Source: Megalonaias nervosa
Taxonomy: Eukaryota; Mollusca; Bivalvia; Unionida; Unionidae
DNA: 64,000 nt
Direction: 5' to 3'
NCBI GenBank assembly: GCA_016617855.1
Contig: JAECUM010096251.1
Location: 52,490 to 116,489 of the forward strand
A program made the translations under genes and the position numbers. The number at the start of each line of letters is the position of its first letter. The stretch's first letter is position 1. The notes beneath the pieces were generated by a model. It searched no databases, had not been told where the DNA came from, and saw only the letters and a list, made by a program, of their open reading frames with translations. This document shows positions 1 through 64,000 of this stretch, in pieces.

Positions 1-1
1 C

Positions 2-1027
2 CCTGAGGCTTATCGGCAAAAGTTCAGAAACTATAGGAAAGATGCTAGACAAACTTATGTTGAATTTGCTAGAGAAAAAGAACAGTTATTCAAAAGATGG
101 TGCTTAGCCAAGAAAATCGAACATGATTTTGAAAGTCTTGAACAATTAATATTGCTTGAAGAGTTCAAGAACTGTGTCCATAGTGACATTAAGAATCATC
201 TCGAAGAGCATAAGTTTGAAACCTTGGAAAAAGCTGCTATTGCTGCTGATGAGTATTCCTTAACTCATAAAGTTCCTGCGGTAAGCAAATCTTTCACTCA
301 GCAGTCTACTGACAGAAAGGTGTTTCAACCAAATACGACTCTCAGTAGAACTCAATCTGGCACAAATTCTAACAATCAAGCCTCTGAGAGACTTGATTCA
401 AAATCCTTGTCTATTCCTACGTGTACCTATTGTAAGAAAAAAGGACACGTCATTTCTGATTGCTTCAAATTGAAATATAGGCATCAGAATCAAGATAGAC
501 CTATCCCAAATGCTCTTATTGCTAAGAGGTCAAGGTCACGGTCATGTATTGAAAACAATACATTTGTTGGGTTTGAAAAACCTCAGTCTGATTGTGTCAT
601 GGAGAATTTTGAACCATTCATGTCGAAGGGTTCTATATCACTCTTGGTTGATTTGGCCAATTCTATCCCTATTAAAATTTTGAGGGATACAGGCGCTTCT
701 CAGAGTCTTTTAGTTTCAGGTATTTTGCCTTCTTCTGAGAAGACCTGTTCTAATGAGAGTGTTCTCATTCAGGGAGTAGAGTGCGGCTTTATTAGTGTTC
801 CTCTCCATTCTGTTAATTTGTCATCAGACTTAGTTTCAGGACCTGTGACAGTCGGTGTAGTGTCTACTTTACCCGTTGAGGGCATTCATTTGTTGCTAGG
901 TAATGACTTAGCTGGAGACAAGGTTGTGGTTAATCCACTTGTAACTGACAAGCCTTCTTTGGATCAGAAAGTTGATCCTATTGAAAAAGAAATCCCTGAT
1001 TTATTCCCAGCTTGTGCAGTTACCTGA
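2..1027 (+). pseudogene. gag-pro: Gag and aspartic protease, 5'-partial, in-frame stop
   Basis: The frame is open from the window edge. The first third is a SCAN-like helical capsid region. A CCHC zinc knuckle (CTYCKKKGHVISDC) lies near 419-463 and the protease active site (RDTGASQSLL) near 685-714. The frame stops at TGA 1025-1027 and continues in the same frame with integrase, so the TGA looks like a point mutation in a formerly continuous polyprotein. Gag would package the element RNA and the protease would cut the polyprotein. No start codon is visible because the 5' end is missing. Confidence 0.85.
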
Positions 1028-1030
1028 GCT

Positions 1031-2044
1031 ATGGCAAAGAAAGCTCTTGAGAATGATTTTGACAAGGAATGCATTCTTTTAGCTGACACATGTATTGGGC
1101 AGACTTTTGATGAGGTCACTTTCACTTCTAATTTGGATCAGTCAAAAGGTATTGATCATAGTGATCCTCTTTTGAATACTCATTCTCTTTTATCTGATCA
1201 GGGTGGTAAACGACAATCACTTGTCGTCGAACAGGAGAAGGATCCTGAGATCTCCTGTTTGCTTCAGCGGGCCGTTAGTGAAAAAGAAGCAACTGAAGTA
1301 CCTGTCTGTTACTTCATTAAAAATGGAGTTCTTATGAGAAAATGGAGACCTCTCGAAGTACCTGCTAGTGACGAATGGTCAGTAAAATATCAGATTATGG
1401 TTCCGAAACCTTACAGACAGGAAATACTTAGTTTGGCCCATGAAACTCCTATGGCTGGTCATTTAGGGATAAATAAAATGTATCACAAGATGTTGACTCA
1501 CTTCTATTGGCCAAAAATCAAAAGTGATGTGTGCAAGTTTTGTAGGTCTTGTCATACTTGTCAAATGGTAGGAAAACCAAATCAAAAGATACCTAAAGCT
1601 CATCTGCAACCAATTCCTGCATTTGACGAACCATTCAGTAGAACTATGGGAGATTGTGTTAGTCCCTTACCAAAGACCAAGTCAGGTAACCAAAATTTGT
1701 TGACCATCAAGTGTGCGTCAACAAGTTTTTCAGAGGTAATTCCTTTGAGAAATTTTGCTCAATTTGGTCTTCTCAAATTTGTTCAATCTGGTCAAAGGTC
1801 AGATTTTAAGTCTGGAGTGTTCCAGCTTGTTAAACTTGAATTTGGCATTCTGCAGTGCAAGCCAAAAGTGAAACTATGGTTTCACCAAACTTTACTAGAG
1901 AGAATTTTTGAGTCCTGTAATAAAGTCCATTCTCTCTTGCTCATTCTACAGAATTTTCTTCAAGTAAGATTTTATGGCCCTTACAAAGTAAAGAAGAAAA
2001 TGAATGAGTTAAATTATAATAGCACTCAAGTCTCAGTAAATTAA
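1031..2044 (+). pseudogene. int: Integrase located upstream of RT, decayed
   Basis: The HHCC zinc-binding domain is clear at about 1440-1570 (GHLGINKMYH then FCRSCHTCQ). The core starts with the first catalytic aspartate in GDCVSPLPKTKSGNQ near 1650. The second catalytic block is damaged, with the expected Asp replaced by Gly, and shortened. A C-terminal block, ARFYGPY-like near 1966-2010, follows before the frame ends. Known role of the family: insertion of element cDNA. Position before RT is the notable feature. Not functional as it stands. Confidence 0.82.
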
Positions 2045-3588
2045 TGGAGTACTATTATGTTAAAAGAAATAGCCAGGTAAATCATGCAATTAATTTAGTT
2101 GTACCTGTCCCACCAGCTGAGGATTTGAATGAAGGAATTCAATTGGATTCTACTAATCTTGGAACAACCAATCTTCGGAATTCGAAAGTTATGGAAAATC
2201 TAGACCAGAAACTTTCTCATTTACAAAATCAAGAAAAAAGTGAACTTAAACAATTATTGTTTGAATATGAGCACTTGTTTCCAGACGTGCCTACAAGGAC
2301 AAACAAATTTTTTCACGACGTTGAAATAGTAGATTCGAAACCCATGAAACAACCCCCATACAGGATGAATCCTTTTAAACAGGAATACATGAAAAAAGAG
2401 ATTCATTATTTACTGGAAAATGATTTTATAGAGCCCAGTAAGAGTGATTGGAGTTCACCGTGCATTCTTGTTCAAAAAACCGGATAAAACTTTCCGAATG
2501 TGTACGGATTATAGAAAGGTGAACAGTGTGACTAAAACAGACTCATTCCCATTGCCAAGAGTCGACGAATGTATCGACAAAATATGAAATGCCAAATACG
2601 TCACTAAATTCGACCTTCTGAAGGGTTTTTGGCAAATTCCACTAACGGAAAGAGCAAAAGAAATTTCGGCATTTGTGACTCCAGATGGACTCTACCAGTA
2701 TAAAGTAATGCCATTTGGGATGAAGGGTTCTCCAAGTACTTTTCAAGGCCTTATGAATATGATTACTTCTGGTCTAGACAATTGTGATGCCTATATTGAT
2801 GTCATCATCTACAACAACACCTGGAAAGAACATCTAGCCACGATTCGGAAGTTCTTCGACACACTCACGGATGCAAATTTGACTATTTATCTAAAAGTGA
2901 GTTCTGCCGTGAGTGTGTTACTTTTCTAGGACATATTGTGGGATATGGTCAAATTAAACCTATAGATGCTAAGGTCAAGGCTATTTCTGAATTTCCTGTG
3001 CCTGTCAGTAAAAAACAGCCGATGCGATTTTTGGGTATGGCTGGGTACTATCGCAAATTTTGTTCTAATTTTTCTGATATTGTTGAACCTCTGACAGACT
3101 TGTTGAGAAAGGAAAGCAAGTTTCTTTGGACTGGAAAATGTCAAGAGGCTTTCGATAGATTAAAGGCCATACTTGAACGTGCACCAGTTTTAACAGCTCC
3201 AGATTTCAGTCAACCGTTCAAACTATCTGTGGATGCAAGTGATGTTGGGGTTGGAGCAGTTTTGCTTCAAGATGACAAAAATGGTGTTGAACACCCAGTG
3301 TGTTACTTCTCTAAGAAATTAAATAAACACCAAAGAAACTATTCAACAATCGAGAAGGAATGCTTGGCTTTAATGCTAGCATTACAGCATTTTGAAGTTT
3401 ATGTTAGCTCGGCTCCTTCTCCGGTTGTTGTGTTTAGTGATCACAACCCCCTTACTTTCATCAGCAGAATGAAAAATAAAAATCAAAGACTCTTGAGATG
3501 GAGTTTATTTTTGCAAGAGTACAATCTTGACATCAAGCACATTAAAGGAAAAGATAATTTAATTGCAGATGCACTTTCCCGTGTATAG
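2044..3588 (+). pseudogene. pol: Reverse transcriptase and RNase H, frameshifted
   Basis: The RT block has FIEPSKSDWSSP near 2430-2460, CTDYRKVNS near 2500 and MPFGMKGSPSTFQ near 2709-2747. The catalytic YxDD reads YIDV near 2793, so the second metal-binding Asp is lost. RNase H follows, with SVDASDVGVGAVLL near 3225, YSTIEKECLA near 3340 and FSDHNPLTF near 3430. Breaks: a frameshift in an A-run near 2475, TGA at 2585-2587, and a frameshift near 2890. The frame ends with the usual DNLIADALSRV tail. This is the copying enzyme of the retrotransposon, now inactive. Confidence 0.9.
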
Positions 3589-3718
3589 AAATGTCATTTT
3601 CATATACACCTTTCTGTAGACTCATAAGAGTTCTTCTTATGTAATTTTATTTTACCTCGTGTATAATTTACATCTGGTAAAAAAGAAAGCTTTATTACAT
3701 AAATCTTTCTTTTTTCTT

Positions 3719-3730
3719 TATGGGGGAAAG
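3719..3730 (+). promoter_or_regulatory. Polypurine tract
   Basis: A purine run (GGGGGAAAG) directly precedes the TGTTACG start of the LTR. This is the expected primer for plus-strand cDNA synthesis in LTR retrotransposons. Confidence 0.8.
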
Positions 3731-4679
3731 TGTTACGACCCTGTAGTTAAATTACATGTGTGTTAAAATTTAAATTCTTCTAATTCTTTGTTTCATTTTT
3801 ATTTCATTTTTACATCATTAAATGTAGTAGTTATTATTATGATGATTATGTTTGCATGGGTCTAATATTATGTTAGAAACATCGTATTTATTTAAAACGT
3901 AAACGTGACTCGTGTAAGCACGATTTTTGCATGACGGTTTTTCGTATCAAGTAAACAGTGAGAAAGAGCTATGTAAATGATTGGCTGTGACCACGTTATT
4001 ACTTGTTTACGCTTTTGTAATGTCCAGATGGATTGCGAAATCACACGTGTGCTTCATGCGTGTGTACATGTAATGACGCATTAGCTTGTTTTAAATGCTC
4101 AGTTACCTGTAAGAAATGTTTGGTCGTAGTCGTAGTCAGTCGTAGTTCACAGTCACATCATAACATCTTACAGAGTTTATAATACCTTAAGAAAGGTATT
4201 TCTGTGCTGGAAAGAGTTGCGCATTCGTACGAGGATCAACATGTGAATTGTTAGTGGTGGTAGCTGTACTTTATCTACTTTCTAAATAAGTATTTTCCCT
4301 GGAGAACAACACTACTGGCTTTGGACAAAGACATTTGATGAAATTACTTCTAAATCGGAACAAAACAATACAAATTGTGCTTTACAGTGAAAATTCTGGA
4401 CATTCTGTGTTAGCCTTCGTCTGACGTCATCATCCGCCATCTTGGAACGGAGCTGAGATTCAGACTGTGTCAATTTAGAACTGTTTATTCACAGGACTTA
4501 TGTGTTTTCACAAATTTAGAACATATTTTTTGGATCTTCTCCGTAAATCGTAAGTCTTGCTTCATATACTTACCTTTTCACCGTGTTTTCTAGGGAAATA
4601 AATTGTTTTTGTTAAAATTCACAAAGCTTGTTGTAGTCACTCTTTCTTTGTGTTACTTTGAACGAGCCGATACGTAACA
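3731..4679 (+). repeat. 3' LTR, 949 bp
   Basis: It starts with TGTTACG and ends with CGTAACA, a perfect 7-bp terminal inverted repeat with the canonical TG...CA ends. It follows the polypurine tract and contains an AATAAA-type signal near 4595. The partner 5' LTR is outside the window, so the target duplication cannot be checked. Confidence 0.85.
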
Positions 4680-4861
4680 AGACAATCAGTCGTTGACATA
4701 TATTTTCGAGCTCGCGTAAACCGAGGGGCTATTGCCAATTACAGAGCTGTCGCTGTTATACTTAGCGATAAATCGATGTTGCTTGAAGGTGTTGGTGGAC
4801 GAATGAGTTATTGATGCACCCGTAGAGAACATTTAATTAGATCGCTCATAATAGTTATAAA

Positions 4862-5413
4862 ATGTTACATCTAGTTAATGTCAGTCTGACTCCTGGTCAG
4901 ATTAAAAAGCTACAATCATCATCAAAAAATAATTGTGCGGCAAAAATATCACTGCGGCGAGAACAAATCGCGAATGGTCCGAATAAAATATCATTATCAG
5001 AACGTCAGCATAATAATTTTAGCAAGGCAAAAAAACTGAATAAAGGTATAAAACTCGATCTTTCTGCGAGTGCCATTAAGGAAATCGCCAAAACGGGTGG
5101 CATATTTCCACTTCTTGCCGCGTTACCGGCAATAATAGCCGCTGCAACCCCAGCTTTTGCAAAAGCAGCTGCATTAGGCGCTGTTGGAACCGCTGCTGGA
5201 ATGGCGTTAAAGAAAGCAACGGGTCAAGGAATTATGCAAGCAGAAAATTTAAAAACAAGATCACGGGCAAAACAACGCGGAAGACGTCTAAGAACACCAA
5301 ACGTTCCACAGCCGGGACATCTAAGATTATCAGGCCCAGCATACGGTCGGGGTCTAAGATTACCAGGGACCCCACATTCGTGGTACGGAAGCGGCCTAAG
5401 ATTACTCCAGTAA
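4862..5413 (+). CDS. pX/pVI-like minor virion protein
   Basis: 183 aa. A basic N-terminal half is followed by KTGGIFPLLAALPAI near residues 79-93 and an Ala/Gly-rich hydrophobic stretch, then a basic tail with repeated G-x-GLRL/GHLRL units. The GG before a hydrophobic segment is typical of adenovirus-like precursor proteins that the neighbouring adenain-type protease could cut. It is the first gene of the + strand capsid cluster and lies only 12 bp before the protease. Function is inferred from composition and position; there is no enzymatic motif. Confidence 0.6.
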   Translation: MLHLVNVSLTPGQIKKLQSSSKNNCAAKISLRREQIANGPNKISLSERQHNNFSKAKKLNKGIKLDLSASAIKEIAKTGGIFPLLAALPAIIAAATPAFAKAAALGAVGTAAGMALKKATGQGIMQAENLKTRSRAKQRGRRLRTPNVPQPGHLRLSGPAYGRGLRLPGTPHSWYGSGLRLLQ

Positions 5414-5424
5414 CTTCGACATCG

Positions 5425-5845
5425 ATGATTTTCCCTATGTCCAATTTTTATTTACTTAATGCCGCTGAGCAACTGAATATAAAAAACTTTGGAGGAGTTT
5501 TTATGCGTGATCAATTACCTCCTCTTGCAATGCAACAAGAAACTGGTATTATTAATCTCTGGTTCAGGCACTCATTGGGTGGCGTATGCAATTGATCCAC
5601 GTGGAATTATTTATTTTGATTCGAATCGGTTGGCACTACCAAAGGAATTTTTAAAATATATAAATACTGCTCAGATGCGTTCTAAAATCTGGTATTCAAC
5701 ATTACCAACACAAAAATTAACTGATCCACCGATATGCGGTCAAGAAGTACTTAATGTACTTGATGCTGTATCAAAATCAACAACACCACCTCATAAAGTC
5801 GTGCATGAATATACCACGTTGTCACACTTAAACAGATATCAGTAA
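5425..5845 (+). pseudogene. PRO: Adenain-like cysteine protease, frameshifted
   Basis: The first frame has the N-terminal block (NFGGVFMRDQLPP near 5487-5525). The second frame has the catalytic His in SGTHWVAY near 5567-5590, the acidic residue in YFDS near 5612, and the Cys in PPICGQEV near 5730. The break is a single frameshift between about 5555 and 5570. The family matures capsid proteins inside the particle. The gene lies between the pX-like and fibre-like genes, as expected for a capsid cluster. Confidence 0.85.
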
Positions 5846-5850
5846 ATATA

Positions 5851-6927
5851 ATGGTAGATATTTATGGAAGATCTTCTCGCAAAGCTCAGCAGGTGGTCGA
5901 TTTATCTAAATACGCAACTCTTGATCAGCTCAGAAATTAAATCGATGATTTATTAAATATCACAAGTGTGGATCAAAATGAAGTCGTTGTTTTTCAGGAT
6001 AAACAAGGACGATTAAAAACGAGTAATATACAACTGTTAGATGTTCTTATACGAATTCCCACCGCGATTATTAATAATATCGTTACTTTTTCTGATCAGG
6101 GTAAAATACAAGATTCCGGTAAGTCAGTTAACGATTTTATCAAGCGAGCTGGTAATTCATTCACGGGTCACATTATGATGAACCGAAATAAAATTATAGA
6201 CCTTGGGAACCCAACCGTAGATACAGATGCAGCAACAAAAAAATACGTCGATGATCAAGAATCTAAGTACGTATTAGTCAGTGGTGGTATAATGCGTGCA
6301 TTTCTCAACATGAATAATAATGGTATTAATAATCTTAGAACACCAGAATCAGATTTCGACGCTGTAACGAAGAAATATGTAGACGATAGCAACATTAAGA
6401 TCGCTAGCGATCAAGTAACAGCAATAACAACAATCAATAATGAAATGACTACACTCAATACTAATTTTACTAATCACGTACAAACTTTCTTAAATTTTCG
6501 TAGAAACATAAACAGATCTATTAATGATTTTTTTGGAACTCGACCAACTGTTGATATCAAACTCGTCGATATTAACATGAAACTCAACGATATTGTCAGT
6601 GGAATACCTATTATTGTTCAAAAAACTAATCTGATTAAAATTCCACACGGACAAATTAAAAATATCGTGTACACAGTAGCATCAGGATCAACAACATGGA
6701 CACCGCAAAATAAAACTCTCGAACACAGCGCAGACGTAACAGGGTTATACAGGCTATCCCTGTACGGTTCGGAAATTACTGCGGCCACTTCATCATCACC
6801 GAATGTATATCATAATCCATTGCTGGTGATGCTAACCAAGGACATCAAGGAAACATTCACGTTGACATCAACGGAAATGCCCCCGAGACGTTACTGGTGG
6901 TGCCTGGAATTCGTAGCTGAAGCTTAA
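5851..6927 (+). pseudogene. Fibre-like protein with tail-fibre repeats, one in-frame stop
   Basis: The natural ATG is at 5851, 5 bp after the protease stop; TAA at 5938-5940 is in frame and truncates it. The remaining frame runs to 6927. Two copies of a motif typical of phage and viral fibres are visible: NPTVDTDAATKKYVDD near 6210-6255 and TPESDFDAVTKKYVDD near 6340-6387, each preceded by a glycine-asparagine rich strand. The C-terminal part could be a receptor-binding or trimerisation head. Role as a virion fibre is inferred. Confidence 0.65.
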
Positions 6928-6948
6928 TTAAATGACGTTGTTATTATA

Positions 6949-7434
6949 ATGGATCGAGATTCACTTATCGATGTTCAAGGTCACAGATACGCTCAAGTAT
7001 GTGAGTGCCAAACCAAACTAAAAGATATCATCGACGATTATACAATAAAAGTAAAAAAATATCGCAGACGAATGGTTGTTATTGATATAACTGTTTACTC
7101 AGTTTCCACTGTTATTGCTGGAACCGGATTATTATTATCAACAATAACAATGACAGCACCTGCAGTTGTAACAATTGTCGTTTCAACGGGAACAGCATGC
7201 ACAGGCATTCTTAATATTATCGCCAAGAAGATATCTACGTGTACGAATGATAAATTAAGCGAGTACATACCAAAACTACACGCAGCAACAACATCTTACT
7301 CTAAACTATCATCGTATCTTTCTGCGTATCTCAGCGATGGTAAAATATCTGATGAGGAGTTCGCAACGATAATGAAAACCTACGATGAAGCATTCATAAT
7401 CGCTAGCGATTTTGGTGATAAAGTAACTAACTGA
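6949..7434 (+). CDS. Two-TM hydrophobic protein
   Basis: 161 aa. A polar N-terminus with a short basic helix is followed by a long hydrophobic block at residues about 43-88 (enough for two membrane passes joined by a short turn), then a helical C-terminus. It starts 21 bp after the fibre-like gene and ends 43 bp before the penton-like gene, so it belongs to the capsid cluster. I do not recognise the family; a membrane-active virion protein is possible. The frame is intact. Confidence 0.6.
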   Translation: MDRDSLIDVQGHRYAQVCECQTKLKDIIDDYTIKVKKYRRRMVVIDITVYSVSTVIAGTGLLLSTITMTAPAVVTIVVSTGTACTGILNIIAKKISTCTNDKLSEYIPKLHAATTSYSKLSSYLSAYLSDGKISDEEFATIMKTYDEAFIIASDFGDKVTN

Positions 7435-7477
7435 AAGTTGAATTCATGTTCTATTAAATAACGGAGTATTTTAAATA

Positions 7478-8932
7478 ATGTCATTGGAACTATTGCAGAA
7501 GATCGTCACTAATGCAACGCCGTCAAAAACTACTATGATATCATTAAGTTCGACCAATCCCGAATTTAGCGTTAACTTCCCCACGGCAATTTCAGCGAGT
7601 GAAATAGTGCTGGCGCAACTGCGAGTTTATCATAGTTGGCCAAATATCAGATCAGCGTCGTTTGGTGGACTACCACCTAATAATTCACTGGTATTCGCGA
7701 ATAAAAACAAACCAGATGGAACTCCCGATTGGCAGGTTGTTGGAATCCCAACGGGCAGTTATCAAATAGAACAGATTAATGATGAGTTTCAACGCAGAAT
7801 TAAATCTATCACGGGGAAAGAATCTAAAATAGCGATCACTGTTTACGAAACAACATTTTCAGCGGCGATTGAAATAAACTCCATTGATTATGTTGTAGAT
7901 ATTTATCAAAGTTCCATCAGATCTGTGTTAGGATGGCCTGATGTTCCTCCTGTTTATAATGGAATTCTAGAACAAGCGCGGGAAGAATTTAAGACAAGCG
8001 AAAAAAAATTCATTAAAGATCCAGAATATCAAAATAAAAATCAATGGATTTACATGAGATTTAAAATTGATCCAAGCGACAATGAATATTACTTTACCGA
8101 TTTTGACGGTAAAAGGATCCCTAAGATAAATAGATCAGCACTTATTACCTACTTCATAGACGACAGGCCGTATAGAGTTAATGTTGATGAAGAATTTTGT
8201 AAAGGATTTTTAAATAATCTTAAACCCGAATATGATAAAACATTTAATGATTTAAGAATTTTACTTATTTCATTATCACAACATTACAACGATAACGTAA
8301 AGCAGCAAATAATTGAAACAATAAAACATTTAAATGGGGTCTTATTTGATTTATATATCGCTAATCGAAGTAACTCTGCGACTAAACTCGATGGAAATCC
8401 TTACTCAAATCCAAAATGTAAGCAATTATTTCTTGATCATTACAAAATAACAGAAGAACAATTAAAAACATGTATTATACCAGATTTAAATAACGCTGAA
8501 ATGAAGAAAACAATTGACGATCTTATAGAAGAATATTTTCCAAAAATACTTGAATCATGGAGAAAAATAATCTTGTCATCGGTCATACTTAAACACAACA
8601 ACGATCCATACGGTGGCGGCCGTCATATCTCGCCACAAATTGTTAATATAACATCAACGATCGCAGTCAATGTAGTATGCGATGTAATCGATGACAGCTA
8701 TCAAGTAGACCTTAAGAAAAGTAGCGCTGCCCAGCAAGGCTACATATTAGATACATTTAGCCCTCAAGGGTCTCCCTGGTATTTAATTGTATCTGAACCG
8801 ATTAACCCCGTTTATCTACGTGTACATAATCCGTTATTATCAAGAATACATTTCAAACTTACAGATCAGCAAGGACGTATTTTGGATTTACAGAATGAAA
8901 CTTTAAGTATAAATCTGTATGTGAGATCATAG
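7478..8932 (+). CDS. Penton-like minor capsid protein with large insertion
   Basis: 484 aa. The N-terminal ~165 residues (LAQLRVYHSWPNI, VGIPTGSYQIEQIN, SVLGWP) and C-terminal ~105 residues (SPQIVNITS, SEPINPVYLRV, FKLTDQQGRILDL) match the pattern of Polinton/adintovirus penton, a single jelly roll. Between them lie about 200 charged, helical residues not expected in this fold. The insertion could be a surface domain. Last gene of the capsid cluster; frame intact. It is too penton-like at both ends to be the major capsid protein. Confidence 0.75.
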   Translation: MSLELLQKIVTNATPSKTTMISLSSTNPEFSVNFPTAISASEIVLAQLRVYHSWPNIRSASFGGLPPNNSLVFANKNKPDGTPDWQVVGIPTGSYQIEQINDEFQRRIKSITGKESKIAITVYETTFSAAIEINSIDYVVDIYQSSIRSVLGWPDVPPVYNGILEQAREEFKTSEKKFIKDPEYQNKNQWIYMRFKIDPSDNEYYFTDFDGKRIPKINRSALITYFIDDRPYRVNVDEEFCKGFLNNLKPEYDKTFNDLRILLISLSQHYNDNVKQQIIETIKHLNGVLFDLYIANRSNSATKLDGNPYSNPKCKQLFLDHYKITEEQLKTCIIPDLNNAEMKKTIDDLIEEYFPKILESWRKIILSSVILKHNNDPYGGGRHISPQIVNITSTIAVNVVCDVIDDSYQVDLKKSSAAQQGYILDTFSPQGSPWYLIVSEPINPVYLRVHNPLLSRIHFKLTDQQGRILDLQNETLSINLYVRS

Positions 8933-8968
8933 AGCGTTATATGACAAAACAAACAAAAAAAATTATGT

Positions 8969-9043
8969 TTTATCCTTGATTGAGGGAAGTCCTCATTTCA
9001 TAAATAAAATAATAATTGTGTACTTCCCTCAATCAAGGATAAA
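8969..9043. repeat. Perfect 22-bp stem hairpin between convergent genes
   Basis: The arms at 8969-8990 and 9022-9043 are perfectly complementary, with a 31-nt AT-rich loop containing AATAAA on the + strand. It sits between the end of the penton-like gene (+) and the end of the coiled-coil gene (-). It may serve as a shared 3'-end structure for both transcripts, or be a foldback element; arm length also fits a microRNA precursor. Confidence 0.6.
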
Positions 9044-9215
9044 TATTAAGGTGTTTATAAACAAACATAAATGAATACCGTTGCAGCGCATTTTATAACG
9101 AACCTTTAGATTAAAAAAAAATATCCGAATCTAACTCGGATCTGAATAAATTTTTTTTTTACTAGGTAAATCGTAATTATCAGAATAAAATATTATAAGT
9201 AAATAACCTGTATAC

Positions 9216-9605
9216 TTACCAGGGATTTTGTATCACATTAACTCCACCTTCACTTTCATTTTCACAATGCTCTCTTAACTGTCTTATACGAAGGTTCACG
9301 ATCTTTTTCTGTTCGTATTCATGAGATAATTCTAACTTAATTTTGTCAATAGCGTTTGAGAGAGGTACAAACAGCTTTACTTGATTATCTGTAACTGCTG
9401 CCAGCGACTGTAACATTGCCTGCTGGATAAACTTCATGAATTTATAATCAGATGGTAGTGTGTACCGATTCTCTAATTCTCGATGTTCTAACGATTCAAA
9501 GTCAGACAGAATTTTTTCAGGATTAAGATTATCAGATATATTTACACGGTTATATTGTAATATTTTAATCGCATTGATAATCACATTAATATTTTCGGAA
9601 TTCAT
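9216..9605 (-). CDS. Small coiled-coil protein
   Basis: 129 aa, opening with ATG and intact. It is mostly helical with a predicted coiled coil near residues 85-115 (KLELSHEYEQKKIVNLRIRQ) and an acidic/asparagine-rich end. It converges on the capsid cluster. I do not recognise the family. Asn/Ile-rich AT-driven composition matches its neighbours. Confidence 0.5.
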   Translation of the reverse strand: MNSENINVIINAIKILQYNRVNISDNLNPEKILSDFESLEHRELENRYTLPSDYKFMKFIQQAMLQSLAAVTDNQVKLFVPLSNAIDKIKLELSHEYEQKKIVNLRIRQLREHCENESEGGVNVIQNPW

Positions 9606-9639
9606 TATATTATTAGTGTTTGTTTAATATAAAAATAAT

Positions 9640-10135
9640 AGTCCCTAAGGACTGTTTTTATGATTATATACACATGATTATATACACATGATTATGATTA
9701 TATCTTAATTACGGACAGCACATTAACCCCATGTGATCCCCTAGGTTGCCAAATAACATCCTAGCAGGATCAGAGGTCACATATAAACTTATTTCTAAGA
9801 ATTTAACTAACTTATCCTAGGGCAACACATAATCTTAATTACAGTAGCGTATTTACAGCAATCATATTTACAGCACATTAACCCCGTGTGAAACCCCTAG
9901 GTTGTCATCCTAGTATGCTCAGAGGTTTATATAAACTTATCTTATAGACACACCCCCAGCGAATTCCTAATCGAAACGAAATACTAGAAATTCAGAGGGC
10001 TGTCTCATTATGATTTTATGTAGCCTAAATCAAGTATATTTACAGTAACGTACTTACAGTAATGTATTTATATATAATGACGACACAGTACATGTAGACT
10101 TAACTAACTTATCCTAGGACAATACAACGGGCCTT
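9640..10135. repeat. Noncoding region with imperfect direct repeats
   Basis: No gene is seen. Two copies of an ~85-bp unit (CACATTAACCCC...CCTAGG...) lie near 9710-9800 and 9866-9945. TTAACTAACTTATCCTAGG occurs near 9803 and again near 10099. A short ACATGATTATAT repeat lies at 9670-9700. Confidence 0.55.
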
Positions 10136-10138
10136 TCT

Positions 10139-10257
10139 CTACGTTTCAATAGAAATTTTTGCACACCTCCCCCATCAAAATGACCCAAGGAGTGCAAAAT
10201 TGCACCCACCAAGCGATATGGTGGGAGAGTGTACAAATTTTTTCTATTGAAATGTAG
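10139..10257. mobile_element. Short foldback element (MITE-like)
   Basis: The ends are inverted copies of CTAC(G/A)TTTCAATAGAAA (10139-10155 and 10241-10257), with further pairing inside. No coding capacity. It resembles a miniature inverted-repeat element inserted in element 1. Confidence 0.5.
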
Positions 10258-10267
10258 AAGGGCTGGC

Positions 10268-10400
10268 TATGCCCCCAATAAATAACAAATTTTGGCATAG
10301 CATAGCCTTCGCCGGCAGTCTGCCAGTCACAAGATTCGAACCACGGACTTTGAGCATGAGAGTTCAATGCGTTAGCAATCGGCCACCGGACTTCATATGT
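10268..10400 (-). repeat. tRNA-derived SINE fragment
   Basis: Read on the minus strand, an A-box-like GTGGCCGATTGCTAACGC and a B-box-like GTGGTTCGAATC are spaced as in a tRNA gene. No intact cloverleaf was found, so this is a tRNA-derived repeat, not a working tRNA. Confidence 0.5.
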
Positions 10401-10445
10401 ATATATATTAAAAATATTAGTATTAAGTTAAGCGTAATGTACTTA

Positions 10446-10555
10446 GCGTAACAGAATAAAATCAGTGGATTTCCTAATAAAATCAGAATTTATTATGCAT
10501 TTCTTAATAAAATCAGTGGATTTCTTAATAAAATCAGAATTTATTGTAAAACGTG
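10446..10555. repeat. Tandem repeat, ~50-bp unit, two copies
   Basis: Two near-identical units built on AATAAAATCAGTGGATTTC and TAATAAAATCAGAATTTATT. No gene is visible in the surrounding 10,400-10,830 stretch. Confidence 0.6.
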
Positions 10556-10831
10556 AATTTATTCAGTTTCCAAATGCTTGAAACTGCATTACACACAGCT
10601 AAAAGTCTGTATGAATCAGACGTTGCCAAGGATACTAAAATAATCGATAAGCTATACAAACACGTAATGCCAGCTCATTTCTAAAAATAACCTCATACAA
10701 TTCACTGCTTAGATCGCAGCGATTTCATAAGAACGTAAAAAATATAAATATTATTGAGATTTTATAGAATAATGTGCATAATGGCATCATTATTTATACA
10801 ATGATAAAATTATTGAAAACTCTGAATTGTT

Positions 10832-11044
10832 GTAGGGTAAAAACCCCAGCGATTGTCTAATTGATTTTGATGATTTCTTGATAAATTTGACAATAACTCA
10901 CTAAAAACTGATAAAAAGCAAGAAATTTTGATTAAAAATCTCTTCATTTTAGCAAAAAAAATAGTGATATTTTAGCCAAGGATTTCTATAAAAATCGAAA
11001 AATCATCAAAATCAATTAGACAATCGCTGAGGTTTTTACCCTAC
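10832..11044. mobile_element. Foldback element with ~45-bp inverted ends
   Basis: The left arm starts GTAGGGTAAAAACC and the right arm ends GGTTTTTACCCTAC; the arms pair over about 45 bp with one or two mismatches. The interior of about 120 bp is noncoding and AT-rich. This is a MITE-like insertion. Downstream, 11,045-11,480 holds only short AT-rich repeats (ACGAGATTTTCGAA twice). Confidence 0.65.
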
Positions 11045-11489
11045 CAGCGCTACAAAATCTAGCAGAATTTCATTGATTTTTGGTCATTGTTCATACAAAA
11101 AACGAGATTTTCGAACAAAAAAACAACAAAAAACGAGATTTTCGAATAAAATCAACAAAAAGAATATAAAAAAAAACCATTTATAAAGGCGATGTTTATT
11201 TGCAATACGTTTGAGATGCATGACTAAATTCATTGAAATGTTTTTACAGTCGAAGTTTGGACAATCAGAGAATGTGATATATGTTTTGTGTACTATTGAA
11301 AGATATCACTTATAGGGTTGGACTCTTTCAGCACGATAAGGTGCAATCATTAGTATTAAGTACGACAACTACGATATTTACTATTATGCTTGACGGAGTT
11401 GTCTCGCTTCATTATCTGATACTATAAGAATTGCATCGATGAAAAAAACACCTGCATGAAACTATCAAAGCAAAATGAGAAAATACTGT

Positions 11490-12005
11490 TCATGAAGAAG
11501 GTTCTGGTAGATAGGTGAACCTAATTCGTTGTCCAAACCCCATTGAAAAAGCATATTTGTATGTTTCATCGGCCACACGTTGTACCGATTGTGGATATAT
11601 ACCAAAATATTTGGCAGCTAAATTCATAGAATTAAAATTTCTCTCTTCACTAGTCTCTGCATTTACGGCTTTAATAGCTCTCTTTTTAAATATTTTACAC
11701 TTTCCTGTATTTCCACGTGCAGAATTTTTATTCTGCTTAATAGCTTGTAGATTATCAAGCGAGTTATTTTTGGGATTTCCATCAATGTGATCTATTACGA
11801 GTCCATCTTTAATGATTCCAAAATAACACTCGAACACGAATCTATGTGAGAAATAATTTTTATTTCCGTTGGCGTTAAATCTAAGATAACCAAATTTATC
11901 AACATTACCGACTGGTTTCTTTAATCTGCAGTTCTTAATTACACCATCACGAGATGCTTCATAATTAGTGATTATTGGATGCGCCACAAATTCGTTTTGC
12001 TTCAC
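11490..12005 (-). CDS. Free-standing HNH endonuclease
   Basis: About 171 aa. The central HNH motif shows HRFVFECYFG...VIDHIDGNPKNNSLDNL, matching phage and homing-type HNH nucleases; the C-terminal part (YPQSVQRVAD) looks like a small helix-turn-helix DNA-binding unit. No ATG is in frame ahead of the domain: a TGA directly precedes the GTG at the start, so the start codon may be lost or shifted. It could be a selfish nuclease carried by element 1, or serve its replication. Confidence 0.75.
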   Translation of the reverse strand: MKQNEFVAHPIITNYEASRDGVIKNCRLKKPVGNVDKFGYLRFNANGNKNYFSHRFVFECYFGIIKDGLVIDHIDGNPKNNSLDNLQAIKQNKNSARGNTGKCKIFKKRAIKAVNAETSEERNFNSMNLAAKYFGIYPQSVQRVADETYKYAFSMGFGQRIRFTYLPEPSS

Positions 12006-12099
12006 TCATATAATATTATTTGCTTAAATCATTATTTTGAAAATCTAGCTAGATAATTTTCTTCGGATTTTATAGGAGATTCAGAAGATGTGGTTTTTT

Positions 12100-12327
12100 T
12101 TATCGTAATATCGTTTCAGCTCTCTGTATTTTTTTGCCACCGCATTGCACACACAATTGAGTTCTTCCTCTGACTCCAACACCACACCGCATACACGGTT
12201 TTGGTCCGAAACTGCCTTGTCTAACACATTGCATATGGTAGCCGCAGAATTCGTTTACGGATGCTTTGTTACAAGGAGAAGTATATCCGATCATAAGCCA
12301 ATGACATCGATTTTTTGTTTGAATCAT
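12100..12327 (-). CDS. Small cysteine-rich zinc-binding protein
   Basis: 75 aa from ATG 12327. CNKA...FCGYHMQC is followed by CMRCGVG...LCVQCGGK, that is paired CxxC knuckles resembling a small zinc ribbon. It lies divergently, about 50 bp from the polymerase/helicase gene, so the two probably share a promoter region. Family not recognised; nucleic-acid binding is likely from the motif type. Confidence 0.55.
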   Translation of the reverse strand: MIQTKNRCHWLMIGYTSPCNKASVNEFCGYHMQCVRQGSFGPKPCMRCGVGVRGRTQLCVQCGGKKIQRAETILR

Positions 12328-12379
12328 ATACAAAAAGATTAAATTTTAATTAAATGCATATTTTGTCCTAATTATAATA

Positions 12380-15300
12380 ATGCAGGAATTATCCGCGATT
12401 GAACCTTCCGCAGCTAGATTTGACCTCGACAGACTGCATAAATTTAGTTTTTCTATGCAAGATCTAGCTTTAACGAATAAGGATATAACAAAACGTATCC
12501 GTGAGGCCAAAAAGGAATTTTGCGACGATGGTGCGGCTCATGTGTGGTCGACGTTCAGAATTGGAAATAATGTTAATATGATGAATGACAAACGAGGAAA
12601 AATGATTATTGACTACCTTGTTCAGAAATATTTTATTTTAATAAAATTTATTGTAAAGACAGACGATGACACCTGGATTATTCGTGACAAAAGTGACTCT
12701 GTCCATAGGTCAGGAGATAATATTGTTATTAGTAAAAATTCCAGACCAGGAATACTTACTGGTATTGATAAACCGTATTACGAGCGATCATACCCTGTAA
12801 CTGCGGTTGAATACGCGGTATACCCCTTAAATAATAAACCTGACCTCAATGGTCTCAAGCCCATGAAATTATCAACAGCATCAACGAGGATAAATTGCGT
12901 AGCTGAACGGTTTACAGAACACTTCACAAACGCGATACGCGGAAACGGTTTAACGGATTTACGACGTAAAAAAATAAACACGTTGGCAGAAACAGTTAAA
13001 GATACCGGAGCGTCTATCAGCGACGTTGCTGAGCTGGGAAAGAAATTGAAATTCCCAATAACGGTGAAGACGTTAACGGAGAGAGATTTTATACAAATCG
13101 AAATATAAATCAAGGGGAGCTTCTAGAGATATTATTGATCATAACGCACATGCATGGACGTCTGCGGTAACAATATTTCCACGAGATAGAACGGTTAAAT
13201 TTTATAATGGTCATGTATTTGATGCTATCAGAAATATCAGTAAAATTGACCCTGTATCTGTTTGGCTGTTTCAGAGTTCCGAATATGATCATCATGATTA
13301 GTTTGTACGATCTAATGGTGATATTTATCGTACAGAATCTCTCCATGGGGAAATGAAAGATCTTGCACAACGCCTCGAATACACACCCGATAAAGTTGAA
13401 CAATTACTTAATAATTGTTTTACCGTTCCATCAGTTGCTGCTCACTACGCTCAGGAGAAAAATTTATGGAAACCGACACGATTAAAATTTCTTGAAGATG
13501 TCAAAAAAAGTTGTATCGAATACGGACATGGCGGGTTGTGGAATACTAAATACGATTGTAATGACGTTATCTCAGTTGATATGGTAGCTTGTTATCCAGG
13601 AAGTTTTCTTGGATACGGAGAGTGTTCTGAATACTATAAGATATTTGGACATCCCACACACGAGATGACCAGAGTGCCTATAAACGGACCCCTTCCCCAA
13701 GGACCTGATGATTTAACCGGATTCGCCTGTATAGAGTCGTTCGAGTTTTACGAGGGTCTCCATATGATTGTTTACGCGTGGTTTGGAAAACATTTTTCAG
13801 AGCGATGTTGGGCTAAATAGTACTATTACGATATATGCTCAACGAAAGAATTTTAATGTCGTTACGCGTAAGTGAAGCGATTATATCATGTCACGCGCAG
13901 TATCAAGTCTGGTTGCCAGAACCGCATGTATTTAATGAAGGGGATTTTTCCGATCCCGATATTTTTTGCGAGTACAGAAAAACACGTAATGAGAAATTCG
14001 CAAAAGATCTCGGTAGAAAAATAATCGGTAAATTTACGCAAGGAGGATCATATGATCATAAACGAGCGTGCACAAGATTAATCATGGACGATGCTGAACT
14101 TGATTTGATAATCGCCGAAACAAATGAGAAAAACACGTTTATAAGTCGCAGTAATGCTTATTTATCAGACGGAACAAAATTAGGTGCAATTGTGAGCTGT
14201 TCTGATGGCGAGTCACCTCAGTTTACTCATTTAAGATCTTCGATGCTAGCGTATGTTCCGATAAATCTATTATCGATGATAAACAGATTTCCTTCGTTCG
14301 CGGTCAGAGTCGCGACAGATTCATTTTATATAAACAAAAAACACGCGGATTTGTTGAAACTTAACTATCATGCATCACGGGGCGAATGGAGAATAAAACA
14401 CGAGGATATAATCAATTATTCTGAATCCGCCGATGTTGAAATTATAAGGACATATTACAAGAATGATCAGCTATCAACGATGTCATCGGCGCCATCTGTA
14501 TATGATCATGTAGCTAAACATAAGACCGTTTATCTTAATGGGTGTGGTGGTTCAGGTAAAACAACACGCGCGATTAAATTATTTAGTAATTGTTCTGATA
14601 TGATAGTTTTGACACCGACGCATAAACTCGCCAGGGAAATAAAAGAACGAGGAGTAAAATCGTGTACATATCATAGTTTTTTTAGATGGTGCGGAGACGC
14701 ATGGACTCCATCGCGGATGGGTGAGAAACACATTCCTAAAATTATTATCTGGGACGAGATATGCACGGTGCCGCTAGAGGTATTAAAAATATTTCTTGAT
14801 TGGCTGTTATTAAAAAATACTGCTGTGGTGATGTGTGGCGATCATGGTCAACCACCACCCATAGTTGGTCAATCTCCACATGAGTGGCTGAAAACATTTG
14901 TAGATTATTACGAAGAAATACACGATGACCATAGAGCTATTGATGGATCACTAAAAGAGTTTAAAAAGTTAATAAGATTACAGCCAGATAAAATACAATG
15001 TGAGATAATGCGTAAAGTAATTCCAGAAACTTCCATGAATGATTTTTGGGCCTCATGGAGACCTTCTGATTTGATAGATGCGAGCAGAAAAAAATAGTTC
15101 GCGATACACCTCAACAACAATTATTTACGTTACATAAAGAAAAATTTTCAAATCTACCTGTACCTTTGTGTTATCACCCAGCAGATACTCGACGACAGAA
15201 TGTTGATGTTGAGATTCCTGGTGCCTTGGTTCCACCAAGGATACAAAAACTTGTGTTAAATGATATCGTTTTAGTTGCTGTTGATGTTGTTGAGAGCGCG

Positions 15301-15784
15301 TTAATCATGGATAAATCGCCGTGGACGTTAGGATACGCTATAACAATTCACTCGTCACAGGGATTAACTATTACCGATACATGCATTTTGATTGTCGATG
15401 ATCGTATTGAGTGGTCAAATTTAGTTTATCTAGCAGTGTGTAGAGTTAGAAGAATATCCCAACTGCGCCGGGTTATCATGGATTGCGTAATAACCGAAGA
15501 AATTCCCGACAATAATGTCAATATAAAAACTAGCGAGCTATAAACAATGTGATAAAAACAATAATCGCGATTTTGATATCGATGCTGAATTTATTATAAC
15601 ACTAAAGTCACGACAGAATAATCATTGTGCAAGTTGTAACTAAAATATCCTGTAGCAGTATTTAAGTAATGATTCTAGACAATTTACCGTCGATAGAATT
15701 AATAGTGATGTTGGTCATACACGCGAAAATGTAATGCTGACCTGTCTTGAATGTAATCGACGTCGAGGCGCTGCAAGTTTATAA
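12380..15784 (+). pseudogene. Polymerase B-like palm, SF1 helicase and HNH domain in one gene
   Basis: The N-terminal and palm region has motif A (VDMVACYPGSF, about 13575-13607), a motif-B-like GKFTQGG near 14025 and motif C (VATDSFYI near 14311). A superfamily 1 helicase follows: Walker A GCGGSGKTT near 14542, LTPTHKLA, WDEICTV near 14749, CGDHGQPPP near 14833, ITIHSSQGLT near 15341 and YLAVCRVRR near 15430. At the end is an HNH-type nuclease (CASC near 15630, FTVDRIN, TCLECNRRRG near 15740-15775). Breaks: frameshift near 13108, TAG 13299-13301, frameshifts near 13815, in an A7 run at about 15090 and near 15535, and two stops in the HNH part. The order suggests a single replication protein, now dead. 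Confidence 0.75.
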
Positions 15785-16750
15785 AAGTGAACGCGGTGGT
15801 AATTGCGTATCTGTAGGAATTATTTGTAATTGTTCGCGTACAAATCCACGCTGAAGAGCAGTTGAATCTAATCTGTAGATTGCGGGTCTACCTGTGGACC
15901 TTACCACGCTAGAAATTGTGTGTGTGGTCACACTCCAGATAGGATCAGTTGCTCTGTTTCTACCTCCTTCAAGTTCACCAGGTTCATATAAATATCTTAC
16001 CGTAACATCGCCTAGTACTGGTTGATGGGAATAATTACGTTGTCGGCGGGTTATATTTTTTTTTGTGATCGCATCAGAAGGTTTCATAGAAATTGCACGA
16101 GTTACTTCGTCGTTTAACGCAGCTATCACACTCGGTAACCTCGCAACCCATTCACGAGATCTCTCCATGGTTTCGGTAGATATTTCCCTCACGTATTGGT
16201 ATCCAAATAACCGCTCAGCAAGTGTTCGATTAAATCGTTCAACGATTGCCTGATCACGATGAAGTTTTGTGTGTCCTCGTCTGATTTTAACGTTATGTCG
16301 CTTCATCAACGATGATACTGCACCAAGAAATTCTTTGCCAGAATCAACCTGTAGCAGTTGTGGCCATCGTAGGGGTCCTCGTTGATAAATGCGTTCAAGC
16401 GCAGATGCAACTTCAGTCGCTGTTTTAGTTGATAATGGTTCTGCTTCTTTATACCTACTCGCAACATCAACGACGGTTAACGCGTATTTGTATGTGTATT
16501 GACGTCTACCGATTTTAATGGTATGGTGTGGTATAAACAAAATATCTGCTTGATGAACTTCATTAGAGGTATTAACATCAAAATACGCATACTGAATTTT
16601 TTTAGGTGGACGTAGATAGATTTGCCATATTGCCTGTCGTGCTAACCACGCTGCAGCGACATTACGTGAGACTTTTGCTGCTTCAGCAAGTTTACTAATC
16701 GCTGCTTTACCTCTCCAGAATCCTCTCGGGGAATAATAAACAGATTCCAT
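15779..16750 (-). CDS. INT: DDE (rve-type) integrase
   Basis: 323 aa from ATG 16750. The catalytic triad is D69 (HQADILF), D136 (LQVDSGKEF) and E171 (IVERFNRTL), with exact D-35-E spacing, preceded by a short helical N-terminal domain and followed by a DNA-binding C-terminal part. The frame is intact. It overlaps the end of the polymerase/helicase gene tail to tail by 6 bp. It would insert the element's linear DNA into the host genome. No chromodomain is visible, unlike element 2. Confidence 0.9.
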   Translation of the reverse strand: MESVYYSPRGFWRGKAAISKLAEAAKVSRNVAAAWLARQAIWQIYLRPPKKIQYAYFDVNTSNEVHQADILFIPHHTIKIGRRQYTYKYALTVVDVASRYKEAEPLSTKTATEVASALERIYQRGPLRWPQLLQVDSGKEFLGAVSSLMKRHNVKIRRGHTKLHRDQAIVERFNRTLAERLFGYQYVREISTETMERSREWVARLPSVIAALNDEVTRAISMKPSDAITKKNITRRQRNYSHQPVLGDVTVRYLYEPGELEGGRNRATDPIWSVTTHTISSVVRSTGRPAIYRLDSTALQRGFVREQLQIIPTDTQLPPRSLL

Positions 16751-16766
16751 TATAATAATCAATTGA

Positions 16767-17258
16767 TTAATTACCAGCCCCTAACATTATTTTTCCTTTC
16801 ATACCAGCTTTTATCAGAAAACTAGCGAGTTTTTCTCTGCAAGATGTATCTTTAATATTATTTAACGCATGAATCAACATCATATCTGCAAGGTGCCGTT
16901 GTTGTAAATCCTTACTTTTATACGCGACATCGTGAATGTGACACGCTTGATCAATCTTATTTATTGGATATTCTCCAGGTTTTGGTTGATCTCGGTTATC
17001 GAGTCGGATATCGAGACGAGTTCCAGGACCACAATAGTTATACCCGGGCAAATGTTTTTCACCGGGGTACTTTGTCCTGGTAATTAACCTAACGAAGCGG
17101 TGATATCTCCACCTGTCTTTAATGAAATAAATTTATATTTTTTTTGTACCACATTTCACACACTTGCCTGTAAGTGCGCGCCTTTCATTTTTTGTTATTA
17201 TTGTCTTTAATTCACTTGTGGGCGTACGCGCTTTACATCGAACACAATATAGATCAAT
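16767..17258 (-). pseudogene. Zinc ribbon plus parvovirus-type phospholipase A2, in-frame stop
   Basis: The N-terminal zinc ribbon (LYCVRCKARTP and GKCVKCGTKK, 17145-17258; DUF5679-like) is followed by TAA at 17133-17135, then the same frame continues. KYPGEKHLPGYNYCGPGT gives the calcium loop, and CHIHDVAY (near 16930) the catalytic His-Asp of parvovirus VP1-type PLA2. In parvoviruses this activity breaks endosomal membranes during entry; here it is inferred to be a virion membrane-escape enzyme. The start codon position has no ATG (ATT at 17256-17258). The gene lies directly upstream of the integrase on the same strand. Confidence 0.75.
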
Positions 17259-17269
17259 AATATTATTAT

Positions 17270-17938
17270 ATGGATATAATTGATTTCTCAGCGACACGAA
17301 AACAAGAGCCAGTCAAACATCACCCAGCGCTACCAAATTCTATCAGAGCAATTATACTTGGCCCATCTGGGTCTGGTAAAACGCAATTATTACTTAATCT
17401 GATAATGCGATGGCTGAAGTGGGATAAGTTGTATTTAGTAGCGCCATCTGTAGATGATCAACGATGTTACGAAGTATTTAAAGATTTTAATGAAAACGCA
17501 ACGTCACTGAATGAAGACGGTAATGAGGTTGTTGATTTTATTACCGATATCGATGAATCTCCATCTGTAGATGATCTTGATGGATGTATCAATAATCTCG
17601 TAGTATACGATGATGCAATGCTGGATAAACAATCCAATCCAGCTCGGATATTTTCGCGAGGCCGTCATAAAAATACTGACGTGATCTATGTTACTCAGCG
17701 ATATACACAAATTCCTAAAGTAATTAGAGATAACTGCAACATTTTGATCGTGTTTAACGGCGTAGATAATTACACGCTGCAGAACATTCATTATACTTGG
17801 TGTTCAGGGGACATGGACATGATTAAATTTAGAAACTTCTTTTCAAAAGCACAAGCTGTTCCGTTCGGATTTATAACAATAAATTTACATGACCCCAGAT
17901 CTAGATATCGTATAGGTCTGGGTAAAATCTTTGGTTAA
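17270..17938 (+). CDS. ATP: FtsK/A32-type DNA-packaging ATPase
   Basis: 222 aa. Walker A GPSGSGKT at residues 31-38, Walker B VVYDD at 111-115, then the HKNTDVIYVTQR sensor-like block typical of Polinton and poxvirus A32-like packaging ATPases. The frame is intact. The gene diverges from the zinc-ribbon/PLA2 gene with hardly any gap, so the promoters overlap. It is the right-most gene of element 1. Confidence 0.9.
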   Translation: MDIIDFSATRKQEPVKHHPALPNSIRAIILGPSGSGKTQLLLNLIMRWLKWDKLYLVAPSVDDQRCYEVFKDFNENATSLNEDGNEVVDFITDIDESPSVDDLDGCINNLVVYDDAMLDKQSNPARIFSRGRHKNTDVIYVTQRYTQIPKVIRDNCNILIVFNGVDNYTLQNIHYTWCSGDMDMIKFRNFFSKAQAVPFGFITINLHDPRSRYRIGLGKIFG

Positions 17939-17944
17939 ATGTTG

Positions 17945-18229
17945 AGCAGCAGAGGGGGTGAACAGGCCACTTTTCTCGTCACGGGTGTAAAAATGGTGGC
18001 AGAAAAAAAAAGTCAGAGTGTAGAGCAACAGTATTGAGCTAAAAATGATGGTATCACGTTGAGTTAGAGTGGCGGTCGTGTAACGAGGCTGAGCTAACAT
18101 AATGGATACAATGATCGGTTAGAGGGCGCGGTTTAAAGAACTGACCTGTGCTTCTCAGCCCCGCTAGGAACCTTCCATTTTATAAATAAAGGACGCCAGA
18201 AAAGTGGTCTGTTCACCCCCTCTGCTGCT
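17945..18229. mobile_element. 285-bp unit with 36-bp inverted ends
   Basis: The left end (AGCAGCAGAGGGGGTGAACA...) is repeated inverted at the right end (...TGTTCACCCCCTCTGCTGCT) with about two mismatches over 36 bp. The interior is noncoding. It lies just after the ATPase gene and could be a MITE or a remnant of the right terminus of element 1. Confidence 0.6.
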
Positions 18230-18660
18230 AGCACTGAAAAATATATATTTTTATTAAATTAATGTTCAATGCAATAAAAAGAAAATACTTATTTTGGACT
18301 GGTGAAGAATGTGCATGTCCTTATGCAAAATGGTGTTATTGTTCTCTGCATGCAATGAGCTACGGCAGTTCCTCAGTAATCATTAATAAATATAAAATAA
18401 TAACAGGCCTAGGACTGTACACTGTACAATAACGCTCTAGGCTAAATATGTTTATCCATCAAAGAGGACCTATTGGGTTCTTTCCGTAAGCCATATATTG
18501 ATCTAATCTCTTCCCTGGCTGTCAATGCCATAGAAGTCTGAGATGTCAACGGTATAGTACTGAACTGGAAGCTTTTGAAATATGTATTATTAGTACATAT
18601 TCAGTTTAGGTGAAACCGTTCTTGTGAAACTCACTGGAGGATGTTGCTATAAATATTCAG

Positions 18661-18662
<2 letters not shown>

Positions 18663-18737
<75 letters not shown>
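18663..18737. repeat. (TA)n microsatellite
   Basis: Uninterrupted TA dinucleotide run. Confidence 0.95.
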
Positions 18738-18739
<2 letters not shown>

Positions 18740-19397
18740 CCAACAAGTAAGTCTCCGCTTTTTTTTTTGCTCAGACCGGAGACCAACGCCGTCGGGCAAT
18801 AGTCCATACTGAAGTTTTACGCTGTGTTAACATTCTTTTAGTTCTGACGTATCGGACGCTCGTTAGTAATTAATAAATTTATTTCGAATGACCTTGGTAT
18901 GGGGAAACTAAAATCCCTTTTCTTTTGACCTATGGCGTCAAATCCTTCAGAACACTCACAGTTTAGTACTAATCCCTGTCAGAACAGAACACCTATGTAC
19001 ACTTCTATTATTGACCTTATTTTTAAATTGCTGACGCATGCGTCGAAAACAGCATCACCCCAAGGCAAGAATAACTGCTGGAAACCTTCTAGCGAGGAGT
19101 ATATCACACGGAACTGACTAATGCTTGGGATGGAACTGAGGTTAGGTCTGGCCGTCACGACAGAATTTTGAGACAGACAGAGAGAAGTGTCAGAAATTCG
19201 AGATCTGGAGAACGATAAATAAATTTTAACAAATCAAAACTGTAATGCTATTAATAACAATAATAATAACTCATAGTATGTATGTATATTTGTATATATG
19301 TGTGTAGTATTATTATTATTAAATGTTAGCATATCTTTACTGCTCATTACAGTTTTGAATTTCTTTTGTAAATTTATTTATATATATATATGTACTA

Positions 19398-19574
19398 TGG
19401 GGAAAATGCAACTATACGTGAGAAAGCTTGCCAGTAGCACCTCGTGGGTCGGTGGTTTTTCCCGGGGTTTTCCATGGTTCTTCCTCCACCATTAATACTG
19501 GCCGCCATGTATAGCCTATCTTGTGCTGAAAAATGGCGTTAAACCCTACAACAACAACAACAACAACAACAACT
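19398..19574 (+). repeat. SINE copy with (CAA)n tail, 5' truncated
   Basis: Shares the body ...GGCCGCCATGTATAG... and GGCGTTAAACCCTACAACAA with copies at 20.03 and 32.78 kb (reverse orientation there) and ends in a CAA repeat. Confidence 0.7.
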
Positions 19575-20025
19575 GATCTACGATCTTGTTTTGATCACTA
19601 TGATCCATAATTTGACTAAATAAAATAAAGTTATTGAACATTCAGTTTGTATTTTTATATACAAATATAAAATGTTTAATGAAATATATGCATGCCACAA
19701 GTTACCATAGTAGAATTGACAGTATCAGCATTCACAACATCGTTTGTGGGTGTACCTGTTGGCGCCATCTTGAATACACTGTGGTCATGTGATATGAACT
19801 CGATGTAAGGGAAATATCCTACCGCTTATAAATATTTTCCCGAAAAAAATTGCTTACCTTTCTTTTCGTCAACATTCAAACAGCATCATATTGTTTAACA
19901 ACAACAACAGCAAACGAGCAAACAACGTAATCCGTCCCCAATTCGAAGAGAAAGAAATCAAACAAATTCATTGCATTATGAGTATGTATTTATACTTATT
20001 TTTCCGGGGGGTGGGGTGAGGGGAG

Positions 20026-20232
20026 AGGAGTTTAACGCCATTTCTCAGCGCTAAAAGGGCTATACATGGTGGCCGGTATTATTGGTGGCGGAAAAAACCA
20101 CGGTATGAACCACCGGAAGCTACTGGCAGACTTCTCACAGAATCATGTTAGTCGAGCCCGAGACTTGAACCTACGCTTATAGCAGTGATTGGTAAAGGCG
20201 AGCGATTTAGACCACTCAGCTACCAGTGGTTC
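20026..20232 (-). repeat. tRNA-derived SINE, full-length-like copy
   Basis: On the minus strand it begins with a tRNA-like head (A-box GGTAGCTGAGTGGTCTAA, B-box GGTTCAAGTCTC), followed by the body shared with the copies at 19.4 and 32.8 kb. Confidence 0.75.
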
Positions 20233-20555
20233 CATACCCATGTATGTCTAAATATAATGTAACAGAAAGCTGATTCACATTAGTAACAAACACAACGGTC
20301 CTCGTTTACTAGAGATGAAACGTGTTGATTATAAACTAACCAATGTAATGAATTTTATATAGGTAATGAGAAAACTTTATATTTGCTGTCGAGGAGTGAT
20401 AGATTGGGATAGGTTTTGCGTCTTCATTGTTACATCTTCATTAATTAAAAAATTTACTAATTCGTTAATTATTTAAAAACTAATATAACATACCTATTGT
20501 CCACTCATGAATATTTTATATGCCCCACCTACGAATCCCATTCCCCCGAAGCTGT

Positions 20556-20640
20556 GATTACTAAATGGTTGGATTACCGGACTCGACATTGAAAGGGCGC
20601 GAGTTCGAATCTAACCAATGGATGAGCCGGAGTCAGGTAC
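20556..20640 (+). repeat. tRNA-like repeat segment
   Basis: TACTAAATGGTTGGATTACC and GCGAGTTCGAATCTAACC are spaced like pol III A and B boxes. No intact tRNA fold; probably another SINE head. Confidence 0.4.
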
Positions 20641-22941
20641 ATCCTTTTACAAGTTACTTTACAATAGATAGAAATCACTGATCCATACCTTAATCTTGGT
20701 GACACAAAGTAGATTTCGCACCATCGTCAGAGTGCCATTTCTCCCTCCGCGTGCAAGGATGTGTAGGTGTATTGAATAGTGATATAAAACGTGCGTATTG
20801 TATCTGCCAACTAAGTAAACTACCAACACGTATAAATCAATTGGATCGAAACTACTTTTTTTGCCACAAAGGACAAGGTAATTTCAAACATTTTCCTACA
20901 TTACAAAATATGAATATTCATTGTCACAATATGCCTATACCATACAGAGAGCAAACTCGGACTTTACGACTCTTTTCCTGAATTTGTTTCATCCTATTGG
21001 AATTAAGTGTCACGGTGTACCTATAGCCTGCAATAAACAACTCTAGTCATAATCGCTATTATGTACAGGTTTGGATATTGTAAGCAACGCAGTTTACATG
21101 ATTACATAAAGACTTTGAAGTTATAATCTTCATCACAGGTTTGTAGATTCTAAAGACTGCAGTTAACGTCTGTCCAGCGGATTTCCGGTGTTTGTCTACA
21201 TGATTGGGTAGTCTGCTTCGTTAAACTCTGTATACCGGCAAGGAGAATAGCACATCATATGGTCTATAATGGATATGAGAGTTTAGATGAGCAATAAAAG
21301 ACATTTGCTGAATTGTCTGTTTTCAAGTACAATTTTGTAATGTATTCTTACCGTGGTCATTACTGGACTGAAATGTATCGTTAGTACTATTGTTACAAGC
21401 CAGGGGTCTTTGCTTGACCGAGCGGTGTCAAACCCTGGCGCGATTCCCGCTAGAAGTCATAAGTTTACCCCAAATTTCCAAAGACTTCTATACAACATCA
21501 TTTGTAAATTAGAAAGCCCGATGTGCCCATTTTATACATGAATTTTACTCTAATCAATGCAAGACCACAGATCTACCAACTTGTCGAACATCTATCAACC
21601 GCACATCTGCATAGTTTCTCTTCATCCACTTTCCGTACCGTCAGCACTTCACGCCGTAGAAACACTACAACTATCCCCTAACACAGGGAACTATTTTAAC
21701 AACGCCACATTACGCCAGTCAATCTATGGTTTCAAGGAACATTACGCCAGTACAACTGCATCACATTTGCCACCATGGCGACATAAACGGTATCTGCTGA
21801 GTTCCTTCTTGTTTATTCCATTGTGTAATTTACCGATTTCCTACCGTAAATACTGCCACTGCAGTCACAACACCAAGGTACACCACTAGATTTTATTAGG
21901 GACTACATTATTCCAGGGGACAGTCATGCTGTGTGGGTCTGAATTCACTACTAATTGACCATGGCATCATGGAAACTCACTAACACTTTCTCTCCGCGAC
22001 GTTTGCTCCTAGTAACTGGCGAATTATTTCGGGCTACGGGATATTTCCATTGTACCGAATTCCAATAATCAAACAAGTAATCACACAAATCTGAGAATTC
22101 CTTAAACGGGGCGCTATAACCAAATGCGCATCTCCAAAATGTATTACAGTATCATAATGAGGGTTTAGATTTCGGGTAGTAAGTTAAGTCAACGTCTTGT
22201 ATACCGCATTACTTTATGATTTTATATCTCGTCGTCCCACAAAAGTTTATGTAGTATAGCTACATTTTAGTTAGCAAAAATAGTTTTAAAGCTGGCTTAG
22301 CAAACTATTGTCTAGCGTAAAGCATGTAGATGTTATTATTTTTTAAAACAAATATACAATTATTTGGTTTTTGAAAATTCATAGCGAGACCGTGAAAACG
22401 CAGGTGCAGAAAAATCCTTTGTTGTGTATGAGGTGTCGTTGCTGTCGCCGTTTATATTCTAAAGGGAAGACACTGTAATGAAAGAACCCATGGACAGTAA
22501 ATTTCATTTCGTATAAATTAATTATCTTTCCTATAAAGTTTATGTTTCATTTTGTAGCATCATCTAGCATATTAGTTTTTGGGTCACGTGATTCTGCCTG
22601 TTGGGTATATATACGTGACAACTCTGTCTGCAACGGTTGTGTGTTATGAAGCGGTATTGTGTGAATACGTCCCCTTGCAAGTGAAGCAGTAAAACCACCC
22701 CACCGGATCAAGCACATTTCGTCGTAGATCGCCGAGCAGGAAAGGGCCAGGCCGGGAAATCTAAAAGGAGTAGGGACTAGGCCTTTCGATGACCAGAATA
22801 CAGGCGCCACAAAGCTCGTTCAAGAAGAGCAAAATCTTGGAATCTTGCAACAATATTTTAACTCAAGATCTATCTACTCTCATCATTTCGCCCTGTTTGT
22901 GCCTCTATCGGTCATGAGCGAGTAACGACTCATGACCACGA

Positions 22942-23165
22942 CCTAGCCGACGACCCAGTCGGCGACCCAGTCAGCGACCCAGTTGGCGACCCAGAAGGAC
23001 GACTCACTCGACAACTCAGTGACTCAGTCAAGATCAAGTCAGCAACCCAGTCGGCGACTCAGCCGAGACCCAGGCAGCGACCCAGTCGACGACTCAGCGA
23101 CTCAGTCGGCGACCCAGTCAGCGACCCAGTCAAAAACTTAGCGACCCAGAAGTACTAGCTAGAAG
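22942..23165. repeat. Minisatellite of ~12-bp unit
   Basis: Many variants of CGACCCAGTCAG in tandem, GC-richer than its surroundings. Confidence 0.85.
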
Positions 23166-23331
23166 AACGACCCAGTCAACGACAGGAAGCCAGGAATACG
23201 ACAGTATCCCGCTGGGGTGGAGATCTGAAGCACCCTGGAGTGCCAGTCCTCAGACAGATACGACGGGGAATCACTCCAAATACGAAGAATTATACTAAAG
23301 AATCCGAGAGAGCGAGACTCGGGTTAGTGTA

Positions 23332-23335
<4 letters not shown>

Positions 23336-23381
<46 letters not shown>
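23336..23381. repeat. (GA)n microsatellite
   Basis: Uninterrupted GA run. Confidence 0.95.
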
Positions 23382-23383
<2 letters not shown>

Positions 23384-23729
23384 ACCCGCTGCAACTCTTT
23401 ACCAACACAATGGATATTATTTGCCCGTTTGAACGATATTTGCGCAGAAAATATCTGATAGCTTAATTGATTCTAAACTTTGCTCGCGTAAATGAGTTTA
23501 ATAAGCAAAATCTTCTGGCAGTCAGGCCAAGATTTTATTATGGATTGTGACTATACTAGATATGTGAAGATTCATTTTCTGTACAACTAAAAATTCTATA
23601 GCAGAAATAGGATTGTTGTTCACCGATATACTGTGTAAAATATTCTCCCGATACTATTTTGATATAATAATTTAATATATTGATTGTGACAGACATTGCG
23701 TGCTAATAGAATATTTAAAAATTGCCGTC

Positions 23730-23836
<107 letters not shown>

Positions 23837-25754
23837 ATTCTTAGACATTCAATGACATTAGGAAACATTTAATGAGAAGGTGTACATGTATACTCCTCTG
23901 AACATATGAACTCTGAGGCAGAACAGGCCATTACGAATATTATAAATCTCATTTGCTCGCATTACGTGTTGGTCTAGGTGCTCGGCCATGTATTGAATGT
24001 GTTATAGGAGTAAAGTAGCGTATTCAGCTTTATCAGCCATACGGATCTGTTCGCGAATATTATTGTGGGTGCGAACGAAGTTTCGCTAACCTATGATTGC
24101 AGAAGCACCCGACGAGACGATTCTGCAAACACCTGATAATTTGAACGGTTTTGAAGACAAGGATAAGACGTTGATCAAGTAATAGCCAGGTCTGAAGTGA
24201 TTGCAGTTTCTGATCCCGGTAAAATAAAAGTATTAAAAACACCTGTATTGATGGAAATTATAAGTTAGACAATGATTGTCCTTTAACATACCACTATGAC
24301 TCCTACGACAACTAGCACTAGAGCGTGCGATACGAATACCATGCGATACGCAGAAAGTTGAAAAATTTAGTTATTAGCACACACAAATAAACCACAACCA
24401 GTTTCCCGGTAAACCACGGCTGGTTGTAACGGCCCCGTCAGCAATAAAACGAACACATGCATGAGAGTCATAAAAAAACACCAAGAAATGCAAGAAATGC
24501 AAACATAGAAGCGTTATCAGGACTAGTGGGTCGAACTATATCTGACTCTGAGTGTGCTTGGTGCAGCAGCACGATTATATAGTGTAAATATTTTTCCATG
24601 AGCCAAGCGGTTGAATAATGTATGTATAGTCGAGGATAAACAAAAACTCTAACGCATCGCAGCCACAGCGGCAGTCGAGTATGTTCGCCGACGAACCCAA
24701 GTGCCTGATGTTTAGTTATAAAAATTCCTTGGTGATTATGAAGATCATTTTGCGATTAGTTCGAAAGCATAGGCACCAACTAAATACCTTATAAAACGAT
24801 ATCGAAGATGCGTCCAGGCACTCATCAACGATGCAGCGATCTTTCACTTCTGCAGTTAAAGCGGATATTGTTCTTGGTGTACATTTGACTATGTCGCTTA
24901 ATCGTACGTCATCAGACACGGATGGGTTAAGTTGTTGCAACCCTTTGGATTCACAGCGGTGCCCGTGTTATCTTAAATCGTACAGACAACGAAGTTATCA
25001 ATGATTAAATTGACAAAGTCTTTATAATAATTCTCTAGAAGTTGGAAAAAAATACACCTGTGTAGGATCAGTATGGACTCTTTATAGATGGAGAAATTTC
25101 AACTACATACTTCTTCAAACATACAATTCTGTGGATTGAGTTAGATACTAGCGCCAATGTATATTCCGCAGCGGAGAATGATGATGTGGATGTTTCAAAT
25201 GTGCAATCGCTCCCGCGAGATATCCCGCCCGTGACAATACAGATCAGCTGTAACTATACAAGCAATATCTGAAGGAACTCAATTTTGGTTACAGAATTTC
25301 CTGCCAGTTTATATATTGATATCCCTCTGATAAAACTGTTTGTTTAAGGCCAATGAATCTGATACTGCCAACGTCGTATAAATATCAGCTTAAACATGTT
25401 TGTCATCAATCTCTCTTATACGTTACCTCCCAAGCGTAATGTTGTGGTAAAACAAAATACATCGAAATTACACTTTTCTACTAGTTTAAGGAAAAAGGTT
25501 TAATATCAAAGGTGGAAATATAAGATGAAATGTCAGCTGAGTGTTAGAAATAATTTAAGGACGAACTCACTGCTTTTAAGTTAGAATAGGATATAAGATA
25601 CTGATATAATTAATGGTCACGAAAGTTTGACTAATATGGGATAGCGCACCAGGTTTATTTTCGAAGTACTTTCTGTTGACTTCATTTAGGGCTAATCTGG
25701 CTAGATGAACAATGCCTCCATCTCCTATTTATCCTCTATACAAAAATGTGTTAC

Positions 25755-25950
25755 ATAGCCACAAGATTCCCTATAATGGAATTAAGATGCAGGCACAGTG
25801 CAAGACTCCCTTTGTTGGAGTTAAGATGCATTCACAGCACAAGACTCCCTATGTTAGAATTAAGATGCATGCACAGTACAAGACAAACTTTGTTGGAATT
25901 AACATGCATTATTACAATAATCCTCTCATTGGAATTTACATGCAGACATA
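25755..25950. repeat. ~51-bp minisatellite, four copies
   Basis: Repeated ACAAGACTCCCT...GTTGGAATTAAGATGCA units. The open frames across it are a by-product of the repeat length being a multiple of three. Confidence 0.8.
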
Positions 25951-26273
25951 GACAGACAACAACAAATGATTTTTCTATTCAAAGAAGAATGAGTAACTTC
26001 AAGAAAATTAAAACAACTAATTGCAATATGGACACGTACAAAATGTTTCCCAAAGTTGAAAATGTTGAAAAAGTCGGATTGGAAAACTGAACCTTAATAA
26101 CTTACTTTCCACAAGTTAAAAGGAAGTCCCACTGCAAGTACTCATTTTTCAACAACATTTAGTATTTGCGAGGGTTTGTTTGGGTGTCAAACTGAACCCG
26201 GTAATCTGACGATACACTTATTAACAAGATGTACACTCAGACCGACGGGCATTGCAAGAGCAAACACTAAAAT

Positions 26274-26938
26274 CTAGTCATTAAGATTATTATTTCTTCG
26301 TTTTCTTATATGTATTCTGTCGAACCCTTTGCAGAAATTTTTCCCATCCAGAATAATCAGCGCTCCAACAAGGGAACAAATCACGAGTGCGCCAACATAC
26401 CCGATAGCTTTGGTGCTGGTGCGTTTGTCGTCTACGCTCGTGTGCTTCCTTGTATACTTAGAAGTATTCTTGCTGTAGACTGCCAATTCAGTCAGTATCT
26501 CCTCCAGGTTGTATGTTGAAGTATTGAGCGGGTTTATGCAACACATGCAATTTGGAGTGGCATCAGCGGTCTTCGTGCTTGAGCTTAATGAATACATGGT
26601 AACGATAACAGTAGAAGACATAATAAATGTTTTGTACTTAGTACAGGTCTGATATATCAAAGTGCCAGTACATCCTTCATGGGGTGTGCTCCATGGATGA
26701 TCATTAGAAGCACTTGAGGAAGAAACTGCTGACATCACAGAGCTATGAATCTCGGTGTTACTGATCAGTGATAGTGTCATTGCTGATGAAATGGAGGAAG
26801 ACAGTGACGCCTGTCGCGTAGAGTCCTGGATCAAGTTTGTGCTGAGCTTCTGCCCCACAGACGGTTCCACTGAAGTAGATACAAACTTTGTCTTACTTGT
26901 TTTCAAGTTTAAAAATGATCTTGCGATTATATATTGCA
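26274..26938 (-). CDS. Lectin-like gene, exon 4: stalk, membrane segment, tail
   Basis: After a Ser/Thr-rich mucin-like stalk comes a Cys-containing segment (NCMCCINP), then TSKYTRKHTSVDDKR, a membrane helix (IGYVGALVICSLVGALIIL) and a basic cytoplasmic tail ending NNNLND. The splice acceptor at 26939-26940 gives a frame that continues correctly from exon 3 (phase 1). I associate this C-terminal arrangement with bivalve C-type-lectin-like and related receptors, from memory. Confidence 0.7.
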
Positions 26939-27276
26939 CTTAAGAACAGTCCTTGCCAAACTTAAACAATTCCTATTTCTTTAGCATCCTAAACTGATCA
27001 TTATGACAAAATTACTAAGGATATTAGATTGTAATTTCGGTTTCTTCGCATGAAATTGAATCTATAAGTAATGTTTCTACTAATTTGCCCTAAGTATACA
27101 TAAGTAATAAGAAACAATATTCTCCGTTATATCTTACACCCTCCATCATTTATGAAGTCTATGTCATTAATGTCATGAAGGTTAAGAAACGTAATTCTAA
27201 AATTAACTGGATGTATTATTTACCCTCTGAGGAATGGCTTCATATAGAATCTAAAAAATTATTTAATCTACTCGTC

Positions 27277-27278
<2 letters not shown>

Positions 27279-27344
<66 letters not shown>
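27279..27344. repeat. (TA)n microsatellite in intron 3
   Basis: Uninterrupted TA run. Confidence 0.95.
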
Positions 27345-27346
<2 letters not shown>

Positions 27347-28574
27347 TCTAGTAGGAAGAAAACTAGATATAAAAAATGATGTAACTGATCTATATTTATA
27401 TATATGTGTATGTGTTTACATTTTGCTTTGTGTATCTTCGTATTCGACGAATAACAGTTCAAGGAGTGGAAACGTCCATAGATATGTATTTACATCATGT
27501 GTCGGCAAAGCCTTTGAAGTGTTGGATGTTTTCATCTTTCAAGCTTGCCTTTATTGTTACAGATCAAAATAATAGTTGATATTTTTTATAACAAAAAATA
27601 CTAATTATTTTTCCATTTTTCATTTTTATAAAACATTTTCAAAAATATTTAGCTAAAGACGTTGCAAATTCTTGCTGTTGCTAAGGAGTGAAAGGAAATA
27701 AGAACTGTCATGTTAACACCTAATTAAATATGGGAAATATGTTGCTTTAAAGCCAAAGACCGCCACCCAAAAATATATCATAATTTGAAACCATAAAGCT
27801 TTCCTTTAGGCATATAACAAAATTATAAACAAACTCACAAGCATGCTTTGGGGCGAGAAATTAGTAAACTAGGTATTATACAACCGTAGAAGACCTAACA
27901 ATGTCACGTGATTGAAATATGGCACTTCTAAAAATAATCACATAAATAAAATATGAAGTATAACCTTCTAATTTATTTATGGAACTATGTTTTAGAAGTT
28001 GATGCTTTTGTCAAGTATCTCTGAACTCAGTGTATGACTTTCGCGTTCCTAAACCAACTTGCCAATTTTCTACGTTTGCCATTCACGTTTCTAATACTGT
28101 TCCATGTCAGAATACGACGAAAACGTCCTCGGTATTATTTATGTAACTCTACGCACTCCACGTGGTAAAGCGTGCTCTGCGTTGATTTTTTAAATGAATA
28201 TTGATTGCTGGCTTGCCATAGTTTCAGTCCGAATACAAGCATACCGAGTGTGTGTGATTTAGATTTTTAAAGTAGCTTTAACAATTTTTCAGTCATATCG
28301 CTACTATGTCTGCAGTATGGCAGTTGATAGCGATATCTAGCACTGGGGCATCATGACGAGTACATGTAGCATCATGTCATACCCAGTCACATTATCCTGA
28401 CACCAGGCCGACCAATCCTAAAACTAACCTCTTAATGCTGAGCTCCTAGAGAGGCAGCTGTTAGTACCATTTTTATAAGTCTTTGGTATGACAAATATTG
28501 TCTGAATGCAAGTAGATAGAAATATTCATACTAGAGAAAGTGTTCACGACATTTTTTACTTATTGTCCATTTAC

Positions 28575-28877
28575 CTGATGAAGACAATTTTTTGCTCCCA
28601 GTAGTTGGTATTTGGGTCGTCATTGGAGGTTCCTGGAATTGTACACTAGAGGAAACAGTTAATTTGCTTGACCAGTTTGTCGTAGTACTCACATTGTACA
28701 TAGAGGAAAGGAACGAATCATATTCCGACATCGTGGGGTTTGGAGCAACCATCGTAGAATTCCTAAAGCAGATAAACTTGAATTTCAAAGAGCAAACCTC
28801 TTGGTAATATGAAGTCTTGTTCATTCCGGTCTTCATTAGTATACACTGGTCAGAAGTTGTTATATTGCCTGTGTTAC
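28575..28877 (-). CDS. Lectin-like gene, exon 3: end of C-type lectin domain and linker
   Basis: The start completes the lectin domain (DQCILMKTG, EVCSLKFKFICF: the conserved cysteine spacing at the end of the fold), then a Ser/Thr-rich linker. The exon is bounded by AG at 28878-28879 and GT at 28573-28574, both phase 1 and consistent with exons 2 and 4. Confidence 0.7.
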
Positions 28878-28906
28878 CTACGATAGAAGATGAATGCATA
28901 TAGTAG

Positions 28907-28909
28907 CAA

Positions 28910-28947
<38 letters not shown>

Positions 28948-28987
28948 ATAATAATAATAATAATAATAATAATGATAATAATAATAA
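28907..28987. repeat. (ACT)n(AAT)n microsatellite
   Basis: ACT run followed by AAT run, in intron 2. Confidence 0.9.
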
Positions 28988-29739
28988 AGTTTCAAGATAT
29001 ATTTTAAAAAATTATAATGAGATATATCCCTTAGGTGAAGTAAACCCTAGAAATATGTATTCCTTCTTTCTCAATTTGTCTCAAGTTGGAAATATTGGTC
29101 TATGTTCCAGGGAGAGGTATTTCCCAATTTGACCCTTTCCTCCACAGTACAAATTTCAGATATGTATTGAGTCTATAAATCAGCATCCCAACTCTTTGTT
29201 CACACTGATGGACTATATGTGGGGCTGATGTGGCCGGTTCATTCAAATGTGCAATTTTACTTTACACAAATCTGTCCGGAAAATAGGACATAGCGTTCTG
29301 TTATTTCACGTCGATTTACAAGTCGTCCAACATAAGATTTGATCAGGAAATATTACGTACATCTCGCCAAAAGGACCATGCAACCGATGGTTGCTCAAGA
29401 GATGCGAGAATTACCGGTAAGTGTCTACAATGTACACCAATACGTTACGAACAGGTCTATCTTGAAACAATTCCTCGATTTTATGAAAAGGTCATATCAG
29501 ACCACAAATAACCAATCCGTATCAAAACAGATGGGGGGGGGGGGTATTTTTTGGACTAATGTGTATTGATACTTAGATTCATTTATCTTCTTATATTTAT
29601 GTTACAGCAGCTGTTCTAAATTTATCGAAAATAAAACGCGTATCTTTGACACGTTCTCCGGTTCCTTACGCAACTTTTGAATAACCTTAGATTTAGATTA
29701 TGTGCTTGCAAAACCGAACACCTTTTGCACGAGTTTAAT

Positions 29740-30480
29740 TTTCTCATAGTGTCTATTGAACTCCGTAAGGGTGATTCTCGTATGCAAACCATTGTACCGA
29801 TTTTAACATATGCTTGTGAAATATGGGGATTTGTAAGATCTGATATAGTAGAATAAACTCATCTTCCTTTCCTCAGAAGTATATTGAATGTAAAACAATG
29901 TACCCCTTTATATATGGCATACGGCGAACGTAGTTGTTTCCCCTTAGTTATCAATGTTTAAAGTTACAAGATAAACTACTGGGCTAAAGTGGTTAATGGT
30001 TATGAAAAAAAATTATCTGAACGAATATATTCTCTCTTATACAAACATTTTGGCAATAATTCTTAGGACTATAAATGGTGACTTGAACTAAAATATATAG
30101 TAGATGTTGTCGGGTTAAGCTAAGCTTTGCATCAATTGAATGGTTAACAAAATCTCTAGAACAACGTCTAGATAATCAATAGCAGATAGAAATAGGGTAT
30201 GAATATCTTCTGTCATGTTTTTATTTTCATGATGGAAGACAAAAATGTAGAACTCATTTTTGCACTTCCAGGACTAATGTTTATAAATAGTAATCAATTA
30301 ATGAATACAGATAACGTACGACTCATGAAAAATATTTTCAGGTTTTCTTTATTGTGTTTTGCGAACTTTGTAATCCCTGTTAAGTATTACGTAATAATAT
30401 CACACTCATGTTTTTATTCCCTTTATATACCTCGTATGTTGTAAATTTACAACCTGAGTGTAATAAAGTCTTGTCTTGTC
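29740..30480 (+). mobile_element. LINE 3' end, decayed
   Basis: Scattered frames keep a LINE ORF2 C-terminal pattern (VPILTYACEIWGF near 29790-29830; PLYMAYGER near 29908), broken by stops. The 3' end is AATAAAGTCTTGTCTTGTCTTG-like, a short tandem tail typical of LINE ends. It lies inside intron 2 of the lectin-like gene in opposite orientation. Confidence 0.65.
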
Positions 30481-30513
30481 TTGAAATCTCCAACAGCTTT
30501 TTTTAATACTTAC

Positions 30514-30699
30514 CTATCCAGTAAGAATTATCGACTGGCCGATTTCTTGAGAAATTATCGAGGTTTTCTCTCAGGGTGACCAAGGAAGAGTTGAGAACAT
30601 GGCACATTACTTCCGCTTCATATGGTTACCCTTCACTGTCTGAGACGAAGTAAGTTCTTCCCTCAAAGTTAATCGACATGCCGAGCTGACCATTCGATT
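30514..30699 (-). pseudogene. Lectin-like gene, exon 2: first half of C-type lectin domain, in-frame TAA
   Basis: The exon codes GRTYFVSDSEG, then TAA at 30626-30628, then PYEAEVMCHVLNSSLVTL and NSYWIG, the usual strands and helix of the lectin fold. Bounded by AG (30700-30701) and GT (30512-30513); both junction phases match exons 1 and 3. The stop may be a real null allele, a sequencing error, or mean that the locus is a pseudogene. Confidence 0.65.
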
Positions 30700-31310
30700 C
30701 TAAAAGGAATGATGTTTGCCTCATAATTAATGTCCTTATCTGATGCTAGTCAATGTCTTTTATGAAATTAAAACGTTTCAACCCAGATCGTACATATTGC
30801 ACTAAATATTTTTTTAAAATTTGGTGAAAGATAAAAACAAAATATTTGCACATTGTTACTTTCCAATTTTCACATTTATTTGCTTGTCAGATGTACAAAC
30901 GAGCACACTGGTAAATAAAATAGAAAAACGAAATATCATCGCCACTTCACTGTCATGAAGAAATTACAAGAAAAGAAAAACGTACGATCAAAATTATCAA
31001 AGGTCTACTTTTAAGAGATTATTATATTATATACAAACATTTTTTCCTTCAGTGAAGAAAAATGGATAGTGTCCTCCGTCAACAATGACACGTTTTCATT
31101 CATTATTAAAATTCCAGAAATGTGCAGTTGATTTTGGCAAGCATGTGTTGGTTCAAACTGACGAAAGTGTACAAATTGATTTTTTGGGGAACATCTTTAA
31201 AAATATTCTCTACCCAGCAATCTAGCTAGCTATTTGTTTCTCTGTCCGTCTCAAAAATAATGAGAGACAGAGAAAGAAAAAGGCTATAACAGAGGAATAT
31301 GAAGACTTAC

Positions 31311-31374
31311 CACCCAAGACTGTCAGAATGTAAACAATCTGTACAAAATATTTCACGGTTTCTCGCTCGTTCAT
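31311..31374 (-). CDS. Lectin-like gene, exon 1: signal peptide
   Basis: ATG at 31374; codes MNERETVKYFVQIVYILTVLG, a signal peptide, and stops at a GTAAGT donor (31310-31305). The one leftover base joins in frame with exon 2. The product would be a secretory-pathway type I membrane protein with one short C-type lectin domain. No TATA box was found just upstream. Confidence 0.65.
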
Positions 31375-31379
31375 TTTTA

Positions 31380-32335
31380 ACTCTCCTTTTCTGCCAGGAT
31401 CAACCAATGTAGGCTTCCGTATTCCTGAGTAAGCACTCGACTACAATTGCCTTGGTTCTAAACACTCGCCATGTGTTACTGTGCCTTAAAATATCCAATC
31501 AAACCAAACCCATCTACCTTCACGTGCTACATATTCGAACTTGATCAGAAGTATTGTATTGACACAGATTCATAGGAATTAAAAGCAGTAAGATTTCGGA
31601 GATCAATTAGATTTTGGTAAATACAATACACATAAAGATACAATATCGGCGTCTGTCTATTTCAATCGTGCCGTCTTTTGGATACAAGATTGAAATATGA
31701 TTGTTTTCCAAAAGTGAACCATGTTTAATTTCGAGGCAGGAGGAAAATATGACCACATCAAACGAGCATAAAACATCTGATCAAAACGTAATTACTTTTT
31801 TGCGTTTTCCAATTACCATATTGATTACAGAATTATTTAGGTTTATTATTTAAGGGAAACCTTATTGCTGAATGTAATTATTATTGGAAAAAATAATAGA
31901 AAGAAGTGATCATTGTTTGTCATTGTTTGGGTACGGGTCGAAAAGGGTCTAGTTAAGCAATCATTGCAGTTTATCACGTCATGGAACTCGTCCTAACCTA
32001 TAATATCATATTGGAAGATTATGTAGTGGACTGATCACGTGACAGGTACTAATTGTATTTAACATGTTTTCTTTCGAATCCATCATGGCTTTAAATAAAA
32101 AAATTTCTAACGATATTACCTACCCAAGGTCAGAGACTTTTCACCCTAGCTCTCAAAATACAACGTGCCAAAGAAAGCATATTTACCAAGAAGGAAAAAT
32201 GACATACGTCCTGTGTTTGAATCATAATAATAATAATATTGTGACGACGATGACGATGACGACGACGACAATGATGAAAGATTGGAAATGAAGGAGACGA
32301 AGGGTGAGTAAATGAAGCAGAAGAAAAATGAAAAT
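31380..32335. other. Host noncoding DNA
   Basis: No gene or clear repeat seen apart from a short GACGACGAC-type run near 32240-32275. Confidence 0.5.
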
Positions 32336-32485
32336 GAACCAATTACAATGCCTTATATGCAACCCATTACAATGCCTTATATGCAACCCATTACAGTGCC
32401 TTATATGCAACCCATTACAATGTCTTATATGCAACCCATTACAACGCCTTATATGCAACCCATTACAATGCCTTATATGCAAGCA
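32336..32485. repeat. 24-bp minisatellite, ~6 copies
   Basis: Tandem units of CCATTACAATGCCTTATATG plus four bases. The frame PITMPYMQ across it is produced by the repeat. Confidence 0.9.
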
Positions 32486-32780
32486 GATCATGTAAATTGG
32501 TTTACGTTTACCTTAAGGTTTTTGCAGGCATTTTCATACAGTCCTCTTGTTTGGAGTGTTTTAAAACTATTTTGTACAGTTAATATAAGTTTTTTAAAAA
32601 TTAGGTCGCTTTGTAAATTGATATTGCACGTGCGAAGATAACATGATAGGTATTGTAAATAACACTCGACGACATTTCAAGAATCAGTGAATTACCTGCA
32701 GATTTCATTTTCAGTAGAATTCCAGCAACAGTGTAATGAAAAATTAAAAAAAAATGTTTCAGTTGTCTGCAACTTTTCTT

Positions 32781-32960
32781 TTATTGTTGTTGTTGTTGTT
32801 TTGGGTTTGACGCCATTTCTCAGCGCAAGATATACCTATACATGGCGACCAATATAAATTGTTGAGGAAGAACGGGGGTAAACCCCAGTAAGAACCACCG
32901 ACCCACTTGAAGCTAATGGCACCTTTCTCACATACTCACATTAGCCGAGCCTGAGACTTG
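32781..32960 (-). repeat. SINE copy with (CAA)n tail
   Basis: Read on the minus strand it shares the body with the 19.4 and 20.0 kb copies and ends in a CAA repeat (TTG run at 32781-32798 on the + strand). Confidence 0.7.
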
Positions 32961-33614
32961 AACAAAACTATTACTTTCGTTGTGTTTAGTGAAAAACGTT
33001 CTATATTAAGTGCGACATTATGAAGTTATTATTAAATATTATCACATATTACACTTTGCCTATGGTGTGTGCATTTTCATATTTTTGATATTATAACGTG
33101 AATACTTTATATGATTCTGATTGGACCAAATAAGCTCATGAAATTATTGTGCAGTATTCTGTTTACTGATTTGCTGCAATCGTGGGAAAACGTTTTTTAA
33201 CCGCGCCTTCTGGAATGTTTTGTTGTCAGTGAACATTTTGGCCGCCATATTTTTTATTCGATTCAGACAAGGAATGGGGGGGGGGAATGGTCTCGTCTGT
33301 CTGATCATGACCAATTTACAACCGCATGGGCATCTTATGTCATATATAACATATCATAACATGAAAAATGAATAATCCCCAGTACAAGAACAACAACAAC
33401 AACAATTAAAACTAAGGGTATTGCTCAGTTCGTAGCGAATGTGTAAGTGGGGGAGGGGGGTGCGGTCAACCTGAAGAATGGAATTCACCCTATATACAAG
33501 CGTGGTTTATGGAATAATTGCATCTTTATGTCCTAAGACATGAACGAAACCATTTGCTTACCGAGCGTGCATATATAAAATCCAGAATAAGAGAGCATCA
33601 TGATTGAAACGCGT

Positions 33615-33794
33615 ACTTAAGATGGCGTTACAATGCCGTTGTACATCCTGCTTGAAAAGTGTACTTAATATGGTGATATAATGTCGTTGTACATCCTGCT
33701 TGAAACGTGTACATAAGATGGTGTTACAATTCAGCTGTACATCCTGGTTGAAACGTGTACATAAGGTGGTTTTACAATGCCTTTGTACATCCTG
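33615..33794. repeat. ~48-bp minisatellite, left of element 2
   Basis: About four units of CTTGAAACGTGTAC...GTTACAATGCC...GTACATCCTG. The same array resumes right of element 2 at 54240, so the Polinton inserted inside it. Confidence 0.88.
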
Positions 33795-34170
33795 AGTAGT
33801 GAATAGGGGTAGTAGGCCCTCATCATGCCAAAAAAGGAAAATCAGCTTGGAGTACTATGGCCTGCCGATTTATAGACCCAAAAAATCAGCCTGGGCCACT
33901 ATGGCCCTCAATGGGAATTTTGTATTAGCACACGCTGGGCCTGTATGGCGCCAAGAGGAATGGAACAGGTATGGTGACGTCACGGTACTGGTCATTGGCA
34001 ACAATGTAGCAAGGTAGTACTGTGACGTCAGGCCACCTGTGTCATTGCTATAGACAAACACGAATCAGGTGCGTTCGTGTTTAAGTAGAGTAAGGGTTTT
34101 AAATTTTTTGTTTAGGCAAGAAAGAATTAATATCTTTTCGAGGCATATGAAGTGGCCCTAAAAAGGGTCT
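33795..34170. repeat. Left terminal inverted repeat of element 2
   Basis: Matches the right end in reverse at roughly nine bases in ten by eye. Contains two TGACGTCA palindromes (33975-33982, 34023-34030) and an ATTGG (CCAAT) box between them. The inner end contains the 3' stem-loop of the first gene. Confidence 0.93.
34154..34169 (-). terminator. Histone-type stem-loop, 3' of the left-most gene
   Basis: On the minus strand GACCCTTTTTAGGGCC forms a stem with one mismatch and a T4 loop. ACTTC and then CTCGAAAAGA follow within about 25 nt. Part of the left TIR. Confidence 0.45.
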
Positions 34171-34201
34171 TTGTCTTCTTCTTCTATTGTCTCCGCTTCT
34201 T

Positions 34202-34765
34202 TCACCATGTTCTTACTTTTTCAATAATTCCTTTCTTCTTCTTCTTTTCTTTGTTAGGAATCCAGTCAGGATGTCCCAGAGCTCTAAACTTTTCCTGTAC
34301 CTTCATCCAGTTCCTGTTTAGTCTTTCAAACTCTTCTTTTCTCTTGATGTTTTCTTTGTCCTTTCTTTCTTTTGTCCAGGTCTCTTTTATTTTCCTCACT
34401 TCTTCTTTCATTACCTTTATCATGATGTCTTCGCCTTTCTTTAAATTGTCTAAGCCTTTTTTGACAAAATACCACTCAGTTAAATGGAATATGTCTTCCA
34501 AAAAACATCTCACTTTGATAACAATATCAAGAACCTGCTTCAAGGTTCCCACTCTTACATATTTAGGATGGATGAAGCCTCTCAACTTCTCCACTTCCTC
34601 TATCATCCATTGTAATTCAAAATTAGCTGCTTTCAGACTGTTCACCAAGTCTAGGCTACCTGGGAACCTCCATTCCTTTTCAAGCCTTTCCAGCACGTAG
34701 GCTCCATCCATCATCCAGTACCAACTGTCTTTCAATTTGTTGAACAAGTGTATGTTGCCAGTCAT
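34202..34765 (-). CDS. Charged coiled-coil accessory protein
   Basis: 187 aa from ATG 34765. An upstream ATG at 34843 lies before the TATA box (near 34812) and so would not be in the transcript. The protein is rich in Lys/Glu and Trp, with long helices (KEEVRKIKETWTKERKDKEN) and a basic C-terminus (NKEKKKKKG). Family not recognised. It is transcribed toward the left end and has the promoter and stem-loop modules shared with the genes at 35.5, 36.4 and 52.6 kb. Confidence 0.6.
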   Translation of the reverse strand: MTGNIHLFNKLKDSWYWMMDGAYVLERLEKEWRFPGSLDLVNSLKAANFELQWMIEEVEKLRGFIHPKYVRVGTLKQVLDIVIKVRCFLEDIFHLTEWYFVKKGLDNLKKGEDIMIKVMKEEVRKIKETWTKERKDKENIKRKEEFERLNRNWMKVQEKFRALGHPDWIPNKEKKKKKGIIEKVRTW

Positions 34766-34806
34766 TTTATGTTCTGTGTTGAATGGCGCGAATGACGAGC
34801 GTTCTG

Positions 34807-34846
34807 CTTTATATCCCTGGAGCACGGACGTGAACGAAAACATCCC
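34807..34846 (-). promoter_or_regulatory. TATA promoter module, copy 1
   Basis: Reads GGGATGTTTTC, CACGTCCGTGC, then GGATATAAAGC on the minus strand. The same three blocks occur at 36.07-36.10 and 36.82-36.86 kb, each upstream of an accessory gene. Confidence 0.7.
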
Positions 34847-34854
34847 TTACACTC

Positions 34855-35250
34855 ACTTCACATACTATAGACTATCCTCACCAACGAACAAGGAAGCATA
34901 AAACACACACCTATATACTATCCTCACCAACGAACGAGAAAGCATAAAACACACCCATATACTATCCACACCAACGACGGAAAACGCACAAATCACACAA
35001 ATATACTATCCTCACCAACGAACGAGCAAGCATAAAACACACAAATATACTATCCACACAATCGAGATGAGAAGAAAAAAACACAAATATACTATCCACA
35101 CAATCAGAATGAGACGCAAAAACACACAAATATACTATCCACACAATCGGGATGAGAAGAAAAAACACATCTCTCTACTATCCTCACCAACGAACGAGAA
35201 AGCAAAAAACATACACCCATATCTACTATCCTCACCAACGAATGCGCATG
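34855..35250. repeat. Minisatellite of ~40-57-bp unit
   Basis: About eight units containing ACTATCCTCACCAACGAACG or its variants, noncoding, inside element 2. Confidence 0.85.
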
Positions 35251-35251
35251 C

Positions 35252-35406
<155 letters not shown>

Positions 35407-35494
35407 AGTAAAGGAGTGAGTGTTTATAGTCACACTACTCTACATTCACACGAATTGGCAAATTGAATAGTTGCTCTTTTCTAGAGATCTGGCT

Positions 35495-35510
35495 AGCCCT
35501 GAGAAGGGCT
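35495..35510 (-). terminator. Histone-type stem-loop, copy 2
   Basis: On the minus strand AGCCCTTCTCAGGGCT is a perfect 6-bp stem with a 4-nt pyrimidine-rich loop. It is followed by CTAGAAAAGAGC (purine-rich) and then ACTATTCAATTTGCCAA. It lies about 30 bp past the stop of the gene at 35540. Confidence 0.6.
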
Positions 35511-35539
35511 GGGTTTTTTTTTTAGAACTTCAAATGCAC

Positions 35540-36032
35540 CTAGCTAATGGTGACACCTTCCTGGCCTGGCACCACACACGCAACGTCTGCTCCAGTCATT
35601 CTCCCAATTGACACGAGTGGTTGGGAGAGCAGACGGGGCTTGAGTGGCTTCACTATCCCACTCCTCTGTTTGTAGAATAGTGATGACTTGCTGTTCCCTC
35701 TGTCCTCTGTGCCAGACCCGGGGATGATGATGATGTTCTGGCCTCCTTGTCTCCTCTGCACGTTGTACTGCTTGTAGCTGTGGTTGAGGTGGTCGTACTG
35801 TCTGTGGAGGTGTCCTCATTTCTGGCTTCACCTCACACTGAGGTCTCATGAAGAGGTGAGGCAGGATCTTTTCCTTCTCCATTTCTTTCTTTTTCTTCTC
35901 CTCCTCTTCTATCCTGTCTTTCTCCTCTATGGCCTCCCTAGTCAGTTCGTCTAAAAGACACCTGGCATACTCTAGGTGTATTTGGAGTTCCAGTAGTTTT
36001 TGTAGTCTGCTACTCGTTTTTAAGTTGACGAG
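35540..36032 (-). pseudogene. Coiled-coil accessory protein, paralogue of the 36.4 kb gene
   Basis: The N-terminal part is a charged helix (KDRIEEEEKKKKEMEKEK); a second frame carries the C-terminal end. It begins next to the same GTTGACTCGTCAAC sequence as the 36.4 kb gene, but no ATG follows, and a frameshift lies near 35.70 kb. It shares promoter and 3' stem-loop with its neighbours, which points to duplication of a whole gene cassette. Function unknown. Confidence 0.5.
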
Positions 36033-36063
36033 TCAACGATGGTAGCCAGACTGACAATTGTGC

Positions 36064-36105
36064 CGCTTTATATACGTGAAGCACGGACGTGAAGGAAAAC
36101 ATCCC
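36064..36105 (-). promoter_or_regulatory. TATA promoter module, copy 2
   Basis: GGGATGTTTTCC, CACGTCCGTGC, then CGTATATAAAGCGG on the minus strand. Confidence 0.75.
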
Positions 36106-36347
36106 CTGACACCCAAATTTACCATCACATCAAACGCGTGGACCTAAAAGAAGAACTCACGTTGACTTTTTTACTTGTATACTTACAAACACAGACAGGC
36201 ACGATTGGACAAGACAGAGAAGACAAAGGGTGGATTTTTTTACTGACAAAAGAAACGAAGTGCTTATAGACACACTTCTATTTATTTTTTTTAAATTTTA
36301 AAAGTTTTGGCAAATTGAATGAATATGTATTTTCGAGAGTATTGGGT

Positions 36348-36363
36348 AGCCCTGAAAAGGGCT
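36348..36363 (-). terminator. Histone-type stem-loop, copy 3
   Basis: AGCCCTTTTCAGGGCT on the minus strand, directly followed by ACCCA, as at metazoan histone mRNA cleavage sites, then CTCGAAAATAC and TATTCATTCAATTTGCC. Confidence 0.65.
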
Positions 36364-36398
36364 CTTTTTTTTGTTAACGGGAGTGATGGCAATCTTTT

Positions 36399-36773
36399 TT
36401 ACTGTCTAAGATTGGGTACCCGTCTGGCGGCAGGCTTTCTTATACGATACAGTCTGCTTCTGCGGAAAGAGAAAGAGAATTCTTTGGTGTCCACACGGCA
36501 GTCCACAAAACCTCTGTCTGGTTCTTGCTGCTGCTGCTGCTGTTGTTGCTGCTGTTGTTCTGCTCTCTGCTTCTTCTGAAGTCTGTACTTCTCAGTCCAT
36601 TCTTCTTGTTCTTTCTTAATTTCCTCTATAAAGCCTTCTTCTATTAGGTCTTGGGCTATGGATAACATCCTGACATTCTCTATCTCTTCAGATTTAGGAA
36701 TCAGGTTTAGCCTGACACGATGTAAATTGACGTAAGCTTCGTTCAGCTGGGCTAGTCTGGAAGGCATGTTCAT
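36399..36773 (-). CDS. Coiled-coil protein with polyglutamine run
   Basis: 124 aa from ATG 36773. N-terminal helices (MPSRLAQLNEAYVNLHRVRL), an acidic helix, an 11-residue Gln run encoded by a CTG/TTG-type repeat (about 36523-36559), and an Arg-rich C-terminus. Intact. It shares promoter and 3' modules with the genes at 34.2 and 35.5 kb. Function unknown; DNA or RNA binding is possible from the basic tail. Confidence 0.6.
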   Translation of the reverse strand: MNMPSRLAQLNEAYVNLHRVRLNLIPKSEEIENVRMLSIAQDLIEEGFIEEIKKEQEEWTEKYRLQKKQRAEQQQQQQQQQQQEPDRGFVDCRVDTKEFSFSFRRSRLYRIRKPAARRVPNLRQ

Positions 36774-36815
36774 AGGTTGACGAGTCAACAGTGGATGGTC
36801 AGACTAGAGAACAAC

Positions 36816-36859
36816 CCGCTTTTTATGGTTCAAACGCGGACGCGATAGAAAACATCCCT
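36816..36859 (-). promoter_or_regulatory. TATA promoter module, copy 3
   Basis: GGGATGTTTTC, CGCGTCCGCG, then CCATAAAAAGCGGG on the minus strand, about 45 bp ahead of the ATG at 36773. Confidence 0.7.
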
Positions 36860-37027
36860 ACTCGGTTTTAGTGTCGGAACTCTATGATAGCGAATGTCAT
36901 GGTGAGGGATAGAGAGAAGTCAGAGTATATATCCACCGTGTTTTTTTGAAAACAAACGACAGACGCATTTGTTTCAAAACACAACATTTTGTATTCAACT
37001 AACAAGTAACAAGTAACATCAAACAAA

Positions 37028-37585
37028 TTATTTTTGACAAGAATGACAACGTTGTGAAATCATGTGTGATTTCCATTGATGGTAGTTATGAGGCCATTGA
37101 TGTACACTACGTTTCCTAGCTAAAGACAAAAGATAACTATAATGGTCACAAAACCATCGATATACTTTCTCATCGTCTCTAGAAGAGTGACGATCAAAAT
37201 AAGTCACTAAATGTTCTAAAGGATATCCAAGACTGCGTTGATGAAGAAAATACACACAATATTGTCCACACACCATGGAATCTGCGCCTTGTAATTTCAC
37301 GTTATTGTATCGTGTCGTCTGGGCATTTCTTCTCATAAAGTCAATGATATCGTCTTCCAAAGGGGGTAATCCATACGAATCAAAATATTCCACACAATTC
37401 TCTTGAGGGAAGTAGACGGCAACCCAATGAGTTCCTGGAAGATGACTTTCGTCCGTGTTGATGACATAAGCTTGATGGTCTTGAGGTTTGCGATGAGGTA
37501 GTTCATCTTTAGCGCACACGACAGGATTCCAAGAAGCAGTATACGAACTATTGTGCAAAAGGTAATAAAGTTCCCAGGTATCCAT
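37028..37585 (-). CDS. PRO: Adenain-like cysteine protease
   Basis: 185 aa from ATG 37585, intact. Catalytic residues fit the adenovirus protease: H53 (PGTHWVAVY), D69 (EYFDSYG), Q99 (KLQGADS) and C106 (SMVCGQYC), with the expected 7-residue Gln-Cys spacing. It would cut capsid and core precursor proteins during particle maturation. It is the last of the structural gene block on the minus strand. Confidence 0.94.
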   Translation of the reverse strand: MDTWELYYLLHNSSYTASWNPVVCAKDELPHRKPQDHQAYVINTDESHLPGTHWVAVYFPQENCVEYFDSYGLPPLEDDIIDFMRRNAQTTRYNNVKLQGADSMVCGQYCVYFLHQRSLGYPLEHLVTYFDRHSSRDDEKVYRWFCDHYSYLLSLARKRSVHQWPHNYHQWKSHMISQRCHSCQK

Positions 37586-37682
37586 TTTTTGTTGTGTTTT
37601 TTTTTTTTTCACGGGTAATGATAAGTCATCAATTCAATTCTGACTTTTTGTTTGAAACGATCTGTCAAGTAGCCGTTTCTTC

Positions 37683-38099
37683 GCCTTGTCTCTGCACTCT
37701 GGACTAAGAGAGCTTCGATGGAGTGGTCAATGGAGGGCAGGAAAGATCACGCAAGCCTTTATACCACTCATGCAACACTGCTTCTTCTGAGATGAGACTC
37801 CAAGCTTCGTCCAGATACTAGTCCAATGTTTCTTCTTGACTCATTCCCAGACATTTCTAGTGTTGAATTTGACTCGAATGATCGTTTTGACATCCATAAC
37901 AATCTCTCTTACTCAATTCCGTAATTGCATCCGCTAGGTGTTTAGCAAAACAGGACACTAAATGTTGTTCTTGTTCTGGCCATCTGGACTTGACTACCTC
38001 GTCCTCTTTGTCTTGGTCTTGGGGTTCTGCTTTCACGCTATCCTCCCATTCCATGTCCAAAGATTCTCCACTGTTTAAAGACGGATAGGAGTCTTCCAT
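37683..38099 (-). pseudogene. Small Cys/His protein conserved in Polintons, two in-frame stops
   Basis: ATG at 38099, overlapping the end of the capsid gene by 25 bp. An acidic N-terminus is followed by CYGCQNDHSSQIQH, a short Cys/His motif I recognise from Polinton ORFs of unknown function. TAG at 37857-37859 and another TAG about 45 bp further on interrupt the frame, which stays open to about 37683. Confidence 0.65.
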
Positions 38100-39424
38100 T
38101 GTGTCTCATAGTCTAGAATGACTTCTCTCAAACTGTTGATATCTATGGTATTATCGAATTCAGCATACAGGATGACGTTGACCGTCTCAATGAGAGCTTC
38201 TGCAAACTGAAGTTCCACACGCAGATGACCGGATTTTATAGGGTGTAAATGTCCCTCGTCGCTGCCTTGGTCTGGAGTGAAATCAAAGGTCCACAAAGTG
38301 TAGCCTCCGACATAATCCTCGTACGAAATACCGTGAATGGCGTTGGTTCCTAGTTGCCCCGTAGCTTCGCACAGGGAAAAGTACAATCTCAAGTAATTCT
38401 TCTGGGCAAAGTTAGGTTCGAAGGGTCTGGTACACAAAGTCTTGCCATCGCGACTGACTTCGATCTTGGACACTCTGTAGTGCTTAAACTGGAAAGGATT
38501 TTGATCGTGGGCTCCGTTGAGGGCTGCATTACTGACTATGCCAACGATTAAACGTTTGGGTAACTGTCCTTGGAACAGATGATCTTCGATCTTGGATCTG
38601 AGTCCAGCAGCAATGGTAAATGGTTTCACCTCTACACGTCGTATCGGATATTTGGCGGTCAATCTGCTCAATGTGTGACTGATGTCGTTTCCCGCTTTAG
38701 GTAACACTTCTACACGACGCACGTAAAGTCTGGCTTCTTGGATGATGGTTTTGTACTCGTTGGCATGAGCCATCAAATGGAAAGCGACACTGCTGCGATT
38801 GAGTCTCAGGCGAATGTCCACTCCGTTCAGCAAATACTTGTCTTGCAACCACAAGTCCAAATGTAAACGATCCATCAGTTCTAATCTACGACCTTGCAGG
38901 ATTCTCCTTCGACGGTTGTTAATACCCACATTGTGAGGATTGTCATCAGCTGTCAAGGCTGTGTTGTTAAACGTGTCTTCACCTGCGGTGTCAGGTTTCC
39001 ATACCACGCAAGCATCCAGATGAGTGTTCTTGGCCTCTTTTCCGTACGTCAAAAGATTTTCTAGGTACGCTCGGTAAGGGTAAGTATCCATGCTACTGCT
39101 GACCAGTTTGCTATTCAAGTACAAATCCACTTCACTGAACAAGGAATGCATGAAATTGTTGACGGGAGCTACTCTGGCATCGGATCCCGGATTGGTGTTG
39201 TCGGTTTTGATCACTTTCAGTTTCAGGTACAAGTAACTGCTATTCAGATCGAGATAATCTTCTGGTTGCCCTTTGATTTCAAACTCGATGGGAGGTGAAT
39301 CCGTCAAAGAGGAGACGGGATGAAATTCGACCCATTGGGATTCTTGCATCGTCATCATGGTGGCTGGCATAGCAAACAGATCCAGTTCCGACTTGGAACA
39401 AGCACAAGACTCTCGGTGCATCAT
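38075..39424 (-). CDS. MCP: Major capsid protein, double jelly roll
   Basis: 449 aa from ATG 39424, intact. The opening (CSKSELDLF, WVEFHPVSSLTDSPPIEF) and internal blocks (VNNFMHSLFSEVDLYLN, YPYRAYLENLLTYG, LLNGVDIRLRL, YGGYTLW-like VGGYTLWTFDF) are the hallmark of Polinton/adintovirus major capsid proteins, which form hexagonal capsomers. An upstream TTG at 39445 is a less likely start. A TATA-like CCTATAAATG lies near 39600. This is the best preserved large gene of element 2. Confidence 0.95.
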   Translation of the reverse strand: MMHRESCACSKSELDLFAMPATMMTMQESQWVEFHPVSSLTDSPPIEFEIKGQPEDYLDLNSSYLYLKLKVIKTDNTNPGSDARVAPVNNFMHSLFSEVDLYLNSKLVSSSMDTYPYRAYLENLLTYGKEAKNTHLDACVVWKPDTAGEDTFNNTALTADDNPHNVGINNRRRRILQGRRLELMDRLHLDLWLQDKYLLNGVDIRLRLNRSSVAFHLMAHANEYKTIIQEARLYVRRVEVLPKAGNDISHTLSRLTAKYPIRRVEVKPFTIAAGLRSKIEDHLFQGQLPKRLIVGIVSNAALNGAHDQNPFQFKHYRVSKIEVSRDGKTLCTRPFEPNFAQKNYLRLYFSLCEATGQLGTNAIHGISYEDYVGGYTLWTFDFTPDQGSDEGHLHPIKSGHLRVELQFAEALIETVNVILYAEFDNTIDINSLREVILDYETQWKTPIRL

Positions 39425-39429
39425 TTTCT

Positions 39430-39868
39430 TTTTTTTAATAATCAAAAACGTCTAACTCTCGGAAGGTTTTTCTTTTCTTAGACCTTCCAGCTCTAGGGGT
39501 GTGAAGTCCTCTGAAGGGGTGTTTTCGTCGTCTTTTTCTGCCTTGTCCTTCCTGTGGTGTCAGGGAAGCAGGAATGCCTGACTCGGCATTGCCCAGGGCA
39601 TTTATAGGAGTTTCTCGGCGACCAAAAGGTCTTTGCCCGTTTGAAGCAAGACATTCTTGCCTGCTCTCAAGAAAGCTTCTTTGGAGTTTTGTTTGTCAAT
39701 GATGACATTTTGGAGAAATTCTTTACCTTGCGTCAACGCGGCATCTTTAAGGCGTGCAATCCCCGTGAAACCATCGGTTTCAAAACGGGAATTACTGTAC
39801 GAAAGGCCGATTTGAGCATATCACTTAAACCATGTCCTCGCTGTCGAGCGACTCCTTGGTACACAGGA
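39430..39868 (-). pseudogene. pX-like minor virion protein, frameshifted
   Basis: Begins at ATG near 39868 with YQGVARQRGHGL, then hydrophobic-basic helices (SAFRTVIPVLKP), a middle block in a second frame (FLRAGKNVLLQTGKDLL) and a very basic C-terminus in a third (GRKRRRKHPF). Two frameshifts (near 39740 and 39595) break it. Position between major capsid and penton genes is typical for the Polinton core/minor capsid protein. Confidence 0.65.
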
Positions 39869-39886
39869 CACATGACTGACAAAAAG

Positions 39887-40798
39887 TTAGAGTAATCGTT
39901 TTCGAAAATGGAGTTTCACTGTGACTTTGCCTTTGGTGAATGAAATATTTTGTCCCAGATCTCCTTTTATAGTAATGTTGACAGTGTCGAAATAAGACTT
40001 ACTGACGAGCAAATAGTGAGGATGTACAAATTGGCGGTGAACGTGATAGGTGTTTCCACCTTCCTCGTCAGGAACCGTGGCAGAATCCACTTTAAAAGGA
40101 ATGACACGCAGTAACGGTACGGAGGTGTGTCCCACCACGTTGTACTCCACCACATCGGAGTACACAAACATCAAATTCAGTCCTTGGTTCATTTCTACAG
40201 GGAATCTAAAATATCTCCCAAAATCTGAGTTACTGGTCACGGCTGGTATTTCGTTTGCAATCTTGATCAAATTGGGGTCTCCACCCAAAATGTCATACAA
40301 TTCAGGACAAAATGTAATGGCCAATACTTTGTCCTCAGAAAACTTGATGAGTAGGCGACGAGATATTTTGTGGTAATCAATTGTGACACTTTTTCTGGTT
40401 TTCTCCAAGACTTTACCAAACATGAAATTGAACCTGTCAGCAAGGGTGTTCACCAAATGTTGACCACTAAAACAATAGCCCACAGGAATTTTCAACAGAT
40501 AAGTGGTTCGTTTAGTTTTGGGGCCTTGTGATTTCATACAGTCAGCTATACTGTTACGTTCATCCAAGGCTTGTTGTACTTGTTCGTCATGAACTTCTAC
40601 CGTAAAGGTGTTTTGATTTTCGATGATGTTTTTGATTTGTATAGGATGAATCATTTCAACTAAAGCCACTTCCCAATAGGCTTCGAGATCCAATTCGATG
40701 GCATGAGGTAATCTGGCCGTCTAACAGCACAAAGTGTTATTGGGAAACACCTCCATGGAACTGTCACTGGGTAACGTTAAGTAAAATTTGTTGTTCAT
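39887..40798 (-). pseudogene. mCP: Penton-like minor capsid protein, one in-frame stop
   Basis: The natural start is ATG 40798 (MNNKFYLTLPSDSSM); a TAG near 40722 interrupts it before the WEVALVEMIHP block. Downstream motifs are LLKIPVGYCFSGQHLV, LLRVIPFKVDS and VHRQFVHPHYLLVS, followed by a basic end. This is the single-jelly-roll vertex protein of Polintons. Its ATG overlaps the stop of the upstream membrane-protein gene (ATGA). Confidence 0.9.
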
Positions 40799-41199
40799 AA
40801 TTCCACAGTTCTAGTGTCCGAGGAGTCACTGGAAGTCAAAGGAGTGTCTAAAAAAGGATTGTTGTGATTGGATTGGTGACTAACGTTGGACGCAAGGCCC
40901 CCGTTGTTGTTGTTATTTCCGTTGGACGAATATTTCAGAGACGGATTGGGAAGAAGGTAACCAATGCAACTGCTGAGTAAAATAGTCCACAAATATTTGT
41001 CTCCTTGTTGCAAACTCAAATTGGCAATGGCAGCACCGATGACACAATATACCACAAAGATTTGGCAGAAAAAGACGATTTGCGTTTTAGGCACACGTTC
41101 TCCACACCACACCCACAAGGGTTGCTTTTGTAGATCTTGCACAGAAGAACTGGGCGACGGAGTGGTCACTGTAGTAACTGAGGCTGTGTTGAAGGGCAT
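40795..41199 (-). CDS. Two-TM membrane protein conserved in Polintons
   Basis: 134 aa from ATG 41199, intact. WCGERVPKTQIVFFCQIFVVY and LWTILLSSCIGYLLPNPSL mark two membrane segments (about residues 38-60 and 68-88), then an Asn/Ser-rich tail. I recognise the block around GERVPK and LLPNPSL from Polinton ORFs; function unknown, possibly virion membrane or assembly. TATA-like CTATAAAAAGAAG lies directly upstream. Confidence 0.75.
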   Translation of the reverse strand: MPFNTASVTTVTTPSPSSSVQDLQKQPLWVWCGERVPKTQIVFFCQIFVVYCVIGAAIANLSLQQGDKYLWTILLSSCIGYLLPNPSLKYSSNGNNNNNGGLASNVSHQSNHNNPFLDTPLTSSDSSDTRTVEL

Positions 41200-41204
41200 G
41201 ATGG

Positions 41205-42289
41205 TCACTTCTTTTTATAGTCGATGAGTTGCGAAGCGTCGATCCAAGAGTCAAAACTGGGAGGATATCCTTTCCAACGTACTTTGACTTCTTTGACACG
41301 TTTCCTTCCTTCTTCACGAGTTCTTCGATCGAGAATGCTTTCGATCTCGTACACGTCGTCTTCTTTTTTGGTCACACGTTGTAACTCGGGCAAGTAAAAC
41401 GTTCCTTTGAACACTTCCCCGTTCATGTCTTCCAATTTATAGACGGGAGGATGACGGCCACGCACACGTTCGGTGACACGAAACAATTCGGTGGTCCAAT
41501 TGGGTAAGTAACCTTTGTCGAAAGTGCCTTTGGTTTTGCCAATGCGTACCCAATCTCCTGATGCCAACACTCCACCTTTCGTGGGGACAGGCCCTCGAAG
41601 ACGGTCACTTCGTTGTCGGGAGTCACTTCTTGGGGGGCACACACTATACTCCGATGGTAAGATTGATTGTACGATTGGACAAGGTGTGGCAAGACGTCGA
41701 TGTACTTGAGAGTGTGTTGATGCGTAAAATATTTCCACATGCGTTCTTTCAAGGTGCGTTGCAAACGTTCCACGATGCTAGCTTTGGTTTCGGGATTCTC
41801 GGTGGTGAAAAAATGAATGTCACGTTTCTTTAATTCTTTTTGGAAAGCTTGGTTTATAAATTCGGTGCCTTTGTCAGTTTGCCATCGAAGAGGGTGACGC
41901 CCACTTTGTTTCAACACCAGTTGCAGGGCTCGCACTAACTCACTGCTCGATTTGGAAGTCAATGGCACGACCCAAGCAAATTTGGAAAAGACGTCGATGA
42001 CACAAAACAAATATTTGTAGCCACGATTGTAGGTGGCTAAATGAGAGACATCGGCTAAATCGGCTTGCCATTGGTGATCGATACCCTCTACTTGGGTGCG
42101 ACTTCTGGAAAATTTTCGTCGAATGGGTTTGTGTAAGGTGTACGTGGCTTGTTCTTGTAACCAGCGTTGCACATGAGGTAAACGGATACTTTTCAGTCGA
42201 GTTTTGGCAGCACGATACAATTTCTGAACTCCTCCGTAACCTGTGGGATGGGATGGATCGTAGTAAATGCTGGCTAACACCTTCTCCAT
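41205..42289 (-). pseudogene. INT: Integrase with C-terminal chromodomain, frameshifted
   Basis: ATG 42289. The rve core has D77 (WQADLAD), D139 (QTDKGTEF) and E174 (SIVERLQRTL), spacing D-35-E. One frameshift near 41.60 kb separates it from the C-terminal part, which ends in a chromodomain-like block (YEIESILDRR, VKVRWKGYPPSFDSWI). The enzyme makes the 6-bp target duplication seen at the ends of the element; the chromodomain may steer insertion to modified histones. Confidence 0.93.
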
Positions 42290-42292
42290 GTT

Positions 42293-42966
42293 TTAATAAG
42301 TGATCCAATCTTCACTGATGCTACTCTGAATGGGACGAGGGGGTGGTTTAGAAACGGTTTTACATGTCCGATGTGCCACGGGTGTAGAAGTGGAAGGTAG
42401 TGGTGGTGGTGGTGGTAATGGAATGGCTTTGGTCTTCTTTTATTTTTCACTTCTGCTTTCCCTTCTTTCTTTTTCACTTCTGTCGAAGGAGGAGTGGACA
42501 TCATCTTTTTAACCCAAGCTTTAAGTTCTCGTTACGGTGTAGGGGAAGGGGTCAACAAGGACGCTGCAATATTACTAGGGATGGGAGCTGCTGACGGTGT
42601 TTGAAAGACTTCTCTTGCCTCTTCTTCCTCAGGCAACCGTGGGGCTGACTCTGTCTTGACCACTGGGAGTAGTAGTGGTGGTGAACTTTTCATCAAGGCC
42701 TTAAAATCTTTCAGAGCGGGTTGAGCTGTTTCGTCTAAAGCTTTTTGGTGAAAGAGTTTCAGTCGTTGCAACAACTGACCGTACCGTTGCGATTTTTCCG
42801 TTTCTGACAAATCGCTGCGATCCATCAACGATTGCAATTCGTGTTGTAACTGGGACATTTCGGTCAAATGAGGATTGGGAGGTAAATGTGTGGTTCGTTG
42901 TTCTTGCCAACGATGGTATTCCGTCCATCGTTTGTAAGGGACTAAAGCTAGTTTTCGTCCTTCCAT
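42293..42966 (-). pseudogene. Polinton hypothetical protein upstream of integrase, two breaks
   Basis: ATG 42966. The N-terminal block KLALVPYKRWTEY and helices (SETEKSQRYGQLLQRLK) match a Polinton ORF type of unknown function; a proline-rich middle follows and an acidic-aromatic end (EDWITY). TAA at 42532-42534 lies in frame, and a frameshift is needed near 42.40 kb. The end sits 3 bp ahead of the integrase ATG. Confidence 0.65.
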
Positions 42967-43031
42967 CAGATTTCAAGGATCACGTCTGAGATCTTTTGAC
43001 TCCAGTGTCCTCCTTTTATCTTCTTGGTCTT

Positions 43032-43445
43032 TTATCTTGGAATTAGGGCGGGTATAATATGTCCCATGGCACTCAGTATAGGTTTCGCTACATTGGTAAT
43101 AAGTCCTAACAGGGGTAAAAATCCTCCGCGTTGCACCAACATCTTTTTCTTTTGACGAATGGGTATTTTCTTTTGGTCCATTTGGCGAAGAACGTGTCGA
43201 TGTTTGGCTAAGAAATTTTTCTGATGCTTAGTCAAAGGTATTGTGCTTTTCAAGACGTTCAGACAACATTCGCTCACCATATCGATGACATCTTTGGAGG
43301 CAGTTTGAATGAGTTGTTTTCGCATGGGTGGAGGAGCTTTGGACAGGACAGACAACATGTCCCAATGTTTGACTAAACGAGGAGGTAGTCCTTTCCTTTT
43401 CTTTCCTTTGGGGGTAGAAGAGGAATGTCTTTTGCGGGGTGACAT
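43032..43445 (-). CDS. Basic core protein with ECCLNVLK motif
   Basis: 137 aa from ATG 43445 (MSPRKRHSS). A very basic N-terminus is followed by a helical domain (SECCLNVLKSTIPLTKHQKN), a Lys-rich helix (KKKMLVQRGG) and a hydrophobic tail (GGFLPLLGLI). This arrangement recurs in Polintons; the GG before the hydrophobic end resembles an adenain cleavage region. Probably a DNA-condensing core or membrane-active protein. Upstream GGATAAAAGACC looks like its TATA box. Confidence 0.7.
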   Translation of the reverse strand: MSPRKRHSSSTPKGKKRKGLPPRLVKHWDMLSVLSKAPPPMRKQLIQTASKDVIDMVSECCLNVLKSTIPLTKHQKNFLAKHRHVLRQMDQKKIPIRQKKKMLVQRGGFLPLLGLITNVAKPILSAMGHIIPALIPR

Positions 43446-43530
43446 CTTTGTTTGTTGATTCCGGGACACACACCAAACATACACTAACGTCGATGACTTG
43501 TCACACGGTCTTTTATCCTTTTTTGGGAGA

Positions 43531-43728
43531 CTATCGCTTCGTGATAAAGGTAACGATGTGTTTTCCAAAATCGCCAAAGAATCCTCCTCTTTGGCGGATC
43601 CTCTTTTTCTTTGTACGAGTGTGTCTTTTCTGGGGGTGACGTCGATGTTTGGCTAAGCGGTTTTTCCCATGACGAGACTGTCATTTTCTTTTTCCTTTCT
43701 GGACAGGAGAACGACGATGAGGTGACAT
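43531..43728 (-). pseudogene. Small Arg/Lys-rich core protein, copy 2, in-frame TGA
   Basis: ATG 43728. Starts MSPHRRSPVQKGKRK, then TGA at 43681-43683 in frame, then a basic stretch (NRLAKHRRH) and a GGFFGDF end. It is a clear tandem copy of the gene at 43786. Protamine/pVII-like composition suggests DNA packaging. Confidence 0.6.
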
Positions 43729-43785
43729 CTTTCGGTGCACAAAAAAATACACTGACATCCATGGCCCGACATGCGTCTTTTTATC

Positions 43786-44037
43786 TTATTTTGTTTGGAG
43801 CCTGTCCTTTACCCTTGTGACAAATTTATCGGCTATCTTATCGAATTCAAGGAAAGGGCCAAAGAAACCTCCCTTTTGATGTCTTTTCTTTGGACGAGTG
43901 TGCCTTTTCAGAGAGTGACGTCGATGTTTGGCTAAGCGTTTCTTAGGATGACGTGACTGTCTTTTTCGTTTTCTTTTTCCTTTTTGAACCGAAGAAGAAC
44001 GACGATGGTAACGGTGTACACTTCTTGGAGGGGACAT
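43786..44037 (-). CDS. Small Arg/Lys-rich core protein, copy 1
   Basis: 83 aa from ATG 44037, intact. About 40% Arg+Lys+His in the first 60 residues (KRLAKHRRHSLKRHTRPKKR), then QKGGFFGPF, a GG-hydrophobic junction like its neighbours. Protamine- or pVII-like DNA-binding role inferred. TATA-like GTATAAAAAAGACC lies about 55 bp upstream. Confidence 0.65.
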   Translation of the reverse strand: MSPPRSVHRYHRRSSSVQKGKRKRKRQSRHPKKRLAKHRRHSLKRHTRPKKRHQKGGFFGPFLEFDKIADKFVTRVKDRLQTK

Positions 44038-44094
44038 CTTTGGGTGTGCAGCAGCACAAAAACACTAATCCGTATTGTTTGCCTCGGGTCTTTT

Positions 44095-44810
44095 TTATAC
44101 TGGAATTCGTCGCCACTGCTTGTCTTTACGTCGTATCAACTTGATGACAGGCAACACACGTCGTGGAGGAGTTCGCAACGGACTAAATCGGGACAGTTCT
44201 TGCTTGGACAAATCCAGTAAACTCTGTAACACACCCGTTCTCTCTTGGACTTTGATTTTGAGGGCAGGTACTTTGTGAGCAGCGGCCACAGCCGCTAAAG
44301 AGGAAGAGGGTGTCACCGCTGGAGGAGAAGTTTTTGGAGACACTCTCTTGCGAGTAGAAGCTGTTTTCTGTGGACTTTTCTTTTTTTCTGAGGCTGTGAC
44401 CTGGTCTTGACACCGTTGCTCTTTTTCTTTTTCTTCTGGTTACGTTTGGGCGTGGCTTTGTTCTTGGGGACGACTTTGGGAGCATTAGGATCCCATTTTA
44501 AGAGGGAACAAATGATGACACCTCCTAGAGAACCGCTACCTCCAGGTTTCAAAATGATTTTCTTTTTGGTTTGAGTGTCGATGCGAGGATCGGCTAGTTG
44601 CGTCAGGGCGCCTTTGTTTCTCTCAAACAAACGTTTGGTTTGATGTGGAATCTGAATGATGCCTTGCAGTAATTGACGTTCTGTCACCGTAAAGACTTCT
44701 TTGAGACTAGCTTCTAAGACACGAGCACGTATTTGTGGATTTTTTTCGCGACTGATACCGTACAAGGCACGAATCAATTTAATGGGAAGATGAGACTGAA
44801 GGGATGACAT
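44095..44810 (-). pseudogene. Second ECC-family core protein, frameshifted, long C-terminus
   Basis: ATG 44810. The N-terminal helical domain (IKLIRALYGISREKNPQIRA, ERNKGALTQLADPRIDTQTK) and KKKIILKPGGSGSLGGVI align by eye with the gene at 43032. A Lys-rich run follows; a frameshift in an A-rich stretch near 44.39 kb separates it from the rest (KVPALKIKVQERTG...). Likely a diverged duplicate of the core protein. Confidence 0.55.
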
Positions 44811-44876
44811 GTTGACGATGTGTGAGACAGAGTCAAAGTGACCGAAGTCTTTATAAATTTATTTTGGTGATTGTGA

Positions 44877-45604
44877 CTAAGTAGACAAAGGGGACGTGTA
44901 CACGACCGGCCCTCTGTCTTTGCACCAGTGGTGAAACAGATGGGTACAAAATCGCAAATAATCGGGAGGGGTGGGTTTTAAATCCACGAGTAAATAAGCG
45001 TGTGGGTTTGAGTGGCATCGTCGTACGCATGAGTCAGCCAAGGCGTTCCTAACTGTTTGGCTAAGACTTGTACTTGCGATTTATCTCTAGGGCTTTTAAA
45101 CAACACCACGTAATGAGCATTGAGACTGATGGTACGATGGGCTTTACTTTGTTGAAACAAATTTCGGGTGATGTAAATGACACTGGCATTACGATGATGC
45201 CCTTTGCGTGTAAACCAGAGTTTAATTTCTTCTTCGTCTTCTCTTAACATGTCGTCAAAAATAACCAAATGAGTTTGACTAGGGTGAGACACGGTCCCGT
45301 CGTCCTCGCCAGGAATGCCTTCCACAAAGACAATGGAATCGCTTTGACTTTCTCACAGAAGGCTGTACGCTGATTGCCACTATTTGTAACACCACACGAT
45401 GCGTTGAGGGGGACGATCGATCAAATGATGTTTATGTTCGATCAAACGTTTGACAAATTCGGTTTTGCCTGAACCGCTCGGTCCGGCAATGAGCATGTTA
45501 AAGGGATGGCGAAGATACAAGGCCTCCCAACTAGTCCGATCTACGTGTTCTTCAATGACTTTGACAGTGGAGGAAGAGGGAGCAGAGACAGTAGAGGTAG
45601 CCAT
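44877..45604 (-). pseudogene. ATP: FtsK/A32-type packaging ATPase, two stops and a frameshift
   Basis: ATG 45604. Walker A AGPSGSGKT near 45480, Walker B LVIFDD near 45255, then HRNASVIYITRNLF. In-frame TAG (45380-45382) and TGA (near 45353) lie between the two Walker motifs, and a frameshift near 44.99 kb separates the final block (LLVDLKPTPPDYLRF). The enzyme pumps DNA into the capsid. A TATA-like AGTATAAAAC lies near 45660. Confidence 0.9.
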
Positions 45605-45692
45605 AGTAGTAGTGAAAGGAATGTCACTTTTGACACGAAGACGGACAAGACAAGAGTTTTATACTTTTTTCAGGACACGTTTATTGTCATCT

Positions 45693-46028
45693 TTAAAAGT
45701 GAACAACACGAAAGACAAAAATACATAAAAGCCAAATGGCTAAGTACATGAATACAAGAAACATCAAAACGATCATAATGGAATATAAACAAGTCTCTGT
45801 ACAACATTTGTGATGATCAAGAGGTGAAATCGTAGGGGTACTGTGTAATGTTCTGAGAGTCTCTACACTCCTTGGCACAATCACACAAGAGTCCTCCCGG
45901 AATGGTCTTTCAGGGATGTAGATCACGGTCCTGTCCTGAAGAGAGTGGTTTTCCTCGGTCACGACTTCTTCTTCTTCTTCTTTTTCTGGCACTGTCACTA
46001 ACAATGGTTTAAAAGTTACTTTTTTCAC
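45693..46028 (-). CDS. Membrane protein with C-terminal TM segment
   Basis: About 111 aa. An acidic N-terminal region is followed by CCTETCLYSIMIVLMFLVF and a further hydrophobic run to the end, one or two membrane passes. The frame begins at GTG; an ATG at 46041-46043 is one frame off across an A6 run, so the start may be frameshifted. Family not recognised. Confidence 0.5.
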   Translation of the reverse strand: MKKVTFKPLLVTVPEKEEEEEVVTEENHSLQDRTVIYIPERPFREDSCVIVPRSVETLRTLHSTPTISPLDHHKCCTETCLYSIMIVLMFLVFMYLAIWLLCIFVFRVVHF

Positions 46029-46050
46029 GGAACGTTTTCATTTTTTAGGA

Positions 46051-46296
46051 TTACAAATCTTGGGCATAGTATGCCACTTTTTTTTTCCAAGCCTCAAACA
46101 CCCAACTTTTCCAGTCACGTACATCTTTCCAGTGAGGGTGTAAGTCACAAGCTACACACACGTCGTCGTACACATCTTCAGTGCCTAAACGTTGACGAAT
46201 CTTGTTTTCCCGTAGAGGCTGAGAAGTATCAAGATGAAAGCGCAAAGCTTTGAGCAGAATGAGTCTCTCGTGTACATTTAAAGGGACCACTTTCAT
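46051..46296 (-). CDS. Small protein of unknown function
   Basis: 81 aa from ATG 46296, intact. Helical, Trp-rich C-terminal half (PHWKDVRDWKSWVFEAWKKK). It lies directly after the NWGR-containing fragment at 46324-46513 and may have been its continuation. Family not recognised. Confidence 0.45.
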   Translation of the reverse strand: MKVVPLNVHERLILLKALRFHLDTSQPLRENKIRQRLGTEDVYDDVCVACDLHPHWKDVRDWKSWVFEAWKKKVAYYAQDL

Positions 46297-46323
46297 GTTT
46301 TTTTGGAGTGGTAGGTACTGTTC

Positions 46324-46513
46324 CTAAAGAGTCCACAAGGAATCGGCTGGTAAACAAAATCCCAAAAAGCAAGTTACTAAGACACACACTACACGTCGAC
46401 CCCAATTCAATGCACACAGTTCTCGTAATAGGTGTTGGTAATCCTCTACCGTTTCAACAGTGTCATTGATTTCCTTCCACGGAATATTCTGTATCACGAA
46501 TGATAAAGGTCAT
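46324..46513 (-). pseudogene. Short broken frame with BH1-like NWGR motif
   Basis: A start at 46513 follows a GGTATAAAAAC TATA-like box (near 46530); a frameshift near 46470 leads into ELCALNWGRRVVCVLVTCF, which resembles the BH1 helix of Bcl-2-family proteins, ending at TAG 46324-46326. A Bcl-2-like anti-apoptotic role is only suggested by NWGR and by the BIR gene next door. Confidence 0.3.
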
Positions 46514-46551
46514 GGCATAGTAGTCTGTTTTTATACCTCTTTTGTCTTACC

Positions 46552-46833
46552 TCAATCACTTCTCCTAGAAAGAAAGTAATGAACGTAGTGAGTAATTTCT
46601 GACCACTGCCATTCCAGGAAACGGTCAAGAATGTCAATAAAATCTTCAAATGTAAATGGCCTAAAGCGAAATAGTAGAACGAACGCACCCTTGATCCACA
46701 GAAATCGGACTTGTTTGTTAACTTTGGTCAATTTCCTCTTGTGAATTTCTCGACACAAAAGTTCTACAGTCACTAATTGAGATTTGGCTCTAGCAAGTCC
46801 CTGCCAAATGTCCTTGTAGATCTTCTCTTGCAA
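46552..46833 (-). CDS. Small helical protein of unknown function
   Basis: About 93 aa; the frame opens further upstream (LPIELQEKIY) but no ATG is in frame, so the start may be lost. Aromatic-rich, with a basic helix (CREIHKRKLTKVNKQ). The block LPIELQEKI is F-box-like in look, but too little for a call. Confidence 0.35.
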   Translation of the reverse strand: MQEKIYKDIWQGLARAKSQLVTVELLCREIHKRKLTKVNKQVRFLWIKGAFVLLFRFRPFTFEDFIDILDRFLEWQWSEITHYVHYFLSRRSD

Positions 46834-46953
46834 TTCTATTGGTAATGTTTGAAGATTATTTTCTACATGGGGTTTAAATACTTGTCTAGGGGTTGTTCAA
46901 TGTTTGACTCCTAGCCCTGTAGCTGGTTTCTTACACGACATGGTAGGCCCACT

Positions 46954-47574
46954 TCAATGACGAGGTCCCACTAAAGGTAGGTAGTGACAATCTGGAGACC
47001 ATCGAGCATGTTCCAGGTAAGCGCAATCTTTCTTCTCCCACGCGTGAAGTGACACACCACAACTGAAGCACTTGACTTTATCCCCTTCGCCCAAGTAGAT
47101 AAATCCAGCTCTAGCTAATTCTTCGGGGGTAGGTCCTCCCAGATATTTTGGCCATTTTCCTTGGAAGGTTTGCAATCGACTTTCAAAGTCACAGTATTCT
47201 GGCAAACGCACAGGGAACGAATATTCGTCTTTCACAGGTTCATTTCGATGAGGGTACGGTGAAATATGTAGGGGTTTGCTCAGTTTGGGATGACATCCGT
47301 AGGGTGGTAGCCTTCCATGATGACATTCACCATGAAAACCAGTAAAGTGAAAAGGTGTGCGATGACGAGTGGTATCGCTTTCGCATCCATCAGGTTTGAC
47401 AGGCACAGCATCACTTTCCATGGTAGGTATGGTAGTAGTAGTTATAGCAACGTTCCAATGATGATGTGGTACTGAATCGCTAAGGTCATAGCGTACGTCA
47501 TCCCTGCCATCGCAAGGCACAGCTTCGTACTCGAGTTTACTCTTGCTGGATACTTGATGTGTGAAAGGATTCAT
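46954..47574 (-). CDS. BIR-domain (IAP-like) protein
   Basis: 206 aa from ATG 47574, intact. One BIR domain at residues about 133-199 with zinc ligands C169, C172, H189 and C196, and the standard RLQTFQGKWP start, LARAGFIYLGEGDKVKCFSC core and EHARWSPDC end. No RING domain. The N-terminal 120 residues are His/Pro-rich and unassigned. BIR proteins of the IAP family block caspases; in a virus-like element the inferred role is to stop host-cell apoptosis. A relic of the same gene occurs at 57.06-57.24 kb. Confidence 0.92.
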   Translation of the reverse strand: MNPFTHQVSSKSKLEYEAVPCDGRDDVRYDLSDSVPHHHWNVAITTTTIPTMESDAVPVKPDGCESDTTRHRTPFHFTGFHGECHHGRLPPYGCHPKLSKPLHISPYPHRNEPVKDEYSFPVRLPEYCDFESRLQTFQGKWPKYLGGPTPEELARAGFIYLGEGDKVKCFSCGVSLHAWEKKDCAYLEHARWSPDCHYLPLVGPRH

Positions 47575-47610
47575 TTTTTCTCGCTTGGCGTTTGTAGTCA
47601 CAATGAACTA

Positions 47611-50600
47611 TCAGTCTTGAATGTTGTCCCTTTTCATATGTTCGCCAATATCAGTGTGACCGTACGGTAAAGTAAAGTGATTGGGAAGCCGTACTCGCTT
47701 CTGGTACACGATTTGATAGACTTTTTCCAAGGGTCGGCTAACAATTTGGTGTGTGGGTAAACGTACAATCTTGTGCGGTTCATGGGTGGTCACTTTAACA
47801 TTTCCATCCTCTCCAGACTGCAAGGCTTCTTTCAAGACGCCAAAGTGTACCAGTTGCCTGGTGCGATAATTGAGAGTCAATCCTTTCACTTTGCACTCCG
47901 TGTACACTTCTCCTTGCGGGTTACGGTAGTCGTAGCCGTAATGTTTGGGACCGCCACTTGCAAAACGTAGAATCTTGTCGTCGGGAAGCTCGTCCGTCCA
48001 GGCTCCTGAACGGTCTCCTTCGATGACAGGATGAAGTTGACCCAGGCGATCGATGTAGATGCAACTGTCCGTGTCAAAATACAGCATACGATATCCTAAT
48101 AGTTCTAAAGCTTCGTACAGCATGGGCTGTCACGTAAGCAGCAACGATGACATTTCCAAATTCGTCGGCTTCTACAAAGTCCAGTTCTTCTTCATAATTG
48201 ACTAAGATCAAGTCCTCACGAAGGACATCTACGTGTTTCATGTATTTGATTTTGTCGTGAATCATCTGAAAGTAGCAGGAAGGTTCTGTCAAATACTCCA
48301 TCTGGGGTAAACACGGTCGTTGTGCCATTTTGCCCCACAAACAATTTAACATCACTTTGGCAAACGATCGCCTTCCTTCGTTTTTCTCCACGTGGTCTAA
48401 AGTGATGCCTTCCTGCTCCCTGTATTTCTCTTTGAATTTCTTTTGGTCTTCGGGAGTGTGACAGTTGGAAGGATAGCCACTAGCTTCTTGTTTTAGTTTC
48501 AAAAAGGCATTCACGTAATCTGCAAAAATGCCTTTCTGAGTCTCGTCGCCCTTGTGGTATTTTTCTGTCTTGGGAAAGTGGTAAATTTCGTACACTTCTA
48601 ACAGCTGGTATCCCAAGTCCAGAGCTTTAAACAATTCCACGCTGACCCACGTTCCCGTCAAGGCGCGTTCTTCCTGAGTGTGGTGACAAGGTTGGTCTTG
48701 GTTGCACGTTTCGGCACAAGTACGGCACAAGGAAAACATCAGTTTTCCTTGGCAATGATGTGGTAAAACGGGATGGTACTAGTACGTGGGAGGCAGACTT
48801 TACATTTGATCAATCCTTCGTATTGTCGAATATTGTCCACGTCAATGTGTTCCGTCAGCAATTGTGGATGCCCTGCGGGAAAGTGACAATATTTGCACAC
48901 GTACGGATACAGAGAACACACGTCCAAATATTTGATTTCCTCTCCTTTCTCTTCGTCGGCTTGGAACAGCAAACAGGTAGCATTCGTCCGTTCTCCGTAC
49001 AAACTGTCCCTTGGGTTTAGTGGGTCCACCAGCTTGTAACTTTCCATGATGCGCTTAAACTCGGGATCGGTTTTCAATCGCTGATCGTACTCGTGTTCCC
49101 ACATTTCTACCACTTGGTATCCTTGCTCTTCTAACTTCAAGCGTCGCTGACAAGTGGTCTGGTACAAGTCTTCCATGGTCCGTTGTAAAAACTGATTTTT
49201 AGTGTTACGTTGAGCGTAGCAGATGGGACATCCGTGAAATAAGCACCCGTTAAACTCGTACACGAGTTGAGGGTTTTCTAAGTCCCAGCGATCTACCGAA
49301 TACCTTCCGATGGTCTTTTCGCCTCCTCCGTTGCGAGCGTGTTGGATCCATTTGTCTTCCTTGTCACACAAGTAATGTAACCAGCGTAGGGCTTTGACAG
49401 AATATTGACGTTTGACAAAATTGGTTGTTTGAGGACTGATGACAGCAAGGGTGTTTTCCGGCATGAATCGTTGGTGGTACACTAAGGAACACGCTTTGGC
49501 AATGGTGCAGGTTTCTTTCAAAGGGTCGATCCCACCGTGTTCCATGAACAGTTCTCGAAATTTTCCACAGCAACGCCGTAAAATGTCCACGTCGGAACGA
49601 CAATATTTTAACATTTCTTCCTGAAAGTCGAAGGGGTCCGAAGCGTGAGTCTGGTACCAAGCGTAGAAAGCTTCTCATTGTTTGGTACGCATGTTGTCGG
49701 GGTCGTAGTAGTGAGCCTCAGGCAAATGAGTTAGAACGGCGTGTTGATTGGCTTCGGTATTGAAAAAGTGTGAAAAATAGCCTTTGGCCATTTCTGTCAT
49801 TCCAAACGTTTCAGGCATGCGGCTCAAGGGCATGGCCAAGTAACTCATCGAATCTTTAAACTGCACTTGACCCACTTGCATGGAAATGATTTTGGCTCCG
49901 TTCAAAGTCACTTTCGGACGTTCGGTACTTTGTTCCGTATAGCATCTCAACAGAAACTGTCCGTCGTATCCCGAGAAATTGTGAGCCATCGCCGTGGCAT
50001 AGCGATGACAATCTCCGTAACGTTCGATGTCTTCTTGACTCCACGTCTCGTCGATAGGGTTTAAAATCCATTGGGCGAAATCGGCTAGCGTGTTCGGTCC
50101 CCGAAAGATTTTTTCACGTCCTCCAGGAATCTTGCTACAGTGAGGGCAATGAGTCAAGATAGGTTCTTGGATGCACTTCTCGCACGCTCGGTGAGCCACG
50201 CAGAAATTAGGAATGTGAATGCCAGTCTCTTGCATGCATTCGAAATCGGAAAAGATGAAATGGCCTTTCTTCTGGTCATTATCTTCTTCTTCTTCATGTT
50301 TGGATTGGTAATTTTAAATGTAGCATTGGTGTTCCAAGTCCACGACTTGGCGACAAATGTGACATCGCTTCTTTCCTGAACATAGTGCGCCTTGACACAA
50401 TTGGTACGTATACCTTGTCCACAAGTAGGGCACAATCTCAGGAGTTGACAAGCACATTTCCGCTATGAACCTTGCGTCTTTAGATGTTGTTGGTAACAAG
50501 TTGGACTGACAAATGTGCGCTGACAAGGTGGGCAATGCACTCGTTCATGTCCTTCGTCCAGACAGGGCTTAGAGGCCAAATATCCCTCACATTTCGATCC

Positions 50601-51741
50601 GCAATGCTTGTGTTGCTCTCGATTGTTATAGCCATAGACACATTTCTCACAGTAATAACTGTATGACAGGAATGCAGTGATACTGGTAATGGCATCAAAA
50701 TGTTCATTGTGATGATAGACGTGAATGTATTTTCCGTCTTTGAAATTTTTGCCTCGAAACAACAGCGGTCCGCGCACTTCTTGAGGGTGCATTTTCAAGG
50801 TGTAGCGTGGAGCCAAAACGTCTTACAACTTTTGCATTTCAGGAATGCCACAGGGTGTGTCTTTGGATAACCCCGCTTGCTGTAACAGGAGTTCTGCTTC
50901 TCTTTGTTGTTTGGTTCGATTTGATCGTCGAATTGTTTTCCAGGCTCTTTTCCATTCTATCGTGTCATTCTTGTCGGTATACGTTCGTCCCACCACGATG
51001 GCAGGGGCTAAACACATCTGGTCTTGAGGGTTGTTAATTTGAACGAGGCTACGCTTGATGCTGCGAAGATTGTCTACCAAGATCACCTTTTTTGCGTCCC
51101 GTCCCTTGGGGAAGAGACACGTGGGTCATGAACAGTGTCGCTTTTCCGTCGGTGATGTGAAACTTGTCGTTGAATTGTTGTACGTGTTGAATCTTGTCCA
51201 TAACTTTAGAAGGTATCAGTTCTGCTGGGCTGCTAAACTCGATCCAAACGGGGGACTTCAAATTGTCGTGATGAATAGAAAGTCTCAAGCGATCGTCTTC
51301 TCTGGCTTGACATTGCCGTTTCAGTGTAGTTAACAAAGAATCCCACACATCGGTGATGAACCCTTCTGCTTTCTCCAACGGTACGTGGAACTTGAAATCT
51401 TTAAACTTCACCGCCTACGTGTAGGCCGTAGTTCTAAATTTTCTGGAGGAACGTTTGTCCGTCTCTCGAATGTGGTAGTACTTTTCAGGGTTTACTGATG
51501 GTGATGGACTTTGGTTTGGTGTAGACTCTCTGGGCTTAGCTTCTGGTTCACTCATCTCATCTTCTGACACTGGTCTTGCTTTTATGACGATCTGGACATT
51601 CTGTAGCCCAATGCCTTTTGTTCTGACAAAGTCACTGGCATGAATCTGAGCCAAGACTTCAGCTACTGTGCGAAGAGATAAAGCACGTTTCTGTCTCTTA
51701 CTTTCTTCTCCTTTCTTTACGAAATGATGCAATCGTTTCAT
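47611..51741 (-). pseudogene. POLB: Protein-primed DNA polymerase B, several stops and frameshifts
   Basis: ATG 51741. Order: N-terminal region, zinc-knuckle-like region (CEKCVYGY... near 50.6 kb), exonuclease motifs I (FSDFEC near 50240), II (NFSGYDGQFLL near 49975) and III (YCRSDVDIL near 49595), motif A (DVCSLYP near 48920), motif B (MLNCLWGKM near 48350) and motif C (YFDTDSCIY near 48070). Breaks include TAG 51415-51417, a frameshift near 51.07, TAA near 50824, a frameshift near 50.48, TAA near 50330, TGA near 49676, and frameshifts near 48.74 and 48.12 kb. It would replicate the element from its protein-capped ends. Confidence 0.95.
51560..51628 (-). repeat. Inverted copy of a zinc-knuckle segment inside the PolB start
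   Basis: About 68 bp are nearly identical (two or three differences) to 52006-52074 in opposite orientation. In PolB the segment is read in a different frame from the zinc knuckle, giving VRTKGIGLQNVQIVIKARPV. Confidence 0.8.
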
Positions 51742-51774
51742 CTTGATTGCAAAAAGTCAAATGACTACATTTGA

Positions 51775-51840
51775 AACGCCATGGACCCCTATATATGCAT
51801 GTTAGGCTTAGTGCATATATAAAGGGCTGGTGACTTCCCT
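51775..51840. promoter_or_regulatory. Divergent TATA promoter pair
   Basis: GCATATATAGGGG faces PolB (minus strand) and GCATATATAAAGGGC faces the zinc-knuckle gene (plus strand), only about 25 bp apart. Confidence 0.7.
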
Positions 51841-51876
51841 CTCAGTATTCATTTCACTCTCAAGCCGATCAGCACG

Positions 51877-52299
51877 ATGGAAGAACCCACACAGATCAAA
51901 CTTCTGATTAGTGCTTTGCGAGGTGTCATACGAAAGTTTTCTTCAGACAAGCCGACGGACTACTCTCCCTCCTTTCGAGATAAAAGTCAAGACACTTGCT
52001 ATATGTGTCAGAACAAAAGGCATTGGGCTACGGAATGTCCAGATCGTCATAAAAGCAAGACCAGTGTCGGAAGAGACAAACGTCAAGATACTTGTTATCA
52101 TTGTAAAGAGAAAAGACATTGGTCTTCAGAGCCCCCTAAGAAAGAACAGGAGCAGGAGGAGAAAGAAGAAGAGGTGCCCTCGGCAAAGGAAGATCCCCGT
52201 CACGTTCAGAAAGAGAAGACAGAAAAGAAAGGAAGACGAGAACAATGTGAGGAAGAAGAAGAAGAAGAAGAAGAAGAAGAAGAGGAAAAAAAAATGTAA
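51877..52299 (+). CDS. Zinc-knuckle protein with acidic tail
   Basis: 140 aa from ATG 51877. Two CCHC-type knuckles: CYMCQNKRHWATEC is complete, while CYHCKEKRHWSSEP has lost the last Cys. A long Glu/Lys region and a Glu run from a GAA repeat (52255-52290) follow. Zinc knuckles bind single-stranded nucleic acid. It is one of only two + strand genes of element 2 and diverges from PolB. Confidence 0.65.
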   Translation: MEEPTQIKLLISALRGVIRKFSSDKPTDYSPSFRDKSQDTCYMCQNKRHWATECPDRHKSKTSVGRDKRQDTCYHCKEKRHWSSEPPKKEQEQEEKEEEVPSAKEDPRHVQKEKTEKKGRREQCEEEEEEEEEEEEEKKM

Positions 52300-52592
52300 A
52301 AGTGAAGAAATTGAAAAAACAGAGAGAGTGAAAGGAAAAAGACACGGAAGAAGTCTATGAACTTTTTAAAAGTGTTGTGTTGTGTTATGTTGTGATATTG
52401 AATTATAAAAAAATTTGTGCCAGAATAGACCAGACTGAAAAAACGTAAGTGTCTCTTGGTTTTGATTGTTTAGAATGATAAGGACCTACACTCATACACT
52501 CACAACTCGTACATCATTGGGTTAAACAAGGGTTTTTGAGTTTTAATTGATTTTGGCAAAATGAATAGTCTCTCTTTTCAAAAGAAGTGAGT

Positions 52593-52608
52593 GGCCCTGA
52601 AAAGGACC
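52593..52608 (-). terminator. Histone-type stem-loop, copy 4
   Basis: On the minus strand GGTCCTTTTCAGGGCC fits the metazoan histone 3' stem-loop consensus (6-bp stem with one G-T pair, TTTC loop). It is followed by ACTCACTTC and the purine-rich GAAAAGAGAGA, then ACTATTCATTTTGCCAA. Confidence 0.7.
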
Positions 52609-52641
52609 GTTGGGTATTTGTTTTTCTTCCTTAGAACAAAC

Positions 52642-53252
52642 TCAGGAACGAGAAGCAATCCGCTTTAACTGCCTTAAGCCTTTGCCACGGCCAAGGCCTA
52701 CTTCTGGACTTGCTCCTGTCAATGATTTAGTAGAAATCACTAGGGGTGGTATCTCTGGTGTAGTAACAGGGTTAGGCTGTTTGGCTCGGGAAGGTCTCTT
52801 TTTTCTCTTGGGTAGTAATAAAGAAGTCTGATACATTTGTTTCAGACTTCTTAACTCGGCCAAAATGTCCAAGAGTACCGTTACCGTTTGACTTTCACTG
52901 TTCTCCTTCTCTCCTAGTCTTTGTTTCTTCTCTACTGCTTCTTCTTCCTGTCGTTTCCTTCTTGCCTCTTCTTCTCGCTGTTGCTGTTCAAGGAGAAATG
53001 CTTGTTCTGCCTCTTTCTGCTGCTGTAAAAATTTCTCCAATTCTTCTTTCTGTCTTTGTATAAAATCGTCGACGTGTGGTAAAGAAGGAGAAAGTGGCGA
53101 AGGTACTGGTACCGGAACACTACTAAATCCCAGTTGAAATCAACCTCTTCTGGAAGTAGCGCTGTGTTAACTTTGGTAGCCACTACTATGCCATCGCTTT
53201 TCGTCTCCATAGCCGGTGCACCCCAATTCATTGTCTTCTTAGTTTCCGTCAT
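52642..53252 (-). pseudogene. Coiled-coil accessory protein, one frameshift
   Basis: ATG 53252 (MTETKKTMNWGAPAM). A frameshift between about 53100 and 53140 separates it from a long Gln/Glu-rich coiled coil (EKFLQQQKEAEQAFLLEQQQ) and a basic tail (PKRKKRPSRAKQ, GLGRGKGLRQLKR). Layout matches the left-end accessory genes, and it has the same 3' stem-loop module. TATA-like CCTATATAGG lies near 53310. Function unknown. Confidence 0.6.
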
Positions 53253-53394
53253 GTTTCACAAAACAATGTCGCATCGATTCACTGCGCACAGAAGCTGGCG
53301 CACCTATATAGGGAATGTGACGTGACAGATAGCTCTCTTCGGATTGGAAGACAGACTCCGCGAAGTGACTGAATTTTGTAACGCGTGATGGGAT

Positions 53395-53460
53395 TTTTGA
53401 ACAATTTCAATCCGTTTCGATCCGGACTTCCACTATAAATAAACGCGGTTCACATCATTT
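53395..53460 (+). promoter_or_regulatory. TATA promoter of the right-most gene
   Basis: GGGATTTTTG, a CGATCCGG block and CACTATAAATAAACGCGG on the + strand, resembling the promoter module of the left-end genes. Confidence 0.6.
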
Positions 53461-53484
53461 TCTTCACCTGTTATCGTCACAAAG

Positions 53485-53718
53485 ATGTGGACCAACGTTG
53501 AATCGTCTACTTTCGTAAGGTCATTGTTCTTCCGTACGGACTTACCCATGTATGTCGGATCAGCATGGAGAATCGTTAGGATCACCGAGACAAGCATTTG
53601 GAAAAGACGGGCTTATGTGGAAAGACAAGGCTGTCTGAAGAGAGTTCTGGTTTATGGACCAGAGGTTAGACGAAGTTTGAGGAAGAGAAGAAGACCTGTG
53701 CGATGCTCTCTATGTTAA
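53485..53718 (+). CDS. Small Arg-rich protein at the right end
   Basis: 77 aa from ATG 53485, intact. Basic C-terminal half (RRSLRKRRRPVRC). It is transcribed outward to the right end, mirroring the left-most gene. Family not recognised. Confidence 0.5.
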   Translation: MWTNVESSTFVRSLFFRTDLPMYVGSAWRIVRITETSIWKRRAYVERQGCLKRVLVYGPEVRRSLRKRRRPVRCSLC

Positions 53719-53740
53719 CGGAATGGTGTTAACATAACAA

Positions 53741-54239
53741 ACAACAGCCTTTTCAGGGCCACTCCATTGCCTCGAAAAGATATTAATTCTTTCTTGCCTA
53801 AAAAATTTTTTATTCGATTTTATAATTTGTGTAGATATTTATTCTCTCTTTCCTAAAACATTTGTTTAGTCGAATTTATAATTTGTGTAGGATAGATTGA
53901 TGTTCATCAATCTATGGAAAAAAAACGAATATATAAAACCTACTCTACTAAAACACGAACGCGCCTGATTCGTGTTTGTCTATAGCAATGACACAGGTGG
54001 CCTGACGTCACAGTACTACCTTGCTACATTGTTGCCAATGACCAGTACCGTGACGTCACTCTACCTGTTCCATTCCTCTTGGTGCTATACAGGCCCAGCG
54101 TGTGCTAATACAAAATTCCCATTGAGGGTCATAGTGGCCCAGGCTGTATTTTTGGGTCTATAAGTCGGAGGGCCATAGTACCCCAGGCTGATTTTCCTTC
54201 GTTGGCATGATGAGGGCCCTACTACTCCTAGTCACTACT
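53741..54239. repeat. Right terminal inverted repeat of element 2
   Basis: Inverted match to 33795-34170, with an extra ~110 bp of AT-rich sequence near 53815-53935. Contains TGACGTCA at 54003-54010 and 54051-54058. Confidence 0.93.
53745..53760 (+). terminator. Degenerate histone-type stem-loop in right TIR
   Basis: CAGCCTTTTCAGGGCC keeps loop and 3' arm, but the 5' arm has lost pairing. ACTCCATTGCCTCGAAAAGAT follows, identical in outline to the left TIR copy. Confidence 0.4.
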
Positions 54240-54420
54240 ATCCTGCTTGAAACGTGTACAAAAGATGGTGTTACAATGCCGTTGTATATCCTGCTTGAAA
54301 CGTGTTCTAAAGATGGTGTTACAATGCTGTTGTACATTGTGCTTGAAACATGAACTAAAGATGGTAATATGATGTCATTGTACATCACGCTTGAAACGTT
54401 TACTGTAGACGGTGATAAGG
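54240..54420. repeat. ~48-bp minisatellite, right of element 2
   Basis: Continues the array seen at 33615-33794 (GCTTGAAACGTGTAC, GTTACAATGCCGTTGTA units). Confidence 0.88.
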
Positions 54421-55450
54421 TGCCGTTGAGATATAATTAAACAGTTCAAGCAATATACAAAAATATGGTGCTCGTTCATGAAAATATGAACAGCTGGATG
54501 TCCTGTCGAGAACTTGTTTTTCACAATGAAATTAGACCCAAGCTTCTGATTTAGTTCGTTCCACCTACTCAACTGTTTACACGTGTGGTTTTGTTTTCTT
54601 TCAATCGCTTCCACATTTCCTAAAAAGTGTCAGTTTTCAAGTGACACACGAACCTCCTTAAATCAAAGCGGGAGCTTTCATTGCTCAACATCGTAATCTC
54701 CCTTTTAATTATTTTTAAAAAGGACCAAGGAAGTTTTAAACTTTAAGAGAGCATCCAGATATATAAAAATAAGACTTTTCTTTTAGGTCCAGTAGCAAAG
54801 TGGTGGTAATGCCTATTAAATAGTTTGGTTTCAAATGGTATAACATACAGATCAAATAGTATAATCAACAATTAAAATCCACCATGGGTAGAACATCTAA
54901 TGGTCAAATATAGCCTATGTATGCATATGCAGTCTAAAGCTATACCATTGAATGACTGACAATTGATTATGTAACCATCGCCAGTTTTGAATGGAACAAA
55001 CATATATACCCGTACCTATCAAAGCGTATACTATAAAGTGATCAAAGTACTGAAGGTATTCAGAATTCGGCCATCTGAAAATAGCAGCATGTGGTTGACT
55101 GATTTGTTTCAACAGGTGCATGTATCAATTTTATTCTTCTTCTTTGATTAAATATTGAAGAAATAATTATCCAACGCATTAAATAATGGTTACCACTGCA
55201 GATTCAGATATAAAATATCCATTAAAATGGGACACTTAAAAAGCGATACAAAGAAACAACAATACATATAAAATTTAAAAACTAAAACAGCATCGTCTAA
55301 AATAGATTTTGCCACGTCCAACTGTTCCAAACGCAATTCACAACAGCCTCTCTTTAACCCACACAGATATCACTGGCGAAGGCTACTGGATATTGTACTA
55401 ACATTGTTAGGGCATTGTAAATTATGTAAACATGTGGAAATTTAAAATTA
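54421..55450. other. Host noncoding DNA
   Basis: No gene or clear repeat seen. Confidence 0.5.
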
Positions 55451-55454
55451 TATT

Positions 55455-55735
55455 TGGATCACTATATCACTCTACTGAGACCTTTACATTGTGTGTCACT
55501 ATATCATTCTGTTGAGAACTTCACATTGTGTCTCAATATGCCTCTATTGAGACCTTCACATTGCGCGTCACTATATCACTCAACTGAGACATTCACATTG
55601 TGTGTCATATAATCATTGTTCTGTGACCTTTACATTGTGTCACTATATCACTCTACTAAGACCTTCACACTGTGTGTCACAATATGGATCCATTAAGACC
55701 TTCACATTGTGTATCACTATAGCACCACTATGAAA
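55455..55735. repeat. ~45-bp minisatellite, about six copies
   Basis: Units containing TTCACATTGTGTGTCACTAT and CTACTGAGACC variants. Confidence 0.85.
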
Positions 55736-56086
55736 ATGAAGATGTTGAGTCAGGAAGAAACCTTATCGAAATTAAGCAAGAGGATGGATAGAGGGAAGGA
55801 AATAGATCAATAATTAAAGACTAATCACAACAGACGATGTAGTTTTGTTGTTTGAAATCAAATACTTAATGTGCTTCGCCCATCCAACTCAATAATGTGC
55901 ACACTAAGTCGCTAATAAATAATAACTACTGAGGATTATGGTAGTCCCCACATTCGGTATAAGTGGGGGAAATAAACGAAGATACAATACCAAATATTTA
56001 ATGGGTGACATATATGGAGGGTTGACAGCTTTGATTATATTGATGTTGGATTTAATGTTCCTTCATGGTTTTGTCTTGCCACGGAA

Positions 56087-56480
56087 TTAAACCATGTTGA
56101 CTAGATACAGGAAAGAGTTAGCCACAATAATCGCAAAGTAACGCTTTTTCTTTTTAATCATTTCAGGAAAATGGTGTAGGAAAGAAGTCAGTAAACGTGA
56201 TTGACGGAATCCGATGTTTCCTTGATGATGAAAATACATAAAATATTGTTCACACACTTTCAATTCGGATTCTTTTAATTTCAAGTTATTAAAATGCCTT
56301 GAAGCAGTATTTATTCTCATAGAAGGTGACATCTTCTTTAATTGATGGTAAACCATGCGAATCCAAATATTGCATGTCAACCTTCTGAAGCAGACAGTCA
56401 CCCAGTCTATTTCTTGGTCGATCTCTGTTTCCTGTATTGATGACATTGGCTGGAACGTTTTTGTGGATTTCTTTCGTTTT
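56087..56480 (-). pseudogene. Adenain-type protease relic
   Basis: VCEQYFMYFHHQGNIGF keeps the catalytic-Cys block of the element 2 protease (VCGQYCVYFLHQ). Stops and frameshifts interrupt the remainder. Confidence 0.75.
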
Positions 56481-56573
56481 TGTTTGTTGTGTTTTGTTTG
56501 TTTGTTTGTTTTATTTTTTCTTTTCTTTGGTAGTTTTCGTTTATTTAAGTTTTGCTGATGTGTTTCTTCCTCG

Positions 56574-56615
56574 TCTTTTCTTCTTCTTCTTCTTCTTCTT
56601 CTTCTTCGTCTTCTT

Positions 56616-56646
<31 letters not shown>

Positions 56647-56702
56647 TTATTATTATTATTATTATTATTATTGCTGCTTTTGCTGTTGTTGTTGTTGCTA
56701 TT
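56574..56702. repeat. (TTC)n(ATT)n microsatellite
   Basis: TTC run, then ATT run, then TTG units. The Arg- and Phe-rich frames over it are artefacts. Confidence 0.9.
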
Positions 56703-56795
56703 ATTGAGTTTGTCCTTGACCTAGACTTCTGGATTCCATCGCGATTAGTGAGACATTCTTTGATTGTAAGTTGATCCCCTCTTTCTCCGTCAGCA

Positions 56796-56842
56796 GCCAT
56801 CACAACAGATTTCGCTTTAAATGGAATCACTCTTTGCATCAC
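56796..56842 (-). pseudogene. Penton relic fragment
   Basis: RVIPFKAKSVVMAADGE resembles the LLRVIPFKVDSATVPDEE block of the element 2 penton. Only this short piece is recognisable. Confidence 0.5.
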
Positions 56843-57049
56843 GGCAAACGATTAGCATCGTCAAAAGAATCTCCATCTCAATTACTTAGCCATAAACTTG
56901 TACTTTAAATTTCCCTTTGAGACATTTGAATCAAAGAAATAATCACAGTTAATGTTCTCACTCTAATCATTTATAGTCACGTGATGATGATGAGAGTCTC
57001 TAGAGGCGTTCTGGACCTATTAAAGGAAGGCAATTCCGGCTCGAAGACT

Positions 57050-57245
57050 ATTTTGCAGGTTGAATCTTTATTACTCACATTCGCAGAGTTTCGCGTAACA
57101 AATAAAACACTATAATTTCTCTCCATTTTCCAAGTATGCAAATTCTGCTGTAGCTAAATCTACTGTCTGAGATATCCCGAGTAGGCCCTTAAGGATAATT
57201 CAGACAATTCCATTTGAATGTCAACAGTGTACTGGAAAAATCGCA
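57050..57245 (-). pseudogene. BIR-domain relic
   Basis: YCDFSSTLLTFKWN and DLATAEFAYLENGEKL, then a stop and CFICYAKLCE, match the BIR gene of element 2 block by block. Further downstream the frame is lost. Confidence 0.75.
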
Positions 57246-57599
57246 ATACCCTTTCAGATTTTGGGGACTTAAGTGCTCTGCGCTCATTCACGAACCTCTG
57301 TAATAAGGCTATGTTGGTTCTGGAATGACAGGTTTTATGTTAGCTACTTTTGTGGAGCGTAGATGTCAGCAAAGAAGAGAAAAGTCTGCTATTGAAAGGG
57401 CGATTGCATCTAGAGCCTGTTAAGGAAATAGCATAACTATCTATGTGATGGATCCTGCAATGTTCTTGTCGCAGGGCACAGCAACATATTTGCCTTTCTT
57501 CTGTGCAGAGCAACATCTTTAGAGAAGAGTTATTCCATTTTCGTCGAGGTCTCTGCTGAAAGGGGTCTCTGATATTTTTCTACTTGAAAGTAACCTTAG

Positions 57600-59187
57600 C
57601 CTTAAGATATATTGCTGTAATCGTAAAGCCACTCCTGTTTCTCAAACAAGATTTAAGAGACGTTTTCCAACGGTTTCCCGACAACGTGATATGATTCATG
57701 TGTAATCTTCGTTTGATCATGGATTTTGACTAGAAAGTCTTTTTCCTTTCCAGACTTGTGGAATTCTACTTTCTTATCCTGGTTTCGATATACGTAATTG
57801 GTGGATACACCACAACAAAAACGGAGAAAGTGCCTTCGGGATGTTCGTCGGTCTGCGGGCGTTGGATGTCAAATAAGGGTCAATAATCACGTTTGCAAAC
57901 TCTTTGGTAGAGCTAACTCGTTAGTAATTCACCATGATTAATTATTCTCTCTGATTTGTTTAATGTGTTTAATGAGTTTTTTTGTATAGACCGCCAACTG
58001 AAAGTATCTGCTTGGATCCGTAAAGTATTCCATCTTGGGTATAATCTGGTGCTGAGTCTTTTTCTCCCAAACAGTTTAACTTCTTCCCTTTTAGGAACTC
58101 GTTTAAGTATTGGCTGGACTCTATCTATCGTGTTGGTATTGTTCCATTGAGAGGGAAAAAATTCAGATTTCATACACTTTTAGCAATTGGTATCAACGAA
58201 CGAGAATGCAGAACAATTCCATACTCACCAAGGTTTCTGTCAAAGCGCATTCTTTCTCCTCGTGCCGGCAGAGTTCGTGTTTATTACAAGTTTCAGCACC
58301 TGTGACACATAAATGAAAGATCAGTTTTCCGTGGCAATGATGAGGTAACACAGGATGTCACACATCCATTTATAGAATAACATTGTCTTTGACCAATGCA
58401 TCGTATTGGAGAATGTATTCGACGTCGATGTGTTCTGTGAAAAGTTAGTTTGTTCTCTTTTAGATTCATCAACAGACGCGTAGCATTGTTTTAATTTGAT
58501 CGTATGAAACTTGACTCACAAATATTTGTCTACATTTGAAACATTCATTATTCATTTTATCTCAGAATCATAAGGATCTGAGACCAAACTATGATAGCCT
58601 CTATCTGCACAACGTAAATGTTGCTACGGATAAATCCGTTGCCACGTCTTCCACAAAAATGATATGGGTATCCCAGAAATCATATGACATTGATAATAGC
58701 GTGAAATAACTGTGCCAGTGACATAAGCGTTTGTAAAGAGATAAAACGTCTTGAATTATTTGCATTTCATGGGGTTCGCACATGGTATCTTTAGAACACC
58801 AGCGTGGTTTGAAAGTGTATCTGCTTTCCTTCGTTGTTTGGACCAGTGAGATTTTTTTAATCTCATCGATATACGCTTTCATTCTGGTGTGTTGCTTTTC
58901 TCTGCTTGGGCTATGACATTCGCTAAATACGTTTTTGTCTTTCTTGTTGTCGATCTTTACTAGACCTCTTTTTTAACGGTTTGATTTAATCTACGGACAT
59001 TATCCTCTTGTGCTACAGGAAGACGTTCATTTTTGAACAAACCTGACTCTAGTGTTGATGGTGCTGGTGGTAATAATGGTGATGATGCAAAGTCATCAAT
59101 CATTTCATCAACTAAATTGCTTGGGTGAACTTCTGCTGGCACTGCTTTTCTCTTTTCATTCGTCACAGAATGCTGCCTTAGCTTCAC
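57600..59187 (-). pseudogene. DNA polymerase B relic
   Basis: Scattered blocks match element 2 PolB in order: the C-terminal HVVGKPLENVS near 57690, a motif B region (LNCLGEKDSAPDYTQDG) near 58050, YQLLKVYEI near 58170, AETCNKHELC near 58290, TNATRLLMN-like near 58475 and SKDTMCEPHEMQ near 58780. Many stops. Confidence 0.8.
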
Positions 59188-62100
59188 ATCTGGTTTTCCA
59201 ATAGAATTGTGTAATCGTTTAATAGAGATACTCGCTCATGATATAAAATATTATTCTGTTTTACTCCCACCATATATAGAGAACCAATATAAGACGGTCA
59301 AACATTTAAGTTTAACTGGCAAGTTTGGAAGACCGAATGTTTGTCATCGTATCATATCCCTTCTCTTTCTATACAGATTTGGTTTTAATTGTATGGTATT
59401 AAATTGCAATTGTACGTATTTGTCTATAAAAGTAACATTTTGATTATTATTTTTCTATCATTATGTTATCAGGTAATTTAATTGGTATTCCAAGCTATAC
59501 TCCTCTATTTTTCTTATCGGATAATGCACAATCGACATGAAGAATTGAGAATAATGAAAAATTGCGTAGCAGTCTCTCCCTCTCTCAGTAGCAGTAACAA
59601 CTGCTATCTATGTTTGCTCTTCAGTCAATTGATCTAAATAAACAACTTAAGTGTAACTGATTTTATCCAACAAAAGGGCAACATTATTTAAGTTTTAATC
59701 TGAAACCGTCTTTCGTTTTTTAAAGTGACATGTTGCAAGCGTAACAAAAATGAGAATTTAAACATTGTAAAAAGTTCTTTTAAAAACTCAAGTTCATAAG
59801 TCTGCAAAACAAGAATCCATTTATTATATTTTAGAAGCTATCAATATATGGTGTCTATACTTTCTTCCCTTTCACAAGTAAATGATGATAGTGGTAAAAG
59901 GAATCATATCTGGAAAGGCTCATCTTAAAAATTAATGTGTTAGCAGTCTATTGCTTACATTAACAAATCCTTTTATTTCATATACTGTCAGTTATGGTTA
60001 TGTATACCACGTTATTTGTGAAGACAAACACCCTTGAGTACAAGTAAACCAAGCAATCATTTTTTAATTACCCTTCTAGTGTTCAGCGGTTAACGTATCG
60101 AACTGGAATGGTGAAATGTCGAATCGGCCCTGAAAGGCTGGGTACGCTACCGTGACCACAGTGCGATAGCAAGTATCCGGGAAAGGTAAGTCAGCTAGTT
60201 ATATCGGCATTCTAGAATCTTTAGTGTACTGATATGCCATTAAATATCACTGAGTCTGAATAAGTCAGTCCAGGTGTCAGCTGCGCAATATTTATTTCCA
60301 TCCTACATCCGGAGGTTGAAGAAAAAAATTAGAATAGTTATTATTCATGAAGGTCTGTGTTCTTGTTTGTATATGTGCATGTCGGAACCACCCAACGTTT
60401 ACTTCCGTACCTACTTCCTGCACTATCTGCGTACGTACGTATGCACGTACATACCTACTTTCCTATTTTATATATCTATGTATCTATCAGTAATTTTCTA
60501 TACTTACTTTCATACAATCAACTGACAATAGAATAAAATGAAATAAATATAGAGTGAGGCAATGTGAATGAAACAGACTAATCAGACCCAAATTGCATGC
60601 TTAATTTGAGTTCTTCTGTTGGACTTGCTGTCAGACCCTATTGACACGCATATTTTGAATTCGACCGCTGGACTTGCTGGCATATAAGAGAATCACGTTA
60701 AAAGTGTAAAAAGAAAAACGTCATGCATACCTTTGTAGATTTGCAGGTAATTGATATTGGGTGTATGTACTAAGATTACATTATGATGGCTATTGATTTT
60801 TTCTGTTTTCAATTCAGCCTCTCTAAACAATCAAACAAACCAAAAATGCCGGATAACCTGTTCCATGAGCTTCAATGAGTTCATCTTTGATGATACCTTG
60901 AAAGTTAGCATATGAATTCAACACGTTGCACAGTCAGTAACGAACAACAAATGTAGGGATTATCTTGTGAAAATAATTGTGTGCAGACGCCATCACCAAT
61001 AACGTAACCAACTCAATCATTCGCTATTTTAAGAGAAAATGTGTATTGCAAAGGATAGCGAACGCATCCCCGAGCTCATTGACTAGTCGAGCATCACATG
61101 AGGTACGAGTTTTGAAATAATCTAACACATTATTCTGACATAACTGGACCTTTAATATACTTATAAATTCTCTGCCCAAGAATGAACCATAATTTTACCA
61201 CAACATCTCAAGAATAGAGAAGCGATACTGTCGTTTACTGATTGCGTATTACTATAGAATCATAAGAGGCTTCGATTACTTTTCCCATGGAGGTTTCTTG
61301 GTTATAACCTAACATGCTTGACATACAAATGGAAAAGAGTTGGGGTCTCTTTAACAAATCCATATCATCAAGTTCTAACAAGTTGTTCAATCCCTCTGTA
61401 AATAAATGTCAAAACAATGATGTTATTCCCTTGCCAAGTCCCCATCGGAGCTTCTCACAATGTTCCGCTAGTGACCGTTCAAACGCTATCAGCCGAGGCT
61501 AGAATATTTATTTTTCTAGTTATTCAGTTAGTGACACCTTCTGCGATTATTAACAGTGATAGCAGTCAACATGAATGACCGTTGTTAGTGTTGTTATGTA
61601 AGTTTCATTCATAAAACATACTCATGCAATTATCATTTGTTTTAAAAAATATGATATTGGGTTTATGACTTAAGATGACGGTCATATCACAAACGCTGAA
61701 ATGTTAGTCAATTACTTTTTGAACTTACTTTTTGAAAGTTTGGAACAAAAATATCAATATCATTACCAAAGTAAATTGATCTTGATTGATCAAAGTAAAT
61801 TGATCTTGATTGCTAGAAAACGTCTTGTCGTTAGCATTAGAAAGTCTGGAACATTACTTGACAATTCGATTATGATAATAATCCGGATTTTGTAATGCTA
61901 AGAACTGTTGAATATAGCAATCAATATCGCATTGTACATAATTATCTACCATAAAATCCGATGCAGTGCACGTCCGGGAGGCACAATCTCCACATAATAA
62001 TTACAGGTATGAATTATTATTAATTAAAAGCATGGACTATTAATAATTGCAGGTACGGATTGTTATTAATTAAAGGTATGTATTATTATTAGCAGTATAA

Positions 62101-62731
62101 CTGGCATGATGTGTCCGGATAATCTGTCGTCCACCCTATCAACCGAATCTGTTGATTTAGTCATGTTCAATAGACTAGAGCCGTCGGATAGCATACATAG
62201 CAGTAAATATCATTATTAATTTGAAAAGATGAATAATTCAAGGTGACATATATCAAATCATCAAAGTCAGTTCGAACCAAATCACCCCCAGGATACAAGA
62301 GAGTTTCTATAACACATTAATATTCCCCTGAGTAAATTTTAGATTCCCTTATCTAAATAACTTTGTATACAAAAAGAATGATATTTTCAAGAGAGATAAA
62401 ATAACATCTGTTGTCTCCAATATTAGTTTAAACTCGATAAATTCTATTTTGGTTGTATTTTTAGCATGTGGACCTTGTATATTCCGAAGTAAAATAAGCC
62501 ATAGAATCTTTTCCATGTATCCATATCGTTCATTCACCTATAATAGAATATTTCTTTTTGTTGACATCGGTTCTTGAAGTTTATTGTTAGTCCGGCTTTT
62601 AGCCCACTTTCAGTTTATTTTTATCTGCGGAATTCAGAGTCCAATAGATTATGCTAATCAAATGTTGTTGCTGTTGTTTATTTTGCTTGCTGCATAGGTG
62701 CCTGAGCTCTCGTTTTCGTAGGTATGTATCT

Positions 62732-62736
<5 letters not shown>

Positions 62737-62799
<63 letters not shown>
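62737..62799. repeat. (TA)n microsatellite
   Basis: Uninterrupted TA run. Confidence 0.95.
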
Positions 62800-62802
<3 letters not shown>

Positions 62803-62962
62803 AACATACATACATACAAACATACATGCATACATATTGCATGCAGTCAGGTCCAACTACGGCATCAAACACTGAGAGTTTCTGTAATGGAACTATGTAA
62901 GTTAGGATGTTAGCATTATCCGTGATCCTGCAGATTAAATGAAAACAATTTCAAACATCTTC

Positions 62963-62973
62963 GATTTCTTCTT

Positions 62974-63004
<31 letters not shown>

Positions 63005-63062
63005 TTATTATTATTATTATTATCATTATTATTGTTAATATTATTATTAATTTTATTATTAT
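62963..63062. repeat. (TTC)n(TTA)n microsatellite
   Basis: TTC run followed by TTA/ATT units. Confidence 0.9.
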
Positions 63063-63554
63063 GTGAACAAACATCGGCCATTCTTTGGTTCTTTTTATTC
63101 ATTTGTTTTCTTTCTGCAATTAATAACAAGGTGACCACTAAAGGAACAAGAAATTTGATCCGACATGTATGAGGAAGATGATGGTTTTAGGAGAAATTAC
63201 TTGCTTTGCAAACTTTTATCGATAAACTACATGATAATAATTTAATTTACACATCAGATGATAATATTAGATTGCCCTGAAAGGTTATCAGCGAGGCATG
63301 TATTGATAAGAGGCTTTCCCGAAATGTATAAGGTAGCAGTTTGAATGTGCATCACTCTGGCGTATTATGACAGAGAAAGAGATTCTCGAGGTAAGATCCA
63401 TGAAGGCATTTTCAACGAAAATGATGCTAAACTGGTTTCTGTGAATGTTGATTACTTATAAGAAACACAATAGGTAAGGTCAAATGTGAATTGGGCATAG
63501 TCAATAGATGGATAACCCAAGTTCTCCGGACCTCAAGCATATAATGCTCGAGAG

Positions 63555-63555
<1 letters not shown>

Positions 63556-63620
<65 letters not shown>
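63556..63620. repeat. (TA)n microsatellite
   Basis: Uninterrupted TA run. Confidence 0.95.
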
Positions 63621-63622
<2 letters not shown>

Positions 63623-64000
63623 TGATAAATGCATGTAGTAGCATGATAGTTTGCCATATCTAAATACAATCGATATGGAAGAGTTACCGCCGATACCTTC
63701 TAAAAATACAACACAATATACCTATACAAACAGGATTAAGTTGGTAATCTACATATGTTATAAACAGGCCTCGCGCAGTGTCATGGTTTTGAAAGCGCCC
63801 GTAGAAATGACTTAAAATCCCAACCATCAATGTCATGTTTATCCCAATTATACTGTTTATATTGTACTGCAAGTCATAACCTTGCAACTTCTCTATTACA
63901 ATATGTTAATTTAAATTTAATTTTCGTGGGAAACAATACAGAGAGGTACAGGGTATCAGAGTGGGGTTTATTTTTTTTTTTTTTGGTTGGTTTTTTTTTT

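What the first reader, a model, noticed from the sequence alone, without database searches (positions are those of the whole stretch)
12380..15784. Polymerase B-like palm, SF1 helicase and HNH nuclease in one gene of a Polinton-like element
Seen: palm-type motifs (DMVACYP, VATDSFYI), then all main SF1 helicase motifs (GCGGSGKTT, WDEICTV, CGDHGQPPP, HSSQGLT), then an HNH motif ending CLECNRRRG. They lie on one strand in one order, joined without spacers once local breaks are allowed. Ordinary Polintons encode PolB alone and have no helicase. The nearest known analogy is the polymerase-helicase fusion of some virophages and Polinton-like viruses, but that pairs other families. I recall similar helicase ORFs from arbuscular mycorrhizal fungi and Hydra, which would imply a wide-ranging element family.
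Basis: partly seen in the sequence, partly recalled or inferred. Interest (0 to 1): 0.87.

Follow-up and report, generated by a model that had tools for sequence, protein, structure and literature searches.

The report
Polymerase-helicase-nuclease fusion in mussel virus relic
In DNA that is likely from a freshwater mussel, a decayed virus-like element carries a broken copying gene whose relatives, including sea slug and mycorrhizal fungal ones, join a predicted DNA polymerase, a predicted helicase and a predicted HNH nuclease in one protein, a layout already described in polinton-like viruses.

The parts
12380..12880 (+). N-terminal region of the fusion gene (possible terminal-protein position; function untested)
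   Evidence: Matches long relatives collinearly, e.g. P0163 3-251 on 12380-13120, 49%; no known fold identified.
12881..13151 (+). vOTU-like cysteine protease region; conserved Cys codon 12896-12898 and His codon 13149-13151; a frame break lies between them
13152..14480 (+). Predicted protein-primed PolB palm: motif A DMVACYP 13578-13598, motif C VATDS 14309-14323; broken by an in-frame stop near 13300 and by a stop and frame change near 13815
14481..15526 (+). SF1 (RecD/Pif1/Dda-type) helicase: Walker A 14540-14566, Walker B 14750-14758, motif III 14834-14860, motif V 15349-15369; frame change and stop near 15090
15527..15781 (+). HNH nuclease domain, with stops in the window copy (CASCN ... 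CLECNRRRG)
   Evidence: P0163 1090-1173 on 15527-15778, 68%; Cys pairs and His in 33-34 of 35 relatives; Pfam HNH only weak (12 of 34 members, best E 0.023).
15782..16780 (-). RVE integrase, open frame of 333 codons, same element
   Evidence: Pfam rve 1.5e-8; BLAST to element B integrase ORF E 9e-20, for a 14-protein database.
16770..17132 (-). Phospholipase A2-like domain protein (parvovirus VP1 type)
   Evidence: PF08398 4.5e-14; four sequences named capsid protein (parvovirus type, from recall) as the only PDB matches, E 0.08.
17261..17938 (+). Genome-packaging ATPase
   Evidence: Pox_A32 3.4e-12; element B ATPase piece E 6e-6, for a 14-protein database.
7475..8932 (+). 485-codon ORF, possible capsid/penton protein (inferred)
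   Evidence: 12 relatives, the nearest named in Potamilus streckersoni (73%) and Sinanodonta woodiana (43% and 40%); no Pfam family at its cut-off.
5483..5845 (+). Adenain-type protease piece
   Evidence: Similar to element B protease ORF, E 0.003 for a 14-protein database; the family name and its SGTHWV and CGQ motifs are from recall.

Best explanation
The stretch 12380-15784 is a decayed copy of one fused gene whose long relatives encode, in a single chain, a predicted protein-primed family B DNA polymerase, a predicted SF1 helicase and a predicted HNH nuclease. It most likely served as the replicase of an integrating polinton-like virus: the N-terminal part would supply or carry the terminal-protein primer (inferred), a vOTU-like protease domain would cut it loose (predicted), the palm would extend the primed strand, and the helicase, of the RecD/Pif1/Dda type, would unwind the duplex ahead in place of the exonuclease-bearing PolB of ordinary polintons. 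The HNH domain would make a cut that this replication cycle needs, or would be an old homing nuclease kept in the gene (untested). The family is most likely the pPolB-S1H ('Tlr1-like helicase') kind, in a branch that reaches molluscs, a coral and arbuscular mycorrhizal fungi.
Confidence: 0.83

Rival explanations
1. An independent fusion: a polinton pPolB of animals or fungi lost its exonuclease and joined an SF1 helicase separately from Tlr1/PLV/transpoviron proteins.
For: PMC12721341 reports an SF1-pPolB fusion in reverse order and calls it independent (passages), so fusions arise more than once; no sequence-level link to Tlr1 could be tested here; the aligned range with phi29 starts at phi29 residue 54, inside its exonuclease part (the part's limits from recall).
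Against: Same domain order as the published TP-vOTU-palm-S1H-nuclease, same motif C change, and a full-length though loosely superposed structural match.
Confidence: 0.25
2. The palm is a dead remnant and the protein works only as helicase-nuclease (a helper of host polymerases).
For: First Asp of motif C is Ala in 34 of 35 relatives.
Against: Motif A Asp 33 of 35 (two gaps) and motif C second Asp 35 of 35 stay conserved; PMC11071308 lists active polymerases without the first Asp.
Confidence: 0.15
3. The element belongs to a protist or fungus in the sample, not to the mollusc.
Against: Closest named relatives are in freshwater mussels: replicase in Sinanodonta, 485-codon ORF in Potamilus and Sinanodonta.
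Confidence: 0.1
4. The HNH is a passing homing endonuclease, not part of the replicase's work.
For: PMC11071308 suggests that C-terminal GIY-YIG/HNH domains came by intein invasions; another HNH gene lies nearby (11493-12005).
Against: HNH Cys and His kept in 33-34 of 35 long relatives, animal and fungal ones among them, more steady than a passing invader would be; but the relatives were chosen by length, which may favour those with the domain.
Confidence: 0.4

Closest known systems
pPolB-S1H fusion proteins ('Tlr1-like helicases') of polinton-like viruses, the Tlr1 element and transpovirons (PMC11071308, passages and section 10 seen)
   Same: pPolB palm followed by superfamily 1 helicase, vOTU-like region before the palm, HNH or GIY-YIG at the C-terminus, loss of the first Asp of motif C, RVE integrase in the case of Tlr1
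   Different: Not compared by sequence, as none of those proteins was at hand; found in mollusc, coral and Glomeromycota sequences; one nuclease type (HNH) in the long members; possible exonuclease-like remnant upstream of the palm
OmPLV Helicase SF1-pPolB of Oxyrrhis marina (PMC12721341, passages seen)
   Same: Same two enzyme families fused in a polinton-like element
   Different: There the helicase is N-terminal and a full exonuclease is kept
Adintovirus/Polinton PolB, as in element B of this window (pieces in 47611-50313, -)
   Same: Same kind of element: integrase, packaging ATPase and protease ORFs are similar
   Different: Three of the four element B polymerase pieces match PF03175, one of them below its cut-off; two long fusion relatives have no BLAST match to these pieces at E up to 10

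Membership tests
pPolB-S1H (Tlr1-like helicases) | Palm domain of the protein-primed PolB type | tested here: met
pPolB-S1H (Tlr1-like helicases) | SF1 helicase C-terminal to the palm in the same chain | tested here: met
pPolB-S1H (Tlr1-like helicases) | vOTU domain proximal to the palm with catalytic Cys and His | tested here: inconclusive
pPolB-S1H (Tlr1-like helicases) | No exonuclease domain | tested here: inconclusive
   The aligned range with phi29 starts at phi29 residue 54; only four positions that are acidic in P0116 within 290-425 are acidic in at least 28 of 35; no exonuclease motif set recognised.
pPolB-S1H (Tlr1-like helicases) | C-terminal GIY-YIG or HNH (in some members) | tested here: met
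   HNH Cys/His in 33-34 of 35.
pPolB-S1H (Tlr1-like helicases) | Nests with Tlr1, TvV-S1, transpoviron proteins in a tree | not tested
   Their sequences were not obtained.
Polinton / adintovirus (element A) | RVE integrase and packaging ATPase | tested here: met
Polinton / adintovirus (element A) | Terminal inverted repeats | tested here: inconclusive
   None found between 1-13000 and 15000-34000; the left end may lie outside the window or be overwritten.
[quoted passage not shown]
   No candidate recognised; the 485-codon ORF matched no Pfam family at its cut-off and was not folded.

The most novel reading that the evidence does not exclude
Animals and arbuscular mycorrhizal fungi carry their own deep branch of viruses whose whole copying machine is one protein: terminal-protein priming, self-cleaving protease, polymerase, helicase and a fixed HNH nuclease that finishes or releases the DNA ends. 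Elements A and B of this window would then show the replicase of a polinton-type virus being swapped as a cassette against a conserved integrase, packaging and protease backbone.
Probability: 0.35. Interest if true: 0.72.

Novelty: new variant of a known kind. Interest (0 to 1): 0.55.

Why it matters
In the papers seen here, polymerase-helicase fusions of the Tlr1 kind are described from a ciliate element, from polinton-like viruses and from parasites of giant viruses. A branch in animal and mycorrhizal fungal sequences widens the hosts of that replication system, gives many long single-chain proteins for biochemistry, and lets the published idea that helicase gain and exonuclease loss go together be tested. 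Two elements side by side with related integrases but different replicases point to modular exchange.

Tried and rejected
IMG/VR scans with the replicase piece, the ATPase, the family alignment, the helicase alignment, the integrase, the element B polymerase and the 485-codon ORF alignment gave no confirmed relative. One GTDB locus, L001, 3152 bases in a MAG named Diapherotrites, matched; I read it as a binning artefact (inference). In the phage collection 15 records match the helicase piece; the ten listed do so at 25-32% identity and are annotated as helicase or exonuclease, one not at all. Pfam and profile comparison did not find the polymerase; structure did. Chains absent from the listed structure rows are not taken as evidence. 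The site named 'III_Q' is a Gly of motif III and is counted only as a motif III position. Paper searches: the H6WBE3 accession found nothing, seen as listings of titles and abstract starts, show no report of this branch in molluscs or mycorrhizal fungi. [quoted passage not shown] Krupovic, Yutin and Koonin 2016 and Starrett et al. 2021 are not held and were not read.

Full report
What is there. Searches show the quoted motifs on the + strand at 12380-15784 in the order palm motif A, motif C, helicase motifs I, II, III, V and the HNH motif. The reading is broken: pieces at 12350-13108, 13077-13301 and 13302-13820, 13817-15097, 15070-15543, and an HNH piece from about 15527 with stops. This is a dead copy.

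One gene or several. One search (query: the 13817-15094 piece; by the tool's length rule, candidates of about 234-745 aa) gave 97 relatives. One search (query: an Elysia crispata protein, P0032) gave 147, of which 120 were listed. The 35 of at least 1000 aa all come from that list. All 35 match the window stretch in collinear order; a reversed copy and 20 shuffles of three-base blocks (17 with any hit) gave at most 26.9 bits against 554 for the real sequence. Of the 35, 25 keep the majority residue at all 15 key positions: vOTU Cys and His, motif A Asp, motif C Asp, Walker A Lys, Walker B Asp and Glu, one position each of motifs III, V and VI, four HNH Cys and the HNH His. Shorter relatives with the polymerase part or the helicase part alone also occur; whether they are fragments or separate genes was not tested.

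Setting. Next to the gene are an RVE integrase, a PLA2-like protein and a packaging ATPase. On the left lie a protease piece, a fibre-like ORF and a 485-codon ORF whose nearest named relatives are in the freshwater mussels Potamilus (73%) and Sinanodonta (43% and 40%). A second element, B, at about 33.8-54.2 kb has inverted repeats of 93% identity over 314 columns and a PolB in pieces, three of four matching PF03175, one of them below its cut-off. Its integrase (E 9e-20), ATPase (E 6e-6) and protease (E 0.003) ORFs are similar to those of element A, E-values for a database of 14 proteins without composition adjustment; two long fusion relatives have no match to its polymerase pieces at E up to 10. 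That is what replacement of the replicase on a common backbone would leave. No inverted repeats were found for A.

Spread. Names include Elysia, Sinanodonta and Potamilus, the coral Desmophyllum (557 aa, N-terminal and first palm part only), and the fungi Rhizophagus, Diversispora, Gigaspora, Racocetra, Cetraspora, Acaulospora, Paraglomus and Ambispora. Entries named after Thiodiazotropha, a lucinid clam symbiont, are probably host DNA (inference). In a quick tree of 74 rows, with 20 of the 24 Glomeromycota proteins listed, the fungal rows form one side of a branch with support 100, and the window piece groups with P0163 and Sinanodonta (100); several rows have long branches or odd composition, so finer placement is unsure.

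Known or new. The layout is that of pPolB-S1H proteins in PMC11071308 (passages and section 10 seen). PMC12721341 (passages seen) adds a fusion in the reverse order. PMC3671162 and PMC4642659 (passages seen) treat the helicase of Tlr1 and transpovirons. The listings show no report of such fusions in molluscs or mycorrhizal fungi, but only titles and abstract starts were seen for most papers, and the 2016 paper on the fusion is not held. PMC7805220 (passages) mentions polinton-like genes with a helicase in the fungus Allomyces and a Polinton in Rhizophagus, so fungal hosts as such are not new. I file the finding as a new variant of a known kind.

How it likely works. Inferred from the families: priming by a protein at the genome end, release by the vOTU-like domain, synthesis by the palm, and unwinding by an SF1 helicase on the displaced strand. 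PMC11071308 proposes that exonuclease and helicase compensate for each other; here the place of the exonuclease holds a folded region without a recognisable set of exonuclease acids, which may be a remnant. The HNH is nearly constant in the long members, which speaks for a lasting role, though a long-settled homing nuclease is not excluded.

Noticed in passing
33795-54239: A second polinton/adintovirus-like element (B) on the - strand with inverted repeats (93% over 314 columns), PolB in pieces, integrase, major capsid-like, penton-like and protease-like ORFs (these three names from recall) and a BIR (inhibitor of apoptosis) gene at 46957-47607 (PF00653, E 4.1e-23).
   Followed up: partly
16770-17132 (-): PLA2-like domain of the parvovirus capsid type (PF08398, E 4.5e-14) encoded next to the integrase of element A.
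   Followed up: partly
11493-12005 (-): Separate HNH_3 endonuclease gene, closest to phage HNH families (PHROG 59, E 2.6e-25), beside the fusion gene.
   Followed up: no
5941-6927 (+): Fibre-like ORF with repeated ATKKYVDD-type segments that recall phage tail fibres (recall only).
   Followed up: no
10832-11044 and 8969-9043: Two self-inverted (hairpin-like) repeats, alignments of 227 and 75 columns, inside element A.
   Followed up: no
1028-3588: Gypsy-like retroelement pieces (named from recall of their sequence) at the left side, which may have overwritten the left end of element A.
   Followed up: no
L001: A 3152-base contig in a MAG named Diapherotrites encodes a relative of the fusion protein; probably eukaryotic DNA binned by mistake.
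   Followed up: no
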